Shown in pieces: positions 1 to 64,000 of a DNA stretch of 64,000 nucleotides; within the stretch, counting starts at the first letter, position 1; each line of letters starts with the position of its first letter. Location: NCBI RefSeq assembly GCF_011038975.1, contig NZ_JAAKEC010000017.1:1-64000 (forward strand), in the 5' to 3' direction. Made by a program: the position numbers and the translations under genes. The notes under the pieces are model-generated. The model had not been told where the DNA came from, did no database searches, and saw nothing but the letters and a program-made list of their open reading frames with translations. The stretch is from Adlercreutzia sp. ZJ176 (GTDB lineage: Bacteria > Actinomycetota > Coriobacteriia > Coriobacteriales > Eggerthellaceae).

Positions 1-1544
1 GGGCGCGGGCGCGAGCCGGTCGCGCGGGCGCGGCCCTCGGGCTTGCGCCCGTCGCGGCCCTCGCCTGCGCGCGCCCCGCTGCGGGACGCCTTCGCGTCGC
101 GCGAGGTCTGCTGCTTGCGCTCGCCGCCCCGCTGCGCGCCTCCCTGCTGCGCGCCGCGCGCCTGCTCGGCGTCAGCGCCGTGCGAGCGGTTGCGGCTGCG
201 GCGCGGCTTGCGCTCCTGGCCTGCGGCGTCGGCGGGCGCGTGGTCCCGGCGGCCCGCAGGGCGCTCAGTGCGGCCGGAGCGTTCGGAGCGCTCCCCGCGC
301 TCGGTGCGTTCGGAGCGTTCGGGGCGTTCGTCGCGCTCGACCTTGACGGTCTGCGCGCCCTCCCCCGCCGCGATCTTGGTGGAGCGGCGGCGACGCGGCT
401 TGCGCGTCTCGTCAGCCGCCGAGGCCGACCCGCCGTGCGCGGCAGCACCGCCGCGGCCCCGCGAGCCGCCGCGGCTCCGCGACTTCGCCGATGAGCCCGA
501 GGCTCCCTTGCCGCCCTCGGAGCGCTTCGCCGATGAGCCCGAGGCTCCCTTGCCGCCCTCGGAGCGCTTCGCCTTGCCGCCCGGCGTGCGGCGCACCGAG
601 CCGACCTCGGCCAGCTTGTCGGAGCCGGTGAACTGCGAGGTGAGGAACGTCACCGGGTCGGAGGCGTAGCCCGCCGACGCGTCGGCGGTGGCGGCGTCCC
701 ACGCGTCGTCGCCCACGACGCTCGGGCGCGCACCCTCCTCGGGCTCGTCGAAGTCGGCAAGCGGCACCTTCACGGGCTTCTCGCCCTCCACCTTCAGCGA
801 CACCACCTCGCGCGGCACGTCGAGCTCGACCACCTTGGCCGGCCCCACGGGCGTCTGCACGGTGGCGTTGGCCTTCGGCGCGCGCGACTTGAAGTCCTTG
901 TAGGCGTCGTACTCGTAGCGCAAACAGCACATGAGGCGCCCGCACAGACCCGAGATCTTCTGCGGGTTCAGCGAGAGGTCCTGCTCCTTGGCCATGCGGA
1001 TGGACACCGGGTTGAACTCGCCGCCCATGCGCTTGCAGCACAGCTCCTGCCCGCAGTGGCCCAAGCCTCCCACGATGCGCGCCTCGTCACGCACGCCGAT
1101 CTGGCGCATGTCGATGCGCACGTGGAAGTGCGCGGCCAGCTTGCGCACCAGGTCGCGGAAGTCGATGCGGTCCTCGGCCTCGAAGTAGAAGACAGCCTTG
1201 TCGCCGTCGAGCAGGAACTCCACCGACACCGGGTGCATCTCGGCGTTCGCCTCCGCCACCATGCGCTTGAACACGGGCAGCGCCTCGCGGCCCCGCCTCT
1301 CCATCTCGCGCGACCGCTCGACGTCCTCGTCGGTGGCGAGGCGCAGCACGCGGCGCAGCGGGGTCTTGAGCGCCTTCACCTCGGCGTGCGGCACTTCGAT
1401 CACGTCGCTGGCCGCCCTGCCGAACTCGGTGCCGCGCGCGGTGTCGACCACCACGGGCGCGCCCTTGGGCACGTCGAGCTCGCCGGGGTCGAACCACAGC
1501 GTGCGGGGATTGTAGGCAAGATTAATCGGTGCGACCCGAACCAT
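1..1544 (-). CDS. ricT: RicT/YaaT family PSP1-domain protein with long basic tail (partial, 3' end off window)
   Basis: The frame begins at an ATG at 1544, inside the last 23 bases of holB, and stays open to the window edge, so the C-terminus is missing. The N-terminus reads MVRVAPINLAYNPRTLWFD. Near 905-960 is the Cys-rich motif KISGLCGRLMCCLRYE, the signature of RicT/YaaT PSP1 proteins, which in Bacillus join RicA and RicF in an Fe-S complex that influences RNase Y. Downstream of the core the protein becomes a long Arg/Lys/Ser/Gly/Glu-rich low-complexity tail of at least 200 residues, unlike the short Bacillus protein. The tail includes a perfect 42-bp tandem duplication (483-566). The tail may bind nucleic acid, but that is inference. 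It is the last visible gene of the malic enzyme-tmk-holB-ricT run. Confidence 0.88.
   Translation of the reverse strand, partial: MVRVAPINLAYNPRTLWFDPGELDVPKGAPVVVDTARGTEFGRAASDVIEVPHAEVKALKTPLRRVLRLATDEDVERSREMERRGREALPVFKRMVAEANAEMHPVSVEFLLDGDKAVFYFEAEDRIDFRDLVRKLAAHFHVRIDMRQIGVRDEARIVGGLGHCGQELCCKRMGGEFNPVSIRMAKEQDLSLNPQKISGLCGRLMCCLRYEYDAYKDFKSRAPKANATVQTPVGPAKVVELDVPREVVSLKVEGEKPVKVPLADFDEPEEGARPSVVGDDAWDAATADASAGYASDPVTFLTSQFTGSDKLAEVGSVRRTPGGKAKRSEGGKGASGSSAKRSEGGKGASGSSAKSRSRGGSRGRGGAAAHGGSASAADETRKPRRRRSTKIAAGEGAQTVKVERDERPERSERTERGERSERSGRTERPAGRRDHAPADAAGQERKPRRSRNRSHGADAEQARGAQQGGAQRGGERKQQTSRDAKASRSGARAGEGRDGRKPEGRARATGSRPR
483..566. repeat. 42-bp perfect tandem duplication inside the ricT tail
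   Basis: Two identical 42-bp units (483-524 and 525-566) are followed by a 7-base start of a third. The length is 14 codons, so the frame is kept and the tail repeats a Ser/Glu/Gly/Lys-rich segment. This looks like replication slippage in a low-complexity region. Confidence 0.9.
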
Positions 1545-2679
1545 GCAGAACCTCTCTCACTTCGAACAGCAACGCGTCGATGCACGTCTCTGGGGATACA
1601 TTATAGGCAAGCGCCTGCTCGGCCACGCGCACGCGAGCCAGCGCGCGCGACGCGCGGGCCACGTCAGAGGTGCGCGCGGCGGCCTCGATGCTCTCGCGCG
1701 CGTCGACGTTGATCACCAGCTCGGGCGTACCCGCGCACGTGGCGCACACGTCGCGCAGCCACGAGCCGATGATCGCGGTGGTCTGGCGCAGGTACTCGCT
1801 CGTCTTCGCCGTGATCTGGCGCTTGTTGCGCGCCTCGATCTGGCGGATGGCTGACTTCGCGAGAAAGTCGGCGTTCTCGGCCAGCTCGGCCTCCTGCGCG
1901 GCGCGCACCTCGTCGAGCGGCGCCTTCGACTTCTCCACGAGCGTGCGCGCGTACCCGATGACGTCCCAGTCGTCGGCGTGCGCGAGCGACGCCATGACCG
2001 CGAGCACCTCGCCGCGGAAGGCCAGCCGCTCGTTTCCCGGCGCGCGCAGAAACTCGATGGCGCGCGTGATGGAGCCGCCGCACGCCTCCACGGCCATGCG
2101 CGCCTGCGCGGCGGGCGCGCCGGTGTTCTGGCTCACGATGCCCGCCGCCTCGGTGGCCGGGATGTGCCGGAAGGGCACCACCTGGCAGCGCGAGAGGATG
2201 GTGGGCAGCACGCTCTCGCGCGTGCGGCCGAGCAGGATGAGCACCACGTCGGCCGGAGGCTCCTCGAGGGTCTTCAGGAACGCGTTGGCCGCGCTCGTGC
2301 CGAGCAGGTCGACGCGATCGAGGATGTAGACCTTCTTCTGCGCCTGGATGGGCGCGAGCGCCGTGTCGGCCACGATCTCGCGGATCTGCTCGACGAGGTA
2401 GCCCGACGCGCCCGCCGGCGCGAAGAAGCGCACGTCAGGGTGCTTCTGGCGCTTGATGCGCGCGCAGGCGTCGCACGCGCCGCACATGCCGCCGCGCGGG
2501 CCGCGCGGGCCCTTCGGGCACAGGAGCGCCTGGGCGAGGGCGTAGGCGGCCGCCGTCTTGTTCGAGCCCGCCGGGCCCGTGAAGAGGTACGCGTGCGTCA
2601 CGCGCTCGGACTTCACGCTCGTGCGCAGAAAGTCGCGCACCTTCGGCTGGCCGAGTATGTTCTCGAACGCGTCAGCCAC
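1522..2679 (-). CDS. holB: DNA polymerase III delta' subunit
   Basis: This 385-residue protein is a clamp-loader AAA+ subunit. It opens with VADAFENILGQPKVRDFL and has a P-loop variant FTGPAGSNKTAAAYALAQA near residue 35. A four-Cys zinc module (CPKG..CGACDACARIK) follows, then the DRVDLLGTSAANAFLKTLEEP Walker-B/SRC region and the delta' motif ILSRCQVVPFR. The P-loop has Asn where Gly is usual (GSNKT), common in non-hydrolysing delta' subunits. I chose the GTG at 2679, which overlaps the tmk stop by 8 bases; the frame is open for 51 more codons upstream, but that stretch is low-complexity Pro/Arg and antiphase to the tmk tail. The gene overlaps tmk and ricT, indicating translational coupling. 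Confidence 0.9.
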   Translation of the reverse strand: MADAFENILGQPKVRDFLRTSVKSERVTHAYLFTGPAGSNKTAAAYALAQALLCPKGPRGPRGGMCGACDACARIKRQKHPDVRFFAPAGASGYLVEQIREIVADTALAPIQAQKKVYILDRVDLLGTSAANAFLKTLEEPPADVVLILLGRTRESVLPTILSRCQVVPFRHIPATEAAGIVSQNTGAPAAQARMAVEACGGSITRAIEFLRAPGNERLAFRGEVLAVMASLAHADDWDVIGYARTLVEKSKAPLDEVRAAQEAELAENADFLAKSAIRQIEARNKRQITAKTSEYLRQTTAIIGSWLRDVCATCAGTPELVINVDARESIEAAARTSDVARASRALARVRVAEQALAYNVSPETCIDALLFEVREVLHGSGRTD

Positions 2680-3508
2680 GGGCGCGCTCCTGGGACGGCC
2701 GGGAGGCTTGGGGCTGCTGGGGTGCCCGAGACGTCGCGCCCGCCCGGGGGACTTGGGGCGCCTGGGACGGCCGAGGCGTCGAGCCCGAGGCGCGCCCGCC
2801 GGGGGCGTCGAGCACGGCGAAGTACTCCTCATCGCAGACGCGCGCGTCCCCCATCCAAGGGAACAGGTCGCTCAGCACGTGGAAGATCATCGCCGCCGTG
2901 ACCGAGCGCGGGCCGTCCGAGCGGATGACCCTCACGCGCGCGGGGTCCTCCTGCGCGATGGCCGCGAAGCCCGCCGCCACGCGCTCGTGGAACGCCGCGC
3001 CCGCCTGCTCGAGCCGGTCGGCGCCGGCGCGCCTCCCGCTCACGCGGACGAGCCCCTCCTCGGGGCCGCCGCACGTCATGAGCAGCGTGCGGTCGGGCAC
3101 GAGCCCGCGCGTGGAGAAGCGGTTGGCCGCATCCACGAACGCGCGGTCGATCCCGCGGCCGAACGCCTGGTAGGCCACCGTGGAGTCAAAGAAGCGGTCG
3201 CACAGGACCACCGCGCCGCGCTCGAGCGCCGGCTCGATCACCTCGGCGACGACCTGGGCGCGCGCGGCCTCGTAGATGAGCAGCTCCGCCTCGTCCGCCA
3301 GGCCCTCGTGCGCCGGGTCGAGCACCACCGCGCGCAGCGCCTCGCCCACCGGCGTGCCGCCTGGCTCGCGCAGGCGCACCACCTCCGCGCCCCGGGCCTC
3401 CAGGGCGTCGGCCAGAAACCCGATGTGGGTCGTCTTGCCCGCGCCGTCTCCCCCCTCGAAGGTGATGAAGACGCCGCGGCTGCTCGGCGCGGATGCGATC
3501 ATGCCCAT
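2672..3508 (-). CDS. tmk: Thymidylate kinase (dTMP kinase)
   Basis: The product phosphorylates dTMP to dTDP. The P-loop is FITFEGGDGAGKTTHIGFLADAL, followed by the REPGGTPVGEALR motif and the DRFFDSTVAYQAFGRG motif, all canonical for bacterial TMPK. The start is placed at the ATG at 3508 (preceded by GGGAAG); a GTG at 3538 overlapping the malic enzyme stop and an ATG at 3502 are alternatives. The last ~60 residues are an unusual Pro/Ala/Arg/Ser-rich extension beyond the normal ~210-residue kinase, similar in style to the ricT tail. The gene lies in the malic enzyme-tmk-holB-ricT run and overlaps holB by 8 bases. Confidence 0.93.
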   Translation of the reverse strand: MGMIASAPSSRGVFITFEGGDGAGKTTHIGFLADALEARGAEVVRLREPGGTPVGEALRAVVLDPAHEGLADEAELLIYEAARAQVVAEVIEPALERGAVVLCDRFFDSTVAYQAFGRGIDRAFVDAANRFSTRGLVPDRTLLMTCGGPEEGLVRVSGRRAGADRLEQAGAAFHERVAAGFAAIAQEDPARVRVIRSDGPRSVTAAMIFHVLSDLFPWMGDARVCDEEYFAVLDAPGGRASGSTPRPSQAPQVPRAGATSRAPQQPQASRPSQERARG

Positions 3509-3527
3509 GCGCTTCCCGTGCCCGCGC

Positions 3528-4703
<1,176 letters not shown>

Positions 4704-4781
4704 GGGTATTTCCTCGCTATCATGAAACGGCGGCACCTGGGCGCCGTCGCGTTTGCTTCGTTTTCCTACCTTAACCTCGAT

Positions 4782-4789
4782 ATTGTATA
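4782..4789 (-). promoter_or_regulatory. Candidate -10 element for the malic enzyme operon
   Basis: On the minus strand the divergent 189-bp region between malic enzyme and fumarase contains TATACAAT about 80 bases upstream of the ATG. No good -35 hexamer is visible at the usual distance, so the call is tentative. No clear promoter for the fumarase side was found. Confidence 0.3.
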
Positions 4790-4892
4790 CCTTATGCCTT
4801 TGCGCGCCGCCGAGGTCGCGCATGGATTACACTATTCACAGAGGACAGCCTGCCCACGCAGGCAAAAGCACGCGACCATGAGGGAGAGACCT

Positions 4893-5843
4893 ATGCCGCA
4901 AGGCAGCCAAACCGCGCTCGCGCTTTCGCCCGAGCGCGTGGCGTCGGCGACCTACGACGCCATCCGCGAATGCGCCACCACGCTGCGCCCCGACTACAGA
5001 TGCGCCGCCCGATCAGCGCTCGACCGCCTGCGAGCCGACGGCTCGGGCAAGGGCGCCAGCGTCCTTGGGCAGATCCTGGAGAACGCGGCCATCGGCGAGG
5101 CTGACGCCGTGCCCATCTGCCAGGACACGGGCACGGTGTGGGTGTGCCTGGAGGTCGGAAGCGAGCTCATGATCCCTGGCAACGTGTTCTCGCAGGTAGA
5201 CGACACGGTGGCGCGCGCTTACGCCGACGGGAGGCTGCGCATGAGCGTGCTGGCCGACGCGCTGTTCGACCGCACGAACACGCGCGACAACACGCCCGCG
5301 TTCTGCGAGGTCAAGCTGGTGAGCGGCGCGGGCGCCACGCTGCACGTGCTGCTCAAGGGCGGCGGCTCGGACAACGCGAGCCGCGTGGTCATGCTGCCGC
5401 CGGGTGCCGGCGCGCGCGGCGTGCGCAAGGTGGTGCTCGACTGCGTGCGCGAGAAGGCCGCGAACGCCTGCCCGCCGCTCGTGATCGGCTTGGGTGTAGG
5501 CGCCACGTTCGACAAGGTGGCAGGCCTCGCAAAGCACGCGCTTCTGCGTGCGGTGGGATCCCCCGCGCAGAGCGAGGAGGCGGCGGCGTTCGAGCGCGAG
5601 CTGCTCGACGAGGTGAACGCGCTCGGCATCGGGCCGGCGGCGCTCGGCGGCTCCCCCACCGCGCTCGCCGTGCACCTCGAGACGGCGCCCTGCCACATCG
5701 CAGCCCTGCCGGTGGCAGTGAACATGGGCTGCTGCGCCATGCGCTCGAAGTCGGTTGAGCTCGTACCGTGGGACGTTCGCGCCGCAGACGCCGCGGACGG
5801 CGAAGGCGGCGAAGGCCCTCTGGCGAAAGGAGGCGCACGATGA
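4893..5843 (+). CDS. Class I fumarate hydratase / tartrate dehydratase-type alpha subunit
   Basis: The 316-residue protein is the alpha subunit of a two-subunit [4Fe-4S] hydro-lyase of the FumA/TtdA family, which interconverts fumarate and malate (or dehydrates tartrate). Candidate cluster ligands are the Cys in PICQDTGTVWV, in NACPPLVIGLGVG and in MGCCAMRSK. RTNTRDNTPAF and KGGGSDNASR are conserved substrate/cluster-region motifs. The start at 4893 follows AGGGAGA; an ATG 15 bases upstream is less well placed. The stop overlaps the beta-subunit ATG (ATGA). Fumarase is preferred because the divergent neighbour is malic enzyme; substrate cannot be proved from sequence. Confidence 0.88.
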   Translation: MPQGSQTALALSPERVASATYDAIRECATTLRPDYRCAARSALDRLRADGSGKGASVLGQILENAAIGEADAVPICQDTGTVWVCLEVGSELMIPGNVFSQVDDTVARAYADGRLRMSVLADALFDRTNTRDNTPAFCEVKLVSGAGATLHVLLKGGGSDNASRVVMLPPGAGARGVRKVVLDCVREKAANACPPLVIGLGVGATFDKVAGLAKHALLRAVGSPAQSEEAAAFERELLDEVNALGIGPAALGGSPTALAVHLETAPCHIAALPVAVNMGCCAMRSKSVELVPWDVRAADAADGEGGEGPLAKGGAR

Positions 5844-6391
5844 GCAACCCGGTCAAGCTGACGCTGCCGCTTGCGCGCGAGGACGTGGCAGGTCTGCGCA
5901 TCGGCGACGAGGTGCTCCTCTCCGGCCCCGTGTACACCATGCGCGACGCAGGGCACGAGCGCGCACTCGAGGCCCTGCGCGCCGACGGGACGCTGCCCTT
6001 CGACCTTGAGGGCGCCACGCTCTTCTACGCCGGGCCCACCCCGCCGGCCGCCGGCCGTCCCCTGGGATCGGTCGGACCCACCACCGCGAGCCGCATGGAC
6101 TTCGCCACGCCGACGCTCATGGAGGCCGGCATCGTGGCGTGCATCGGCAAGGGAAAGCGCTCGCCGGAGGTGGTGGAGGCGTGTCGCACGACGGGCAGCG
6201 TGTACTTCGCGTGCGTAGGCGGCATCGCGGCGCTCCTGGCCACGCACGTGGCGGAAAGCGAGCTCGTGGCCTGGGAGGACCTGGGCACCGAAGCGCTGCG
6301 TCGCCTGCAACTCGAGGACTTCCCCGCCTTCGTCGCCGTCGACACCCGCGGCGACGACCTCTACCGCGCCATCGAGCAAGCCGCGCAGTAA
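5840..6391 (+). CDS. Class I fumarate hydratase / tartrate dehydratase-type beta subunit
   Basis: The 183-residue protein is the C-terminal (Fumerase_C) partner of the preceding gene. It shows GDEVLLSGPVYTMRDAGHER near the N-terminus, then YAGPTPP, GPTTASRMDFATPTLMEAG and IGKGKRS, all typical of FumB/TtdB-type subunits. A strong ribosome binding site AAAGGAGG (5826-5833) sits inside the alpha gene, and the ATGA overlap couples translation of the two subunits. Confidence 0.9.
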   Translation: MSNPVKLTLPLAREDVAGLRIGDEVLLSGPVYTMRDAGHERALEALRADGTLPFDLEGATLFYAGPTPPAAGRPLGSVGPTTASRMDFATPTLMEAGIVACIGKGKRSPEVVEACRTTGSVYFACVGGIAALLATHVAESELVAWEDLGTEALRRLQLEDFPAFVAVDTRGDDLYRAIEQAAQ

Positions 6392-6406
6392 AGGCGAAGA
6401 CGTCGA

Positions 6407-6456
6407 GCGCGGACAGGCGGCAGGGGGCGCCGCGCGCGGTTCCGCAGCGCAGCGAG
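6407..6456. repeat. Direct-repeat copy 1 flanking the AAA ATPase
   Basis: This 50-bp GC-rich segment matches 8113-8162 in the same orientation at 46 of 50 positions by eye (GGCGGCAGGGGG core, then TTCCGCAGCGCA). It lacks the right arm of the long inverted repeat present in the second copy. The remaining bases between the fumarase stop and the ATPase stop show no gene. Confidence 0.75.
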
Positions 6457-6572
6457 CCGAAATGAACGGACATGATGCATTTGCGCCCGCAGTCGAAAGG
6501 GAAGCACGAGACTATTCAACCTATTCGAAGAAAAGGCAGAACCTCAGCTCGTTCAGCCTAAACTAAACGAAT

Positions 6573-7877
6573 TCAGAGGCACATTGCCATGTAGACGGGC
6601 AGATAGAGAGTCTTTCCCGCCGGCGAGACATTGCTCTCGCAGAGCACCACGGCTCGCTCGATTCGGTAGTTCGGAGAGGAAAGCACCTTGGTTAAGGCAC
6701 TATGTCGCTTGTAGCTCTTCCCGCTCTTTACCTCAATAGGAAGCACCTGCCCGCTGCCCGTCTCGATTACGAAATCGAGCTCGCCTATGCCCTTGCTGCG
6801 GAAGAACCGCAGTTTATGCCCATGGCATTTCAGCTCTTGGGCAATGACGTTCTCGTATATGGAGCCGTAGTTCACCCCCAACTCGTCGCTGAGGATACTC
6901 TTCGCCACATCGACCTCGCTCATTGCGCACAGCAACCCCACGTCGTTGGCAAACAACTTGAAGAAGCTCCTCTGCTCGGACATCTTGAGCGGGTGCCTCG
7001 GCTCGGTAACATTGACAACCGGCAGCGCCACGCCTGCATCCGACAGCCAGATGAATTCCTCGCTGTAGCGCCCATACGTCCCTTTAGGCGCCAAACTCGC
7101 GAAGTTGAAGCGCTTCGATTGCGAGTCGAGCTGGGCGGGTAGCTGGTCGTAGACGTCTTTGATGACAAGCTTGCTGGTTTCGGCGTATTTGGAGATATCT
7201 GCCCGATAGAGGGTAACAATGTCGCTTTGAATGCGTTTGACTTCAGCCACGTTGTTGGTTCGCGCAAACTCATTGACCGCTGCGGGCATGCCGCCCACCA
7301 GCAGATATTGGTGGAAAAGCGAGAGCAGGCGTTCGTGGATGGGTCCAATGACCGGAGTCAGCAAGTCGAAGCAGTCCTTCACATGGGAAAGAGCCGCATC
7401 GCCTACGTCCATCGCCCAGCAAAACTCTTCGAAGTCCAGCGGGAACATCTCGATCGTTCGCAGATAGCCGACGGGTTGGGATCTCACATCCTGCAACTCG
7501 ATACCAAGAAGAGAGCCCGACAGAATGAAGTCATAGCCCTCCCGTTGGACGAGGTATTTTATGTACGTAACCGACTCTTTGCACTCCTGTACCTCATCTA
7601 TGAACACGCACGTGTCACCTGAGACAAATCGAGAGCCGCCGAACGCAGACAACACCATGAACAACTCGTCAGCGTTGTGACACCCCTCCATGGCGGCAAG
7701 AAGATCTGGCTGTTCGATGAGATCGAAGCGCACGTAGTTCTCGTAACTGCGGGAAGCGAACTCGTTGACAGCGTAGGACTTCCCCACCTGCCTTGCGCCC
7801 GTCACCAGCAGCGCACGGCTCGCTTGCGAGCGCTTCCACTCTTCCAGTTGTCGCGTGATCTTTCTCCTGAGGGACAT
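6573..7877 (-). CDS. AAA (AAA_14) ATPase with DUF4143 C-terminal domain
   Basis: The 434-residue protein has a P-loop VTGARQVGKSYAV near residue 30 and Walker B CVFIDEVQE near residue 92. The YDFILSGSLLGIE and EMFPLDFEEFCWA motifs are characteristic of AAA_14/DUF4143 proteins. The C-terminal part has the nuclease-like pattern GELDFVIETGSGQVLPIEVKSGKSY (Asp, Glu-x-Lys). Family function is unresolved; roles in stress or mobile-element biology have been proposed. The ATG follows AAAGGA. GC is visibly lower than in the neighbouring fumarase and topA genes. The gene sits between direct repeats at 6407 and 8113, with phased repeats in its upstream region, which suggests an acquired, possibly autoregulated cassette. 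Confidence 0.88.
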   Translation of the reverse strand: MSLRRKITRQLEEWKRSQASRALLVTGARQVGKSYAVNEFASRSYENYVRFDLIEQPDLLAAMEGCHNADELFMVLSAFGGSRFVSGDTCVFIDEVQECKESVTYIKYLVQREGYDFILSGSLLGIELQDVRSQPVGYLRTIEMFPLDFEEFCWAMDVGDAALSHVKDCFDLLTPVIGPIHERLLSLFHQYLLVGGMPAAVNEFARTNNVAEVKRIQSDIVTLYRADISKYAETSKLVIKDVYDQLPAQLDSQSKRFNFASLAPKGTYGRYSEEFIWLSDAGVALPVVNVTEPRHPLKMSEQRSFFKLFANDVGLLCAMSEVDVAKSILSDELGVNYGSIYENVIAQELKCHGHKLRFFRSKGIGELDFVIETGSGQVLPIEVKSGKSYKRHSALTKVLSSPNYRIERAVVLCESNVSPAGKTLYLPVYMAMCL

Positions 7878-7895
7878 CGGCTTTCCTTTGAGAGA

Positions 7896-8004
7896 TTTTT
7901 CCAGCCTGAAAACCTATGAAAACAGAGATCTTTCCAACCAGTGTATCGGCTGTTTGGATTTTTACAACCTGTTTAGAGGTGAAAAAAGCGACTTTTCAAC
8001 CAGT
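7896..8004. repeat. Four phased TTTnCAaCCwGt-like motifs upstream of the AAA/DUF4143 gene
   Basis: Four copies of a short motif (TTTTCCAGCCTG, TTTCCAACCAGT, TTTACAACCTGT, TTTTCAACCAGT) lie with their CARCC cores at 7902, 7935, 7965 and 7997, a spacing of 30-33 bp or about three helical turns. They occupy the leader/promoter region of the ATPase gene, which reads leftward from 7877. Regular phasing suggests an operator array. The rest of 7878-8112 shows no convincing gene. Confidence 0.6.
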
Positions 8005-8112
8005 ACAATGCAAGACGAACAATCAAAACAGACCATGCGACAAGTCACAAAGCAGAGGGCGCAGCGGGCGTCCCGCACCTCCGCACGCGAAGAAGCTGCA
8101 CGACCCGCCGCA

Positions 8113-8201
8113 GCGCGGGCAGGCGGCAGGGGGTGCCGCGCGCAGTTCCGCAGCGCAACGAGGACTGTTTGAGCGCGGCACCCCCTGCCGCCTGCCCGCG
8201 C
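8113..8201. repeat. Perfect 29-bp inverted repeat with 31-nt loop (direct-repeat copy 2)
   Basis: Arms 8113-8141 and 8173-8201 are exact reverse complements. The left arm and loop match the direct repeat at 6407-6456. The loop (AGTTCCGCA... GGACTGTTTGAGCG) shares words with the separate 97-bp repeats at 13156 and 15699, suggesting a related dispersed intergenic family. It lies between the convergent region of topA and the ATPase upstream region; a transcript would fold into a very stable hairpin. Confidence 0.85.
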
Positions 8202-8223
8202 GTCCCGCGAACGCCAAGAACGA

Positions 8224-8252
8224 AGAAGCGCCCCCTCGGCGGGGGCGCTTCT
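8224..8252 (-). terminator. topA terminator-like hairpin
   Basis: A perfect 12-bp stem (AGAAGCGCCCCC / GGGGGCGCTTCT) with a 5-base loop lies 8 bases past the topA stop. Read leftward it is followed by CGTTCTTGG, only moderately T-rich. Confidence 0.6.
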
Positions 8253-8259
8253 CGCCGTG

Positions 8260-10776
8260 CTACTTCTTCTTGCGCGCGGGAGCCTTCTTCTTCGCGGCGG
8301 GCTTCTTCGCCGCCTTCTTCTTCTCCTCCTCGGCCTTGCCGGGGCAGTCGAAGTTCGGGCAGAGCTTCCACGGGCCGCGCGCGGTGGTCACGATCACCAT
8401 CGGCGCGCCGCAGTGCTCGCACGCCTCGTCGGTGGCGGTGAGCTTGCCGTACTGGGGCAGCGGGTAGCGCGTCTGGCACGCCTCGAAGTTCTCGCAGGTG
8501 ATCGAGCGCTTGAGCGTGCGCGGGTTGCGTCGCGCGATGAGCTTGGCGTCGATGCCCCGATCGCCGCAGTTCGGGCACAGGCCCACCATCACCTCGGGCT
8601 CCTGGTTGGTGGGGCAGGCGGGGTCGATGCACGCCGTGCGCGGCTTCGTGCGGAAGGCCGTCACCTTCACCTGCGGCATGCCGCAGGTGGGGCACGCCTC
8701 GGGCACGGACTCCACCTTGCCCTTCGGCAGCGGGTAGGTCACGTCGCAGTCGGGCCAGCCGGCGCAGCCGATGAACATGGACTTCGTCTTCTGGCTCGCG
8801 CGCAGCTGCAGGTCGCGCCCGCACTTGGGGCACGGCCCCACGTAGGCGTCGGCCGCCACGGCGTCGGCGAGCGCGTCCTTGACCTCCTCGGAGTGTGGCA
8901 TGAGGTCGGCCAGCTGCTGGGCCAGAAGGTCGCGCGAGGTGCTCACCACGGCCTCGCGCGTGGTCTTGCCCTCGGCGATGTTGTCCATCTCCTCCTCGAG
9001 CTCGGCCGTCATGTCGGGGTGCGTGATGTGCGGCGCGAACTTGTCGAGCGCGTCGATCACCGCGATGCCGAGCTGCGAGGGCTCGATGGGGTCGTTCTGC
9101 ACGTACTTCACCGTGTAGAGGCGCTCGATGATCGAGTGGCGCGTCGACTTGGTGCCGAGCCCCAGCTTCTCCATCTCCTGGATGAGCTTGCCCTGGCTGT
9201 AGCGCGCCGGCGGCTCGGTCTGCTTCTTCGTGCAGGTGGCGCCGTTGAAGGCAACCTGCGCGCCCTGCTCGAGGGAGGGCAGCTGCTCGTCCTTCTTCAG
9301 CCCGTAGGGGTAGATGCTGCGGAATCCCGCCTGCACGAGCACGTCGCCCTTGGCCACGAAGGGCTCGCCGGCCACGTCGAGCGTGACCTTGGTGCCCTCC
9401 ACCACGGCCGCATCCGACAGCGTGGCCAGAAAGCGGCGCGCCACCAGGTTGTAGAGCTTGTACTCGGCGGCGGGCAGGTCGTCCGGCGTGGCCTTCGCCG
9501 TGGGGTAGATGGGCGGGTGGTCGGTGGTCTCCTTCTTGCCGCGCGTGGCGGTGAGCTTGCCCTTCGCGAGCAGCGCCTTGCACGTGGGGGCGTACGCCGG
9601 GTTGCCCGCGATGGTGCGCACCACCTCGGCGAGGTCGAGCGACGCGGGGTACACCGTGTTGTCGACGCGGGGGTAGGAGATGTAGCCGTCCATGTAGAGG
9701 CTCTCGGCGATGCGCATGGTGCGCGCGGGCGCGAGGCCCTCGGCCGAGGCCGCGGCCATGAGCGCGGTGGTGTTGAACGGCACGGGCGGCGGCACGCGGC
9801 GCTTCTTCTTCTCCACGGAGGCCACGCGCGCGCTCGCGGCGCCCGCCACGTGCTCCATGGCCGCGGTTGCCTCAGCCTCGGACTTGAAGCGCGCCGTGGC
9901 ATGCCCCGCCTCGAAGGCGCCCTCCCCCGCCCCGTCAGTGGGGCCGGCCTGCGCGGCGGCGTCGAAGGCGCCCTTGATCACCCAGTAGTCCTGCGGAACG
10001 AACGCCATGCGCTCGCGCTCGCGCGCCACGATGAGCGCGAGCGTGGGGGTCTGCACGCGCCCCGACGAGCGCACGTTGCCGTAGCCTGCGAACTTCACGA
10101 GCGTGAGGTAGCGCGTGAGCGCCGCGCCCCAGATCAGGTCGATGTCCTGGCGCGAGGCGCCGGCGGCGGCCAGGTTGTCGTCCATCTCCACCAGGTTCGA
10201 GAACGCGCCTTGGATCTCGGGCTTCGTGAACGCCGAGTAGCGCGCGCGGCTCACGGGGGCGGTCTTGTTCACCTCGCGGCAGCACGCAAGCGCGTCCGAG
10301 CCGATGAGTTCGCCCTCGCGGTCGAAGTCGGTGGCGATGACGATGGAGTCGGCCTTCTTCGCGAGGTTCTTCAGGCTGCGGATGATGTCCTTTTCCTTGG
10401 GCAGCTTCTCGATGGGCGCGTACGCCAGATACGGCAGCGCCTCCATCTTCCAGCCCTTGAGGTCGACGCCGTCCTCGGTGAAGGGCTTCTTCTTCTTGAA
10501 GGGAGGGCGCGCGAGCGTGGCGGGGATGCTGGCGGGAACGACCTCGCCGTCAGCGGTGACGCCCTGCCAGCCGCCGCGCTTCTTGTACACGAGCTGCGGC
10601 GCGAAGTCAGGCTCGAGGATGTGGCCGCGCAGGCCGATGGTCACCCACTCCTCGCCGTCGAGCTCGAACCGGTAGACCGGCGTGTTGAACACCTTGTCGG
10701 ACTTGGGCTTCGTCGCGCCGAGCAAGTCGGCGATCTTCTGGGCCGCGTCGTTCTTCTCGGTTACCACCAGCTTCAC
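8260..10776 (-). CDS. topA: DNA topoisomerase I (type IA)
   Basis: The 838-residue enzyme relaxes negative supercoils. It has an N-terminal TOPRIM domain (KLVVTEKNDAAQKIADLL; acidic motif ATDFDREGEL) and the active-site segment GYISYPRVDN with the catalytic Tyr near residue 368. The C-terminal third carries four C4 zinc-ribbon modules, each starting CPKC/CPTC/CPNC/CEHC, and ends in a Lys/Ala-rich tail (KKKAAKKPAAKKKAPARKKK). The motif variants DFDREGE and YPRVDN differ from the E. coli forms. I chose the GTG at 10776 because AGAAGGAGG lies six bases upstream; an ATG at 10794 is in frame, but the ribosome site itself would then be coding. Confidence 0.95.
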   Translation of the reverse strand: MKLVVTEKNDAAQKIADLLGATKPKSDKVFNTPVYRFELDGEEWVTIGLRGHILEPDFAPQLVYKKRGGWQGVTADGEVVPASIPATLARPPFKKKKPFTEDGVDLKGWKMEALPYLAYAPIEKLPKEKDIIRSLKNLAKKADSIVIATDFDREGELIGSDALACCREVNKTAPVSRARYSAFTKPEIQGAFSNLVEMDDNLAAAGASRQDIDLIWGAALTRYLTLVKFAGYGNVRSSGRVQTPTLALIVARERERMAFVPQDYWVIKGAFDAAAQAGPTDGAGEGAFEAGHATARFKSEAEATAAMEHVAGAASARVASVEKKKRRVPPPVPFNTTALMAAASAEGLAPARTMRIAESLYMDGYISYPRVDNTVYPASLDLAEVVRTIAGNPAYAPTCKALLAKGKLTATRGKKETTDHPPIYPTAKATPDDLPAAEYKLYNLVARRFLATLSDAAVVEGTKVTLDVAGEPFVAKGDVLVQAGFRSIYPYGLKKDEQLPSLEQGAQVAFNGATCTKKQTEPPARYSQGKLIQEMEKLGLGTKSTRHSIIERLYTVKYVQNDPIEPSQLGIAVIDALDKFAPHITHPDMTAELEEEMDNIAEGKTTREAVVSTSRDLLAQQLADLMPHSEEVKDALADAVAADAYVGPCPKCGRDLQLRASQKTKSMFIGCAGWPDCDVTYPLPKGKVESVPEACPTCGMPQVKVTAFRTKPRTACIDPACPTNQEPEVMVGLCPNCGDRGIDAKLIARRNPRTLKRSITCENFEACQTRYPLPQYGKLTATDEACEHCGAPMVIVTTARGPWKLCPNFDCPGKAEEEKKKAAKKPAAKKKAPARKKK

Positions 10777-10987
10777 GCGGTTCCTCCTTCTCATCTGCCG
10801 CTCTCAGCCTGCACGCGAGGGCGGGCCGCGGCGCTCAATCACACGATGACCCCACTTGTTTATTAACGTGTGCGGGGATGGCTCGCCTTCGGCGAGGCCG
10901 TCAGCGAGGCTGCGCGCAGTCGGCGCAGCATGCGATAGCATACACGATTTAGCCGCGCGGCTGGGGAAATCCCGCAAATGCCAACTT

Positions 10988-12283
10988 TCAGGAGGCGGCC
11001 TGAGCGCCCGCGACCTCCGAGGAAGGCGCAGCTGCGGCCTCCGAGGGAGCTACGGCCTGCGCTTCCGCAGCCTCCTCGCGGGCGAGGACGCGCTGCATGG
11101 CGGCTATGGCGCACTCGAGCTGCTCGTCGTCGGGCTCGTTGGTGGTGAGGTACTGCATCTGCATGCCCGGCCACAGGATCACCTTCACGAGCGGGTTGTC
11201 GGGATGGCTCCCCGCCCACTTCACCGTGATCTCGTAGCTGATGCCCGCGATGACCGGCATGAGCACGATGCGCGACGCGATGACGAGCGCAAGCTTCGGC
11301 GCGCCGTCGGGCACCCCGAGCACCGCGATGAGCGCGTTCAGGGGAACGACGGTGTACACCAGGATGGCGATGATCATGACCATGATGAGGAACGCCGTGC
11401 CGCAGCGCACGTGCAGGCGCGGGAACTGCCGCGCGTTCTCGGGCGTGAGCGGCAGGCCGTGCTCGTAGCAGTGGATGGTCTTGTGCTCGGCGCCGTGGTA
11501 CATGAACATGCGGCGGATGTCCTGCATGCGCCCGATGAGCCAGATGTAGAACACGAACACCGCCACGCGCAGCAGGCCGTCCACGACGTTCCATGCAAGC
11601 GTGCGCTGGTCGTACTCGCCCACGATGAGGTTGGTGAGGAAGGCCGGCGCCACGATGAAGAGAACCACGCCGAGCACGAGCCCGAGCACGAGCGAGATGG
11701 TCATCTCAGCCCCGCTCAGCCCTCCGCCGGAGGGCTCCTTGGCGGCAGGCGCATCCGCGGCCGCGGCAGCGCGCTTGGCGGCGGGCGCGTCCTGCGCGCC
11801 TGCGTCCTCGTCCACCACCTCGAGCGTGCGCTGGGCCCCGAGCGCGTCGATCATGGTGTCGGGGCGCCCGAAGTCGTCCTTCCAGGAAAACGCCTTGTCG
11901 TTGGCGGCGGGCGCGCCATCAGTCGCGGCAGCGCGCTTGGCGGCGGGCGCGTCCTGCGCGCCTGCATCCTCGTCCTCGTCGGCGAACGCGTGCTGCGCGG
12001 CGATCTCGAGCGCCTTGTAGCCGAGCAGGAGCGACTCCACGAGCGCCGTGCACCCGCGCACGAGCGGCACGTGCAGCCAGCGGTTCTTCGCGCGCCCCGA
12101 CGCAAGGTCGTGCTCCTCCACGTAGATGCCGCCGTCCGGCTCGCGCACGGCGACCGCCCAGTTGAGCTTGCCGCGCATCATGATGCCCTCGAGGAGCGCC
12201 TGCCCGCCGACGTGCGTCTTGCGCGCGCCGTCCTCGGAAAACGCGCGCGACAGGTCGCTTCCCCTTCCCTCAGCGCCGCCCAC
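10988..12283 (-). CDS. DUF1385 (YqhQ-like) membrane protein
   Basis: The 431-residue protein has the family motif VGGQALLEGIMMRGK near the N-terminus and the signature FMYHGAEHKTIHCYEHG in the middle, with about four hydrophobic segments around residues 165-350. The cellular role of DUF1385 is not established. An Ala/Asp/Glu-rich linker inside the domain contains a repeated DEDAGAQDAPAAKRAAA block (54-codon spacing). The GTG start at 12283 lies just past the thyX stop and follows AGAGGGA. The 10777-10987 gap downstream has only short GC-rich palindromes (for example 10951-10962) and no gene. Confidence 0.88.
   Translation of the reverse strand: MGGAEGRGSDLSRAFSEDGARKTHVGGQALLEGIMMRGKLNWAVAVREPDGGIYVEEHDLASGRAKNRWLHVPLVRGCTALVESLLLGYKALEIAAQHAFADEDEDAGAQDAPAAKRAAATDGAPAANDKAFSWKDDFGRPDTMIDALGAQRTLEVVDEDAGAQDAPAAKRAAAAADAPAAKEPSGGGLSGAEMTISLVLGLVLGVVLFIVAPAFLTNLIVGEYDQRTLAWNVVDGLLRVAVFVFYIWLIGRMQDIRRMFMYHGAEHKTIHCYEHGLPLTPENARQFPRLHVRCGTAFLIMVMIIAILVYTVVPLNALIAVLGVPDGAPKLALVIASRIVLMPVIAGISYEITVKWAGSHPDNPLVKVILWPGMQMQYLTTNEPDDEQLECAIAAMQRVLAREEAAEAQAVAPSEAAAAPSSEVAGAQAAS
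11762..11975. repeat. 52-bp direct duplication inside the DUF1385 gene
   Basis: Copies at 11762-11813 and 11924-11975 differ at one base and are 162 bp (54 codons) apart. They encode the same acidic/Ala-rich linker block twice, so the reading frame is preserved. Confidence 0.88.
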
Positions 12284-12284
12284 G

Positions 12285-12965
12285 TTAGTCCCTCTGGGCG
12301 CTCGGGTACGGGTTGCCGCAGGTCATCTTGCCTTCCGGGCACGCGCCGCGCACGCAGGGCGCGCCTGCGGCGGCGAACACGTACGGGGCGGTGGGACGCG
12401 CGAGCTCGAGCATGCGATGCGCCATCTCGCGGATCTCCCACTGGGCGCGGTTGCAGCAGCGCAGGTCGAAGAAGTGCAGCAGCTCACGCACGTTCATGGT
12501 GACGACGATCTTCGTCTCGGCGGCGTTCGGGAGGAGGTAGCGCGCGTCCTCCGCGGGGATCCCCAACTCGACGAGCTTCGCGTACGCGTCCTTCGCCGCC
12601 TCGACGGCCTCGTCGAACACCCGGCTCGCCTCGGCGCTCTGCGCGACCGTGCCGGGCTTGATCGTCTCAAGGCCGCTCGTGAACTTCACGTAGCGCTGCG
12701 ACTGCTGGTTGAAGCTGGCCAGGCGGTGGCGCACGAGTTGATGCGTGAGCGCGCGCGACACCCCGTCGATGGCGAAGGTGTAGCTCGCGTGCTCGAGCGT
12801 GGAGAAGTGGCCGCTCTCCATGATGGTGGAGAGCACCGAGCGCACGCGCTCGGCGGGCATGGTCTCCATGAGCTCGGAAGCGCCGACGGGCGCGTAGCAC
12901 AGGCGCGCGGCCGTGGCGATGGCCCGCTCGGGATCGGGGGTATGGTAGAGCAGCTCAACCTGCAT
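12285..12965 (-). CDS. thyX: FAD-dependent thymidylate synthase
   Basis: The 226-residue enzyme makes dTMP from dUMP using FAD and methylene-tetrahydrofolate. The ThyX signature RHRxxSxNxxSxR appears as RHRLASFNQQSQRY, and YLLPNAAETKIVVTMN and FFDLRCCNRAQWEIR are also typical. The ATG follows AGGAGGACCTTC. The frame is open for about 107 codons upstream, but that part crosses a repeat and is not protein-like. It pairs functionally with tmk in the same block and is probably cotranscribed with the DUF1385 gene. Confidence 0.95.
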   Translation of the reverse strand: MQVELLYHTPDPERAIATAARLCYAPVGASELMETMPAERVRSVLSTIMESGHFSTLEHASYTFAIDGVSRALTHQLVRHRLASFNQQSQRYVKFTSGLETIKPGTVAQSAEASRVFDEAVEAAKDAYAKLVELGIPAEDARYLLPNAAETKIVVTMNVRELLHFFDLRCCNRAQWEIREMAHRMLELARPTAPYVFAAAGAPCVRGACPEGKMTCGNPYPSAQRD

Positions 12966-13155
12966 GAAGGTCCTCCTGGGTGTCAGCCGAGCAGGCGCTC
13001 GGGTCAAACGACGGCGCGCCCACGGCGCGGCGCGCGTCTTGCTTCCTGACAGTATAGCGGTGCGCGCGGGTGCGTCCGGCCCTCCTCGGACAAAACGCAA
13101 ACCCTCGGCGGTGAGCAGACGCACAGGTGATGACGCCTGTCGGGGGGCGGGGGCG

Positions 13156-13252
13156 GGGGCGGTGCTCACCAAGCGAGTTCCGCACGAGCCGGAAGCGCCT
13201 GCGGCGCTTTCGAGCGAGCAGGACTGTTCGAGCGACTGAGCTCTGCCCCAGC
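13156..13252 (+). repeat. 97-bp dispersed repeat, copy A
   Basis: This segment matches the reverse complement of 15699-15795 at 92 of 97 positions by hand alignment. It contains GGTGCTCACCAAGCGAG, an internal hairpin around GCGCCTGCGGCGC, and GAGCTCTGCCCC at its right end. It occupies most of the 324-bp gap between thyX and the flippase; the rest of the gap (12966-13155) shows no gene. Confidence 0.85.
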
Positions 13253-13289
13253 CCCAGCCTCCGCCGGGCCGGACGCGCTTTCTCACCTG

Positions 13290-14534
13290 CTAGCGGGTGG
13301 CAGCGCTTCCTTGGACAGGTCCCTCCTTGAGCCTTCGCGCCAGAAACGCCAGCATGATCGCGGAGGCCACGGCGTAGGCGGCGGAGACGGCGAAGCTCAC
13401 GCCGTTCCCGCCGAACGCCTGCACGAGCACCACCGAGCACGGCAGCGACACCAGAAAGCCCGCGCCGTTGCCCACGAGGTTGCCGCGCATGTCGCGCACG
13501 GAGATGAGCAGGTCGCTCAGAAACGACACGTACGCCGTGAGCACCACGCACACGAGCGCCGGGTACAGCAGGTACACGTGCGCGGCGATGCTCGGGCCGA
13601 ACACGAGCACGAGCAGAGGCTCGCCCGCGAACGCGAACAGCACGAAGCAGGCCGCGAACAGCGCCGCGATGCCCGCCGTCACCTTCCCCAGAAGGCCCCA
13701 GAAGCCGCGCCGGTCGCCGTCGGCGAACCGCTGCGCGAACACGCCGAGCAGTGGGTCATAGAGGTAGCTCGCGCCCGCCTGCACCGCCACCGCCGGCGTG
13801 CACACCGACGCGTACACGCCGAGCGCCGCGTCGCCCGCCCACGCGCCCAGGTACTGGCGCGGCACCGTGGCCACGCAGATGTAAAACACCGCGCCGAGAA
13901 CCGCCGGCAGGCACGTCCGCGCCAGCTGCCAGGCACGCGCCGGGGTGATGGAGGGGCGCAACGTGTCGAGTGCGCCCGCGCAACGTACGTCGTAGACGAT
14001 TACCGGGTAGGTCACGGCAATCATGGCGAGAATGGCCAGCGTGAGGTCGCCCGTGGCGCCGAAGACGCCCGCGAATGCCGCCAGGAACAAAACGCCGCGC
14101 ATCATGAGCGACTTGCCGCAGAAGTCCATGCGGAAGTTCTGCTGGTCGACGCCGTGCAGCACGTCGATGAACACCTCGCCCGCGCGAAACGCCAAGTAGA
14201 GAAACACCGGGACATAGGTCGTCGTCGCGCAGGTGACGAGCGTGTACGCCCCCACCACCACGAAGGCCGCGCCGATGGTGATCAGGCGGAACGCCACGTA
14301 CTCGCGCGCGGACACCGCGCGGTTGACGTCCGAGACCTGGTACGCGCGGATCTTGTAAAGCGAAATGTGCGCGAAGATGTTCGACACCGCCATGGCCAGC
14401 GCCAGCACGCCGGCGGCGTCGTAGGTGGGCGACAGCCGCGCCACCAGCACCGTCACCACCCACTGGGACATCAGGTAGACAAGCGAACCTGCCGAGTTCC
14501 ACAGCATGTTCCTCTTTATCGAAAGCTCCTGCAT
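13290..14534 (-). CDS. Wzx-like polysaccharide flippase (copy 1)
   Basis: The 414-residue protein is almost entirely hydrophobic, with about 12 predicted membrane spans, and belongs to the MOP/MATE-type lipid-linked oligosaccharide flippases. The N-terminus (KRNMLWNSAGSLVYLMSQWV) is typical of RfbX/Wzx proteins and resembles the second flippase at 33079-34344 (RANIVWNTAGNFIYLFCQW). It would move undecaprenyl-linked sugar units across the membrane. It is divergent from the LicD gene and both lie between inverted 97-bp repeats. Confidence 0.85.
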   Translation of the reverse strand: MQELSIKRNMLWNSAGSLVYLMSQWVVTVLVARLSPTYDAAGVLALAMAVSNIFAHISLYKIRAYQVSDVNRAVSAREYVAFRLITIGAAFVVVGAYTLVTCATTTYVPVFLYLAFRAGEVFIDVLHGVDQQNFRMDFCGKSLMMRGVLFLAAFAGVFGATGDLTLAILAMIAVTYPVIVYDVRCAGALDTLRPSITPARAWQLARTCLPAVLGAVFYICVATVPRQYLGAWAGDAALGVYASVCTPAVAVQAGASYLYDPLLGVFAQRFADGDRRGFWGLLGKVTAGIAALFAACFVLFAFAGEPLLVLVFGPSIAAHVYLLYPALVCVVLTAYVSFLSDLLISVRDMRGNLVGNGAGFLVSLPCSVVLVQAFGGNGVSFAVSAAYAVASAIMLAFLARRLKEGPVQGSAATR

Positions 14535-14587
14535 TGCCTTTGTTCCTTATAGCCAACTCATATCTTTTCCATTTTCCCAGAAAACCT

Positions 14588-14596
14588 TGGTACAAT
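14588..14596 (+). promoter_or_regulatory. Extended -10 promoter for the LicD gene
   Basis: TGGTACAAT is an extended -10 element (TGn plus TACAAT) 40 bases upstream of the ATG. The -35 region is weak, which is common for extended -10 promoters. TACAAT recurs upstream of the licCA and ABC exporter genes. Confidence 0.5.
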
Positions 14597-14635
14597 AGGG
14601 GACGCGGTCAGACTGCACGGAAAACTGACGGCACC

Positions 14636-15619
14636 ATGCCCAGCCTCGCCCAGCCTCACCCGCTTGAACTGCAGATTTACCAACCGGGAAGGCGAATCTT
14701 GAGAGCGACCATCGACGAGGTCTACGACCCGCAAACGCTGCGCCGCCTGCAGCTTGTCGAGCTCGACATCTTGAAGCGGTTCGACGCCATGTGCGCCAAG
14801 CACAACCTCGAGTACTTCGCCGTGTACGGCACCGTGCTCGGCGCCATCCGCCACGGCGGCATCATCCCCTGGGACGACGACATCGACATCGCCATGCCGC
14901 GCCGCGACTACGAGCGCCTCGCCGAGCTGGTGCCGCTCGAGTTCGGCGACGGGTTCTCACTCCTCAACGGCCAGATCGACCCGCGCTACCCCTTCTGCAC
15001 GAGCCGCATCATGAAGAAGGGCACCGAGTTCCGCATGCTCTCCATGAAGGACTGCCCCTTCGAGCTGGGAATATTCCTCGACATCTTCTGCTTCGACAAC
15101 CTGCCCGACGACGAGCGCGCGCGCCGCCGCCTCGTGCGGAAGTGCTGGGTGCTCGAGAAGATGTGCATCCTGCGCAATACTCCCTTCCCCAACCTGCCGT
15201 ACCGCGGGCTCAAGCGCGCAGTGACGTACGCCCTGTGCGCCGCAGGGTCGGCGTGCATGAAGGTGTTCCCGCGCGCCAAGCTGCACGAGTGGATGCAGGG
15301 TGCCGCGCGCGCCTACGAGCACGAGGAGACCGGCTACATCGGATGGCCGTTCGGACTCGACCCCTCGCAGAGCATCTACCCCAAGAGCATGGTGTACCCG
15401 CTCACGCGCGCGCCGTTCGAGGACATGCAGGTGGTCATGCCGAGCGACCCGCACGGGCAGATGCGCCTGTGCTACGGGGAGACGTACCTGACGCCGCCGC
15501 CTGACGGGCAGAAGTCCTACATCGTGCCCTACCGCCTGAGCTTCGGCGACGAGGGGGATCCGGTGAACGAAAAGAGCATGCCTTCACCTGATCTCGACCT
15601 TGAGGCCGCGCGCGCTTAG
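14636..15619 (+). CDS. LicD-family phosphotransferase
   Basis: The 327-residue protein has the LicD nucleotidyltransferase-fold motif FAVYGTVLGAIRHGGIIPWD, directly followed by DDIDIAMPRRDYERL, the metal-binding Asp triad. LicD proteins transfer phosphocholine or related groups from a CDP carrier to cell-surface glycans. The best start is the ATG at 14636, just after an extended -10 promoter; upstream in-frame starts fall in the promoter. The LicC/LicA fusion and LicB-like permease at 18142-21132 could supply CDP-choline, making one dispersed lic pathway (inference). Confidence 0.88.
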   Translation: MPSLAQPHPLELQIYQPGRRILRATIDEVYDPQTLRRLQLVELDILKRFDAMCAKHNLEYFAVYGTVLGAIRHGGIIPWDDDIDIAMPRRDYERLAELVPLEFGDGFSLLNGQIDPRYPFCTSRIMKKGTEFRMLSMKDCPFELGIFLDIFCFDNLPDDERARRRLVRKCWVLEKMCILRNTPFPNLPYRGLKRAVTYALCAAGSACMKVFPRAKLHEWMQGAARAYEHEETGYIGWPFGLDPSQSIYPKSMVYPLTRAPFEDMQVVMPSDPHGQMRLCYGETYLTPPPDGQKSYIVPYRLSFGDEGDPVNEKSMPSPDLDLEAARA

Positions 15620-15698
15620 TCCTGCTTGATGCGCCCGGCGGAGCCGGGGCAGAGCTCAGTCGCTCGCTCGAACAACCCCTCTCACCGCGTCCGGCGGC

Positions 15699-15795
15699 GC
15701 TGGGGCAGAGCTCAGTCGCTCGGGCAGTCCTGCTCGCACGAAAGCGCCGCTGGCGCTTTCGGCTCGTGCGGAACTCGCTTGGTGAGCACCGCCCC
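15699..15795 (-). repeat. 97-bp dispersed repeat, copy B (inverted to copy A), plus partial unit
   Basis: This is the inverted partner of 13156-13252 (92/97 identity). Within it ACGAAAGCGCCGCTGGCGC can fold into a tight hairpin. A partial extra unit (GGGGCAGAGCTCAGTCGCTCG) lies at about 15646-15666. The gap 15620-15843 contains no gene. Confidence 0.85.
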
Positions 15796-15843
15796 GGCTC
15801 CGCTGGGCGCTTCCGCTACTTCAGCACCTGAAAAAGAATCGGC

Positions 15844-17904
15844 CTAATCCCGCTTGATGCGGTACAGGCGCATGTCGCCTTCTGCCAGCACCGGCTCGAA
15901 CCCGGCCGTGTCGTCGCTGATGGAGCTCACGCCCTGCCACTGCTCCCAGTTGAACGTGAACAGGTGCCTGCTCCTCTCGAGCTTGGGGTCGCCCTGGTCA
16001 AGCAGCAGCAGGTAGGTCGCATCTACCGCGTCCACGGCATCCCGCGCCTCAGGCTCCGCCGCAACGTCGCGCAGCCGCTCGCGGATGATGCGGCTCTCGG
16101 GCGTCTCGTCGTCCTCGCCGTAGGGGCCGCTGTAACGGTAGTACGTGTTCATGCCGCAGAGGGCGTAGACGTATTCCGAGCCGTCATCGGGCATGTTGAG
16201 CACGAGGTCGTCCCGGGTGATCGCCGCCGCCTCCTGCGCGAACGCGCGCTCCTCGGGGCTGAGGATGTTATCGACCGTCGGGTCGTAGGCGCCGCGCGCC
16301 GAGTGCGCGAGATCGCCGAACGCCGTGCGGACAGGCCCTTCGCCGAGCGGGCAGAAGCTCACGACAGCAAACGCCAGCACGCACGCGCAAGCCGCAGCCG
16401 CCGAGGAGCGGCCGCCTGCCGCGCCCACGGCCCGAGAACTCGCCACAGCATGCGCCGCCCGCGCCAGCCCGAGGCTCGCGAGCGGAACGGCGTAGAACGC
16501 GAGCGACGACCCGAGGCGCGCCGCGTCGGTGTACCAGAAGCCCGCGAGCAGCTGCTTCGCGAGTCCGTCGGTGGCAAGCGTGACCACGTAAATGCCGCCC
16601 ATGAGCACGTACGCGCACAGGATCCAGGTGTAGCGCCGGTCGCGCCACGCTTGCGCCGCGCCTACCAGCACGAGCACGCCGAGCAGCACCTGGGGCAGCG
16701 TCTCGCGGTAGCTGAGCAGCAGCAGGTTGCCCAAGGCGGTCTGCGGGCTCGCGTAGGCGGGCCACACGTGCCAGACCACCTCGTGTAGAAACGGCAGGTT
16801 GAACAGCACGCACCAGATGACGCCGATGCACGCCACCGCCGCAAGCGACGCCAGGTTCCTGTTTCGAGGCGCGTCTGCGCCTTCGCCCAGAAGGCGCGGC
16901 ACGCGGCGGGCGAGCTGCACGCAGTACGGGATGAGGAACACCGCAGCCGTGAACGCGGCGTTCGGCTGCGCGAGCGCGAGCGCCATGACGCCCACGGCGA
17001 ACAGGCATGCCGCCACCACGCGCTCGCCCCGCGCGGCCCCCTCGGCGAAGATCGCCATGAAGAAGCAGATCGCTGACGGCATGAGCGCGAACGCGGCGAG
17101 GTTGGGGTACAGCGGCCCCCAGTTCACCATCTGCCAGGGAAACGCCGCGAACGCAAGCGACGCCACCGCGCCGCACAGAAGCGCGCGCGGGTTGTCGCGA
17201 AACACGCAGCGCAGAAGGGCGAAGGCGCCCGCAGGGTACACCAGCCCCGCGAACAGGAAGTTCGTCGCGTTCGCCGCCACCGTGACCGGCGCGCCGAGCG
17301 CCGAGGCCGAAAGCGCCGCCGTAACGTGCCAGGCCGCGGGGTAGAAGCTCCACCCCGCGATGGGCATGATCGTCGCGCGCGCCTCAGGCGCGTACGTCGC
17401 CACGTCGAGCGACGACCAGCAGCCCGTGTCCGCGAACGTGCGAATCATGCCCAGATGGTGCATGCTGTCGAACGACTGCGCGAAACCCTCGGGGCTGCCC
17501 AGCGAAAGCGCGGTGAACCACGTGATCACAGCAAGGCCTGTGCCCAGGTAGAGCGCGAAGCACTTCGCGTCGAAGCGCGCGCGCAAGCAGCGCGGCGCGC
17601 CAGCAGCATCAACCACGAAGGCGAGGCGCGCCGGCGCACGCCACGGGCGCGACAGCGCGAACACAAGCGCGCAGGCCGCCGTCGCCGGCACGCCCATGCT
17701 CGCCCAGCTCGCGAACACGCCGAGCTGGGCGTAGACGATGCCGAGGGCGCCGAAGATCGCCACCGAGAAGGCAGGTGCGCAGGCAAGCGCCGTCAGTCGT
17801 CCCACCCGCACGCTCCTGACCAGGAGGTATCCCGGAACCCACAGAAAGGCCGCCTCCAGTAGGACGCACCCGGCGAAAAGCCCCCAAGACCCCAAGCCGC
17901 TCAA
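15844..17904 (-). CDS. DUF6541-like polytopic membrane protein (copy 1)
   Basis: The ~686-residue protein has a large hydrophobic N-terminal part (about 12-14 spans) with GT-C-like features in the first loops (FAQSFDSMHHLGMIRTFAD, GWSFYPAAWH, NWGPLYPNL). A ~150-residue soluble C-terminal domain contains LVLNMPDDGSEYVYALCGMN and ends FEPVLAEGDMRLYRIKRD. It is a clear paralog of the protein at 42527-44590. The architecture resembles membrane glycosyltransferases using polyprenyl-phosphate sugars; activity is unknown. The TTG at 17904 follows AGGAGG very closely, and a second TTG three codons in is better spaced. Confidence 0.75.
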   Translation of the reverse strand: MSGLGSWGLFAGCVLLEAAFLWVPGYLLVRSVRVGRLTALACAPAFSVAIFGALGIVYAQLGVFASWASMGVPATAACALVFALSRPWRAPARLAFVVDAAGAPRCLRARFDAKCFALYLGTGLAVITWFTALSLGSPEGFAQSFDSMHHLGMIRTFADTGCWSSLDVATYAPEARATIMPIAGWSFYPAAWHVTAALSASALGAPVTVAANATNFLFAGLVYPAGAFALLRCVFRDNPRALLCGAVASLAFAAFPWQMVNWGPLYPNLAAFALMPSAICFFMAIFAEGAARGERVVAACLFAVGVMALALAQPNAAFTAAVFLIPYCVQLARRVPRLLGEGADAPRNRNLASLAAVACIGVIWCVLFNLPFLHEVVWHVWPAYASPQTALGNLLLLSYRETLPQVLLGVLVLVGAAQAWRDRRYTWILCAYVLMGGIYVVTLATDGLAKQLLAGFWYTDAARLGSSLAFYAVPLASLGLARAAHAVASSRAVGAAGGRSSAAAACACVLAFAVVSFCPLGEGPVRTAFGDLAHSARGAYDPTVDNILSPEERAFAQEAAAITRDDLVLNMPDDGSEYVYALCGMNTYYRYSGPYGEDDETPESRIIRERLRDVAAEPEARDAVDAVDATYLLLLDQGDPKLERSRHLFTFNWEQWQGVSSISDDTAGFEPVLAEGDMRLYRIKRD

Positions 17905-18059
17905 CGCCTCCTCTCGCCAACATGATCGGCCGCTAACATCGTCACCTGCGCCTCGAGCCCATCACCGGACCAAAAGGCGAATGAGCAGATGAACATGCGA
18001 TTTGTCATTATCCGCCAAGCGGCGCCCCGTGGCAACGAATCTCTTTTCCATTCGCCTTC

Positions 18060-18088
18060 TTGTGCAATATGTTCCAAGTTAGTACAAT
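18060..18088 (+). promoter_or_regulatory. Sigma70-type promoter of the licCA operon
   Basis: TTGTGC (18060-18065) and TACAAT (18083-18088) are 17 bases apart. Transcription would begin near 18095, consistent with the ATG start at 18142 and against the in-frame TTG at 18100. Confidence 0.6.
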
Positions 18089-18141
18089 AAGTCAATGTTT
18101 TGAACACCCCTTGCATCCGGGAAGGCAAGGACATCACGAAT

Positions 18142-19923
18142 ATGAGCATCACCGAGAACGAGTTCAAGGTGCTCGCGGCCTTGAACGGCGGCAACGTCGC
18201 CTCGCAGCGCGACCTCGCGGCAGCAGCCGGCGTGTCGCTGGGAACGGCAAACCGCTCCCACCGCGCGCTCGCGGAGGCGAGCCTCGTGGCGGGCTTCGAG
18301 CTGACAGAAGCTGGTCGTGCGACGCTTGAGCCCTACAAAGTCGAAAACGCGATCATCATGGCGGCAGGCCTCTCGTCCCGCTTCGCCCCCATCTCCTACG
18401 AGAAGCCGAAGGGCCTGCTCAAGGTGCGCGGCGAGGTGCTCGTCGAGCGCCAGATCAAACAGCTGCAAGAGGCCGGCATCACCGACATCACCGTCGTCGT
18501 CGGCTACAAGAAGGAGTACTTCTTCTACTTGGAGGACGCCTTCGGCGTGTCGATCGTCGTGAACCCCGAGTACGCGTCGCGCAACAACAACTCGACGCTC
18601 AAGGTGGTCGAGCACCGCCTCGGCAACACCTACGTCTGCTCGTCAGACGACTACTTCACCCGAAACCCCTTCGAACCCTACGTCTGGAAGGCCTACTATG
18701 CCGCCGCGTACGCCGAGGGACCGACGCGGGAGTGGTGCATCAAGACGAGCACCCGCGCCCGCGACCGCATTGCCGGCGTGACCGTCGGCGGCGCGGACGC
18801 CTGGTACATGATCGGGCACGTCTACTTCGACCGCACGTTCTCACGGCGCTTCGCCGAGATCCTCGACGACGAGTACGACCTGCCCCAGACTGCCGACAAG
18901 CTGTGGGAGGAGATCTACCTCGACCACGCCAGGGAGCTCGACATGCGCATGCGCCGCTACGAGCCGGGCGTGATCTTCGAGTTCGACTCGCTCGACGAGG
19001 TGCGCGCGTTCGACCCGCACTTCCTCGAGAACCTCGACTCCGAGGTGTTCGATAACATCACGCGCACGCTCGGCTGCGCGAAATCCGAGATCCACGACGT
19101 GTACCCCCTGAAGCAGGGCCTCACCAACCTGTCGTGCCACTTCCGCACGTCAGACGGCGAATACGTCTACCGTCATCCCGGCATCGGCACCGAGAACCTC
19201 GTCGACCGCGCCGCTGAGGTCAAGGCGCAGGAAGCCGCACGCGAGCTGGGGCTTGACAGCACGTTCATCTTCGAGGACCCCACACGCGGCTGGAAGGTCT
19301 CGCGCTTCATCCCCCGCTGCCGCCACCTCGACCCGCACGACGACGCGCAGCTCGCGCGCGCCATGCGCACCGCCGCCCGCCTGCACGCCGCCGACGTGAG
19401 CGTCGAGCGCGCCTTCGACTTCTACGCCGAGGGCAAGCGCTACGAGTCCCTCCTCCTCCTCGCACGCGGAAGCATCGACGTGCCCGGCTACCATGAGATG
19501 GCCGCCGACGCGCAGCGCGTGAAGGAGCTCGCCGACGCCGACGGCGCGCCCGCATGCCTCACCCACAACGACTTCTTCCACCTGAACTTCCTCATCGACG
19601 GGGATGACGGCTTGAGCCTCATCGACTGGGAGTACGCCGGCATGGCCGACTACGCCAGCGACTTCGGCACGTTCACCGTGTGCTGCGAGCTCACCGACGA
19701 GGAGGCGCATCGCGCGCTCGCCCACTACTTCGGACGTACGCCCACGCCCGCCGAGGTGCGCCACAACTTCGCCTACGTGGCGCTCGCGGGATGGTGCTGG
19801 TACGTGTGGGCGCTCGTGAAGGAAGCCGAGGGCGACTTCGTAGGCGAGTGGCTCTACATCTACTACAACTACGCCAAACGCTACCTCGGCGAGGTTCTGC
19901 GCCTCTACGAAGAGGCCGCTTAG
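18142..19923 (+). CDS. LicC-LicA fusion: winged-helix + nucleotidyltransferase + choline kinase-like
   Basis: The 593-residue protein has three parts. Residues 1-~65 resemble a MarR-type winged helix (NEFKVLAALNGG..SQRDLAAAAGVS). Residues ~68-290 are a LicC-like CTP:phosphocholine cytidylyltransferase (IIMAAGLSSRFAPISYEKPK; VCSSDDYF). Residues ~310-593 are a LicA-like kinase with Brenner-type motifs HNDFFHLNFLID and LIDWEYAG. It could convert choline to phosphocholine and then CDP-choline in one polypeptide, though the exact amino alcohol is unproven. A typical promoter precedes it and the LicB-like permease follows, so these form an operon. The ATG at 18142 has AAGGA ten bases upstream. Confidence 0.85.
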   Translation: MSITENEFKVLAALNGGNVASQRDLAAAAGVSLGTANRSHRALAEASLVAGFELTEAGRATLEPYKVENAIIMAAGLSSRFAPISYEKPKGLLKVRGEVLVERQIKQLQEAGITDITVVVGYKKEYFFYLEDAFGVSIVVNPEYASRNNNSTLKVVEHRLGNTYVCSSDDYFTRNPFEPYVWKAYYAAAYAEGPTREWCIKTSTRARDRIAGVTVGGADAWYMIGHVYFDRTFSRRFAEILDDEYDLPQTADKLWEEIYLDHARELDMRMRRYEPGVIFEFDSLDEVRAFDPHFLENLDSEVFDNITRTLGCAKSEIHDVYPLKQGLTNLSCHFRTSDGEYVYRHPGIGTENLVDRAAEVKAQEAARELGLDSTFIFEDPTRGWKVSRFIPRCRHLDPHDDAQLARAMRTAARLHAADVSVERAFDFYAEGKRYESLLLLARGSIDVPGYHEMAADAQRVKELADADGAPACLTHNDFFHLNFLIDGDDGLSLIDWEYAGMADYASDFGTFTVCCELTDEEAHRALAHYFGRTPTPAEVRHNFAYVALAGWCWYVWALVKEAEGDFVGEWLYIYYNYAKRYLGEVLRLYEEAA

Positions 19924-20022
19924 CAAGCCAAGGTGCGGGCGCCGCCGCCTTGGCCGAACAACCAGGCCGAGCGCGCCCCGCAAGCACCTAACGGACAAGC
20001 CATCGAGAGAATCGAGCACAGC

Positions 20023-21132
20023 ATGGAACAGCGCGTCAAGAAGCTTCGCGAGGAGCGCAGAAGGCGGTACTTTGTCCGCGGCGTCGCCTTCGCGGTGGCC
20101 TCGGGCATCTGCTACGGGCTCTACACCGGGTTCCTCACCCTGGCGGAGACGCAGGGCGTGTGGGGCGAGTGGTTCGCCGGCGGCCCGTGGGGCGACGGGC
20201 GCCCGGCGCTTGCCGCGTTCACCGTCACGTTCGCGCTCGCCGCGCTTGCCGCCGGCATCAACGACCTCTTCAGCGGTATATGGTCGCTCGCCGTCTGCGC
20301 GAAGAACCGCCAGCTCGGCGACCTGGCCAAGACCGTGAGGACGAAGCCCGGGCTCGTCATGGTGCTCTGCGCAGCGATCGGCGGGCCCTTCGCCACCATC
20401 GCCTACATCGTCGGCCTCAACGCGGCCACCGCGGCGGGCAACCCCGGCGTCATCGTGCCCATCGCGGCTTTGAACTGCGCCATCGGCGCCGTCCTGGGGC
20501 GCGTCCTGTTCAGGCAGGACCTGAGCGCCCACAAGGTCGCGGGCATCCTCGTCTGCCTGGTCGCCGCCGCGCTGATCGGCGGCACGAGTTTCGCGTCGAT
20601 GGGCCCCGAGGCGCTCACGGGCTGCCTGTTCGCGTTCCTCGCGGCCTTCGGGTGGGGCTTCGAGGGCTGCGTCGCCGGCTTCGGCACCGCGCTCATCGAC
20701 TACCGCATCGGGATAGCCATCCGCCAAACCTCTGCAGGCATCCTCGAGCTTCTTATCATGTTTCCCCTGCTCACAGCCATAGGCGGCGAAGCGGGAAGCA
20801 TACTCGACCTGGCAGGAGCCGCCTTCACGAGCCCGGCCGTCCTGGTCTTTCTGATGTCTGGCTTCTTCGCCATGCCTGCGTTCTCGTTCTGGTACAAGGG
20901 CAACTCCATGTGCGGCACCGCGCTCGGCATGGCATGCAACGGCATGTACGCATTCTGGGGGCCGTTCTTCATCTGGGTCATCATGGGCGTGCTCGGCATC
21001 GGCGGGATGTCTGAGAGCTACCCGCCCCTCACGCCGGCGCAGTGGGCAGGGGCCCTCGTCATGGTTGCGGGCATCTTCTGCATCGCCGTCAACCCCGCGA
21101 AGCTGCTTCGCGCTAACAAGGAGGAGGAGTAG
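20023..21132 (+). CDS. LicB-like DMT/EamA-family permease
   Basis: The 369-residue protein has about ten hydrophobic spans in two repeated halves, a DMT-superfamily layout. Immediately downstream of the LicC-LicA fusion, it is best read as the choline (or similar) importer LicB. Segments such as ATAAGNPGVIVPIAALNCA and MCGTALGMACNGMYAFWGP are typical of small-solute DMT proteins. The ATG at 20023 is preceded only by a weak GAGA site, and 30 in-frame upstream codons are Pro-rich and unlikely. Specificity is inferred from context. Confidence 0.78.
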   Translation: MEQRVKKLREERRRRYFVRGVAFAVASGICYGLYTGFLTLAETQGVWGEWFAGGPWGDGRPALAAFTVTFALAALAAGINDLFSGIWSLAVCAKNRQLGDLAKTVRTKPGLVMVLCAAIGGPFATIAYIVGLNAATAAGNPGVIVPIAALNCAIGAVLGRVLFRQDLSAHKVAGILVCLVAAALIGGTSFASMGPEALTGCLFAFLAAFGWGFEGCVAGFGTALIDYRIGIAIRQTSAGILELLIMFPLLTAIGGEAGSILDLAGAAFTSPAVLVFLMSGFFAMPAFSFWYKGNSMCGTALGMACNGMYAFWGPFFIWVIMGVLGIGGMSESYPPLTPAQWAGALVMVAGIFCIAVNPAKLLRANKEEE

Positions 21133-21134
21133 CC

Positions 21135-21413
21135 ATGGGCAGGGACCTGATGCCGCTGTACTACGCCATCGTCAAGCACTTCGAGGGCGGCGCGGAGGAC
21201 TGCGCGGAGGGCGTCGTGCGCGCGCTTGAGGCGGACTACGGCAGCTACAAGCTTTTGACGCGCGCCGACGTCGAGGAGGCGCTCGCCACCGCACGTGAGA
21301 ACGGCCTGCTCGACGAGACGCGCTGCGACCTCGACGAGAACGGGGAGCTGCGGATCTGCTACCGCGTGTCGGACTTCGGCGCCGACATGATGCGCCGCTA
21401 CCTCGACAGGTAG
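21135..21413 (+). CDS. Small conserved-looking protein of the lic operon, unknown function
   Basis: The 92-residue acidic protein begins two bases after the permease stop, with AAGGAGGAGGAG as an excellent ribosome site, so it is translated with the permease. The C-terminal half (RADVEEALATARENGLLDE ... YRVSDFGADMMRRYL) resembles the wing and last helix of a winged-helix domain, but no DNA-binding family is recognised. It may regulate or sense the pathway (inference). Confidence 0.7.
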   Translation: MGRDLMPLYYAIVKHFEGGAEDCAEGVVRALEADYGSYKLLTRADVEEALATARENGLLDETRCDLDENGELRICYRVSDFGADMMRRYLDR

Positions 21414-21487
21414 CGCACGGCTGGTCGGCCTCGCCGGCCGGCGGCCGACCGCGCGCCTGCGCCGGTAACCAGCCTCGCCGGCCGCCA

Positions 21488-21513
21488 GCTGCCCGCGCGG
21501 CCGCGCGGGCAGC
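21488..21513. repeat. 26-bp perfect GC palindrome
   Basis: GCTGCCCGCGCGG is followed at once by its reverse complement. A second imperfect hairpin (GGTCGGCC / GGCCGACC) lies at about 21422-21448. Both follow the lic operon but lack a T run, so they may be rho-associated pause sites or unrelated repeats. The 21414-21661 gap holds no gene. Confidence 0.7.
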
Positions 21514-21661
21514 ATGTGCCAAGAAGCCCCAGGCACCGTAGGTAGCGAAACGGCAACGGATGCGGGCGCCCTACCCTGACCTTTTGACGTAGCGTTAGAA
21601 TAAGGGAAACGAAACAAGCTGACCACCCCAAAGCCAGCCCTCACGCGGAAAGGACGCTCGC

Positions 21662-22030
21662 ATGACCGCCGACCTCGCCAGCAAGCTCATCCCCTTCGGC
21701 ATCGACTACGCCGACGCCATCGACCGCTTCGACGGGAACGCCGCGCTCTACGAGCGCCTGGCCGTGAAGTACCTGAGCGACACGCGCTTCGCGAGCCTCA
21801 TGGCCGCCCTTGAGGTCGATGACTTCGACGAGGCGTACCGCCAGGCGCACACCTTGAAAGGCGTCGCCGGCAACCTGTCGCTGTCCGACCTCTACCGCAC
21901 GGCGGCCTTCATATCCGACGCCCTCAAGAACGGCGAGCCCGCGCTGGCGAAGTCGCGCCTCCCCCAGCTCGAGCGGGCCCACCATCAGGCCATCAAGGGC
22001 CTCGAGCTCCTCCGCGACAAGGCGCTGTAG
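21662..22030 (+). CDS. Orphan Hpt (histidine phosphotransfer) domain protein
   Basis: The 122-residue all-alpha protein has the Hpt phosphorylation motif AHTLKGVAGNLSL around residue 61, with His as phospho-acceptor. Hpt proteins relay phosphate between hybrid histidine kinases and response regulators; no kinase or regulator is adjacent, so partners are elsewhere. The ATG follows AAAGGA. It is convergent with the SH3-like protein gene. Confidence 0.88.
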   Translation: MTADLASKLIPFGIDYADAIDRFDGNAALYERLAVKYLSDTRFASLMAALEVDDFDEAYRQAHTLKGVAGNLSLSDLYRTAAFISDALKNGEPALAKSRLPQLERAHHQAIKGLELLRDKAL

Positions 22031-22036
22031 GAGCCG

Positions 22037-23830
22037 TTAGAGCTTCGGCGCCGTCCACTCCGCGCTGTCGCCGCCGCCAGCAGAGCCGCCCGACTGGCCG
22101 GCGTCAGGCCCTGAGGCTCCGCTGCCCGACCCGCTCGGCGCCGGGGCGGGTGCCGGGGCAGGCGCCGAGCCGCCCGAAGAACCGCCGCCCGAGGTGGAGC
22201 CGCCCGTGTACGCAGGCGCCGAGTATGCAGGAGCAGCAGGAGCAGACCCCTCAGCAGCAGGCTCCTCCGCAGGAGGCTCCTCGGCCACTTCAACGGGCTC
22301 CTTGCCCACATGCGTCTCGTCGATGTAGAAGGCGGTGCCGTCAACGTCGACGACGAGCGTCGTGCCGATGGAGTCGATCACGTTGAGCGCCTCGTTGACC
22401 TGGAGCTCCCGCGCATCCCCTGCAAGCCCGTAGTCGCCGAAGAGGAACGCGCCCTCGAGGGCGTAGCCCTCCCACGGCTCGTACGCGGCAGCGGACTCAA
22501 GGCGCAGCAGCTTCTCGGGTAGCGTGAGCTCCTGGTCGTTTATCACGACCGTGCACAAGTCCTCGGCGGACGCGTTACCCTGCAGCTCCGCCTCCTCTCC
22601 GGAGCCGTGAGGCTGCGCCTCCCGCCCGTCAGACGCCGCGTCAGAGGCGGTTTCACCGCCAGACGATGCGTCGGAGGCATCCTGCGCACCCTCCTCGGAG
22701 AACCCGAAGAGGTCGTCCACCTTCACCGTCACCTCGTCGCCGCGATCCAGGATGCCGGCATAGAGCTGCACGCCATCCATGAGCACGACCGCGGTCATCC
22801 CCTCGCCGGCCTGCTCAGCCCGGGAGCTCGACGGCTCGTCGGCATAGGCGACGCCGACGCCCCAGAGGAACGGGTCGGCCGGGGGAACATAGCTCACCGG
22901 CATGGTCATCTCGTCGCCATCGCCCTGCGTGGCGCCCGCTCCGCCGCCCGAGCCAGAGCCGCCGGAACCAGAGCCTCCGGAAGGCGCCGGGGGGGCGCTG
23001 GGGGTGCTTGGCGCAGACCCGCCAGAGTTACCAGAACCGCCTCCTGAGCTCCAGCCGCCGTTTGAGCTCGGAGCCTGATAGTAGGCTGAGCCCTCCCCAC
23101 CAGAGTAGTCAGCAGCCGGCTCTTCCTCCTCGATCGGCTCGCGCATGATCTTGTCCGAAGGCACATAGCCCTCGAAGCCGTCCGCGTTGCGCACGAAGAG
23201 CAGGTCGCCAAACGAGTCGAGAACGGTGACCTCCTCGTTGAGCTGGAGCGTCAGGATGTCGTCGCCCGTGAAGTCCGGGCGCGCGTAGATGATCGCATCA
23301 GCCGCCGCGTATCCGGTCCACTGCTCGGGGGCCTCCTCGGCGGAGGTCCTCACCGCAGACTTCGCCACGTACACCGTCTTGCCGTCGTACTCTGCCCGGT
23401 AGTAGGCATCAGCGCGCTTCTCGCTCAGGTCGGAGGCAGGAGCCACGTTTTGCAAGACGTCCCCGCGCTGGGCGACGCCAGACGGGATGAGGACGCCGTC
23501 GGCCTTGACGAACGCCCGCTCTGTCACCTTCGCAGGTTGCTCGTCGACAGCCTGCTCGGAGGGAACCTGCGGCTCACCCTGCCCCAAGGAAGTTGCGGCG
23601 ACCGCCACGCCCGCCCCCACCAGGACCAGAGCGCATACGCCGGCGATGACGTACTTCGCGCGGCTCGGACGGCGGGACGCATAGGAGTAGTTCTCCCGGT
23701 CGTACGTTGATGCATGCTGCGGACCATCGCTCCGTCCGTCCAGGTATTCCTCTTGATCCACCGGCAAGAGAGGAGGAAAGAGATCAGATTCTTCTTCGAA
23801 ATCGCTTTGCGGAAGTTTAGCGTGCTTCAT
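22037..23830 (-). CDS. Membrane-anchored protein with SH3-like segments and Ser/Gly/Pro linkers
   Basis: The 597-residue protein has a cytoplasmic N-terminus of about 58 residues, one transmembrane helix (YVIAGVCALVLVGAGVAVAA) and an extracellular part. Two similar blocks (ADAIIYARPDFTGDDILTL and ALEGAFLFGDYGLAGDARE, each followed by LNEEVTVLDSFGD or VNEALNVIDSIGT) look like duplicated SH3b-like folds. Long Gly/Ser/Pro/Ala linkers separate and end the protein. It follows the secreted amidase with two bases between, and AAGGG lies in the amidase stop region, so they are co-expressed and may work together at the wall. Confidence 0.72.
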   Translation of the reverse strand: MKHAKLPQSDFEEESDLFPPLLPVDQEEYLDGRSDGPQHASTYDRENYSYASRRPSRAKYVIAGVCALVLVGAGVAVAATSLGQGEPQVPSEQAVDEQPAKVTERAFVKADGVLIPSGVAQRGDVLQNVAPASDLSEKRADAYYRAEYDGKTVYVAKSAVRTSAEEAPEQWTGYAAADAIIYARPDFTGDDILTLQLNEEVTVLDSFGDLLFVRNADGFEGYVPSDKIMREPIEEEEPAADYSGGEGSAYYQAPSSNGGWSSGGGSGNSGGSAPSTPSAPPAPSGGSGSGGSGSGGGAGATQGDGDEMTMPVSYVPPADPFLWGVGVAYADEPSSSRAEQAGEGMTAVVLMDGVQLYAGILDRGDEVTVKVDDLFGFSEEGAQDASDASSGGETASDAASDGREAQPHGSGEEAELQGNASAEDLCTVVINDQELTLPEKLLRLESAAAYEPWEGYALEGAFLFGDYGLAGDARELQVNEALNVIDSIGTTLVVDVDGTAFYIDETHVGKEPVEVAEEPPAEEPAAEGSAPAAPAYSAPAYTGGSTSGGGSSGGSAPAPAPAPAPSGSGSGASGPDAGQSGGSAGGGDSAEWTAPKL

Positions 23831-23832
23831 GT

Positions 23833-25998
23833 TTAACCCTTACAAGCGTTGATGATGCCGTGAACGAAATCATAGGCGGCCGTGCCCGGGCTGAACGCAT
23901 CCGCGTTCTGCTCCGCAATGTAGAGGATGTTGCGCTGGACGGTGCCTCCGTACACCACGAACTGGTTGCCCGCGGAGTCCTTCAAGATGGCGTAGGACCG
24001 CATGGCCATGTCCCGTCTGTACTGCTCAGCAGAAGAGAAGCCCACAAGCACGTTAGTGTAGCTCTCGACGCCGTCCGCCTTGTTGAACACAGGGTTCTGC
24101 TTGCCCGCCACATACGCCTTGCCCCGGCTCACGCCCGGCGTGTCGAGAGTGAGGCTGCCGCCCTCGACGCGGTCGCTCCAAGCGAGCAGCGTACCCGTCT
24201 CGACGACGATGTAGCCGAGCACCCCACGGCCCGTAAGCGCGGACTTCGTCCCGCTCGCCATGCCCGTTATCATGCGGATGCCCTTCTTGCCGGTAATGCG
24301 GATGGAGCTGCCGGCGTACCTGAGGAGGTCATCAAAGCCGTAGTACCGTTTCGCCACGTATGAGCCGCCCTGCGCAGTGACGGTCCACACATACATATGC
24401 GTCGGATACACCGCGTGCGGGTCAGCCGAGGCGGAGTTGAACTCGTAGAGGGCCACCGAGTGCGCGCCCGAGCCCGCCACGTCGACGAACCCGTATCCGC
24501 CCTCCACCTTCAGAGGCTTCGCCACGCCGTCAACATACGCCACACCCGAGTTGACGAGGGAGCTCGGGACGTCGGCGAGGCTGAACTTGACGGAGGTCGC
24601 CTTGCTCGTCGCGCCGACCAGCTCGTTGATCATCCGCGTGAGGTCATCGCCGTAGGTCTGGCTGGTAGCCCACTTGCCCGTGAGGCCCTTGACAGTCGGA
24701 GCGCATCCGCGGGTGACGGTACCAGAGTCGAACGAACTCACGCGCGGATCGACGCACTCGTTCTTGAGAGGCTCCGTGGTGGCGTAAGCCTTGAGATGCT
24801 GAACCTGCGCGCGGAGGCCGATGCGGACGGCGTTGGCGCCATGCGAGCTGAAGTCAGCGCCCGCCGCACCGCCGTCAGTGGCTCCGAGCCCGCTGAAGTT
24901 GCACTGCTCAGCCTTGACCTGCCCGCCGAACCGGAGCCAGCCCGTCTCCTTCATGGACTGCGCGAACACGACCTCTGCGCGGACGCCCTCAGCAGCGGCC
25001 TCCTCGCTCACGATCCTGCAGAACTCCTCGATCGTCGCAGCTCCGTACTTCGCATAGGTGTCAGACGGATACGGATGCTTCTTCGAGTTGAACCAGGAGA
25101 CCATACGCTCAACGGACACATATGACGCGCCCATGATGGCAGGGTCGCTCTCGTAGGTGGACTCGACCTTGGTGGAGACTTCCTCACCCGTCTTCTCCAG
25201 GTTCGGGTCCGCCACCTCCTTCGAGAGACCGTAGTATGCGGCGATGCCCGTGGCATCTGCCACGCCTATCGACTTGCACCACGAGGCGTCACCCAGCTTG
25301 GCGGCGTCACCGGGATTCGTCAAGAAGCCGTGCTCGATGATGATGCCCGGAATCCCCTTCCAGCGGGACCAGTAGTTGATTCCGTACCAGTCGCAGATGC
25401 CGCCCGGATGGGGATAGTTCTCGCCGTCCGTGCAGTTACGCGTCTTCGTTCCGCGGTTGTAGAACCCGAGGGCGGACAAGTTGTTGAGGATGCTGTTCCC
25501 CAGGTTCCTCCCCGCCACGTGGGTCTCGTTGTACAGGTACGCGCTGCTGTTCGGAACCCAGACTTCGCTGCCGTTGGCCGAAGAGGCGCCCGCCGAGTTG
25601 CAGTGGAAGCTGATGATGACGTCAGCGCCCTGATCGACGCCAGACTGGACGCGCGGCTCAAGGCCGCGGCTGGCGCTGAACTGGGAGGTGAACACCACCT
25701 TCACGCCCGCGTAGGTTTTCAGCTCCTCGGCGCAGGCCTGCGCGATCCTCAGGTTAGCCGAAGCCTCCTCGACGCCGTTCCCCCAGGCACCTGGGTCATA
25801 CGCCCCGCTCCAAGGATCACGGCCATGCCCGACGTCGATGGCCACGACGAGTCCGTCGGAAGCCGCCTCAGCCGGACGCGGCGCAAACGTCGCAGGCAGA
25901 AGCGCCATGCTCAGAACGAGCAGAAGGCAGAGGGCCACCGAGACGGTTTTCTTTGCCCAAGCATTTGAGGACGACAGCTCACGAGTAATCAGATGCAT
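23833..25998 (-). CDS. Secreted N-acetylmuramoyl-L-alanine amidase / glucosaminidase
   Basis: The 721-residue protein has a Sec signal peptide (hydrophobic core ending ...PRPAEAA). An Amidase_3 domain follows (residues ~48-255) with zinc-ligand-type motifs VVAIDVGHG, NGVEEAS and ISFHCNS, and the catalytic-type Glu in IIIEHGFLTNP. A glucosaminidase-like domain at ~290-470 shows VVFAQSMKETGWLRFGG. The final ~240 residues are not recognised. It should cleave peptidoglycan at two bond types during remodelling. A hairpin at 26035-26074 isolates it from the upstream gene. Confidence 0.85.
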   Translation of the reverse strand: MHLITRELSSSNAWAKKTVSVALCLLLVLSMALLPATFAPRPAEAASDGLVVAIDVGHGRDPWSGAYDPGAWGNGVEEASANLRIAQACAEELKTYAGVKVVFTSQFSASRGLEPRVQSGVDQGADVIISFHCNSAGASSANGSEVWVPNSSAYLYNETHVAGRNLGNSILNNLSALGFYNRGTKTRNCTDGENYPHPGGICDWYGINYWSRWKGIPGIIIEHGFLTNPGDAAKLGDASWCKSIGVADATGIAAYYGLSKEVADPNLEKTGEEVSTKVESTYESDPAIMGASYVSVERMVSWFNSKKHPYPSDTYAKYGAATIEEFCRIVSEEAAAEGVRAEVVFAQSMKETGWLRFGGQVKAEQCNFSGLGATDGGAAGADFSSHGANAVRIGLRAQVQHLKAYATTEPLKNECVDPRVSSFDSGTVTRGCAPTVKGLTGKWATSQTYGDDLTRMINELVGATSKATSVKFSLADVPSSLVNSGVAYVDGVAKPLKVEGGYGFVDVAGSGAHSVALYEFNSASADPHAVYPTHMYVWTVTAQGGSYVAKRYYGFDDLLRYAGSSIRITGKKGIRMITGMASGTKSALTGRGVLGYIVVETGTLLAWSDRVEGGSLTLDTPGVSRGKAYVAGKQNPVFNKADGVESYTNVLVGFSSAEQYRRDMAMRSYAILKDSAGNQFVVYGGTVQRNILYIAEQNADAFSPGTAAYDFVHGIINACKG

Positions 25999-26034
25999 GT
26001 CAAATCCGTTCCACTACGCGAAACCAACAGAAAT

Positions 26035-26074
26035 GCGGCCCTCGAAAGCTCGCACGCAAGCTCTCGAGGGCCGC
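26035..26074 (-). terminator. Terminator-like hairpin downstream of the GT-C-like gene
   Basis: A 16-17-bp GC-rich stem with one mismatch (GCGGCCCTCGA... / ...TCGAGGGCCGC) lies between the stop at 26129 and the amidase start. Read leftward it is followed by ATTTCTGTTGGTTTCG, moderately T-rich. Confidence 0.6.
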
Positions 26075-26128
26075 GAAACAAGTGACTAGCTTGGTTAGTT
26101 TATCAGAGCAACGCACCTGTCCTGCGCC

Positions 26129-27880
26129 TTAAGCCAAATCACGAGAAACGAAACACAATCGCCCGAGCGCTTTGGCGGCACTTGGACAGCATCGACGCGA
26201 AGACAAGTCCCCGGCTCTCCGCCGTTTGCTTATGTCTGACTCCCGCTCTCGCAGCTCATGCCTACCAGGAGACTCGCATGGTTCTATTCTCTCGGACATC
26301 CTCCTTGATTGCATTCCCCGCCCGCGAAGGTGCCTCCCAAGTCTACTCCAGCCCAGAACAGCCAACACAATAAAATATGGCATATAGAGGAACAGGTATC
26401 TTGCCCTGCATTCGAATAGGGTCAAGAACACGCTCAGCATAAACAACGCAAGAAAGGCTACCGTTTCGCCATCATCTGGATTTCTCTTTAACACGCACAG
26501 CACAACGCCCAGCAGTACAAACATCCATACAATCTGAGCGATGGGCGCAAAATTTGCAGTGCGTTCTATTATGGGATTCGTATCGTCTATTCCATAAATG
26601 GATTTAAGCAATTCGCTTCGCCCGTGCGTGTCTAGGTAAAATGAACCCTCCATCTCCCATGCGAATGTGCCATCAGCATAATTGCTTAACGTCTTTTTTG
26701 TAAGCAGCTTAGCAACGCCAACAGGGCCCAATTTGTCAACGCGCTCGAGCCAAACTTGAATATTTCCCATCATCCTCTCATCAGCCCGCTCAAACGACAT
26801 CGAATAATAAACGTCGTCTTCGCTCCAAATCCCCATCGTTTCAGAGTTAAACCCCATCATAAGAAAATGCGTTGAAGAAAAAGCGGCGTTATCATCAATA
26901 CATAGATCAAAATCACTTACCCTTGACGTAACGTAAAACGCCAATCCGAGACTTAAGAAAACAGGGGCGAGGAGAGCAATCGTCTGCATCATTCCGGACT
27001 TGAGGTGCAAGTCGGCAGCAGAGCGAGCTCGACAGCAAAACCGAACACCCTCGACCACCAAAATCGCAAGAAACACGAAAAGAACGGTTGGCTTAATCGA
27101 ATACCCAACTACAGCGGAAAACGAGATGATAGACCATTTCAATATGCGCCGATCCACGCAAACATATGAGAACAGCAGCACCGTTGTCCAAAGCATGCCA
27201 TATGTGTCAGAATAAGGAACCAAAATCCAAGGCGAGAGCCCGACAAAAACGGAGCTCAACAGCAAAAACGCATAACCAACCCCACATCCCCCTAAACGTT
27301 TGGCAGCAAAAGAGGTCAGCGCTATCGAAGCGGTAGTACACAAACAACTGCCCACGACAACGCATAGATAACCGTTGTCGAACCCTAGCGAAGCCCCCCA
27401 ACTTGCAATGCGCGCGAATAAGCCCACTAAAAAAAGCTGATTAGGATAAGTTGAGTAATACAATGCGGGGGGATCGAAAATATTTGCGAGAATCGCTACA
27501 TCCCAGCCGGTAACAAACCAACACGATCTCACCACAAATGCCTGGACAACGAGAAGCATGATGGACGAGAATACGACAACTACGAAGAAGAGCCGATCGT
27601 TTTCCATCTTTACCGGCAAGCTGTATCGCGCTACAAGCCTTTTCGCATTTTGCAACAATAAAATGAATCCGAGGCCAACGAGAGCGGCAATCAAGACATA
27701 AGCAGGACTAAGAAAAGCAGCCTGCGCTTTACACGCATACGAAACAGCCGGAGAAAGAACGATAACCGCAATAACAACCAGCGCTATGTAGAGAATCCCA
27801 AGATTTCGAGCAACACGCAATATCGTGTCGCCGCAGCCAGTATCGCCGTCCTTCTTTCTAACGGTCATAAATCGCCCCAT
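26129..27880 (-). CDS. GT-C-like polytopic membrane protein
   Basis: The 583-residue protein has about 11-12 hydrophobic spans. An early loop reads FVTGWDVAILANIFDPPALYY then STYPNQLFLVGLF, a pattern found in Gram-positive GT39/ArnT-like membrane glycosyltransferases. It directly follows a GtrB-like gene that would supply polyprenyl-phosphate sugar, so the pair probably adds a side-chain sugar outside the membrane. The last ~55 residues are an Arg/Ser-rich cytoplasmic-looking tail. The region is visibly AT-richer than flanking genes. Confidence 0.7.
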   Translation of the reverse strand: MGRFMTVRKKDGDTGCGDTILRVARNLGILYIALVVIAVIVLSPAVSYACKAQAAFLSPAYVLIAALVGLGFILLLQNAKRLVARYSLPVKMENDRLFFVVVVFSSIMLLVVQAFVVRSCWFVTGWDVAILANIFDPPALYYSTYPNQLFLVGLFARIASWGASLGFDNGYLCVVVGSCLCTTASIALTSFAAKRLGGCGVGYAFLLLSSVFVGLSPWILVPYSDTYGMLWTTVLLFSYVCVDRRILKWSIISFSAVVGYSIKPTVLFVFLAILVVEGVRFCCRARSAADLHLKSGMMQTIALLAPVFLSLGLAFYVTSRVSDFDLCIDDNAAFSSTHFLMMGFNSETMGIWSEDDVYYSMSFERADERMMGNIQVWLERVDKLGPVGVAKLLTKKTLSNYADGTFAWEMEGSFYLDTHGRSELLKSIYGIDDTNPIIERTANFAPIAQIVWMFVLLGVVLCVLKRNPDDGETVAFLALFMLSVFLTLFECRARYLFLYMPYFIVLAVLGWSRLGRHLRGRGMQSRRMSERIEPCESPGRHELRERESDISKRRRAGDLSSRRCCPSAAKALGRLCFVSRDLA

Positions 27881-27883
27881 CCG

Positions 27884-28846
27884 CTATTTTCCCGACGAAA
27901 CCCATGTGCGCTCTTGTACTATGAAGCGAGGACGAGCTTTGGTCTCCAGATACACTTTTCCGACATACTCACCAATAACACCTAAGGCAAGAAGCTGCAA
28001 TCCGCCAAAAAAGCAAATCAAGCACGTTATACTAGCCCAGCCTGAAACGGATAAGCCAAAGAGTGCGGTAAATAAAGCCCATAGAACGCCAAGAAAGCCC
28101 AACAAGCTCAATGCAGCACCGCAAGAAGCTATAAGATGAACCGGTTTAATTGACAAACTCGTAATGCCATCAAAGGCAAGGCTTAGCATCTTGCTTAACG
28201 GGTAGTGACTCTCTCCTGCATAGCGCTCAGACCTCTCGTATTCAACGGTTGATGACGGAAACCCGACTAGGGGGACCAAGCCGCGCAAGAATAGATTCAC
28301 CTCCCCAAATTGAGCCAACCCATCAAGCGCTCGAGCACTCATGAGGCGAAAATCAGCATGGTTGAACACCACATCCGCTCCCATAGATTTCATGACGCGA
28401 TAAAAGCTCTCGGCAGAAATCCGCTTGAACGCAGTATCCGTTCTCCGACTAGACCGCACCCCATATACCACGTCGCTCCCGTCGAGAAATGCATCGACCA
28501 TACGACCTATTGTGGCTATGTCATCTTGCCCATCGCAATCAACGGTAATGCAGATGTCGCATTTGCCACGAGCCTCCATCATGCCGGCAAGAACCGCATT
28601 CTGGTGTCCCCTGTTGCGAGCAAGCGACATCCCTTCACACGGAGCCCTCTCCATCGATAGAGCTGAGATAATTTGCCATGTTGAATCATGCGAGCCATCG
28701 TCGACAAAGCAAATCTTGCTCTGAGAATCAACCCTGCCCGACAGGACAAGCTTTTCCAACTCATCAAAAAACAGCGGGGCCGTAAGCGGAAGAACTTTCT
28801 CCTCATTGAAGCAAGGAATGACAATCCAAAGCAACGGAGAGCTCAT
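27884..28846 (-). CDS. GtrB/DPM1-like polyprenyl-phosphate glycosyltransferase
   Basis: The 320-residue GT2 enzyme has WIVIPCFNEEKVLPL, FVDDGSHDST and TVDCDGQDD motifs, then two C-terminal membrane helices (about residues 230-285), as in bactoprenol glucosyltransferase GtrB. It would load a sugar onto undecaprenyl phosphate for the adjacent GT-C protein. The ATG follows GGGGG and the gene is three bases from its downstream partner. Confidence 0.88.
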   Translation of the reverse strand: MSSPLLWIVIPCFNEEKVLPLTAPLFFDELEKLVLSGRVDSQSKICFVDDGSHDSTWQIISALSMERAPCEGMSLARNRGHQNAVLAGMMEARGKCDICITVDCDGQDDIATIGRMVDAFLDGSDVVYGVRSSRRTDTAFKRISAESFYRVMKSMGADVVFNHADFRLMSARALDGLAQFGEVNLFLRGLVPLVGFPSSTVEYERSERYAGESHYPLSKMLSLAFDGITSLSIKPVHLIASCGAALSLLGFLGVLWALFTALFGLSVSGWASITCLICFFGGLQLLALGVIGEYVGKVYLETKARPRFIVQERTWVSSGK

Positions 28847-28861
28847 GCCGAAACCCCCATG

Positions 28862-31567
28862 TTAATACCCGTAATTTACACGTGCAAAGCCCCGCATAAT
28901 CGGATTGCTGCTAGACCAAATTGAATAAGAATTCCTTACGACTCGATTACCCATATTCCCCTCAATAACGGTCACGTATCCACCATGCACGCTTTCCACG
29001 ATTCCCACATGCGAAACGTATTCTCCACCAGGGAAAGGAGCCCATGTGTTAAAAACAAGATCTCCGCGCCTTGGACTCCAGGTTATTTTCCCTAAGCTCT
29101 TGTACTTGTAGTATGCCTCCTGCGGATAGGAAGTTAGGAGCCCCTCGGCGAAAGTCGGCTCCAGCCCAGCCTGGCGAAAGACATACCAGACGAAATCTTG
29201 GCACCAATAACCACGGCTACCGTTGATCAATGTGCCTCCTGCAGACAGCATAGCATTCTCAAACCGAGCCCCACCGTACGTTCCGATGTATGAAGATGCT
29301 GCAGAAAGAAGGTTGTTGATCTTTTCTGCAGGAGAGACATAGCGGGCCGGTTCCAGCATAAACGATTGGGCAAGCGATCCGTTTCGGCCGCTCACAACAG
29401 CTGATGATCCAGAAGCAACGGTGTCTCCGGCGAACGCAAGAGCCCTCCCTGACGACAGAGAGATGATTGTATATCCGCCTTTCATATCGGGGAGAATCTT
29501 CCAACGTTGATTGGATCCGTTATGCCATGCCCATTGGTTAACAAGGCCGCTAGCTTCTACAACGTCAAGGGCCTTCCCTGAATTGCACGACATAAAGCGG
29601 ACGACGTAATCCCCTTCGTTAACAGCATAAAACTTTTGCCACTCTTTCGATGCTCCCTTTGACCAAAAAACGCACTTCGCTCCATCGCCAACACTGCCGC
29701 CCGAGACGTCAAGCGCAATACCACGATTTGACGACGAAACGATTTGATAGGCTCCATCGCCAACAAAAGTTGACACTGGAATGAATTCTACCGAGAGAGC
29801 TTCATCGAACAAGCCCATGAATAGCTGAGAACCGCTTGAAAGTCCGGCTGATGAGCATACAAATTTTTGAGTTACAGTATTTTGCAGCAACCATCCACCT
29901 ATGTTAGAAGGAAGCAATCGCCAAGCATTCCCAACAGCAGCGCTTGAGTCGGAACCCCATTGAGCAAGCAGCGATTCATCCCCCTTTGGAAGGTCAACCA
30001 ATTCCTTGCCGTAGTTTGTCGAAGCCAATTTGAAGCTCCCGGAAGCGGAATGGGAGAGAAGCCACCTCTGCCACAGGCTTCCTCGATCGGTCCATAAGAT
30101 CACCTGAGCCCCGTCGGCAGAACTCGCATTCGCAACATCGAAAACCAGACGATCATCCGCGTTTGCAGCAATGGAATAATAGCCCTCCTGCAGAACGCTC
30201 GCGTCAACGAACCTGAACAATTGCCCTCTGCTGCCATCGGAAACCCACTGAGCTATGGAAGAACCTGACCTGGCAGAAACATCTTGAACGCCAAGGGCAA
30301 GACCGGAATGATGGGAGAGGATGCGATAATAGCCATCTTTGTCGGCAACAAGGATCCAGCGTTGATTCGCATTGCCGTTCTTGCTCCACTGGATAATGGG
30401 AGCACCGACATGCCTAGCGGCATCATACACGTCAAGCGAAAGGCCCGAATGAAGAGCGGCGATTTCATACATTCCGTCGTTTGTATAGGTTACTTTGAAC
30501 TTTTGCCAAGAACGTTGATTCGATTGCCACAACTCCAGCTTTGCTCCACCGCATTTCGACGCTGAAGTCACATCAAAAACCAAGCTGGAATCAAGAGCAG
30601 ATTGAATAATGTATGCACCATCAGCAAGAGTCTTTGACCCAGTGGGTTGAACGAACTCGGTCAATGCAAAACGCTGATTAAGGGATCCCGTGTCTTCCCA
30701 AACGATAATATTGGCTCCGTCGGAATACCTCCCGTACGCAACATCAAGAACCAATCCAGATAATGCGCTAATAAACGTATATGAACCATCGAAATTGCAG
30801 CGAATCCTCCACTTTTGATTACCTTGCCCATTTGGAGCCCACTGAATTACGTTAGCACCAGGCTCTTTTGAAGCCCATGCAACATCTAGGCTTTTTCCCG
30901 TACTTACGCAGACAATATCATAGAAACCAAGGCCATCAGAGGTAAGCATGAAGCGCTGCCAGTCACCGCAGTTCGAAGACCAAAGTTCAATATTGGCTCC
31001 CGAGTCAGGCGAAGCTCCCGTAACGTCAACTACAAAAGAAGCGCTTTGATACGCATGTATCGTATACACCCCGTCTTTGACGGGCGTCTCTTCACCTTGC
31101 GCAGTGCTTTCTTTAGAAGCAACAGGCCGTTGGTCATCGAAATGGTCAAGCGATATCGCGGAATCCTCTTCGCTTTGCCCCGAATCGCTTTCATTCGAAG
31201 CAGACGAAGGTGGGTTACCCTCATCCAAAGTGCAGCTCTGCAAATCTCCGCTCTCTCCCTCGGCCCCCGAGTTGACAGGAGGCAGGAGGCTTTCTTTCGC
31301 TCCATCAGGATCGCCATCGGTGGCAGCACCTTCATCTTCGTTAGCAGAAGCGCCTTCGTCCAAACACTCGACCCCCGGATTATTATCCAAAGGCAAACGG
31401 GTGCTTTCTTCAGACGCAATATTTGCCTCCCCCGTCAAGGAACCATCAGAAACGGAGCCAGAAGCATATGCAACACACGGGTTAAAAGCAAAACAAAAGC
31501 AAACCGCACAAACCGCAACGACCACGAAAGCGCAATTACGGCGCAAGCTTATATTTCCAAAACGCAT
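28862..31567 (-). CDS. Secreted protein: ricin-type lectin repeats plus C-terminal CHAP domain
   Basis: The ~901-residue protein has a signal peptide (FVVVAVCAVCFCFAFNPC), a Ser/Glu/Asp-rich linker of ~100 residues, then about 560 residues of RICIN beta-trefoil repeats with recurring Q-x-W-like units (NQKWRIR, NQRFAL, WQKFKV, NQRWILV). The C-terminal ~150 residues resemble a CHAP cysteine peptidase/amidase: WCQDFVWYVFRQAG (Cys) and YVSHVGIVESV (His). It is probably a wall hydrolase targeted by carbohydrate binding. The ATG at 31567 follows AGGG; seven upstream codons are possible but less likely. A minus-strand promoter-like TTGACA lies upstream. Confidence 0.85.
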   Translation of the reverse strand: MRFGNISLRRNCAFVVVAVCAVCFCFAFNPCVAYASGSVSDGSLTGEANIASEESTRLPLDNNPGVECLDEGASANEDEGAATDGDPDGAKESLLPPVNSGAEGESGDLQSCTLDEGNPPSSASNESDSGQSEEDSAISLDHFDDQRPVASKESTAQGEETPVKDGVYTIHAYQSASFVVDVTGASPDSGANIELWSSNCGDWQRFMLTSDGLGFYDIVCVSTGKSLDVAWASKEPGANVIQWAPNGQGNQKWRIRCNFDGSYTFISALSGLVLDVAYGRYSDGANIIVWEDTGSLNQRFALTEFVQPTGSKTLADGAYIIQSALDSSLVFDVTSASKCGGAKLELWQSNQRSWQKFKVTYTNDGMYEIAALHSGLSLDVYDAARHVGAPIIQWSKNGNANQRWILVADKDGYYRILSHHSGLALGVQDVSARSGSSIAQWVSDGSRGQLFRFVDASVLQEGYYSIAANADDRLVFDVANASSADGAQVILWTDRGSLWQRWLLSHSASGSFKLASTNYGKELVDLPKGDESLLAQWGSDSSAAVGNAWRLLPSNIGGWLLQNTVTQKFVCSSAGLSSGSQLFMGLFDEALSVEFIPVSTFVGDGAYQIVSSSNRGIALDVSGGSVGDGAKCVFWSKGASKEWQKFYAVNEGDYVVRFMSCNSGKALDVVEASGLVNQWAWHNGSNQRWKILPDMKGGYTIISLSSGRALAFAGDTVASGSSAVVSGRNGSLAQSFMLEPARYVSPAEKINNLLSAASSYIGTYGGARFENAMLSAGGTLINGSRGYWCQDFVWYVFRQAGLEPTFAEGLLTSYPQEAYYKYKSLGKITWSPRRGDLVFNTWAPFPGGEYVSHVGIVESVHGGYVTVIEGNMGNRVVRNSYSIWSSSNPIMRGFARVNYGY

Positions 31568-31625
31568 ATCGCACCCTGCCTTATACATGTTTTATAAGAA
31601 CCTAGACTACTGTTTCCTTTTTGTG

Positions 31626-31654
31626 CGATTATGTAGTTTAATCCTGTTTGTCAA
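31626..31654 (-). promoter_or_regulatory. Candidate promoter of the ricin-CHAP gene
   Basis: On the minus strand TTGACA (31654-31649) is followed 17 bases later by TAATCG (31631-31626). The -35 is perfect and the -10 poor. The region is the divergent gap between the ricin-CHAP and acyltransferase genes. Confidence 0.4.
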
Positions 31655-31684
31655 TGAAGTCGAGTTTAGAAGCTGCAGAACTAC

Positions 31685-32863
31685 ATGAACGGTCGTCCCC
31701 CTCTACCCCCATCCCATACCTTACATCATGGTGTTTCCTACGAAATGAAGCTCTTTTCAGCAACAGCAATGATTCTCGTAGTTGTTGGCCATTGCTCGTC
31801 TCAAGGTTTTGAGGGGCCGTTTGCACTGTTCCCCCCCTACAATTATCAAGTCGCTTCGTTCGTTTTCGTATCTGGCTACTTTTACAAAGAGAGCAGTGAG
31901 AACGATGTTCTTGCCTACGTTGCCAAAAAAGCAAAGCGTTTGCTTGTCCCCCTTCTCCTAATAGATATCGCCTATGGCGTTTTCATTTCGTTCGCTCATA
32001 AGACGTTAGGAATTCAGTACGGCGCGGAGCTGAGCTTTAACTCGGTTATAATCCAGCCATTCACCTCGGGCCACCAATTCTGGATCAACTGCCCCATGTG
32101 GTTTATCGCACCGCTTTTTTTCTGCGAAGTAAGTAATGTGGTTCTGCGAAAAGCGGCGGCGAGTATCGAAAATGGAGTTGCAAAAGAGTCCATTTTTTTA
32201 TTGCTATACTTGTGTGCAGGGGCAATAGCAATTCACACTGGAGGATCAGATGGCTTGGGCGAAAGCTGGCTGCTACTTCTGATGCGCACTTTTTTCTTTC
32301 TATCCTGCTTTGGAATGGGACGTTTTTATCGAACCGTGCTAGAACAACACGATACGCTTTCCAGCATTCCCTATTTCGCTCTTGTATTCGCCGTTCAGCT
32401 CATTTGCGCATGGCTTAATCATGGCAATTTATCATATTATCCATCTTGGTGCACGTTTCCCGGCAGCCCAACAATTACGCTTCTTTCCACGGCAGCTTGC
32501 ATCGCCTTTCTTCTCAGGCTATGCAGAATCATCGGCCCCCGTATTGGCAAAAGCAAGGGCGTTCTATGCATTGCCAATAACTCCTTTAGCATAATGTGCC
32601 ACCACATGTTGGGCTTCTTCCTTCTTAACACCATTTTCCTATTCTGCTCGACATATACGCCTATTTGCTCGTCATTCGACATCATCTCATTCCAAACAGT
32701 ATGGAACTATCACTACGATCCGCAATCATTGCCGCAATTTGCGAGCGTATACGTTGTTTTCGCAATAGCATTCTCCATCGGAATTCATAAAAGCTGGGTA
32801 GCGCTGAAATGTATGTTCCGAAATATAATACACGTTCGGCAAAGCCGAAGAACGACATGCTAG
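31685..32863 (+). CDS. Acyltransferase-3 family membrane O-acyltransferase (copy 1)
   Basis: The ~392-residue protein has about ten hydrophobic spans and the family hallmarks ILVVVGHCSS (active His) near residue 36 and FVFVSGYFYK, RLLVPLLL further on. Such enzymes O-acetylate or succinylate surface glycans. It is the only plus-strand gene in the low-GC island. An ATG 20 codons downstream (31745) is an alternative start; neither has a strong ribosome site. Confidence 0.8.
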   Translation: MNGRPPLPPSHTLHHGVSYEMKLFSATAMILVVVGHCSSQGFEGPFALFPPYNYQVASFVFVSGYFYKESSENDVLAYVAKKAKRLLVPLLLIDIAYGVFISFAHKTLGIQYGAELSFNSVIIQPFTSGHQFWINCPMWFIAPLFFCEVSNVVLRKAAASIENGVAKESIFLLLYLCAGAIAIHTGGSDGLGESWLLLLMRTFFFLSCFGMGRFYRTVLEQHDTLSSIPYFALVFAVQLICAWLNHGNLSYYPSWCTFPGSPTITLLSTAACIAFLLRLCRIIGPRIGKSKGVLCIANNSFSIMCHHMLGFFLLNTIFLFCSTYTPICSSFDIISFQTVWNYHYDPQSLPQFASVYVVFAIAFSIGIHKSWVALKCMFRNIIHVRQSRRTTC

Positions 32864-32870
32864 CTTTTAG

Positions 32871-33179
32871 AAACTTCCGATACTTTCCACTTCTAGCTCC
32901 GTCATCGCCGCTGGAGACCAGATCGACACGTTCGCTCCGACAGGCCGGCAGCCCTATCATCAAAGCGCGCAGGACATCGCAGCACGTTGCCAAACCTACA
33001 TCATCCACCCAGGGACCGCCATCCTTTCCACGCCGTCAGCCAAACGCACATTTACCCTATCAGGACAGCACACAGTGCCTATCGGCGAAGAATGGGGTTT
33101 GCACCGTGCGATTTTGCCGTACGTGCATAAAACAATATCCTGGCCAAGCATCCCACCGAAAAAAAGCCCAATGCAATAA
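32871..33179 (+). pseudogene. Open frame without start, possible gene remnant
   Basis: After the acyltransferase stop, one frame is open for 102 codons without an early ATG and reads like protein (VIAAGDQIDTFAPTGRQPYH ... TYIIHPGTAILSTP). It ends inside the 3' end of the convergent flippase gene. No family is recognised. It may be the C-terminal remnant of a deleted gene or a chance open frame. The 32864-33078 stretch holds nothing else. Confidence 0.25.
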
Positions 33180-34344
33180 TCTGGACACAGCTTGCACCAT
33201 TCATACCCCAAGAATTAATGGCAGGAACACAACCGATTATCACAATTGCGCATGCAATTGCGCTAAGCAAAACCAAGGATTTCATATCTCTTTGAATAAC
33301 GAGTACGGCGGATAGAAACCAGACTATCGCCGTTGCGATCGAGCAACCAACCAATGGCCCTAGCAGATTGGCATAATCGGATATCTCATTGCCAAAAAAA
33401 AGAACGAGAATAGGATTCCCGACGGTAAAAGCGGCAAAAAACGCAAACACCGCCAATAAGGCAATGAAAAAAAGTACCTTGGCGATCATTGCAAAATAAC
33501 GTCGGTACTCATTGGCGGACACACTTGCGGCAAGCGGAGTAACCAGAGGCGAAAAAATGAAGCTTGCCGATACCTGCACTATCACAACAGGCATTGCGAC
33601 CGAAGCATAAAAGCCCAAGGCTTGATCACCGAGCAGCGACTCGATGAAATAGCGTGGCGCTTGACCCACGACATTGAGAAGGAAGCCGTAGATTGCAATA
33701 GGCAGGCAGGCAATTAGCAAGTCCTTTGTGGCATTCCTTGCAGGAGTGGCTTTCTTTGCAAACTCAAGGGCGTGTTTTCTGTCGAATACAAGTACTATCA
33801 GAAACGAACAGACAGCTAATGCGCATATCGCAAACAAAAGGCTGCCGGTCAGCTTAATAGCCGCATAGAAAAGAAGCAGGGTTGCAATTCCCTTGACAAC
33901 AAAAGATATACCAACATAATCCAAGCGCATAGACTTTTGCAGTATTCCCTGGTAGACATCAGAAAGAGCCTCACTTATCTTAAAGATCATGTAAACGCTT
34001 ATGCATGCCGAAACATAGAATCCATAGTCATTAACCAGGCTGAAGCAAACACAGCAAACAAAAGCAATGCTGCAGGTGAGAATCCGTGAGTTGATATACG
34101 CTCTGTCGCAGAACACATCCTCTACATCTGACGTTTGAAAATTACGCATGGTGTAAGTTGCGACGACAGAAAAACTATTTGCAACCGTCATAGCCAGAGA
34201 GAAAACGCCAGCACTTGCAAATCCAAGCGACTTGACAACAACATAAGTTAATAGCCACTGACAAAACAAGTATATGAAATTACCGGCAGTATTCCAGACT
34301 ATATTCGCCCTGAGGCTAAGTGCCTGCTCCTTTTCGTCATTCAT
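33079..34344 (-). CDS. Wzx-like polysaccharide flippase (copy 2)
   Basis: The 421-residue polytopic protein is a paralog of the flippase at 13290-14534: LSLRANIVWNTAGNFIYLF and SDVEDVFCDRAYINSRILT align with the first copy. It has about 12 predicted spans. The ATG at 34344 follows GAGGTGAA and begins two bases from the stop of the GT2 gene. GC is clearly lower than in copy 1 (about 43% in one hand-counted line), pointing to separate acquisition rather than recent duplication. Confidence 0.85.
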   Translation of the reverse strand: MNDEKEQALSLRANIVWNTAGNFIYLFCQWLLTYVVVKSLGFASAGVFSLAMTVANSFSVVATYTMRNFQTSDVEDVFCDRAYINSRILTCSIAFVCCVCFSLVNDYGFYVSACISVYMIFKISEALSDVYQGILQKSMRLDYVGISFVVKGIATLLLFYAAIKLTGSLLFAICALAVCSFLIVLVFDRKHALEFAKKATPARNATKDLLIACLPIAIYGFLLNVVGQAPRYFIESLLGDQALGFYASVAMPVVIVQVSASFIFSPLVTPLAASVSANEYRRYFAMIAKVLFFIALLAVFAFFAAFTVGNPILVLFFGNEISDYANLLGPLVGCSIATAIVWFLSAVLVIQRDMKSLVLLSAIACAIVIIGCVPAINSWGMNGASCVQIIALGFFSVGCLARILFYARTAKSHGANPILRR

Positions 34345-34345
34345 T

Positions 34346-35314
34346 TCACCTCGACGACTCACTCTCCATTGATTCGACAGCACATCTTTCTCGACTCTTT
34401 TTTATGTACGAATTCGCCACTCTTCTTTGAAGCAGTCTATACAGCGGTGTTTTCATTGCTACGAATTCTCGAACCATAAAAAGAACTCTTGCCAACACGA
34501 AGGTTTCTCCATATGGCGTTGTCGTCTTCAATTCTCCGTAAAATCGATTGTGATCGCGATAAAGCTTTGCAACCGATTCATCATTGCCGGTTGTCGAAAT
34601 ACCAGAACCCCATTCGTAAACAAGTACAGGTGCATCCAGGCAGAATACCGGATTGGACATGAGCCAGACAGTTTGGGCAAAGTCCTCACAATACCTAATA
34701 TCAAACTGAATCAGCGTACCGAGAAGTTTTCGCAGAACACTTGTTTCAAAAAATTGAGCGCAGCCCGGGATCCAATCCGCCATTACCACCTGGTGTGCAA
34801 AAAGATCTTTAGGAATAGCATTTCCCATGGGAGGGTAGTCAGCATAGTTCTTTGGAGCGCAATATGTCCCCATCTTTCCATCCAGGACAATTCTGCCAAA
34901 ACCCGCAGCTACACCATAGGTGCGACAAAATGATACGATGTCGAGCAGAGTACTTTCACAATATAGCTCATCACCAGCACCAATGACTTTAACATATCTA
35001 CCAACTGCAAATTGAAGGGCCCCGTAAATATTGCGCACTGTCTGCCGGTTCTCTTCTTGTCGCACGATTTGATAGTCGACTATGCCCAAATCAGCACAAC
35101 ATTTGCAGAGAAACGAAGAGGGGTCCTCCGTCGAATGATCATCCGCAAGTATTAACTGATACGAGCATCCTCTTTGCTTGGCAATCGAACGTATCGTTTT
35201 CAATATGCTCTCTTCGGATTGGTTATATATTGTCACAATGACAGAAATTTCTGAGGTTCCCATTTTCTCTCCAACCGAGCGCATGGCTACATTTATATCG
35301 TATGTCTTTAACAT
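34346..35314 (-). CDS. GT2 family glycosyltransferase
   Basis: The 322-residue GT-A-fold enzyme shows EISVIVTIYNQSEESILKTI, LILADDHSTEDP and GRYVKVIGAGDEL, typical of GT2 rhamnosyl/other transferases of O-antigen-like loci. The ATG at 35314 follows GGAG. It is coupled to the flippase downstream. The 227-bp upstream gap has a TTGACA (35421-35416) on the minus strand but no good -10 and no gene. Confidence 0.82.
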   Translation of the reverse strand: MLKTYDINVAMRSVGEKMGTSEISVIVTIYNQSEESILKTIRSIAKQRGCSYQLILADDHSTEDPSSFLCKCCADLGIVDYQIVRQEENRQTVRNIYGALQFAVGRYVKVIGAGDELYCESTLLDIVSFCRTYGVAAGFGRIVLDGKMGTYCAPKNYADYPPMGNAIPKDLFAHQVVMADWIPGCAQFFETSVLRKLLGTLIQFDIRYCEDFAQTVWLMSNPVFCLDAPVLVYEWGSGISTTGNDESVAKLYRDHNRFYGELKTTTPYGETFVLARVLFMVREFVAMKTPLYRLLQRRVANSYIKKSRERCAVESMESESSR

Positions 35315-35541
35315 TTTTACACTCCATCGCCGATGACAATGCGAGATGCCGAAAAGAGCAGGCCAAAATCTCTACAGGTTATTGGCGGATCATTTTCTCA
35401 AAGCTATTTCTGCCATGTCAAAACTATTATTGCTTAACGCAGCCGAGCAATACCAGACGAAAACGAAATGCTGATGAGTGAGAGCTTGCATATCCGCCTT
35501 CGAGCATTCTCGACGACAGGCAAATTCCCCAAGCCAATCAT

Positions 35542-35925
35542 CTAGCAATGAGGATCCGTCGGCCTCTCGTCAGTTACGGCTCCGTCGCCGACATGACGCT
35601 CGAACCTCTCTATGGCTAAATGCTGGGTAAGCTCCTTTATCTTCGTGTCCGATTGCGATAACCGCACGCTCAGATTGAACACCTGTACGAGCAAAACGAA
35701 GATGAAGAAAAGGAACACGAAGTTAACCGGCGAAGAAACGCCCACCAAACCCGCAAGAACGAAAAACACACCGGGAAATACGCTAACCAAGAGCAAGAGG
35801 ACGGCGAAGCAATACCAAAACACGGAATCCTCGAGCCGCACTTTGGCGTTTCTTATCTTTCTCGTCATGAATGCAAAAGTGAGAATCGACACCGCAACGA
35901 GAACGATGCGCAGAACTGGGGTCAC
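35542..35925 (-). CDS. DUF2304 small membrane protein
   Basis: The 127-residue protein has three hydrophobic helices and a charged C-terminal tail, matching the DUF2304 layout (first helix RIVLVAVSILTFAFMTRKIR, then FWYCFAVLLLLVSVFPG). DUF2304 proteins commonly sit beside GT2/DPM-like genes, as here; function unknown. The GTG start overlaps the stop of the preceding GT2 (GTGA) and has GAGGCGGC upstream. Confidence 0.85.
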   Translation of the reverse strand: MTPVLRIVLVAVSILTFAFMTRKIRNAKVRLEDSVFWYCFAVLLLLVSVFPGVFFVLAGLVGVSSPVNFVFLFFIFVLLVQVFNLSVRLSQSDTKIKELTQHLAIERFERHVGDGAVTDERPTDPHC

Positions 35926-36626
35926 GCCGCCTCACCACCTATCTGCTTGCGGAAATACTGCACGAACAGAATCGATATGGTCATCCTAAGCATATACGTG
36001 GCCGAGTTCCATGGGCTGAGATAGCTCTCGCCCGCAGTGCGATCAGACATCCTTACCGGCACTTCACATACTTTAGCGCCAGCCCTCTTCATCAGATAGG
36101 AAACTGTATCTGGTTCAGGACCAAAGTTAAGCCCAAACGCGAGCTGATTAATCATGCGAGCGTTAAAAGCTCGCATGCCGGAGGTTGGATCTTTGATGGT
36201 CTTTCCTGTCGACACGCGAATCGCGCCCTCGATGAGATTGCTACCGAGCATGCGCAGCGAACGAGGCTTATGGGCATTGACGAAGCGTGAGCCGATGACA
36301 ATGTCATTGTGTTCGATGGCTTCCATCAATGCAGGAACGTATTCTGGCAGATGCTGCCCGTCCGCATCGAACTGAATGGCGCATTCGTAGCTGTGCCGGA
36401 ACGCATATTTCATACCCGTTTGAAACGCCCCAGCGAGCCCAAGATTGACAGGCAGATCGAGGAAAGGGTAGCCGTTCCTCCGACACACTTCAGCAGTCGA
36501 ATCACTCGACCCGTCGTTCACGATAATGAAGTCAACTTCGGGTATCGTCCTTTTTACGGATTCAATAGTCGACTCAATGGAATCCTGCTCGTTATATGCA
36601 GGTATGATGAGAATGGTCTTTAACAC
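35922..36626 (-). CDS. DPM1-like GT2 glycosyltransferase
   Basis: The ~234-residue enzyme has TILIIPAYNEQDSIESTI, FIIVNDGSSDST, NLGLAGAFQTGM and QFDADGQH, typical of polyprenyl-phosphate mannosyl/glucosyltransferases without C-terminal membrane helices. The DUF2304 partner next to it probably anchors it. I prefer the GTG at 36626 because GAGGT precedes it; an in-frame ATG at 36647 lacks a site. The 36627-36819 gap is empty. Confidence 0.85.
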   Translation of the reverse strand: MLKTILIIPAYNEQDSIESTIESVKRTIPEVDFIIVNDGSSDSTAEVCRRNGYPFLDLPVNLGLAGAFQTGMKYAFRHSYECAIQFDADGQHLPEYVPALMEAIEHNDIVIGSRFVNAHKPRSLRMLGSNLIEGAIRVSTGKTIKDPTSGMRAFNARMINQLAFGLNFGPEPDTVSYLMKRAGAKVCEVPVRMSDRTAGESYLSPWNSATYMLRMTISILFVQYFRKQIGGEAA

Positions 36627-36819
36627 GGTACCTCGTTCATATTCCATGGCCGAAATCTAATTCTTGCCATTCTATCGCAACAAGGTCATACGCGAAACCC
36701 CGCATCGAATCGGTTTCAGACGTCCTCCGGGCCCTCGAGATGCGACACCCTTAAAAGGACGGCATGCATGTCACATGCCAAACAGCGGCGATCTCAGTAT
36801 GCGAAAGCCGCACGCCCAA

Positions 36820-37413
36820 TCACCCGCATCGAACCCATGTTTCGCTAACGTCATCAAATCTCTTGATAGGCCTTGCAGGAGAACCCACCGCAATGCACCT
36901 TTCTGGCAAATCGCGCGAGACCGTCGCGTTAGCCCCTACAACGGTTCCGCTGCCTATTGTCACACCCTGGAGAATGCATACATTCTCCCCTATCCAAACG
37001 TTGTTGCCAATAATCACTGGCGAACCCACCAGCGGCCTGTCGTTTGGTGGCAGATCGGGATTGCAGCCGTCGACCCCATATGATCCATGGCTCAAATCGG
37101 AGATGAACACTTTCGACGCCATGAGGCAATCGTCCCCGACCTCGATGAGGCGTAGGGCAGCAAAGTGGACGTTGTCGCCAATATGGCAATTCCTACCCAA
37201 TTTTATTGCGCCATCTTCGAACATCTCGAATCGACACCCTCGTCCAGTTGTAAAACCCGAGGCAAAAGAAAGATTTCCTTTTTGCCTAATGTGAAAAGGA
37301 CGCCTGATCAAAGTTGCCCTCGGATAAAATAGCTTCGTAAACACAAACGAAACCCCCATCGAAATGATGTCAGAAAACGCATGCTTGCCCAGTTCGCCCA
37401 AAACAGAAGTCAT
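36820..37413 (-). CDS. Left-handed beta-helix (hexapeptide) acyltransferase
   Basis: The ~197-residue protein has repeated hexapeptide units (IGDNVHFAALRLIEVGDDCL; VIIGNNVWIGENVCILQGVT; IGSGTVVGANATVSRDLP), as in WbbJ/maltose O-acetyltransferase-type enzymes. It probably acetylates a sugar in the glycan; the acceptor is unknown. It might supply the acetyl step of a diacetamido sugar with the PglE/PglF-like enzymes, but fold subtype argues for O-acetylation. Confidence 0.88.
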   Translation of the reverse strand: MTSVLGELGKHAFSDIISMGVSFVFTKLFYPRATLIRRPFHIRQKGNLSFASGFTTGRGCRFEMFEDGAIKLGRNCHIGDNVHFAALRLIEVGDDCLMASKVFISDLSHGSYGVDGCNPDLPPNDRPLVGSPVIIGNNVWIGENVCILQGVTIGSGTVVGANATVSRDLPERCIAVGSPARPIKRFDDVSETWVRCG

Positions 37414-37433
37414 CAGCACCCCATTTCCACGCC

Positions 37434-38240
37434 CTATGAGAGCTCGTTGCTCTTTTCACTGAGGGAGTACACCCGATAAATCAGCTTTGCGACCTGAGAA
37501 GGCCACAGGGAGGATAGTATCTCCAGATCTTCAGCCTGACGAATCCCGTCTTTAAGATTGAGAGACGTCGAGGACTCCTCGTAAATGCGATGGCCCATGA
37601 GACGCTCAGGCACATACACGAACCGTCCTGGCGTTTCCGCAAGATCAACCCACGTCTTATAGTCGCAGCTATTCTTGTACTGCTCGTCAAAAATAGATGG
37701 ACCCAGATTCTGCTTGACAAGCATAACCGCTGGACAGCAGATGGGGTTTCCAAAAGACAACACGCGCCTTTTGACAAAGGAAGACCGGTTGAAGACGGAG
37801 CTGGAAAGCGGCGCGTTGAGCAGTCGCTTTATGTTGAGCAGCGAGTTTTTCGCCACAGCGACGCCATCGCGGATCTCAAAATAATCAGCGAAGGCGAACT
37901 CGACATCTGCCGCATTGTAGCGGTTTATCGCCTCGAGCATAGTGGACAAGAATCCCTCTTTGTAGAAATCATCTTGATGGGCAATGGTGACCAAAGAGGT
38001 CTCCGCCGCGTCGTATCCGAAATTCCAGTCCCCTCCCGCTCCCCGAGGGTTCGGGTTGACCACCATGGGAACTCCACATTTTTTCGCAACTGACTCGATG
38101 TGGCTATTGGGCGTAGACGTCGAGATCAATACCGGACTCAAGCGATCCTGTGCCAAAAGTGACGTCACGGTCTCCTCTAGAAAGGGGTTTTCCTTATATG
38201 CGCATACTACAAAAGTATGATCACTTGGCGAAAACGGCAT
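37434..38240 (-). CDS. GT2 family glycosyltransferase
   Basis: The 268-residue enzyme starts MPFSPSDHTFVVCAYKENPF, with the acidic motif IAHQDDFYKEGFL in place of DxD. The ATG at 38240 follows AGGAGGACC. It sits between the acetyltransferase and the SDR genes in a tightly packed minus-strand operon. Acceptor and donor unknown. Confidence 0.82.
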   Translation of the reverse strand: MPFSPSDHTFVVCAYKENPFLEETVTSLLAQDRLSPVLISTSTPNSHIESVAKKCGVPMVVNPNPRGAGGDWNFGYDAAETSLVTIAHQDDFYKEGFLSTMLEAINRYNAADVEFAFADYFEIRDGVAVAKNSLLNIKRLLNAPLSSSVFNRSSFVKRRVLSFGNPICCPAVMLVKQNLGPSIFDEQYKNSCDYKTWVDLAETPGRFVYVPERLMGHRIYEESSTSLNLKDGIRQAEDLEILSSLWPSQVAKLIYRVYSLSEKSNELS

Positions 38241-38247
38241 GGTCCTC

Positions 38248-39093
38248 CTACGATGCGATCTCTGAGGCGAGAATCGCCTGAATTGCAGACGGATCGCCCC
38301 AAACTCCCGGCGAGTCGTAAGGACGATCGGGGAAAGCTCCATAATCGAGAGCTATATCGAGCTCGTTCTCCCGAATAAAGCCTTCAACGCGATCCGCCAA
38401 ACTCTCCGGCCTGCCCGTGCAGCAGTTGATCACACCAGTCACCTTGTCCTGAAGCACCGCAGATGCAATCTGACTCGCTAGTTCTTCTATCGTAATGAAG
38501 TCAAACTTGTTTTTTCCCGTCGTAAACGGAAACAACTTTTCTCCCGAGGCCGCTGCACGAAGTATCTTGCCAAAGATGGATTGCGCCTTCTCGTCATCTC
38601 CATAGATATAGAAAGCTCTCAGCCACTGGAAAACCACCGATTTATTTGCGAGCGACAAATCCAGGCTCCTGCGAAGGGCCTCTTTCGCTATGCCGTAAAG
38701 GCTTTGCGGATTGCAAGGGGTATCCGCGGTAATAGCCCCCTCCCAATAACCAACCTCATGCATCGTTCCCATAACAGCAATATGGGACACACCAGCTTCA
38801 ACAAGATGCATGAGCAAACGGTAATGAGAAGACAGGTCAAGTATATGACTCTTGTCGTTGTGCGCAAAGCCGTTTCGCCAAGCCAAGTGAAGGCAAACAT
38901 CTGGTGCGAAGTCAATATGCTCACGAATATCGAAATTCATATCGAAAGCGTCAGCAACAATCCTCTCGACGCCCTCCGTCTTCGGCGCCTCGCTTCTGTC
39001 GAGGGCAATCACGCATTCGCCACGTCGCACGAGCTCAGCCACAACATGAGAACCTATATAGCCCAAAGCGCCTGTAACAAGAACGGTTTTCAT
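38248..39093 (-). CDS. NAD-dependent epimerase/dehydratase-type SDR (possible dTDP-4-keto-sugar reductase)
   Basis: The 281-residue SDR has VTGALGYIGSHVVAEL and the YGIAKE (YxxxK) active-site motif. It is adjacent to rmlC, rmlB and rmlA, where rmlD normally lies, yet it does not look like a standard RmlD. It may reduce the 4-keto sugar made by RmlC to dTDP-6-deoxy-L-talose or similar (inference), giving an unusual sugar in place of rhamnose. Alternatively RmlD is elsewhere in the genome. Confidence 0.8.
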   Translation of the reverse strand: MKTVLVTGALGYIGSHVVAELVRRGECVIALDRSEAPKTEGVERIVADAFDMNFDIREHIDFAPDVCLHLAWRNGFAHNDKSHILDLSSHYRLLMHLVEAGVSHIAVMGTMHEVGYWEGAITADTPCNPQSLYGIAKEALRRSLDLSLANKSVVFQWLRAFYIYGDDEKAQSIFGKILRAAASGEKLFPFTTGKNKFDFITIEELASQIASAVLQDKVTGVINCCTGRPESLADRVEGFIRENELDIALDYGAFPDRPYDSPGVWGDPSAIQAILASEIAS

Positions 39094-39102
39094 AATCCAA
39101 TC

Positions 39103-39699
39103 CTAGGAAATCGAAGGGAACAGAGAGTCAAAAGACGGGTATAGCCGATCTTTTTCGCTGAGAGTGATCATACTCTCATCAAACACTTCACACCCTTCGA
39201 GAGCAGGCCATTGAATACCCAAAGCGGGATCGCTCCACAGCAGGCCGCCCTCATCATTTGGGTGGTAGACATCGTCGCATTTATAACAAAAGACCGCCGT
39301 ATCAGAGAGTACCAAAAAACCATGCGCAAACCCTCGAGGAACAAAAAACTGCCGTCGATTCTCAGCGCTGAGAACAACCCCCTCCCACTTCCCGAAAGTG
39401 GAACTATCCTTCCTCAAATCCACCGCCACATCAAAAACCTTGCCCGCAACTACCCGCACAAGCTTTGACTGAGGGTGGTTTACCTGAAAATGAAGTCCGC
39501 GCAGCACACCTCTGGAAGACAAAGACTGATTGTCCTGCACGAAATCACAGATAATGCCTCCCGCCTCGAAGTCTTGCCTCTTGTAGGTCTCCATGAAGGC
39601 ACCGCGCGCATCGCCAAAGCTCTTCACATCCACGACAACAACGCCCTCTATCGAGGTCTTTGTAAACGTGAAGTTGCCCGAAACGATTCTATACGCCAT
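39103..39699 (-). CDS. rmlC: dTDP-4-dehydrorhamnose 3,5-epimerase
   Basis: The 198-residue protein has the RmlC signature segments GVLRGLHFQVNHPQSKLVRV (His catalytic base) and FVPRGFAHGFLVLSD, and DARGAFMETYKRQDF near the start. The ATG at 39699 is chosen because upstream in-frame codons lie antiphase inside rmlB. It acts between RmlB and the final 4-keto reductase. Confidence 0.92.
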   Translation of the reverse strand: MAYRIVSGNFTFTKTSIEGVVVVDVKSFGDARGAFMETYKRQDFEAGGIICDFVQDNQSLSSRGVLRGLHFQVNHPQSKLVRVVAGKVFDVAVDLRKDSSTFGKWEGVVLSAENRRQFFVPRGFAHGFLVLSDTAVFCYKCDDVYHPNDEGGLLWSDPALGIQWPALEGCEVFDESMITLSEKDRLYPSFDSLFPSIS

Positions 39700-39712
39700 A
39701 AGCCTAACTTTC

Positions 39713-40756
<1,044 letters not shown>

Positions 40757-40759
40757 CTA

Positions 40760-41653
40760 TTAGCGCAGAGGCACAATTTGACCATCAAAAACCTTTTTGA
40801 GATGCTTGCCATAACCACTTTTTCCATACCTCTCAACCGCCGCAAAAAGCATTTCGCGAGTTATCCACCCATTATTGAACGCTATCTCTTCCAAGACAGA
40901 GATAGAGAGTCCCTGACTACGTTGAACCGCGCGAACGAACTCCCCCGCCTCAAACAATGACTCAGTGGTGCCCGTATCGAGCCAAGCAAACCCTCGCCCC
41001 AGAGTTACTACGTTCAGAGAACCGTCTTCCAAATACATTTGGTTGAGAGACGTAATCTCCAGCTCTCCGCGATCAGAAGGAGAGACCTTTTTCGCAAAAG
41101 CACATACACGCGAGTCATAGAAGTACAAGCCCGTTACAGCGAAATTCGAACGAGGATTCGCAGGTTTTTCTTCCAAAGAGACCACATTAAAGTTCTCGTC
41201 GAACTCCACCACGCCGAAACGGCCTGGATCTTCCACGTGGTAACCAAACACCGTAGCCCCGCCATGAACGTCAGCATCATTAACCGCTTTGCGAAGATGA
41301 TGTCCGAGCCCATTCCCGTAGAAAATGTTGTCGCCAAGCACGAGAGCACAAGAATCACCATCTATGAAGTCTTCAGCGATGATGAACGCTTGGGCAAGAC
41401 CGTCCGGACTTGGCTGAACGCTATACGAGAGGCTGATGCCAAACTGCGAGCCGCTGCCAAGAAGTCGTTCGAAATTCGGCAGATCATCCGGGGTTGAGAT
41501 AATCAAGATGTCCCGTATACCCGCCATCATAAGAACCGACAGCGGGTAATAGATCATGGGCTTGTCATACACAGGCAAGAGCTGCTTGCTCGTAACGGTA
41601 GTTAGCGGATAGAGTCTCGTGCCCGAACCACCTGCCAGCACTATTCCCTTCAT
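40760..41653 (-). CDS. rmlA: Glucose-1-phosphate thymidylyltransferase
   Basis: The 297-residue enzyme has [36 protein letters not shown] and [11 protein letters not shown], canonical for RmlA. It makes dTDP-glucose from glucose-1-phosphate and dTTP. The ATG follows GGGCGG. rmlA-rmlB-rmlC are in pathway order in one operon, and dTTP supply depends on tmk and thyX at the other end of the window. Confidence 0.95.
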
Positions 41654-41747
41654 TGGGCCGCCCTTCAGATTGACTCGCCAATTAGTTTGATAACGGTAGA
41701 TATTGTATGGCAATACCCCCAACCGCAGATGCCGCATATGCAAATCT

Positions 41748-42480
41748 TCAGAAGAGCAACCCTATCGAAGCCCCCTCGCAGAGCACGCAGAGCCAAAGAG
41801 CACGAATGCTGCTGTTGTGGCCAGCATATACGATGCATACAAGAAAACCACACCCGCCATCTCCACGCCTAAACGAGAAGCCCCCCGCAACGGATGCAAG
41901 CACAGCAGCTGACCCATATCCGATAAGCCCACATGCCTGCGCCCACATAATCCAACGCAAGAGCGCTGACAGGGGTCCAAATGCAAAATAATCAAGCACA
42001 ATCTCCACCACCTTCTCGGCAGAAAGGCCCTTGAAGATAAGCACAGCATGATCCAACGCTCCTACAGCCTCGTTAGCACTAGCCCAACGAGATGTTTACA
42101 ACTCCTGACAATTCTGAAAACACCATAAACAACGCTCTTTTTGAGGCCGTCAAAAAGAAGAGAGACAATGTTGAGGCAACGCCCAGAAACAGAGACCTGC
42201 CCCAAAGCCATGCTCTTCACCTTCGCCATCTGCAGTTTTCAAAGGAATCAGGAATGGACGTGACCCCTTGAGAGCCAAGCAGGTAACCATAGATGCGAAA
42301 TTCGGTTCGCTGCGCATGTTGGCGAGCTCAAACTCCCGTCCCACCCAAACCACATAGGGAGTGCCTAATTCGCGACAAATGCGATCGAGCCCTCCGAGAG
42401 ACATGCCCGAAAGTCACTGGACTTTTCCAACTCTTCGAGATCTTCATATTCTCGAAAGGCCACAATCCTCCTCACCATTT
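41748..42480 (-). pseudogene. Decayed glycan-locus membrane-protein gene(s)
   Basis: No intact gene fills the ~870 bases between rmlA and the second DUF6541 gene. On the minus strand fragments in different frames read like one or two broken proteins: a short N-terminal piece after AGGAGG (VAFREYEDLEELEKSSDF), a soluble part (ELGTPYVVWVGREFELANM), then hydrophobic stretches (SLFLGVASTLSLFFLTASK, WIMWAQACGLIGYGSAAVL, VVFLYASYMLATTAAFVLF). Frame changes and stops separate them. The original family is not recognised. Confidence 0.5.
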
Positions 42481-42526
42481 AATTAGCCACCTGGATAGCC
42501 TTTTGCAACGACGAAGAAGAGTCATG

Positions 42527-44590
42527 TCACACCATGGAGGACCCTTTATCTCTTACGATCGCATAGAGTCGCATATCCCCCTCAGCAAGAGCAACCTCGA
42601 ATCCCGGTGTTTCGTCGCTTATGCTCATCAGCCCATCCCACCAGTCAGCCCACCAGCGCCACGTGAAGAGCCATACCCTCTCCGTATCATCAATGGTTGC
42701 CCCTTGGTCAAGCAGAAGCACGTACTCTGCACCTGCGTCCTCGACCGCCTCAGCCACCCGATCATTCGTCGTCAAGTCACACATGCTTTCACGGAACAGC
42801 TTGCTATCCTCGGATTCGGCAGAGGGATTCCAAATGCGAGTGTTGCGATAGAAGGTGTTGATCCCCTCTTCTGCGTAGAGGAATACCGATCCGTCATCTG
42901 GCACGTTGACCACAAGAGCGTCCTCGCCCACTATCTCCTTGACCCGCTTTGCGAAAGTCATCTCCTCCGCTGTCAATATGTTTACCTCAGCGCTGTCCGA
43001 GTAGACGAGACCTGCCTGAAACTCAACCCACTCGAACGCTGACGTTCGCCCTCCGGGCAGGGTCACCGGCGCATAGTTCACAACCGCAAAAAGCGTGATC
43101 AGCCCAAAGGTGAGCGCTTTGCTAGCAAGAGATGAAGTCAATAAGTGCCCCATCGCATTTTGCAACAGCTGAATCACGGCTGCAACGCCAAGAGCAGCCA
43201 AGGGCACGCTGAACACCGCCGTATTCGCAGCCAAACGAAAAGCATCGTGGTACCAGCACCCCGTCACGACGTTTCGGATGAGATCCGGTGAATCCGTCGC
43301 AGAAACGACGAACGTCACCATAGACACGACGACTGAGATGACAATCCACAGATACCGCCTATCGAACAGAGCGTAGACCGAGCCCGCAAGGCAAAGCGCC
43401 GCAAAGACCAGCTGAGGACATCCATCTGTCAGGGAAAACGACAGCGCCGCTATGATGGCATCGGCTGTCGAGTCGAACAGAATAATCCCCGGCTCTTGCA
43501 GCAATCCCTGGATGAAGGAGGTCTTGTACAATGCGCACCAGATGAAGAGAATCGCCACCGAGCACAGTGAAAAGCCAATCACCCGGCCAACCGACTCGTG
43601 ACCTGAGAAAAAAGGACGCTCCCCCGCAAATCGAGCTGCATGCACCGCGCAAAAGGGAGCCAAAAACACAACGGCAGAAAACAGCACGTTAGGTTGGAGG
43701 AAGAACAGCCCCCCGCACGAGGCGATGAAGGCCAGCACGATAACGATACGCTGCGACTTGGATACATCCCCTCCAAAGAAGTGGACGAAAAGGGCCATGA
43801 CAGAAGGAAGGGCAGCCAATGCGGCAAGGTTGGGATAGATTGGCCCAAAGAACAGCAGCTTCCACGGAAAGCCTGCGCAAGCAGTGGCGAGGACGGCTCC
43901 CGCCAGAACGGCAATGGGACGATCCGCGAAGATCACCCGGAGAAGAAGGGCCATGCCAAGAGGAAAAACCACGAACGAAAAGGCGAAATTCACCGCGTTC
44001 TCCGCCAAGGAGACTGGTACGTCCATCACAGAGCTCAAGAAAGACGCCAGGTCAATCCAGCAACTCGGATAAAAGCCCGATGCGAAAGAAGACCAGTTTC
44101 CCTTCTCGATAAAACCCGCTATCGAGTTCATGTGGCTCGCATTGTCGAACGCCTGGAAGAAGCTGTCCGGCGACTCGATCTGAGCCAAAAAGAAGAACGA
44201 GCCCAGCAAGATCCCCACAACAAGAGCAACAATCCAGACGAAGAGATTGGTGCACCGCTCGCTCCACCCGAAAAGAGAAAAGCTGGTACCGCTGGATAGA
44301 GGGAGCGAGATGCCAGGAAAAACGACTCCACCTCTCTTAAGCAAGCGGATAATCACGCAAAACACCGCTGTCAACATCGCAACGGTAGCAAGAACTGACA
44401 ACCATGAGCTGAAAACCCCCACGATAGGATGAAGCACGCAGGTCACAGCCACGAAAAAAGAAGACACGACGGGGGCCAGGGACAGGGCATAGAGCCTACC
44501 AAACCCCAACGACCGCAAGACAGCGAATCCCGGAACGCAGAGAAGCGCCGCGCAAATCACGATGAGCGCTATCAGCTCAAACCAGAGCAT
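42527..44590 (-). CDS. DUF6541-like polytopic membrane protein (copy 2)
   Basis: The 687-residue protein is a paralog of 15844-17904: FFQAFDNASHMNSIAGFIEK, FGPIYPNLAALAALPS and the C-terminal LVVNVPDDGSVFLYAEEGIN and EVALAEGDMRLYAIVRD all have counterparts. It has about 12-14 membrane spans and a soluble C-terminal domain. The GT-C-like loops suggest a glycosyltransferase or polymerase-like role in the same pathway (inference). The ATG follows GGAGGAATC. Confidence 0.78.
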   Translation of the reverse strand: MLWFELIALIVICAALLCVPGFAVLRSLGFGRLYALSLAPVVSSFFVAVTCVLHPIVGVFSSWLSVLATVAMLTAVFCVIIRLLKRGGVVFPGISLPLSSGTSFSLFGWSERCTNLFVWIVALVVGILLGSFFFLAQIESPDSFFQAFDNASHMNSIAGFIEKGNWSSFASGFYPSCWIDLASFLSSVMDVPVSLAENAVNFAFSFVVFPLGMALLLRVIFADRPIAVLAGAVLATACAGFPWKLLFFGPIYPNLAALAALPSVMALFVHFFGGDVSKSQRIVIVLAFIASCGGLFFLQPNVLFSAVVFLAPFCAVHAARFAGERPFFSGHESVGRVIGFSLCSVAILFIWCALYKTSFIQGLLQEPGIILFDSTADAIIAALSFSLTDGCPQLVFAALCLAGSVYALFDRRYLWIVISVVVSMVTFVVSATDSPDLIRNVVTGCWYHDAFRLAANTAVFSVPLAALGVAAVIQLLQNAMGHLLTSSLASKALTFGLITLFAVVNYAPVTLPGGRTSAFEWVEFQAGLVYSDSAEVNILTAEEMTFAKRVKEIVGEDALVVNVPDDGSVFLYAEEGINTFYRNTRIWNPSAESEDSKLFRESMCDLTTNDRVAEAVEDAGAEYVLLLDQGATIDDTERVWLFTWRWWADWWDGLMSISDETPGFEVALAEGDMRLYAIVRDKGSSMV

Positions 44591-44681
44591 CGATTCCTCC
44601 CTCTCCTTGAGAGCACGCCAGGCGGCATCTCTTCGCGTTCAGCCCAAAGCTGGTCAAACACTGCCATTTCGCAAATCTGGC

Positions 44682-45794
44682 CTAACGCAACTTGTCCCAA
44701 CATTTTACGCAACGATCGAAGAGCTTCTTTGCTGGATTGATGAAAACAGCCTCTAGGACAACCGCGAGCATCAATGAGAGTACGAGCACGCACAACGTTG
44801 TGAGCCAATGGAAGGGGATGCTCGCTACGCCTTCGATCTGCGGAACCAAAGACACGTACAGACCTAAGATAACGTTATGAACCAGATACACGCCGAAAGA
44901 GTGCTTTGCCACAAAGGAGAAGATCTTACAGCTACCCACGCGATCACCAAGGGCAAGCAGGCCGAGATAAAGGGCGAAGGAAACCAGCAGCATCGCCGGA
45001 GACGTGTCAAAGAACGGTGAATTTCCGTAGATTCCCATGTTGTCTCGGGCAAATCGAACGGAAACGACGGTGACGTAGATCATGAGGGGAAGTGTAGCCC
45101 ACAACAGGTTTCGCCATTTCTTTTCACAGAAGAACTCCTCGATAAATCGTCCCATGCAAAAGGCAAAGGCCCCTCCCCCCAGAAGATAGCCCCAACCAAA
45201 GCTATAACCGCACAAGACAGCAACGAGCGAAAGAAGGTTATAGATCATCCCGATCCAGAAAAACACCTTCATCGAAAACCGGGAAAGCCCGTTTAGGCCT
45301 TTTGCCAAATAGGGCGCCACGAGCAGATAGCCGAACAATGCGAACACGAACCAGTACTCGATGCCTCCGTATTGGAAGGACGTGTTGCGAATGAACTGCT
45401 TGACGAGAAACCCGAAACCCTGCCAGTCCTGCAGAGTCTCATAGAGCGTCCTCAGCGCAAATACGATAATTGTTGGAATGAGGATATTCCTGACTTTGCT
45501 GAGGTAGTACTTCTTGAGGTCGGCATCGGTAGCCCGTACCTTAAGATTAAACTTCCCCGAAATGAGAAAGAAGATAGCATTTCCCGCAAAGAACACGGTC
45601 TGCCCCACAAGCACGTAGTAGTATCCAACGGAACTGGGCATATTCACTACGCACAAGCTGTGAACAGCCACTACGAATATAATCGCTACTGCCCTTGCAA
45701 AATCGTATCTAAAATAGCGTGGAGAGCTTGGCTCGACTCTCCCGGAAAGCCCTGAGTCGCCCTCTGTTTTCTTCCCGCTAGATTCTTTAATCAT
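44682..45794 (-). CDS. Acyltransferase-3 family membrane O-acyltransferase (copy 2)
   Basis: The 370-residue protein has ten or so hydrophobic spans and the family motifs FVVAVHSLCVV (active His) and FFLISGKFN, then RNILIPTIIVF. It probably modifies the glycan with acetyl or succinyl groups. The ATG at 45794 follows GGGGAA and overlaps the preceding GT2 stop by 8 bases, so it is coupled. Confidence 0.88.
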   Translation of the reverse strand: MIKESSGKKTEGDSGLSGRVEPSSPRYFRYDFARAVAIIFVVAVHSLCVVNMPSSVGYYYVLVGQTVFFAGNAIFFLISGKFNLKVRATDADLKKYYLSKVRNILIPTIIVFALRTLYETLQDWQGFGFLVKQFIRNTSFQYGGIEYWFVFALFGYLLVAPYLAKGLNGLSRFSMKVFFWIGMIYNLLSLVAVLCGYSFGWGYLLGGGAFAFCMGRFIEEFFCEKKWRNLLWATLPLMIYVTVVSVRFARDNMGIYGNSPFFDTSPAMLLVSFALYLGLLALGDRVGSCKIFSFVAKHSFGVYLVHNVILGLYVSLVPQIEGVASIPFHWLTTLCVLVLSLMLAVVLEAVFINPAKKLFDRCVKCWDKLR

Positions 45795-47034
45795 TCTGGC
45801 ATTCCCCGAAATCATCATTCACGGCAACGCACCGCCTGTTTAGCTCGTATTCCTGCCTCAGCAAGAGCAACGATCCCGTCAGAGCTTGCTCTGCGCTGGC
45901 GTTCTCCATGACACCATCAAAGATGCGATCCAGAAAATAGCTCTGCTTTGCGGAGGAGGGTGGAAAAACCCTCGATGCTACGCGAATAATCGGAGCCGTC
46001 AGTTTCCCGAAAGAGACTCGCGCAAAAGCGCCCCTCCCCTCAAGATAGAGGACGCTTTGCGCAGTGAATCGAGAGCCGAAATCCGAGTCACCCCCGCTCA
46101 CCAGCAAGTTAACGAGCCTCTGCGTTCCTTTTGGGCAACGAGACGCAACGTCGCTCAGGTTCCAAAACTTCTCGGAGAGCACCTCGCCGAAGCGCTTGCA
46201 GAAGCGGACCCTCTCCTCTCCGCCAACATCAAGCAAACCAGGCATGATGAACCCAATCATCCACGTCAGAAGCTCCTCAGGGCAGAGCTCTTCAAAGCCG
46301 CGCCTCGTCCACACGTCCAAGATGCGGTCAACTATGCGGACATGCTCGGTCATTATCTTCTCGAGTGAACTCCAGCGAGAAGACATAAGGGAGTCTTTGC
46401 GGGAAAGACGATAATTGTAGAGCTTGTCCGACGAGAGGACAGTCCGCCTTGAGAGGGGGAAAAGCTCGAAAGCGAACACCTGGTCCTCTCCGTAGCGGAT
46501 GGCCTCGTCGAACCGAATGTGCTCCCCGTCTAAAAGAGACTTCCTTGCCGCCACGCGCCACGAAAACGGATGGGTGTTTTCCTTGAACAGAAGACCAGGA
46601 GAGAAGCCCTCATACGTTGCATCTCTTGGGCTCAGATTCTCGTTGAGCCAATCGTTGGAAACGGCGCCTGGAACCGCATTTGCGCCAAACACCGCAACGT
46701 CCGCCTCCGATTCGTCAAGAAGCTGGAACACTTTGGCACATGCGCCCCTCTCCAGATAGTCATCAGAGTCGACGAACATCACGTATTCGCCCTGCGCTGC
46801 GTCAATCCCCGCATTGCGAGCCGAAGAGAGTCCTCCGTTCGGCTTGCTGATCACCTGAATCCGGCTGTCAAGCGAGGCGTGTGCGCGAGCAATCATGGCC
46901 GACCTGTCAGTCGATCCGTCGTCCACGCAGATGATCTCGATGTCAGCAAAGGTCTGACCGCGAAGCGAATCAAGGCACATCGACACATAGCGCTCCACGT
47001 TATAAACAGGCACCACAACCGAAATGCTCGGCAT
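45787..47034 (-). CDS. GT2 family glycosyltransferase
   Basis: The 415-residue enzyme has SISVVVPVYNVERYVSMCLD, ICVDDGSTDRS and MFVDSDDYLE (DxD-like), the WcaA-type GT2 pattern, plus a longer alpha-helical C-terminal half of unknown role. It resembles the GT2 at 58037 in domain plan (GEDQVFAFELFPLSRRTVLS vs GEDTSLQFLIFPLAQRVVFM). Confidence 0.87.
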   Translation of the reverse strand: MPSISVVVPVYNVERYVSMCLDSLRGQTFADIEIICVDDGSTDRSAMIARAHASLDSRIQVISKPNGGLSSARNAGIDAAQGEYVMFVDSDDYLERGACAKVFQLLDESEADVAVFGANAVPGAVSNDWLNENLSPRDATYEGFSPGLLFKENTHPFSWRVAARKSLLDGEHIRFDEAIRYGEDQVFAFELFPLSRRTVLSSDKLYNYRLSRKDSLMSSRWSSLEKIMTEHVRIVDRILDVWTRRGFEELCPEELLTWMIGFIMPGLLDVGGEERVRFCKRFGEVLSEKFWNLSDVASRCPKGTQRLVNLLVSGGDSDFGSRFTAQSVLYLEGRGAFARVSFGKLTAPIIRVASRVFPPSSAKQSYFLDRIFDGVMENASAEQALTGSLLLLRQEYELNRRCVAVNDDFGECQND

Positions 47035-47040
47035 ATGTCG

Positions 47041-48111
47041 TTACCCCCTCATCCGACGAGCAAGCGTTTTGAGAAGCGAACCCATGCCACCATGCCGATA
47101 GTAGTTCAGTGCCCGCTGCAAACCGCTCTCCTCGCTGCGGTTCATCTGAACCACATGAAACTCATCGACTGATTCCATCAGGATCTGCAGGCACTCGGCC
47201 TTCCAGTCATCGAAGTAAGCGTAGTCAATCCAGCCACGCTCGGCATCATCCCGAAACTCCTTGGCCATAGTCGGCAGAAACTTCAGCTTGAGGTCGTCGG
47301 AAAGACGATCGTAGTTCCACATATACGTGTCGTACTTCATGCGCTCCACCACAGGACGCAGATGCGCAAGCTCAGTGCGCTCCTCCACATAACGCGAAAT
47401 CTCAGCGTATTCGCCACAGACCGTGAACACCTTGCCGGGAGAGTTGACCGACGAGGCCTCATTGTCCTGACGATAGTGCAGAACGGCGTCATGCAGAAGG
47501 TAAACTCGCTGCGCGCAAGCCCACACCTTGAACGTGAAACTCGCATCCTGGTAAGACGCACCAGGCGTCTCGAGGAAATCGATGCCGCTCTCCTCGAGGA
47601 AGCTCCGGCGGTAGATGGCCGACCAGATGGAGGGCTTCTCATAGAAGATAGCCTCGCTGCCCTCATCGCGCGGCGCATACACCCTGTTCGCCCACTCGGG
47701 CTTGACCAGCTCCCAAAACTCATCGCGCTCCTCGGGAACCGACCAGTAGAACCAGAAGTTCGCCTTCACCACATCGGCGTCGTTCGTCCGCGCTGCCTCA
47801 TAAAGGCGCTCCATGGCGTCAAGCTCGATAAAGTCGTCTGACTCGACAATGCCAACGTACTCCCCGCGCGCAAAGCGAAGGCCCTTGTTCATCGATGCCC
47901 CGTATCCGGAGTTCGGCTTGTCGATCACCTTGAAGCGAGCGTCGGCATCCATGAACTTCTGGATAATGTCGCGCGAGCCGTCAGTCGATCCGTCGTTTAT
48001 GCAGATGACCTCGATGTCTCGCAGCGTCTGATCCGCAATGGACTGAAGGCACTCCTCGAGATAACGCTCGACGTTGTAAATGGGGACGAGTATGGATACG
48101 GCAGGTGTCAT
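47041..48111 (-). CDS. GT2 family glycosyltransferase
   Basis: The 356-residue enzyme begins MTPAVSILVPIYNVERYLEE, followed by VICINDGSTDGS and VGIVESDDFIELD. The C-terminal region (LETPGASYQDASFTFKVWAC ... YRQDNEASSVN) is shared with the GT2 at 59148-60185, so the two are paralogs. The ATG at 48111 follows GGAGAG; upstream in-frame ATGs are too close to that site. This is the first gene of the minus-strand operon. Confidence 0.87.
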   Translation of the reverse strand: MTPAVSILVPIYNVERYLEECLQSIADQTLRDIEVICINDGSTDGSRDIIQKFMDADARFKVIDKPNSGYGASMNKGLRFARGEYVGIVESDDFIELDAMERLYEAARTNDADVVKANFWFYWSVPEERDEFWELVKPEWANRVYAPRDEGSEAIFYEKPSIWSAIYRRSFLEESGIDFLETPGASYQDASFTFKVWACAQRVYLLHDAVLHYRQDNEASSVNSPGKVFTVCGEYAEISRYVEERTELAHLRPVVERMKYDTYMWNYDRLSDDLKLKFLPTMAKEFRDDAERGWIDYAYFDDWKAECLQILMESVDEFHVVQMNRSEESGLQRALNYYRHGGMGSLLKTLARRMRG

Positions 48112-48299
48112 GCTTGACATCTCTCCAATCATATATAACATCACGATGCTTATCCGCATGAGCGAAGACATATGCTAGCATTCTACCTTTTTTAAGAGCG
48201 CTTGCGTGCTCTTTTTCCTGCGCGTTCTTTCACCCTTCCGCTCCTCTTTGTCATCCGACACAAGAAAAAGCCTTTTAGGCTCAAAGATCGCAAGTGCGA

Positions 48300-48305
48300 T
48301 ACAAT
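48300..48305 (+). promoter_or_regulatory. Candidate -10 element of the ABC exporter operon
   Basis: TACAAT lies 45 bases upstream of the permease ATG and matches the -10 words upstream of licCA and the LicD gene. No good -35 is visible. The 48112-48349 gap holds no gene. Confidence 0.35.
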
Positions 48306-48349
48306 AAGTTCTTACAGCCCATCACGAAGGAAAACGTCTGAGGAGATCC

Positions 48350-49138
48350 ATGGCTCTTAGCGAAGCGAAGAAAAACCTTCTTAGGAGAAACTGGTTTACG
48401 ATCACCTCGCTCGTCTCGAGGGATTTCAAGCTCAAGTATCGCAGGAGCGCGCTCGGAGTCGCGTGGTCAGTGCTCAACCCCTTGCTCATGATGTGTGTAC
48501 TTGCAGCCGTGTTCTCCATGTTCCTCAGGTTCGGAGACATTCCTAACTTCCCGCTCTACCTCATCTTGGGAAACACCATCTTCGCGCTCATGGCCGACTC
48601 GACGTCAGCGGCCATGTATTCCGTTATCGAATCGGCGCCTCTCATCAAGAAGATAAGGATCGACAAGATCATCTTCCCCCTTGAAAAGGTCCTTTTTCAG
48701 GTTGTCAACTTCGTCATCTCGCTCATAGCGGTCATCATCGTGATGCTCGTCTTCCGCATCGCCCCTACGCCGAGCATTCTCCTTCTACCGCTGCTCGTCA
48801 TCTACGTCGCGGTGTTCAGCGCGGGACTGAGCATGGCGCTTTCGGCACTCGCTGTGTTCTTCCGCGACGTACTGCATCTCTGGAGCGTCGTCATCACGGC
48901 CTGGACCTACGCCACGCCGTTGTTCTACCCTATCACGATTCTCCCCGATTTGATGCAGACGGCTATGATGTACAACCCTATGTACCACTATGTCACCTAT
49001 TTCAGAGACATTGCCCTCTACGGTACCGTGCCAAGCTTATCGGCCAATTTCATATGCCTTGGAATGGCGCTCGTATCCTTCGCAATTGGCCTTGCCATTT
49101 TTAAGAAGAACGAGAGCAGATTCATCCTTTACGTATAG
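48350..49138 (+). CDS. ABC-2 polysaccharide exporter permease (TagG/Wzm-like)
   Basis: The 262-residue protein has an amphipathic N-terminus (VSRDFKLKYRRSALGVAWSV) typical of ABC-2 polysaccharide permeases and six hydrophobic spans. FYPITILPDLMQTAMMYNPM is a characteristic pre-TM5/6 segment. It would export a complete lipid-linked glycan with the ATPase encoded next. The ATG follows GAGGAGATCC. Confidence 0.92.
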   Translation: MALSEAKKNLLRRNWFTITSLVSRDFKLKYRRSALGVAWSVLNPLLMMCVLAAVFSMFLRFGDIPNFPLYLILGNTIFALMADSTSAAMYSVIESAPLIKKIRIDKIIFPLEKVLFQVVNFVISLIAVIIVMLVFRIAPTPSILLLPLLVIYVAVFSAGLSMALSALAVFFRDVLHLWSVVITAWTYATPLFYPITILPDLMQTAMMYNPMYHYVTYFRDIALYGTVPSLSANFICLGMALVSFAIGLAIFKKNESRFILYV

Positions 49139-49171
49139 CTTCTCTACGAGCCCTATAGTAAGAAGGTAGCG

Positions 49172-51031
49172 ATGCCCGAAAACGTGAACACCACCCCTCT
49201 TCAAAATCTTGAAGACCCTTCTTTTGACGAACACTCAACCGCTGAAAACATGATCAAGGTAGACCATGTGTCCATGATCTTCAACATGGCCAGCGAGCAG
49301 CTGAACAGCCTCAAGGAATACGCCATCGCATTAGCGCGACACGAGCTTAGATTCAAAGAGTTCAGAGCTCTCAATGACGTGTCTTTCGAGGTAAGGAAAG
49401 GTGATGTTTTCGGCATCCTCGGGACCAACGGGTCGGGTAAATCCACGTTGCTCAAGATAATCGCAGGAGTGCTTGATCCAAGCGAAGGATCCATAGAAAT
49501 CAACGGGAGTATTGCACCGCTCATCGAGCTCGGCGCAGGGTTCGACCTCGAGCTCACAGCACGTGAGAACATCTATCTCAACGGCGCATTGCTAGGATAC
49601 TCAAAGAAGTTCATCGACGAGAGCTTCGACGAAATAGTCGAGTTCGCCGAGGTAAAAGAGTTCCTTGACATGCCCATGAAGAATTACTCTTCGGGCATGG
49701 TGGCACGCATCGCTTTCGCCATCGCAACCGTCATCATACCTGACATACTCATCGTCGACGAAGTTCTTTCCGTAGGCGACTTCATGTTCCAGCAAAAGTG
49801 CGAACGTCGTATCACCAAGCTCATCAAGGAGCACGAGGTCACCGTGCTGATCGTCTCCCACAGCAACGATCAGATAGAGCGCCTGTGCAACAAGGCCATC
49901 TGGATCGAAAAGGGCCATACACGCATGATGGGGGACGCCCGAGACGTTTGCCGTATCTATCGAGTCCTCGGCGGCCACATCGGCAGCGAGAAAAGCGAGC
50001 GGCAAGTTTTTGACATGCTTAACGCTAAAACGCCCATACCCGAAGGAGTCTTGAAAACTATTGCGGGAGAAGACCGATACGGAACGGCTGCCAATCTCAT
50101 GGAGAAGGCGGGTTACGAGCCTGGAGGTGTAGCCCTTATTGTCCCTGGAGAGCATGCTTCCCCCTGTCTGATGGCAACTGGCCTCTCAGGTATACTCGAT
50201 GCGCCCATATTGCCAACCAAAGCCGAAGTCCTCCCTGACACAATTTCCCAATGGCTAAAACGCTATGCACCGTCAAGGATCGTCATTCTCGGAAGCACGG
50301 CCCTCGTATCTCAGAAAGTAGAGGACTCGCTTGCCGTCTTGTTCAAGCACTCGCAAATTGAGCGCATCGAGGGAGAATCATGGGACGAGCTTTCAGCCAA
50401 CGTTTATGAATTCGGAAAAGGTCAGGGTTCCGGATGGGGCAAAACCGCGCTGCTCACCTATGACGGCTGCAGTGGTGACCTCGTATCATTTTCTCCCCTT
50501 TCGTGGACAAAGCGCATGCCTACTTTCTTCATCAAAGAGAACGGACGCGCAACCGAACCAGTTGAAAAGATTATCGCAAGCAATAATCTCAACCACATAC
50601 TCGCACTTGGTGGCGACTGCCACTTTTCCGATGAATACCTCAACGACCTCGTCGATAAAACGACTTGGAAAAGAATCGCGGGACGAGACTGCTATCACGC
50701 GAACAGGATGATCAACGAAATCGTCGAGGAGACCTTCTTCGACGAGAGCAGTCCGACCGCACTTGAGTATATCGTCTGCACAACCTGGGATCCCGCCGAT
50801 GCCTTTTCCATTGGAGCATATGCTGGAAAAAAGAACTCTCTTACCATTCTCGAGGACCCCCAAAACCTCGACAGCGTCGCGCAGGCCATCGAATATATCG
50901 GCCTTAAACAAAACGATATCAGACAGCTTACCTTCTTGGGCGACCATACGCGATTCAGCGATCTTGACAAGAGCTTGCTTGGCAAAGCCCTGTCTCAGAC
51001 CGAAGACAGCCCGTCGAATACTGACAATTGA
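49172..51031 (+). CDS. ABC exporter ATPase (TagH/Wzt-like) with C-terminal CWB2-like repeats
   Basis: Residues ~27-270 are an ABC ATPase: Walker A GTNGSGKS (84-91), signature YSSGM (172-176), Walker B ILIVDE (192-197), H-loop His230. Residues ~294-615 hold three units resembling the cell-wall-binding repeat 2 (CWB2) family: TIAGEDRYGTAANLMEKAG, a weaker unit from RIEGESWDELSANVYEF, and RIAGRDCYHANRMINEI, each with a later ILGS/ALGGD/FLGDH segment. CWB2 repeats normally bind wall polymers outside the cell; on a cytosolic ATPase they could act like the Wzt C-terminal domain that recognises the finished glycan (inference). There is no signal peptide or membrane helix between the domains. The ATG follows AAGGTAG. 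Confidence 0.88.
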   Translation: MPENVNTTPLQNLEDPSFDEHSTAENMIKVDHVSMIFNMASEQLNSLKEYAIALARHELRFKEFRALNDVSFEVRKGDVFGILGTNGSGKSTLLKIIAGVLDPSEGSIEINGSIAPLIELGAGFDLELTARENIYLNGALLGYSKKFIDESFDEIVEFAEVKEFLDMPMKNYSSGMVARIAFAIATVIIPDILIVDEVLSVGDFMFQQKCERRITKLIKEHEVTVLIVSHSNDQIERLCNKAIWIEKGHTRMMGDARDVCRIYRVLGGHIGSEKSERQVFDMLNAKTPIPEGVLKTIAGEDRYGTAANLMEKAGYEPGGVALIVPGEHASPCLMATGLSGILDAPILPTKAEVLPDTISQWLKRYAPSRIVILGSTALVSQKVEDSLAVLFKHSQIERIEGESWDELSANVYEFGKGQGSGWGKTALLTYDGCSGDLVSFSPLSWTKRMPTFFIKENGRATEPVEKIIASNNLNHILALGGDCHFSDEYLNDLVDKTTWKRIAGRDCYHANRMINEIVEETFFDESSPTALEYIVCTTWDPADAFSIGAYAGKKNSLTILEDPQNLDSVAQAIEYIGLKQNDIRQLTFLGDHTRFSDLDKSLLGKALSQTEDSPSNTDN

Positions 51032-51162
51032 GCCGTGATCATCCCGCCATCATTGTCCCACCGCTGCATAAGCTGCGCTTTGAAGAATGCAGACAATCGG
51101 GCTTTCCGGCCTTGCGCCTAAGCTAACTGAGAGACTCGCTCTTTCTCGTCACCAAACGCGTA

Positions 51163-51168
51163 TATAAT
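51163..51168 (+). promoter_or_regulatory. Candidate -10 element before the GT2 operon
   Basis: A consensus TATAAT lies 68 bases upstream of the TTG start; the -35 region is weak. It overlaps an in-frame ATG at 51167, which argues that this ATG is not the translation start. Confidence 0.4.
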
Positions 51169-51235
51169 GTATGCTTGTCGCATAAGTCATCGCTCGCCGC
51201 AGTGCAATGCTTCATCCAAGGAAGGGGGTCCGCCG

Positions 51236-52324
51236 TTGCAGACCGTATCGGTCATCATCCCCGTCTACAACGCGCTGCCCTACCTTGAACAAGCGCTGGA
51301 GAGCGTTCGTGTGCAAACCTACACCAATCTGCAAGTCATCTGCGTGAACGACGGGTCAACCGACGGCTCGCTTGAGACAATCAAGCGCTTCGTCGAAGCT
51401 GACTCGCGGTTCCAGCTGATAGACCAAGCAAATCAAGGTTACGGGGCAGCATGCAACCACGGACTTCGCGCATCAACGGGCGAGTGGGTGGCCATCTTGG
51501 AGCCCGACGACTGGCTCGATGCCGACTCATTTGAAAGCGCGCTGGCTTTTGCCACTCAACACGGGCCCGATGCCGACATAGTCAAAGCACCCTTCTGGCG
51601 GGTGATCTCCACCGGACCTCGGCAGCAGCTCAGCCTCTCGTGCAACTTCAAAGGTCGGAAGGTGGCATCACAGCCCTTCCGCATCGAAGAGCAGCCGTGG
51701 CTTCTTGAAGAGCATCCCTCCATTTGGTCAGCCCTGTACAGACGGTCCTTCTTAGAGGAGAAGGACATCGTGTTCCCCGAGTATCCGGGAGCCGGCTGGG
51801 CGGATAATCGCTTCTTGATCGACACCATATGCCAAGCAGAGCGCATCCTGTATACCGACAAGGCATCCTATCGCTACCGGGAAGACTCGACCGAGAACTA
51901 TGAACAGTTCATCAAGAGAAACAAGCTGCTGCCTTTTGACCGTTGGCAGGAAATGGCAGATCGGCTCGACTCCCTCGGCATAACCGACCGAGGGGTTTTG
52001 GCCGCCCACTACAAACGCGGCTTCGCCTACATGAACGACGTGGCAAACGCAATAGGACTCGATGACGAGGACGTGGCGCGAGCTGCAAGCGCCATGCTCC
52101 AGCGAATGGAGCCTGATGTCGTGTTCGCTGATGTCGAGATAGCCCCCGATTACAAGAAAGCATTCGCAGCTGCCGCGGGCATTTCCCTGTCCAAGATCAG
52201 CACAACATCGTACCGGCTTCGCAGATGCCTTGCGATGCTCCGAAAGCTTAAGGCCCTTGGCGCAGGCAACGCAATCGCCTTGGCTCGCTACCGCTTGGCA
52301 GAGAGAGCGGGAGTCCGACCATGA
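51236..52324 (+). CDS. GT2 family glycosyltransferase
   Basis: The ~362-residue enzyme has VSVIIPVYNALPYLEQALES, VICVNDGSTDGS and WVAILEPDDWLD. The C-terminal half (HPSIWSALYRRSFLEEKDI; YPGAGWADN) is closely shared with the GT2 at 56527-57627, so they are paralogs. I chose the TTG at 51236 because AAGGAAGGGG lies seven bases upstream. The stop overlaps the next gene (ATGA). Confidence 0.87.
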   Translation: MQTVSVIIPVYNALPYLEQALESVRVQTYTNLQVICVNDGSTDGSLETIKRFVEADSRFQLIDQANQGYGAACNHGLRASTGEWVAILEPDDWLDADSFESALAFATQHGPDADIVKAPFWRVISTGPRQQLSLSCNFKGRKVASQPFRIEEQPWLLEEHPSIWSALYRRSFLEEKDIVFPEYPGAGWADNRFLIDTICQAERILYTDKASYRYREDSTENYEQFIKRNKLLPFDRWQEMADRLDSLGITDRGVLAAHYKRGFAYMNDVANAIGLDDEDVARAASAMLQRMEPDVVFADVEIAPDYKKAFAAAAGISLSKISTTSYRLRRCLAMLRKLKALGAGNAIALARYRLAERAGVRP

Positions 52325-53415
52325 CCTCGCCCGAAACGACGTCCCAGCCGACGAGAGATCCCCTGCTCCCCGTGCGATCCGTTGCTCTCGGGGTAGTGGC
52401 TCTGGACGAGGAGGCCTACCTGCCCAGCCTGCTCGATGACATCATCTCGCAGGACTTCGACCACGGGTCCATGGAGGTCATCCTGGTCGACGGGGGGTCT
52501 TCGGATTCCACCAAGGAGATCATGCGCGAGTTCGCCGCGAAGCAGAGCGGGTTCTCGCGCGTTTGCGTGTTCGACAACCCCAAGAAAACGCAGCCTGCCG
52601 GCTGGAACATGGTGCTGCGAGAAATGACGAGCGATGCGGTGATTCGCGTCGACGCCCATGCCTCCATCGCCCCTGATTTCGTTTCCCAAAGCGTGCGCGT
52701 GCTCAATGCCGGCGAATCGATATGCGGCGGTCATCGCGCCACGGAAGTACCCCAAGCGTTGAAGACGCCGTGGCGAGAAACGCTGCACGCGGCCGAGGAG
52801 GCCGCTTTCGGCAGCAGCGCAGCGTCATACCGTCGCGAAGGCGAAGCGCGCTACGTGGACTCCGTCTTTCACGGCGCCTATCGTCGCGAAGCGATAGAAC
52901 GCATAGGCTTGTTCAATGAAGTCTTGCTGCGCACCGAGGACAACGACTACCACTATCGGGCAAGGAAAGCCGGCTACCGGATACGATTCGATCCCGCCAT
53001 CTCGTCAGTCCAGTTCATGAGGTCATCCCTCCCTAAGATGCTGAAGCAGAAGTACGGGAACGGCTACTGGATAGGCCGCACGCTGTTCGTACAGCCAGGC
53101 TGCATATCCCCGTTCCACCTGATTCCGCTCGTGTTTGCACTTGGCGTAATAGCCCTTGCTCTTGCGGGAGCGCTGACAAGCTGGGCCCCGTTCGCAATAT
53201 GCGGCGCGATCTACGCCACTCTGTGCGCAGCCCTCTCGATACGCACCGCCGTTCAGTCAGGCAAGGCAAACCCCACCATGCTCGCCCTGCCCTTGGTGTT
53301 TTTCGGCATTCACCTATCCTATGGACTTGGCAGCTTGTCGGGAGCCTTGAGTGGCCTTGCACGCCCCTTGGAAAAAGAGCACACGAAGGAAGCAAGTGAT
53401 GACGAACGCACATGA
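52321..53415 (+). CDS. GT2 family glycosyltransferase with C-terminal membrane helices (ExoA-like)
   Basis: The 364-residue protein has SVALGVVALDEEAYLPSLLD, VILVDGGSSDST, IRVDAHASIAPDF and LRTEDNDYHYRARKAGYR, the ExoA/succinoglycan-type GT2 pattern, followed by three hydrophobic helices (about residues 255-345). Its ATGA overlap with the upstream GT2 and 17-base overlap with the next GT2 mark a tightly coupled three-gene group. Confidence 0.86.
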   Translation: MTSPETTSQPTRDPLLPVRSVALGVVALDEEAYLPSLLDDIISQDFDHGSMEVILVDGGSSDSTKEIMREFAAKQSGFSRVCVFDNPKKTQPAGWNMVLREMTSDAVIRVDAHASIAPDFVSQSVRVLNAGESICGGHRATEVPQALKTPWRETLHAAEEAAFGSSAASYRREGEARYVDSVFHGAYRREAIERIGLFNEVLLRTEDNDYHYRARKAGYRIRFDPAISSVQFMRSSLPKMLKQKYGNGYWIGRTLFVQPGCISPFHLIPLVFALGVIALALAGALTSWAPFAICGAIYATLCAALSIRTAVQSGKANPTMLALPLVFFGIHLSYGLGSLSGALSGLARPLEKEHTKEASDDERT

Positions 53416-54340
53416 GGCCCGAAAAAAGCGCATTGCCGCCGTCGTAGTCACCTACAACCGCAAGGACCTCCTCTTGGAGTGCGTGGAGCACCTGCGCAAG
53501 CAAGATCTCGGCGCTTATGGCGATGACTGCTCACTCGACATTTTGATATGCGACAATGCGAGCACCGACGGAACAGCGGAAGCCCTGAGCTTCCTCATTG
53601 AAGAACGAGCTGTTCGCTACTTCAACACAGGCGCAAACCTGGGCGGAGCCGGCGGCTTCAACTACGGGATGAAACAAGCCGTGCTCGACGGCTACGACTA
53701 CCTATGGGTCATGGATGACGATTGCATGACACACGCCGACTCCCTGAGGGGCCTCCTGTGGGCCATTGAGGCAGTCGGTGGCGATTTCGGCTTTCTGTCC
53801 AGCGTGACGCGCTGGACAGACGGCTCCATCTGCCGCGCGAACATCCAGCAGCATCCTTGGGCACATGACATCACTGACTTTTCCCTCCCCCTGCAACCAT
53901 GCACCTATGCGACGTTCGTAAGCTTGCTCGTACCCGCCGCCATGGTGCTCAAGGAGGGGCTGCCCATCAAGGAGTTCTTCATCTGGTCAGATGACTGGGA
54001 GTTCACGCGGAGGCTTTCACTCAAGTATCCTTGCTATGTGGTGGGAGAAAGCGTCGTGACCCACGCCTCGAAATCGAACGGAGCCGGTGCTATAGCCACC
54101 GTGTCCCCAGACAGGCTGGACAACTATCGGCGGCTCTACCGAAACGACGTGTACGTGTACCGTAAAGAAGGTTTGAAAGGCTATGCGTACCTGGCGACGA
54201 GGGCATTGCTCCACATAGGCAAGGTGCTTGTCCTCTCCAAAGGCGACCGCCTGATGAAAATCAAGATCATTCTTGCAAGCAGCTTGGAAGGCATGAGGTT
54301 CAATCCGCCGATTGAGTACGTCAGCACCAAGGAGGCTTAG
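53399..54340 (+). CDS. GT2 glycosyltransferase (GlfT/rhamnosyltransferase-like)
   Basis: The 313-residue enzyme has IAAVVVTYNRKDLLLECVEH, ICDNASTDGTAEAL, NLGGAGGFNYGM and WVMDDDCMTHADSL (DDD metal motif), a pattern found in galactofuranosyl- and rhamnosyltransferases. With rmlABC in the same locus a deoxyhexose donor is plausible. The ATG at 53399 follows GGAAG inside the previous gene. Confidence 0.87.
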   Translation: MTNAHEARKKRIAAVVVTYNRKDLLLECVEHLRKQDLGAYGDDCSLDILICDNASTDGTAEALSFLIEERAVRYFNTGANLGGAGGFNYGMKQAVLDGYDYLWVMDDDCMTHADSLRGLLWAIEAVGGDFGFLSSVTRWTDGSICRANIQQHPWAHDITDFSLPLQPCTYATFVSLLVPAAMVLKEGLPIKEFFIWSDDWEFTRRLSLKYPCYVVGESVVTHASKSNGAGAIATVSPDRLDNYRRLYRNDVYVYRKEGLKGYAYLATRALLHIGKVLVLSKGDRLMKIKIILASSLEGMRFNPPIEYVSTKEA

Positions 54341-54444
54341 CCCAGGGTATACCTCAAGATCGTGGATTTGATACGCAGTTTGCTCTAGTCTGCTGCATGT
54401 AAACTCGCTTCGGAGGAAAATATCTGATTTGGGTTCGGCTTTTG

Positions 54445-54474
54445 CCGCGATGCATCGCATGCGCTGCATCGCGG
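54445..54474. repeat. Short hairpin repeats between GT2 and DegT genes
   Basis: Exact 10-bp arms CCGCGATGCA / TGCATCGCGG with a 10-base loop lie at 54445-54474; a second small hairpin (GCACGCG TTAT CGCGTGC) follows at about 54488-54507. No T run and no gene are seen in 54341-54565. Confidence 0.65.
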
Positions 54475-54565
54475 GCCGCCGGCATCGCGCACGCGTTATC
54501 GCGTGCCGCCGCTGTCGCGCGCAGCAAGCTCGACCCGCCAAGGCAACCAACGACGAAGGACCCTC

Positions 54566-55810
54566 ATGGCTGAAGCCGTATCGCGTCACATAGCGTTCTC
54601 CCCGCCTGACATCACCGAGGAGGACATCAGCGAAGTCGTCGAGGCGCTGCGCAGCGGCTGGATCACCACCGGCCCGCGCACCAAGCAGTTCGAGCGCGAC
54701 CTCGCCGTGTTCACCGGCGCAGCAGGCGTGGCCACCTTCTCCTCGGCCACGGCAGCGCTCGAGTGCGCCCTGCACGCCCTGGGCATCGGCCCTGGCGACG
54801 AGGTCATCACGAGCTCTTACACCTACACGGCCTCGTGCTCGTGCATCTGCCATGTCGGTGCCACACCCGTCCTTTGCGACACGGCGCCCGGCTCCTTCGA
54901 GATGGACTACGACCGGCTCCCGAGCCTCATCACCGAGCGCACGCGCGCGATCATCCCCGTCGACATCGCCGGCCGCATGGCCGACTACGACCGGCTGACC
55001 GCAGCCCTCGAGAGCGCCTCGAGCCGCTGGAGGCCGGCGAACGCCGCGCAGGAGCGCTTCACGCGCCCCGTCATCATCGCGGACGGCGCGCACTCGCTCG
55101 GCGCCGCCTACCACGGCCGCCCGTCGGGCTCCGTCGCCGACTTCACCGCATTCTCGTTCCACGCCGTGAAGAACCTCACCACTGCGGAGGGCGGCGCGCT
55201 CGCCTGGCGCGAGGGCGCGGCTGACTCCGACGAGCTCTACCACAAGCTCATGCTGCTCTCCCTGCACGGCCAGAGCAAGGACGCGCTGGCGAAGGACCGC
55301 GCGGGCGCCTGGGAGTACGACGTCGCGTTCCCCGGCTACAAGTGCAACATGACCGACCTGCAGGCAGCGCTCGGGCTCACCCAGCTCAGGCGCTACCCCG
55401 CGCTCATGGCGCGGCGCCACGAGATCATCAGGCAGTACGAGGATGGCCTCGCCGAGCTCGACGTGGAGACCTTCGCGCACACGAGCGAGGTGTCGGGCGG
55501 CAGCTTCAAGTCAAGCGGTCACCTCATGCTCACGCGCCTTGCGGGCAAGAGCATCGACTTCCGCAACCAGCTCATCGAGCGCATGGCCGCTGCCGGCGTG
55601 GCGGCGAACGTGCACTACAAGCCGCTGCCGCTGCTCACGGCCTACCAGAAGCTGGGGTTCGACATCGCCGACTTCCCCTGCGCCCTCGCCCAATACGAGA
55701 ACGAGGTGACCTTGCCGCTGCACACGCTGCTCACCGACGACGACGTGGCCTTCGTGCTCGACACGTTCAAGCGCGCCTACACGGGCCTGGAAGCCGAAGG
55801 CGTTCGCTAG
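54566..55810 (+). CDS. DegT/DnrJ/EryC1 (PglE-like) PLP aminotransferase
   Basis: The 414-residue PLP enzyme has WITTGPRTKQFERDLA, ITSSYTYTASCSCICHVG, IADGAHSLGAAY and the Schiff-base Lys in SFHAVKNLTTAEGGAL. It would aminate a UDP-4-keto sugar. With the PglC-like transferase directly downstream and the PglF-like dehydratase at 60213-62048 it forms a plausible bacillosamine-type route (inference). The ATG at 54566 follows GAAGGACC. GC rises again from here. Confidence 0.9.
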   Translation: MAEAVSRHIAFSPPDITEEDISEVVEALRSGWITTGPRTKQFERDLAVFTGAAGVATFSSATAALECALHALGIGPGDEVITSSYTYTASCSCICHVGATPVLCDTAPGSFEMDYDRLPSLITERTRAIIPVDIAGRMADYDRLTAALESASSRWRPANAAQERFTRPVIIADGAHSLGAAYHGRPSGSVADFTAFSFHAVKNLTTAEGGALAWREGAADSDELYHKLMLLSLHGQSKDALAKDRAGAWEYDVAFPGYKCNMTDLQAALGLTQLRRYPALMARRHEIIRQYEDGLAELDVETFAHTSEVSGGSFKSSGHLMLTRLAGKSIDFRNQLIERMAAAGVAANVHYKPLPLLTAYQKLGFDIADFPCALAQYENEVTLPLHTLLTDDDVAFVLDTFKRAYTGLEAEGVR

Positions 55811-56413
55811 ATGTACCAGCGCTTCGGAAAACGCCTGTGCGACATCGTGGTCAGCGTGGTCGCGCTGCCCTTCGTGCTGCTCATCATCACCGTGCTCGCG
55901 CCGCTCATCCGCTTCGAGGACGGCGGCCCCGTGTTCTACAACGCGCCGCGCGTGGGCAAGGACGGACGCGACTTCACGATGTACAAGCTGCGCTCCATGC
56001 GCGTGAACGCGCCTGACCTGCTCATGCCCGACGGGTCGACGTACAACGGCGAGGACGACCCGCGCATGACGCGCGTGGGCGCCTTCATGCGCAAGACGAG
56101 CCTCGACGAGATGCCGCAGTTCCTCAACGTGCTGAGGGGTGACATGAGCGTGGTGGGCCCTCGCCCTGACCTGCGCCGCGAGACCGAGCTCTACCAGGGC
56201 GAGGAGCACCGCAAGCTCACCGTGAAGCCCGGCGTCACCGGCTACGCCGCCGTCTACGGCCGCAACTCGCTCCCCTGGCACAGCCGCCTCGCCCTCGACA
56301 TCTACTACGTCGATCACCTGAGCTTCCCCCTCGACGTCAAAGTGTTCTTCAAGACGTTCTCCACCGTGCTGGGCCAGGAGGGCGTGTATGTGGAGGAGAG
56401 CTCAAAGAACTAG
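55811..56413 (+). CDS. Polyprenyl-phosphate sugar-1-phosphate transferase (PglC/WcaJ C-domain-like)
   Basis: The 200-residue monotopic enzyme has one N-terminal hydrophobic segment (DIVVSVVALPFVLLIITVLA), then GGPVFYNAPRVGKDGRDFTM, KLRSM and TSLDEMPQFLNVLRGDMSVV followed by GPRP, the small-PGT signature with the catalytic Asp-Glu. It starts glycan assembly on undecaprenyl phosphate. The ATG begins directly after the aminotransferase stop, so the two are coupled. Confidence 0.93.
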   Translation: MYQRFGKRLCDIVVSVVALPFVLLIITVLAPLIRFEDGGPVFYNAPRVGKDGRDFTMYKLRSMRVNAPDLLMPDGSTYNGEDDPRMTRVGAFMRKTSLDEMPQFLNVLRGDMSVVGPRPDLRRETELYQGEEHRKLTVKPGVTGYAAVYGRNSLPWHSRLALDIYYVDHLSFPLDVKVFFKTFSTVLGQEGVYVEESSKN

Positions 56414-56526
56414 GGGCTTGCAGGTCCTCGCGAAGGAACACCCGGGCTCAACGGGATGCGATCCGGCGTCCCCTTGCGCTAAACTGTTACGTTGAACCGT
56501 TCATCGGCAAGGAGAAGAGCACCTCT

Positions 56527-57627
56527 ATGCACAGCGATCCAAGCACCCTCGTCACCGTCATCGTGCCCATCTACAACGTTGAGAAGTATCTCGAGCAGTG
56601 TCTCTCGAGCATCGCTTCGCAAACTCACAAGTCGCTGGAAGTTCTCTGCATCAACGACGGCAGCACCGATTCGTCGCGAAGCATTGCCGAGCGGTTCGCG
56701 AGCAATGACAAGCGCTTTACCGTCATCAGCAAACGCAACGAGGGCTATGGCGCCAGCTGTAACCTCGGCATCGAGAGGGCGCGCGGAAAGTGGATCTCCA
56801 TCATCGAACCCGATGACTGGATCGACCCCGCCATGTACGAGGACATGCTCAGCTTAGCTGGTCGATTCAAGGAAGAAGTCGATGTGGTGAAGACGCCTTG
56901 GATCGAAGTCCGCTTCTGGGACAACCCGAAAACCCAGGCGGAACGGCCTTGCACCATATACAGGCGAATGGAGACGTCGACTAAGCCCTTCACGATCAAG
57001 GACAGCCCCGTCCTCCTGGAAACGCACCCCTCGATATGGTCAGCGCTCTATCGCAAGGATTTCCTTGACGAGAAGAGCATCCGGTTCATTCCCTACCCAG
57101 GCGCAGGATGGGCTGACAACCCCTTCCTCATCGAATCGCTCTGTCAGGCAAGCAGCATCCTCTATCTCGACGCCCCGTACTACCACTATCGATTCGACCT
57201 TCCTGGATCGACCCTCAACCATCAGAGCGATGAGGCCATCGCGAGGCCGTTCGACCGATGGATTGACATGATGCGCATACTTGACGAACTAGGCATCGAC
57301 GATCGAGGCGTACTCGAGGCCCACCACGTCAGAGGGTTCGATTACGTCGCTGGAGCCATCTACGATGACGGCTGGGGCAATCCCCTCGTCCAGTCGAAAA
57401 CGCGCGAAGTTTTCGAGATGATGGACGAGTCGATCGTCGTGGAGTGCCCGAGGATAAACATGCGCAAGAAACGCCTCTTCTTCAAGGTGATGGGAAGGCC
57501 TGCGCCCCGCCTCTTCCGCTTGGCAAGAGTCAAGTTTCTCGCAAGCGAGACGATCCACCTGCTCAAAATCTACGGCATCAAGCCGATCATCGAGCACTCC
57601 TCCTTCCGCCTTCCTTCGGAGGCATAG
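56527..57627 (+). CDS. GT2 family glycosyltransferase
   Basis: The 366-residue enzyme has VTVIVPIYNVEKYLEQCLSS, LCINDGSTDSS and WISIIEPDDWIDPAM. C-terminal motifs HPSIWSALYRKDFLDEKSI and YPGAGWADN mark it as a paralog of the GT2 at 51236-52324. AAGGAG lies upstream of the ATG. Confidence 0.87.
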   Translation: MHSDPSTLVTVIVPIYNVEKYLEQCLSSIASQTHKSLEVLCINDGSTDSSRSIAERFASNDKRFTVISKRNEGYGASCNLGIERARGKWISIIEPDDWIDPAMYEDMLSLAGRFKEEVDVVKTPWIEVRFWDNPKTQAERPCTIYRRMETSTKPFTIKDSPVLLETHPSIWSALYRKDFLDEKSIRFIPYPGAGWADNPFLIESLCQASSILYLDAPYYHYRFDLPGSTLNHQSDEAIARPFDRWIDMMRILDELGIDDRGVLEAHHVRGFDYVAGAIYDDGWGNPLVQSKTREVFEMMDESIVVECPRINMRKKRLFFKVMGRPAPRLFRLARVKFLASETIHLLKIYGIKPIIEHSSFRLPSEA

Positions 57628-57900
57628 GCCAACGAAGCAGGTCCTTCGTCTTGCTTCTGCGGAGCCAGCATCAAAAGGTCGGGTCGGCCTGGTGAGCAAC
57701 TTTCCCACTCGCCATCACCCATCACGGCAATGTGGCGCACATCGTTCGTCCGAGCATGGTCCAAGACAACCAACTCTGAGCCGTTCCTCTTCTCGGAAGG
57801 CCCACTCGAGCTGCTCTTGCAGCCCGACAGAAGCATCAAGCTCGTCAAAGCAAGACAGGCGAGCAAAACACCCGTCGCTCACAACGGAACACTTTTTCTT
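57570..57900 (-). pseudogene. Truncated or frameshifted lipoprotein remnant
   Basis: On the minus strand a frame reads LACLALTSLMLLSGC then KSSSSGPSEKRNGSELVVLD, an ideal lipoprotein signal core and lipobox. A basic n-region (LKKKKCSVVSDG) lies just upstream in another frame, so a frameshift near 57870 probably broke the gene. It then runs ~80 codons into the antisense of the GT2 3' end. The rest of the 57628-58036 gap shows nothing else. Confidence 0.35.
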
Positions 57901-58036
57901 CTTAAGCCAACGACATCCACCGTCAAAGCTCCCTTTTGTGCTATTCAAATACAAATAGCCTCTCATATGGAATAATGAAATACCAGACTGTCTACCAGAT
58001 CCGAGCGCAGGCGAATCACCTTGAAGGAGCGCGGCT

Positions 58037-59065
58037 ATGCAACATCCAAAACTATCGTTTGTCGTTCCGGCATACAACATCGATCGCTACCTCGACGAAT
58101 GTCTGGAGTCGCTTTGCGGGCAAACCTATTCGAACCTGGAGATCATCTGCGTAGATGACGGCTCTTCCGACAACTCCCTCGACGTGCTGCGAAAATGGGA
58201 GCAGCGCGATAGCCGGGTGAAGGTCATCTCCCAAACAAATAAGGGCGTGTCGCGCGCCCGAAACGAAGGCATGAGGCAGGCTACCGGCGACTACATCGGA
58301 TTCGTCGACGGAGACGACTACCTCGACCTCGATGCTGCGGAGAAGATGGTTGAGAAGATCCTCGCCCACGAGGCGGACATCGTCGTGTATGGGGGGAGGG
58401 CCTTCCCAGAGACGCAGTGGGTGACCGAGGTGTTCGGCCCGCGCGACGTCGTGCGAGAAGGCGACGGTCGCTTCATGATCTTCGAGGAGCGCGGCTGCAT
58501 ACCCTCCGCCTCGAACAAGGTGTATCGCCGCAGCCTCCTGGAGCAAAACGACTTGGAGTTCAACGAGAGCCTCATCTTGGGCGAAGACACCTCGCTGCAA
58601 TTCCTCATCTTCCCCCTAGCACAGCGGGTCGTCTTTATGTCGAACCGCTTCTATCACTACCGATTCAATCGCGAAGGATCAGCCGTCACCGAGGAGTTCA
58701 AGAACAAGCTCCCCCAGCTCCTCAAGCACATAGACGTCTTCAGATACATCTCGAACGAATGGGATCAACGCGGCTATCTGGCAGATTGCAAGCCGCAGTT
58801 CCTCGACTGCATATCCTTCATCTTCAGCGACTTCTCTGAGCTTAACTCAGAAGAGCGGCTGGCCTTCTCCGCCAAGTTTGCATCTGCCTATGCACAGCAC
58901 TTCTCACACAGCGACCTCAAAGGAATATCGTCAGGAGAAGCGCGCTATCGCTACGAGCTGTTCCTCGATCTGGCATCTGGAAAATCGGCGAGAAGAGCTG
59001 AGCTGCTCTACAGCGCTCATGCGGCGCTCTCGGGCGCATACAGGAGACTGCGAGCGATTCTTTGA
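58037..59065 (+). CDS. GT2 family glycosyltransferase
   Basis: The 342-residue enzyme has LSFVVPAYNIDRYLDECLES, ICVDDGSSDNS and GFVDGDDYLDLD. Its C-terminal helical part resembles the GT2 at 45787-47034. AAGGAG lies seven bases before the ATG. It is convergent with the next GT2. Confidence 0.87.
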   Translation: MQHPKLSFVVPAYNIDRYLDECLESLCGQTYSNLEIICVDDGSSDNSLDVLRKWEQRDSRVKVISQTNKGVSRARNEGMRQATGDYIGFVDGDDYLDLDAAEKMVEKILAHEADIVVYGGRAFPETQWVTEVFGPRDVVREGDGRFMIFEERGCIPSASNKVYRRSLLEQNDLEFNESLILGEDTSLQFLIFPLAQRVVFMSNRFYHYRFNREGSAVTEEFKNKLPQLLKHIDVFRYISNEWDQRGYLADCKPQFLDCISFIFSDFSELNSEERLAFSAKFASAYAQHFSHSDLKGISSGEARYRYELFLDLASGKSARRAELLYSAHAALSGAYRRLRAIL

Positions 59066-59147
59066 GGCGCCTCGGCTAAAGACTTGATGCCTCCTTCATT
59101 GTGAAATGCCTTGGCATGAGACAAAAGCCGCTTCGTAGGGGCTGAGG

Positions 59148-60185
59148 TCACCGACATACGCCTATCTTGCGCTTAACCCTCTGCATGTCTCGGTAGAGGC
59201 GCACGTGACGAGGCGACCAGCAATCTCTCAAGCTCACGAATTCGCGCGGGTTTTTCATGAGAAGACGAAGGTCGCTCCACTGCTCATAGGTGTAGTGAAA
59301 GGAATCGAGGATGCCCTCCTCGTCGTGACGCAGAAAGTCGACAGCCATCTTCTTCGCGTATTCCTCGTGATAGGCAGGGTCAATGCGGTTGTAATTCCAA
59401 AAGCAGCATCCACCGAATTTTCTCGCAGCCATAACAGGGAGAAGAGAGGCGAAGCGATTCAGGTCGCCCTTCAAGAAGCGCTCCAGATAATCATACTCAG
59501 CCGGTACGCTGTAGATCTTGTCCTTCTGATTGATGGAAGAAGACTCGTTGTCCTGACGATAGTACACGAAGGATTCCCTCATGAGATATGCCGTCTGAGC
59601 ACACGCCCACAGCATAAAAGAGAAAGCGGTATCCTGGTATGCCGCACCTGGAGTTTCCTGCAGCTTAAGCTCATTGTCCGTAATCACCGATCGTCGCACC
59701 AAGGTAGCCCATAGAGCAGACGGAAGATGGAAGCACTCGACGTGCTCGCGGGGATCGAGGACGAATCCGCAGATCGCCTGATCGTTGAAATGGATTTCCT
59801 CTGTTTTGTCGCAGGGAATCGACCAGTAGTACTTCACGTCAGCCCGCACGATGTCGACGTCGCTTGCCTCGGCGCATCCGACCATGCTTTCGAGCATGGT
59901 AACGTCGCAGAAGTCGTCCGACTCGAGCACGCCCACGTAATCGCCCGTCGCGGCAGCAAAGCCAACGTTGAGCGAATGCCCGTACCCCGCATTTGACTTC
60001 GTAATCACCTTGAAGCGAGAATCGCGCTTCTCGTATTCGCGAAGAATGGGCAGCGAGCCGTCGGTCGACCCATCATCAACGCATATCACCTCAAAGTCCT
60101 GAAGCGTCTGATGAAGCAGGCTGTCAAGACACTGTCTCAAGTATCTCTCTACGTTGTAAACGGGAACAATGATAGAGGCTTTCAA
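59148..60185 (-). CDS. GT2 family glycosyltransferase
   Basis: The 345-residue enzyme has ASIIVPVYNVERYLRQCLDS, ICVDDGSTDGS and VGVLESDDFCDVTML. ETPGAAYQDTAFSFMLWACA and YYRQDNESSSIN mark it as a paralog of the GT2 at 47041-48111. The start is a TTG at 60185 with GGAG six bases upstream, 27 bases after the PglF-like stop, so it is probably cotranscribed with that gene. Confidence 0.87.
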   Translation of the reverse strand: MKASIIVPVYNVERYLRQCLDSLLHQTLQDFEVICVDDGSTDGSLPILREYEKRDSRFKVITKSNAGYGHSLNVGFAAATGDYVGVLESDDFCDVTMLESMVGCAEASDVDIVRADVKYYWSIPCDKTEEIHFNDQAICGFVLDPREHVECFHLPSALWATLVRRSVITDNELKLQETPGAAYQDTAFSFMLWACAQTAYLMRESFVYYRQDNESSSINQKDKIYSVPAEYDYLERFLKGDLNRFASLLPVMAARKFGGCCFWNYNRIDPAYHEEYAKKMAVDFLRHDEEGILDSFHYTYEQWSDLRLLMKNPREFVSLRDCWSPRHVRLYRDMQRVKRKIGVCR

Positions 60186-60212
60186 GTCAACTCCGCAATC
60201 TCATGTTTTTCA

Positions 60213-62048
60213 TTACCCGCGCGTGAAATGGTACGTCGGCACGGCGCTTTCCAGCACGCGAATGGCTTCCTCGTCCGTGGCTGCGATGACGGCCCTCAGC
60301 TCCTCGAGCTTGGCAGCCACCTCGTCGTAGCTGATCCCCTGGCCGACCGACACCATGATGGACGAGCTGCCCGTGGGGAGCGTGTTCTCCTCGTCCATCA
60401 GCAGCTCCTCGTACATCTTCTCGCCGTCGCGCAAGCCCGTGAACTCGATCTCGATGTCCTCGCCGAGCTTCAGGCCCGACAGGCGGATCAGGTTGCGCGC
60501 CAAGTCGAGGATCTTCACCGGCTCGCCCATGTCAAGGATGAAGATCTCGCCGCCGCGTGCCATGCCACCCGCCTGGATGACCAGGCGCGTCGCCTCGGGG
60601 ATGGTCATGAAGTACCGCTCGATGTCGGGGTGCGTCACCGTCACCGGGCCGCCCTGCGCGATCTGCCGCTTGAACAGGGGGATCACGCTGCCGTTCGAGC
60701 CGAGCACGTTGCCGAAGCGCACCGCCGTGAACACCGTCTTCGACGTGCGCGCATAGTACTGCATGATCATCTCACCCATGCGCTTGGTGGCGCCCATGAC
60801 GCTCGTGGGGTTCACCGCCTTATCGGTTGAGATGAAGATGAAGCGCGCCACCCCGTGCTCATCGGCCGCGCGTACCACGTTCAGCGTGCCGAACACGTTG
60901 TTGCTGATCGCCTCGCGCGGGCATGCCTCCATGAGCGGCACGTGCTTGTGCGCTGCCGCATGGAACACCGCCGACGGCGCGTAGCGGGCAAACACCTCCT
61001 CGACGCGCGCCTCATCGCACACGCTGCCGATCTCGACCGCCACGTCAAGCCCGGGGTGCTCGGCGAGCAGCTCGTTGCGCAGCATGTACGCGTCGTTCTC
61101 ATAGATGTCAAACACCACGACGCGCGCAGGGCCGACCTTCGCCAGCTGACGGCAGAGCTCGCTTCCGATGGAGCCGCCGCCGCCCGTCACCAGCATCGTG
61201 TTGCCCGTGACGTACGTCGCCGCCGTGCGCGTGTCGAGCACGATCTCGTCGCGCCCGAGGAGGTCCGTCACGTCGACGTCGCGAAACGCCACCACGCCCA
61301 AGTCCTCGATGTCGATGTCGCGGATGTTGGGAAGCGTGCGCAGCGTGCACTCGGTAGACGTGCAGATGGAGTAGATCTTCTTGCGCTCGGCAGCCGAAGC
61401 GGAGGGAATGGCCACCACAATCTGGCCCACGTCATACCGCTTTACCAGCTCGGGAATGTCGTCGGTCGTCCCGACGACCTTGACGCCGTGGATGCGCTTG
61501 TTCTTCTTCAGCGGGTCGTCGTCGGTGGCAGCCACCGGCACGCCCGGCATGTTCGGATCCTTCGAGAGCATGCGGCCGATCGTCAGCGCGCCGGTCTCGC
61601 CCGCGCCCACGATGAGCGTGCGGGGGCTCTCCCCCGACGCACGCCGCAGCTGGCGCTTCTTGCTCTTGACGATGCGCCACAGCATGCGCACGCCGCCGAC
61701 GAAGAGCACCAGCAAAATGCCCGAGCCCACAAACACCCTGATGGGAAGGCGCACGTCCGCAAGCCACAGAAACACCGCGCCGAGGAGCGTGGACACGAAC
61801 ATCGACAGCACGATCTGGAGGAGCTCGTCGATGCCAGCATACTCCCAGAGGTTGTTGTACAGGCGAAAGCCCGCCAAGACACCCACGTTGATCAGCGCAA
61901 GGATGCCCAGGATGAAGAATATCTCCGTGTTGACGAACACCTCGTCGTACACGTTCGTCAGAAGGGATGCGAGCCAATAGGCAATGTAAGTGGAAGCCAC
62001 GTCAGCAAAAAGAAGGATGCCCATCCTCCCCGCCGTGCGAATGTCCAT
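60213..62048 (-). CDS. PglF/WbpM-like membrane UDP-N-acetylhexosamine 4,6-dehydratase
   Basis: The 611-residue protein has four N-terminal membrane helices (to about residue 130), a first Rossmann region (IVGAGETGALTIGRML), and a second SDR domain (VTGGGGSIGSELCRQLAK; FHAAAHKHVPLME; STDKAVNPTSVMGATKRMGE), the large PglF/CapD/WbpM type. It makes UDP-4-keto-6-deoxy-HexNAc for the DegT aminotransferase. AAGGAGCTCT precedes the ATG at 62048; eleven upstream in-frame codons are unlikely. Confidence 0.92.
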   Translation of the reverse strand: MDIRTAGRMGILLFADVASTYIAYWLASLLTNVYDEVFVNTEIFFILGILALINVGVLAGFRLYNNLWEYAGIDELLQIVLSMFVSTLLGAVFLWLADVRLPIRVFVGSGILLVLFVGGVRMLWRIVKSKKRQLRRASGESPRTLIVGAGETGALTIGRMLSKDPNMPGVPVAATDDDPLKKNKRIHGVKVVGTTDDIPELVKRYDVGQIVVAIPSASAAERKKIYSICTSTECTLRTLPNIRDIDIEDLGVVAFRDVDVTDLLGRDEIVLDTRTAATYVTGNTMLVTGGGGSIGSELCRQLAKVGPARVVVFDIYENDAYMLRNELLAEHPGLDVAVEIGSVCDEARVEEVFARYAPSAVFHAAAHKHVPLMEACPREAISNNVFGTLNVVRAADEHGVARFIFISTDKAVNPTSVMGATKRMGEMIMQYYARTSKTVFTAVRFGNVLGSNGSVIPLFKRQIAQGGPVTVTHPDIERYFMTIPEATRLVIQAGGMARGGEIFILDMGEPVKILDLARNLIRLSGLKLGEDIEIEFTGLRDGEKMYEELLMDEENTLPTGSSSIMVSVGQGISYDEVAAKLEELRAVIAATDEEAIRVLESAVPTYHFTRG

Positions 62049-62092
62049 AGAGCTCCTTGCCGAACGCAGTCGTTTTCTCAAACTAACATGTT

Positions 62093-62098
62093 ATTGTA
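62093..62098 (-). promoter_or_regulatory. Candidate -10 element for the PglF-like gene
   Basis: TACAAT on the minus strand lies 45 bases upstream of the ATG in an AT-rich divergent region. No clear -35. Confidence 0.35.
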
Positions 62099-62154
62099 CT
62101 CTAATTGAATTAGCGCCACTTGCACCCACACTTCATTAGCAGATATTAAAGTAG

Positions 62155-62163
62155 TGCTAGAAT
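62155..62163 (+). promoter_or_regulatory. Extended -10 promoter for the LCP gene
   Basis: TGCTAGAAT (TGn plus TAGAAT) lies 79 bases upstream of the GTG start. The -35 is weak, as is usual with an extended -10. Confidence 0.45.
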
Positions 62164-62241
62164 GGTTGTTTAATGAGGACGCACAACACGAACGCACCCG
62201 CCTCTGCCTAAAACTACCTCGGAATCGAAGCAGGAGCTCTC

Positions 62242-63642
62242 GTGGTACGACGCAGCACATCAAGCAGCCAGCCAGATCATTTTCACACCTCAGCTAGCTT
62301 GGGGTCTAAAACCAACTCCAAACCTGTTGCGAATCCCATGAAGTATGGTGGCGCTACTGGCGCTCAGTACTCCCGCGAGAATCCTGGGTATTCGCATGCC
62401 GTCCAACGGCGCTCGGGGCGCGGCAAGAAGATCGCTCTCTGCATCCTCGCAGCCGTGTTGGTCATCGCACTCGGCGGGGCTTCTGCATTCGCCATCTACC
62501 TGGACTCGGTGAACTCCAAGCTCAAGCAGGGCACGAAGACCTCCGACGAGATCGCCGCCATCGATGACGTCCTGCGACCCGCAAGCGCCCTTGACGAGCC
62601 GTTCTACATGATGCTCATCGGATCCGACATGCGCGAAAACAACGATGAGATGGGCGCACGTTCCGACACCAACATCCTCGTGCGCGTTGACCCCTCGAAC
62701 GACCAGGTCACCATGGTGTCTATCCCCCGCGACACGAAGGTCGAGCTCGACGGATACGGCACGAACAAGTTCAACGCCATCTACAACTTCGAGGGGACGG
62801 CGGGCGTCATATCCGAGACCAAGAAGCTGCTTGGCGTCGACATATCGTATTACGCCGAGGTGAACTTCGGCAAGCTGGTTGATCTCGTCAACGCCGTCGG
62901 CGGCGTCGACGTTGAGGTCGAGGAGCTCATCGACGACCCCGACGCTGATCGCCCTGAATCAGGGAGGCATATCGTCATCCAAGAGGGTCTCCAGCATCTC
63001 GATGGCGAGGAGGCTCTCGTGTTCGCCCGCTGCCGCGCATATGCTGACGGCGACTTCACGCGCACGGCCAACCAGCGCAAACTCATCGAGGCCATCGTGG
63101 ACAAGGTGCTCTCCGCGCCCGTCACGAGCTTGCCCGGCATCATCGAGAAGGCATCCGACTGCGTCACCACCAACCTGTCCGTTTCCGATATCATCACGCT
63201 TGCCCAGCAGTTCAAGAGCGATGGCGGCCTCACGATCTACTCGGGCATGGTTCCCTCCTGGACTCAGACGATCGACGGGATCTCATACGTCATCAACGAT
63301 GCCAAGGCCACCAAGGAGATGATGGCTATTGTGGAAGCCGGAGAGGATCCCAGCACCGTGGTTTCTTCCGGCGCGCCTGCCCCCGAAGAAAGCTCAAGCT
63401 CCAGCACTAGCGCCAGCACCAGCAGCGAAAACGATTCTGGATACGGATACGGGTACGACCCCGGGTACAGCAACCCGCCAAGTTACTACGAGCCCCCTGC
63501 TGATAGTGGCGCAGACGTTGGCGCAGGTGACGACACCGCAGCGGATGCTCCTGCATACGGAAGCGATGATGGAGCAGTGGAAGCGCCAGGAGCAGAGGCG
63601 TCGTCTCCAAGCAACACCGCACCCCAAGCCGATGCAGCATAG
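62242..63642 (+). CDS. LytR-CpsA-Psr (LCP) family glycopolymer ligase
   Basis: The 466-residue protein has a ~60-residue cytoplasmic N-terminus, one membrane helix (IALCILAAVLVIALGGASAF), and an LCP domain with LIGSDMR, ARSDTNILVRVDPSN, MVSIPRDTKVEL and FARCRAYADGDFTRTANQR. A Ser/Asp/Ala/Pro-rich extracellular tail of ~90 residues follows. LCP enzymes transfer lipid-linked glycopolymers onto peptidoglycan, the expected last step for this locus. AGGAGCTCTC precedes the GTG start. A hairpin terminator follows. Confidence 0.93.
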   Translation: MVRRSTSSSQPDHFHTSASLGSKTNSKPVANPMKYGGATGAQYSRENPGYSHAVQRRSGRGKKIALCILAAVLVIALGGASAFAIYLDSVNSKLKQGTKTSDEIAAIDDVLRPASALDEPFYMMLIGSDMRENNDEMGARSDTNILVRVDPSNDQVTMVSIPRDTKVELDGYGTNKFNAIYNFEGTAGVISETKKLLGVDISYYAEVNFGKLVDLVNAVGGVDVEVEELIDDPDADRPESGRHIVIQEGLQHLDGEEALVFARCRAYADGDFTRTANQRKLIEAIVDKVLSAPVTSLPGIIEKASDCVTTNLSVSDIITLAQQFKSDGGLTIYSGMVPSWTQTIDGISYVINDAKATKEMMAIVEAGEDPSTVVSSGAPAPEESSSSSTSASTSSENDSGYGYGYDPGYSNPPSYYEPPADSGADVGAGDDTAADAPAYGSDDGAVEAPGAEASSPSNTAPQADAA

Positions 63643-63657
63643 AGCAAACACCTAGCG

Positions 63658-63699
63658 AAAGCCCCAGGAAGATGTGATAGAGCCTCCCCCTGGGGCTTT
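63658..63699 (+). terminator. Rho-independent terminator of the LCP gene
   Basis: AAAGCCCCAGG and CCTGGGGCTTT form an 11-bp stem around a 20-base loop just past the stop. The stem ends in TTT and its symmetry could serve both strands. Confidence 0.75.
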
Positions 63700-63786
63700 A
63701 TCACGCGGCATAGCATTGATGGATCACCGACAAAGAATGGGGTCCTCAAAACTCGCCCTATACCAGCATTCGAAACCACCCCAAAA

Positions 63787-63802
63787 TGTTTCACGTGAAA
63801 CA
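63787..63802. promoter_or_regulatory. parS centromere site (ParB-binding palindrome)
   Basis: TGTTTCACGTGAAACA is a perfect 16-bp palindrome matching the widely conserved chromosomal parS consensus. It is intergenic, between the LCP terminator and the rRNA terminator. parS sites load ParB for chromosome segregation and cluster near oriC in most bacteria (established); no ParB gene is in the window. Confidence 0.85.
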
Positions 63803-63829
63803 CGCGCGGGCCCCTGCTCTTTCCCCCGG

Positions 63830-63861
63830 GCTGTTTTGCGAAGCGCGTTTCGCAAAACAGC
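63830..63861. repeat. 13-bp inverted repeat between parS and the rRNA terminator
   Basis: GCTGTTTTGCGAA and its exact reverse complement flank a 6-base loop (GCGCGT). No T run follows on either strand, so it may be a structural or protein-binding site rather than a terminator. Confidence 0.7.
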
Positions 63862-63876
63862 ACCGTAGAAGCAAGA

Positions 63877-63896
63877 GGGGGCCCCGCAGGGCCCCC
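63877..63896 (-). terminator. Terminator of the rRNA operon
   Basis: GGGGGCCC and GGGCCCCC flank a 4-base loop just beyond the 5S gene. Read leftward, TTTCTTTTTTGC precedes and TCTTGCTTC follows the hairpin. Confidence 0.65.
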
Positions 63897-63924
63897 GCAA
63901 AAAAGAAAGCACCCCTCATGAGCG

Positions 63925-64000
63925 GAACTCCCTGGCCTCCCGCAGCCTGGCGCTGCAGTACTCTCGGCGACGCGGGGCTTAACTTCCGAGTTCGGAATGG
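63925..64000 (-). rRNA. rrf: 5S ribosomal RNA, 3' portion (partial)
   Basis: Read on the minus strand the window edge gives CCGAACTCGGAAGTTAAG, then a GC-rich helix and AGTACTGCAG, GGGAGGCCAGGGAGTTCC, the conserved middle and 3' part of a 5S rRNA. The 5' end and the rest of the rRNA operon lie beyond the window. The exact 3' end is uncertain by a few bases. The gene runs toward the glycan locus. Confidence 0.9.

Follow-up and report, generated by a model that had tools for sequence, protein, structure and literature searches.

Layout of the locus

The window analyzed here is the whole 64,000-nucleotide stretch of Adlercreutzia sp. ZJ176 DNA (contig NZ_JAAKEC010000017.1, positions 1 to 64,000). 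It holds a LicD transferase, a polypeptide joining a winged helix (wHTH) to LicC- and LicA-like domains, a LicB-like permease, and a small protein of winged-helix fold. An earlier note, made from the letters alone, had proposed that the first three are clustered, and domain, fold, and profile matches confirmed it. The features discussed below are as follows.

13290–14534, minus strand: MOP-type (Wzx/TacF-like) flippase, from the profile of its relatives and its linkage to LicD
14636–15619, plus strand: LicD-family phosphocholine (or related) transferase, from the Pfam LicD match
15844–17904, minus strand: DUF6541 multi-spanning membrane protein (PF20176, 1.5e-163)
18071–18105, no strand assigned: putative operator GTTCC-N25-TGAAC, one mismatch to GTTCA-N24-26-TGAAC
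18142–19923, plus strand: three-domain wHTH-LicC-LicA enzyme, 593 amino acids, from the open frame and domain and structure matches
18142–18336, plus strand: winged-helix domain, residues 1 to 65 (HTH_24, 5.6e-5)
18346–19014, plus strand: LicC-like cytidylyltransferase domain, residues 69 to 291 (1jyk, 3.8e-36)
19081–19875, plus strand: LicA-like kinase domain, residues 314 to 578, with type I pocket AGWCWYVW (4r77, 3dxq)
20023–21132, plus strand: divergent LicB-like DMT permease, 369 amino acids, ATG at 20023, from profile and model matches
21135–21413, plus strand: small acidic PadR-like winged-helix-fold protein, companion of the permease, from a predicted model
62242–63642, plus strand: LytR-CpsA-Psr protein (PF03816, 6.1e-39)

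Because the opposite-strand DUF6541 gene intervenes, LicD lies outside the enzyme operon. A second DUF6541 copy is found at 42527–44590, and such genes occur near lic genes in some relatives; whether the DUF6541 protein is a member of the module is uncertain.

A three-domain enzyme related to choline enzymes

A domain search of the open frame at 18142–19923, the check that the earlier note had suggested, matched all three domains on the single chain. Residues 5 to 46 match Pfam HTH_24 (23.1 bits against a cut-off of 21.9), and among solved structures the LicC-like region matches pneumococcal LicC as listed, the LicA-like region matches pneumococcal LicA (4r77, 3.3e-20), and residues 326 to 568 match the choline/ethanolamine kinase 3dxq at 7.3e-23. 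The earlier note had considered that the enzyme parts might belong to sugar subfamilies, and this was not borne out, both domains being closest to choline enzymes among solved structures. A sugar kinase or sugar nucleotidyltransferase was rejected, as the best solved sugar enzyme matched at 1.2e-7 compared with 3.8e-36 for LicC, and the 2-aminoethylphosphonate cytidylyltransferase PntC (6pd1), of related fold, matched at 8.1e-8. Among the best 25 of 39 NCBIfam matches to the enzyme there is no LicA or LicC model; the kinase domain scores best with GntI and the cytidylyltransferase domain with sugar-type nucleotidyltransferases, in each case far below cut-off.

When residues were mapped to the pneumococcal enzymes, LicA Asp176, Asn181, Asp194, and Glu196 and LicC Asp107, Glu216, and Asp218 were kept in 36 of 36 rows. 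Phosphorylation by the LicA domain and CDP-choline synthesis by the LicC domain are thus predicted activities supported by homology and by conserved catalytic residues. The aromatic cage of LicA is mostly kept (Tyr197 is Tyr in 35/36 rows, Trp251 and Trp254 are kept in 36/36, and Tyr268 is Trp in 30/36), and the window enzyme has an aromatic residue at each of the four. In pneumococcal LicA the choline ammonium is contacted by Glu213, which is Cys in the window enzyme (33/36 rows), and in place of LicC Tyr190, Asp105, and Asp192 the window enzyme has Leu, Ser, and Glu, at positions altered in nearly all rows. Pocket identity alone does not prove choline specificity.

Two enzyme forms and their transporters

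The earlier note implied that the fusion is rare, which is wrong: a match through both enzyme domains was found in 30 of 60 genomes, a count that excludes three genomes with partial matches (G013, G043, and G050) and one with the enzyme in pieces (G051), and in the named scan a relative is encoded in 535 of 589 matched stretches among the matches listed. The family splits into type I, found beside LicB-like permeases, and type II, often found beside the ethanolamine permease EutH (called with NF011668 at 657.7 bits against a cut-off of 575). With the types defined after the table was seen and its rows mutually related, LicB or the big permease of the window lies within 2.5 kb of type I enzymes in 70 of 76 rows, LicB itself in 58, and EutH in none, while EutH is present in 11 of 25 type II rows; for typing, three rows longer than 700 residues were trimmed to residues 1 to 620. 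Lancefieldella (Atopobium) rimae has the same three-domain enzyme (61%) with a short-family LicB, and in Firmicute cousins the same architecture is paired with a BCCT transporter, in one of them also with LicD.

The window enzyme is of type I, the LicB form, and therefore choline is favored as its substrate. The changed LicA and LicC pocket residues, the frequent pairing of the sister subfamily with EutH, and a window permease that is not a typical LicB would suit ethanolamine or another amino alcohol, with the glycan carrying phosphoethanolamine or similar, but the type I pocket, with its LicB and EutH neighborhood, and the permease exchange and LicB-like fold described below make this unlikely.

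A divergent permease and its small companion

The single permease sequence gave a weak Pfam match to EamA (0.084), no PDB match up to an E value of 1, and a TIGR03340 match (1.7e-5) far below cut-off. A profile comparison nevertheless aligns its family with true LicB (99.9%, 2.6e-31), and the two best fold matches of the predicted model are LicB entries, led by 7paf at 2.6e-6. On the enzyme tree, which keeps 59 rows and omits loci that carry two long three-domain copies or lack both permease types, the permease type switches 7 times, at least 4 of them by supported branches. Since the big permease and true LicB have repeatedly swapped places next to this enzyme, the two probably share a substrate, and the window permease is probably a divergent LicB substitute.

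The family is distinct enough that its own profile retrieves no LicB from the PDB, whereas that of the short LicB family does (7b0k, 2.1e-49); pocket-like positions differ between the families in the profile alignment, and the model also resembles further DMT proteins, SLC35B1 for instance. These points would fit a permease that carries something else, for example as an exporter, and whose link to lic is purely regulatory. We regard this as quite improbable, given that the permease has repeatedly taken the LicB slot, that LicB entries rank first and second among its fold matches, and that all 9 genomes with the big permease also have the three-domain enzyme (in pieces in G051).

The small protein, whose ATG lies two bases past the permease stop, follows the permease one to one: both have 10 copies, spread over an identical set of 9 genomes out of 60 (a 31% match in G055 is excluded from the permease count). 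The earlier note had seen a winged-helix-like tail in it; the winged-helix fold stands, and in the PadR-like model it extends over the whole protein rather than the tail alone. Foldseek matches the model to 6abt at 2.6e-4, with LmrR and PadR among the best, and no PadR Pfam or NCBIfam match is listed at E values up to 1. Its acidity (pI 4.3 to 5.0 in 11/11 family members) and its one-to-one occurrence with the permease make a permease-partner role as likely as DNA binding, and it is probably either a regulator or a partner of the permease. Permease and small protein appear to make up one exchangeable cassette that takes the place of LicB.

A paired site upstream of the enzyme gene

NadR and BirA are biosynthetic enzymes whose N-terminal DNA-binding domain controls their own pathway, NadR in the order helix-turn-helix, nucleotidyltransferase, kinase. 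The window enzyme has the same domain order as NadR, but its enzyme families are unrelated to those of NadR and BirA, and no NadR or BirA Pfam domain, including NMN adenylyltransferase and NadR kinase, is listed for it. It may work like such proteins: it has a DNA-binding domain, relatives carry a conserved putative cognate site at the gene, and this site is weakly associated with winged-helix quality.

The site GTTCA-N24-26-TGAAC, with at most one mismatch, lies upstream of the enzyme gene in 81 of 103 regions (108 collected, 5 dropped for identical ends) compared with 1.4% in shuffles, and is missing from the other 22. The hexamers TGTTCA and TGAACA each occur in 61 of the 103 regions, where 5.9 and 6.6 are expected. 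In 1.22 Mb, half-site spacings of 24, 25, and 26 were found 30, 43, and 8 times, compared with 0 to 5 times at each of 32 other spacings, and 63 of these 81 short-form sites are assigned, in named loci, to a three-domain gene starting at most 260 bp downstream. The window site, GTTCC-N25-TGAAC, has one mismatch to the consensus. This conserved site before the enzyme gene supports the earlier note's suggestion that the fused winged helix acts in gene control, and it suggests that the enzyme may control its own production, although the site is predicted only weakly by winged-helix quality (HMM score; one-sided p = 0.029).

The winged helix might instead be structural or vestigial, the upstream site then serving another, unlinked regulator, a reading that we doubt but weigh seriously. 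Apart from the weak association, the site is kept by genes with a degenerate winged helix (L141, L143, L144, L146, L124, and L103), and the pI of the domain varies widely (median, 5.8). Across the 60 genomes, the exact long form occurs 65 times, spread over 28 genomes (4 times in 4 genomes for the reversed control), and just 15 of the 65 sites are directly upstream of three-domain genes; many of the remainder are GC-rich recurring sequences, and 10 of the 28 genomes, counted by hand, have no enzyme match. Against this, the loci of L103 and L124 each contain another copy whose winged helix is intact, L144/L107 and L146/L091 are taken as same-strain pairs, the HTH_24 match exceeds its cut-off, the SLGTVN helix is widely conserved among relatives, and the short-form site is concentrated at the enzyme gene.

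The window's own genome has no exact long-form site and 11 exact short-form matches, not far above the control (3), and a regulon scan of it returned mostly GC-rich matches near control level. A plus-strand scan upstream found no sigma-70 promoter, and the paired site was not found in the L. paracasei cousin, whereas Collinsella aerofaciens offers an example of an exact-consensus site.

LicD, the flippase, and the acceptor

A single LicD was found in the genome, and it matches Pfam LicD (PF04991) over the whole domain at 9.8e-37. The flippase, divergently oriented from it, has no Pfam match up to an E value of 1, and a profile of 22 relatives has a lone PDB match, the lipid III flippase 9g95 (6.2e-4). 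Among 81 loci examined (80 named loci and the window), 30 have both LicD and a flippase relative, and in 26 of these the two are no more than 400 bp apart. The flippase probably belongs to the module, and it probably exports a decorated lipid-linked glycan. A surface glycan is the inferred acceptor, and the LytR-CpsA-Psr protein is a possible candidate for attaching it to the wall.

CDP-choline might alternatively feed a lipid, either phosphatidylcholine or a phosphocholine glycolipid. The LicC-LicA fusion itself is already known from Treponema denticola, whose LicCA (Kent 2004) carries both on one polypeptide and, according to the available part of PMC8590670, serves phosphatidylcholine; among NCBIfam models, LicD scores best with the cholinephosphotransferase Mf1, which acts on lipids (3.7e-22), at 79.6 bits well short of the cut-off of 225. 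Unlike in T. denticola, the fused chain occurs together with LicD and a LicD-linked flippase, here and in relatives, and no lipid-type CDP-alcohol transferase was found among 19 window proteins scanned, so that we consider a lipid fate highly improbable.

The proposed module and known systems

Our preferred reading, held with somewhat better than even confidence, is a choline-flavored lic-type decoration module in which the activating enzyme probably also regulates its own transcription. Choline would enter through the LicB-like permease, the LicA domain would phosphorylate it, and the LicC domain of the same polypeptide would then make CDP-choline; LicD would transfer phosphocholine to a glycan, probably lipid linked, and the adjoining flippase would export the decorated product, as family and gene linkage suggest. 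The N-terminal winged helix may bind the putative operator GTTCA-N24/25-TGAAC before its own gene, with half-sites about three helical turns apart, and in this way make the expression of both enzyme and permease depend on occupancy by substrate or product. The route envisaged in the earlier note, in which an amino alcohol is imported, activated, and attached, finds support in family, fold, and conserved neighborhood.

The predicted steps in common with pneumococcal lic1/lic2 (LicA, LicB, LicC, and LicD1/2) and TacF are import, kinase, cytidylyltransferase, transferase, and MOP flippase. In contrast to pneumococcus, LicC and LicA form one chain behind a winged helix, there is a single LicD, LicB appears to be replaced by a divergent permease with a small PadR-fold protein, and PF19127 choline-binding repeats were not found in the genome. 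TacF is a MOP flippase that monitors phosphocholine; the window flippase, with its MOP-like profile match and its linkage to LicD, is a candidate for a similar role. Nearer relatives are Lancefieldella rimae and Olsenella uli, of the same class as the window's source, in which lic genes have been noted (PMC6697681); that paper characterizes the phosphonate enzyme PntC, and the part of it available mentions neither a LicC-LicA fusion nor a winged helix.

More broadly, we propose, with our confidence evenly balanced, that the bifunctional choline-activating enzymes of Coriobacteriia and Actinomycetaceae double as substrate-sensing repressors with one conserved two-half-site operator. They would run modules with swappable transporters (LicB, the LicB-like permease with its PadR-fold companion, EutH, or a PhnS2-type ABC importer) according to the amino alcohol or phosphonate used.

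Implications

Phosphocholine on bacterial surfaces is recognized by host antibodies, C-reactive protein, and receptors. Many gut, oral, and vaginal actinobacteria appear able to make a phosphocholine tag, possibly under direct control by the enzyme that activates it, and the type I/II pocket signature may offer a handle to predict, from the sequence of a species, whether phosphocholine or phosphoethanolamine is displayed.

Gene content of the locus

The gene observation of the earlier note was right: LicD, a chain joining a winged helix to LicC-like and LicA-like domains, a permease and a small protein are all present by domain and structure matches, and they lie among the following features.

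13290-14534, divergent from LicD: flippase-like gene
14636-15619 (+): LicD (PF04991, 9.8e-37)
15844-17904 (-): DUF6541 membrane protein, between LicD and the three-domain enzyme
18071-18105 (no strand): putative operator, one mismatch to GTTCA-N24-26-TGAAC
18142-19923 (+): three-domain enzyme, 593 residues in one open frame (HTH_24, LicC-like and LicA-like matches)
20023-21132 (+): permease, downstream of the three-domain enzyme
21135-21413 (+): small protein of 92 residues, starting two bases past the permease stop
62242-63642: LytR-CpsA-Psr protein

Because the opposite-strand DUF6541 gene separates LicD, the single one found in this genome, from the three-domain enzyme, LicD forms a separate transcription unit. 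The window comes from an Adlercreutzia-like genome, and its closest named relative is Adlercreutzia sp. ZJ473, with a 93% match in the three-domain enzyme. A second DUF6541 membrane protein lies at 42527-44590 (-), and both copies adjoin glycan genes.

The domain search of 18142-19923 that the earlier note had proposed gave an HTH_24 match over cut-off for the winged helix, pneumococcal LicC (1jyk, 3.8e-36) as the top solved structure for the second domain, and 3dxq (7.3e-23) and pneumococcal LicA (4r77, 3.3e-20) for the third. Among the best 25 of 39 NCBIfam matches there was no LicA or LicC model, and the top models were GntI and sugar-type nucleotidyltransferases, all far under cut-off. The Lic route and a LicC-LicA fusion in Treponema denticola are already known from passages of PMC10434233 and PMC8590670; the titles and abstract openings of the open-licence papers listed in searches describe neither a LicC-LicA protein with a winged helix nor the operator considered below.

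Active sites and two flavours of the enzyme

Pneumococcal LicA and LicC residues were mapped onto 36 rows of the enzyme family, with residue roles taken from passages of PMC4364537 (LicA) and PMC6697681 (LicC Asp105, Asp192 and Glu216). In the kinase, Asp176, Asn181, Asp194 and Glu196 are conserved in all 36 rows and Thr29 in 34, and the choline cage remains aromatic (Tyr197 is Tyr in 35 rows, Trp251 and Trp254 are present in all 36), with Tyr268 replaced by Trp in 30 rows, Val178 by Phe in 27 and the rim acid Glu213 by Cys in 33. In the cytidylyltransferase, for which Asp107, Trp136, Tyr190 and Asp218 were mapped as further functional residues, Asp107, Glu216 and Asp218 are conserved in 36/36 rows and Trp136 in 33/36, while Tyr190 has become Leu (36/36), Asp105 Ser (33/36) and Asp192 Glu (36/36). 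Judged by these residues, the enzyme seems to have a full catalytic set, and its pocket looks choline-like and yet not identical to the pneumococcal one.

The kinase-pocket motif at residues 549-556 sorted 115 rows (named loci L032-L149 of a larger scan, plus the window) into type I ('GW[CA]W', 76 rows), type II ('[YF][YH]WF', 25 rows) and neither pattern (14 rows). Within 2.5 kb, type I enzymes have LicB in 58 cases, a permease of the window's kind in 12, a PhnS2-like ABC importer in four, none of these in two and EutH in none; type II enzymes have EutH in 11 (one with LicB too), LicB alone in five and none in nine; rows of neither type have EutH once, a window-kind permease once and none in 12. 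The identity of EutH was checked at L126:9875-11125 by NCBIfam (657.7 bits against a cut-off of 575). In at least one type II locus with LicB, L127, a further copy that has just the kinase part (59% identity to the window) directly adjoins LicB. The association of type with permease is a strong pattern and not an independent test, the motif having been picked after the table was seen, with some genomes entered twice and the rows related. The window enzyme is of type I, which favours choline as its substrate.

Three clusters (L126:3560-11128, L107:9970-14317 and L142:3565-4605) hold a PhnS2/T2/U2-like ABC importer of the 2-aminoethylphosphonate type, under cut-off, with the same kind of operator and a winged-helix-LicC protein that has no kinase; L126 adds EutH. 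They may represent a sister module that handles aminoethylphosphonate or ethanolamine.

An exchangeable permease and the small protein beside it

The short permeases of the relatives are true LicB, as their 23-row profile retrieves the solved LicB 7b0k at 2.1e-49. A profile of the window's divergent permease family did not retrieve 7b0k; this family aligns to the short one with a probability of 99.9% (2.6e-31), and the top fold matches of its model (mean pLDDT 75) are LicB (7paf, 2.6e-6; 7b0k, 3.1e-5). A tree of 59 three-domain enzymes (46 of them beside LicB, 13 beside the divergent permease) shows seven switches of permease type, at least four of them across well-supported branches, and the types are still more clustered than with shuffled labels (7 changes against a mean of 12). 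Other than ZJ473, the window's closest kin (L080, A. muris, A. mucosicola) have LicB. Since the two types swap beside the same enzyme, this suggests that they share the same cargo.

The divergent permease and the small protein each occur in 10 copies, in the same nine of 60 genomes, and adjoin in nine of the 10 cases; in the tenth (genome G054) they are on separate contigs, with the permease at a contig end. All nine genomes have the three-domain enzyme, in pieces in one of them (G051). The model of the small protein is a PadR-like winged helix (pLDDT 86.5; 6abt, 2.6e-4; LmrR and PadR among the top matches), no PadR sequence model was listed for it in Pfam or NCBIfam at E up to 1, and all 11 family members are acidic (pI 4.3-5.0). 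We take it to be a partner of the permease or a local regulator of it.

Distribution

The enzyme matched in 34 of the 60 genomes, own genome included, with a single match through both enzyme domains in 30 of them (in G005 and G039 beginning only past the winged helix), a match in pieces in G051 and partial matches only in G013, G043 and G050. In the larger named scan, at least 535 matched stretches, among 589 listed, encode an enzyme relative, and the best 80 loci include Eggerthellaceae, Collinsella, Olsenella, Atopobium, Lancefieldella rimae, Slackia, Actinomyces, Schaalia, Gardnerella and Propionibacteriaceae. Passages of PMC6697681 report lic genes in A. rimae and O. uli, and a passage of PMC2928729 mentions a Gardnerella LicD protein.

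Outside the phylum, the three-domain enzyme occurs at about 27-30% identity in two Firmicutes. In Lacticaseibacillus paracasei its gene is on a plasmid and has as neighbours LicD, a BCCT-family transporter and a further NTP transferase; in Lachnospira eligens it adjoins a BCCT transporter and an NTP transferase. In the records the enzyme is annotated as 'phosphotransferase' or 'NTP transferase domain-containing protein'. The plasmid, pE1-2 (L200), is typed mobilizable and has its lic-type genes beside dTDP-rhamnose genes. Frames of 886-894 residues at L052:8881-11547, L055:7843-10524 and L057:7984-10641 seem to be fusions of the three-domain enzyme with a second winged-helix-LicC unit. Fragments of similar enzymes lie in four unannotated human faecal records of a phage collection, labelled 'Bacteriophage sp.' (MT836088, MT839846, MT836439 and MT839161).

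A candidate operator

Across 103 distinct 250-bp regions 5' of three-domain genes, TGTTCA and TGAACA, reverse complements of each other, are the two hexamers most enriched over dinucleotide shuffles (61 regions each; 5.9 and 6.6 expected), and GTTCA...TGAAC pairs are spaced by 24 (27 times), 25 (43 times) or 26 (seven times). In 1.22 Mb of named loci these spacings were seen 30, 43 and 8 times, while no other spacing between 10 and 44 was seen more than five times and a reversed control gave one site. Of the 81 sites, 63 were assigned to a three-domain gene start within 260 bp downstream. With up to one mismatch and a spacing of 24-26, the pair occurs in 81/103 regions (62 exact; 1.4% of mononucleotide-shuffled regions) and is absent from the other 22, and the AT fraction between half-sites is 0.75 against 0.49 for whole regions. 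Two exact sites lie in a Collinsella aerofaciens record, and one with a mismatch lies upstream of the L. eligens enzyme; none lies upstream of the L. paracasei enzyme. Among other genes, the same kind of site precedes the divergent permease of L083, the LicB of L111 and solute-binding proteins in L091, L100, L107, L109, L126 and L142. Three of these proteins were scanned, those of L091, L126 and L142, and are PhnS2-like, under cut-off.

The exact long form, TGTTCA-N24/25-TGAACA, gave 65 sites in 28 of the 60 genomes, whereas its reversed control gave four sites in four genomes. Counted by hand, 15 of the sites, from 11 genomes, directly precede three-domain genes. Many of the rest are recurring sequences rich in GC, and the enzyme has no match in 10 of the 28 genomes. 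The window's own genome has no exact long form, and the 11 exact short-form matches there do not greatly exceed the control (3).

The earlier note proposed direct gene control by a pathway enzyme. The conserved upstream site speaks for this, and the weak link to winged-helix quality against it: scores are slightly higher with the site than without (medians of 84.5 and 80.4 bits; one-sided p = 0.029), and several genes with a degenerate winged helix still have the site. An intact enzyme copy could act in trans on such sites, since L103 and L124 each hold, within the locus, another copy whose winged helix is intact, and L144/L107 and L146/L091 are, by title, pairs from the same strains. Most of the interpretation in the earlier note stands. 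NadR and BirA are enzyme-regulators, to which the three-domain enzyme would be a functional analogue and not a relative.

Flippase and acceptor

Of 81 loci (80 named and the window; LicD in 38), 30 hold both LicD and a flippase relative, and in 26 of these the two are within 400 bp of each other. The sole PDB match of the flippase profile is the lipid III flippase 9g95 (6.2e-4). No choline-binding repeats (PF19127) were found in the window's genome, where a control gave signal. That CDP-choline feeds a lipid rather than a wall glycan strikes us as improbable, if somewhat less so because the top NCBIfam model for LicD is the cholinephosphotransferase Mf1 (3.7e-22, far under cut-off).

Elsewhere in the window, a Wzt-like ABC-transporter ATPase with a C-terminal cell-wall-binding domain 2 (49172-51031 (+); PF04122, 5.5e-17), to our knowledge an unusual fusion, adjoins an ABC2 membrane protein (48350-49138), and a secreted-looking protein at 28862-31588 (-) combines nine ricin-type lectin repeat stretches (PF14200) with a CHAP domain.

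Significance

To the earlier picture our analysis adds the exchangeable cassette of permease and PadR-fold protein and the split of the enzyme family into two flavours. It also adds the conserved upstream site, a candidate operator with which the idea of the winged-helix fusion as a regulator can be tested.
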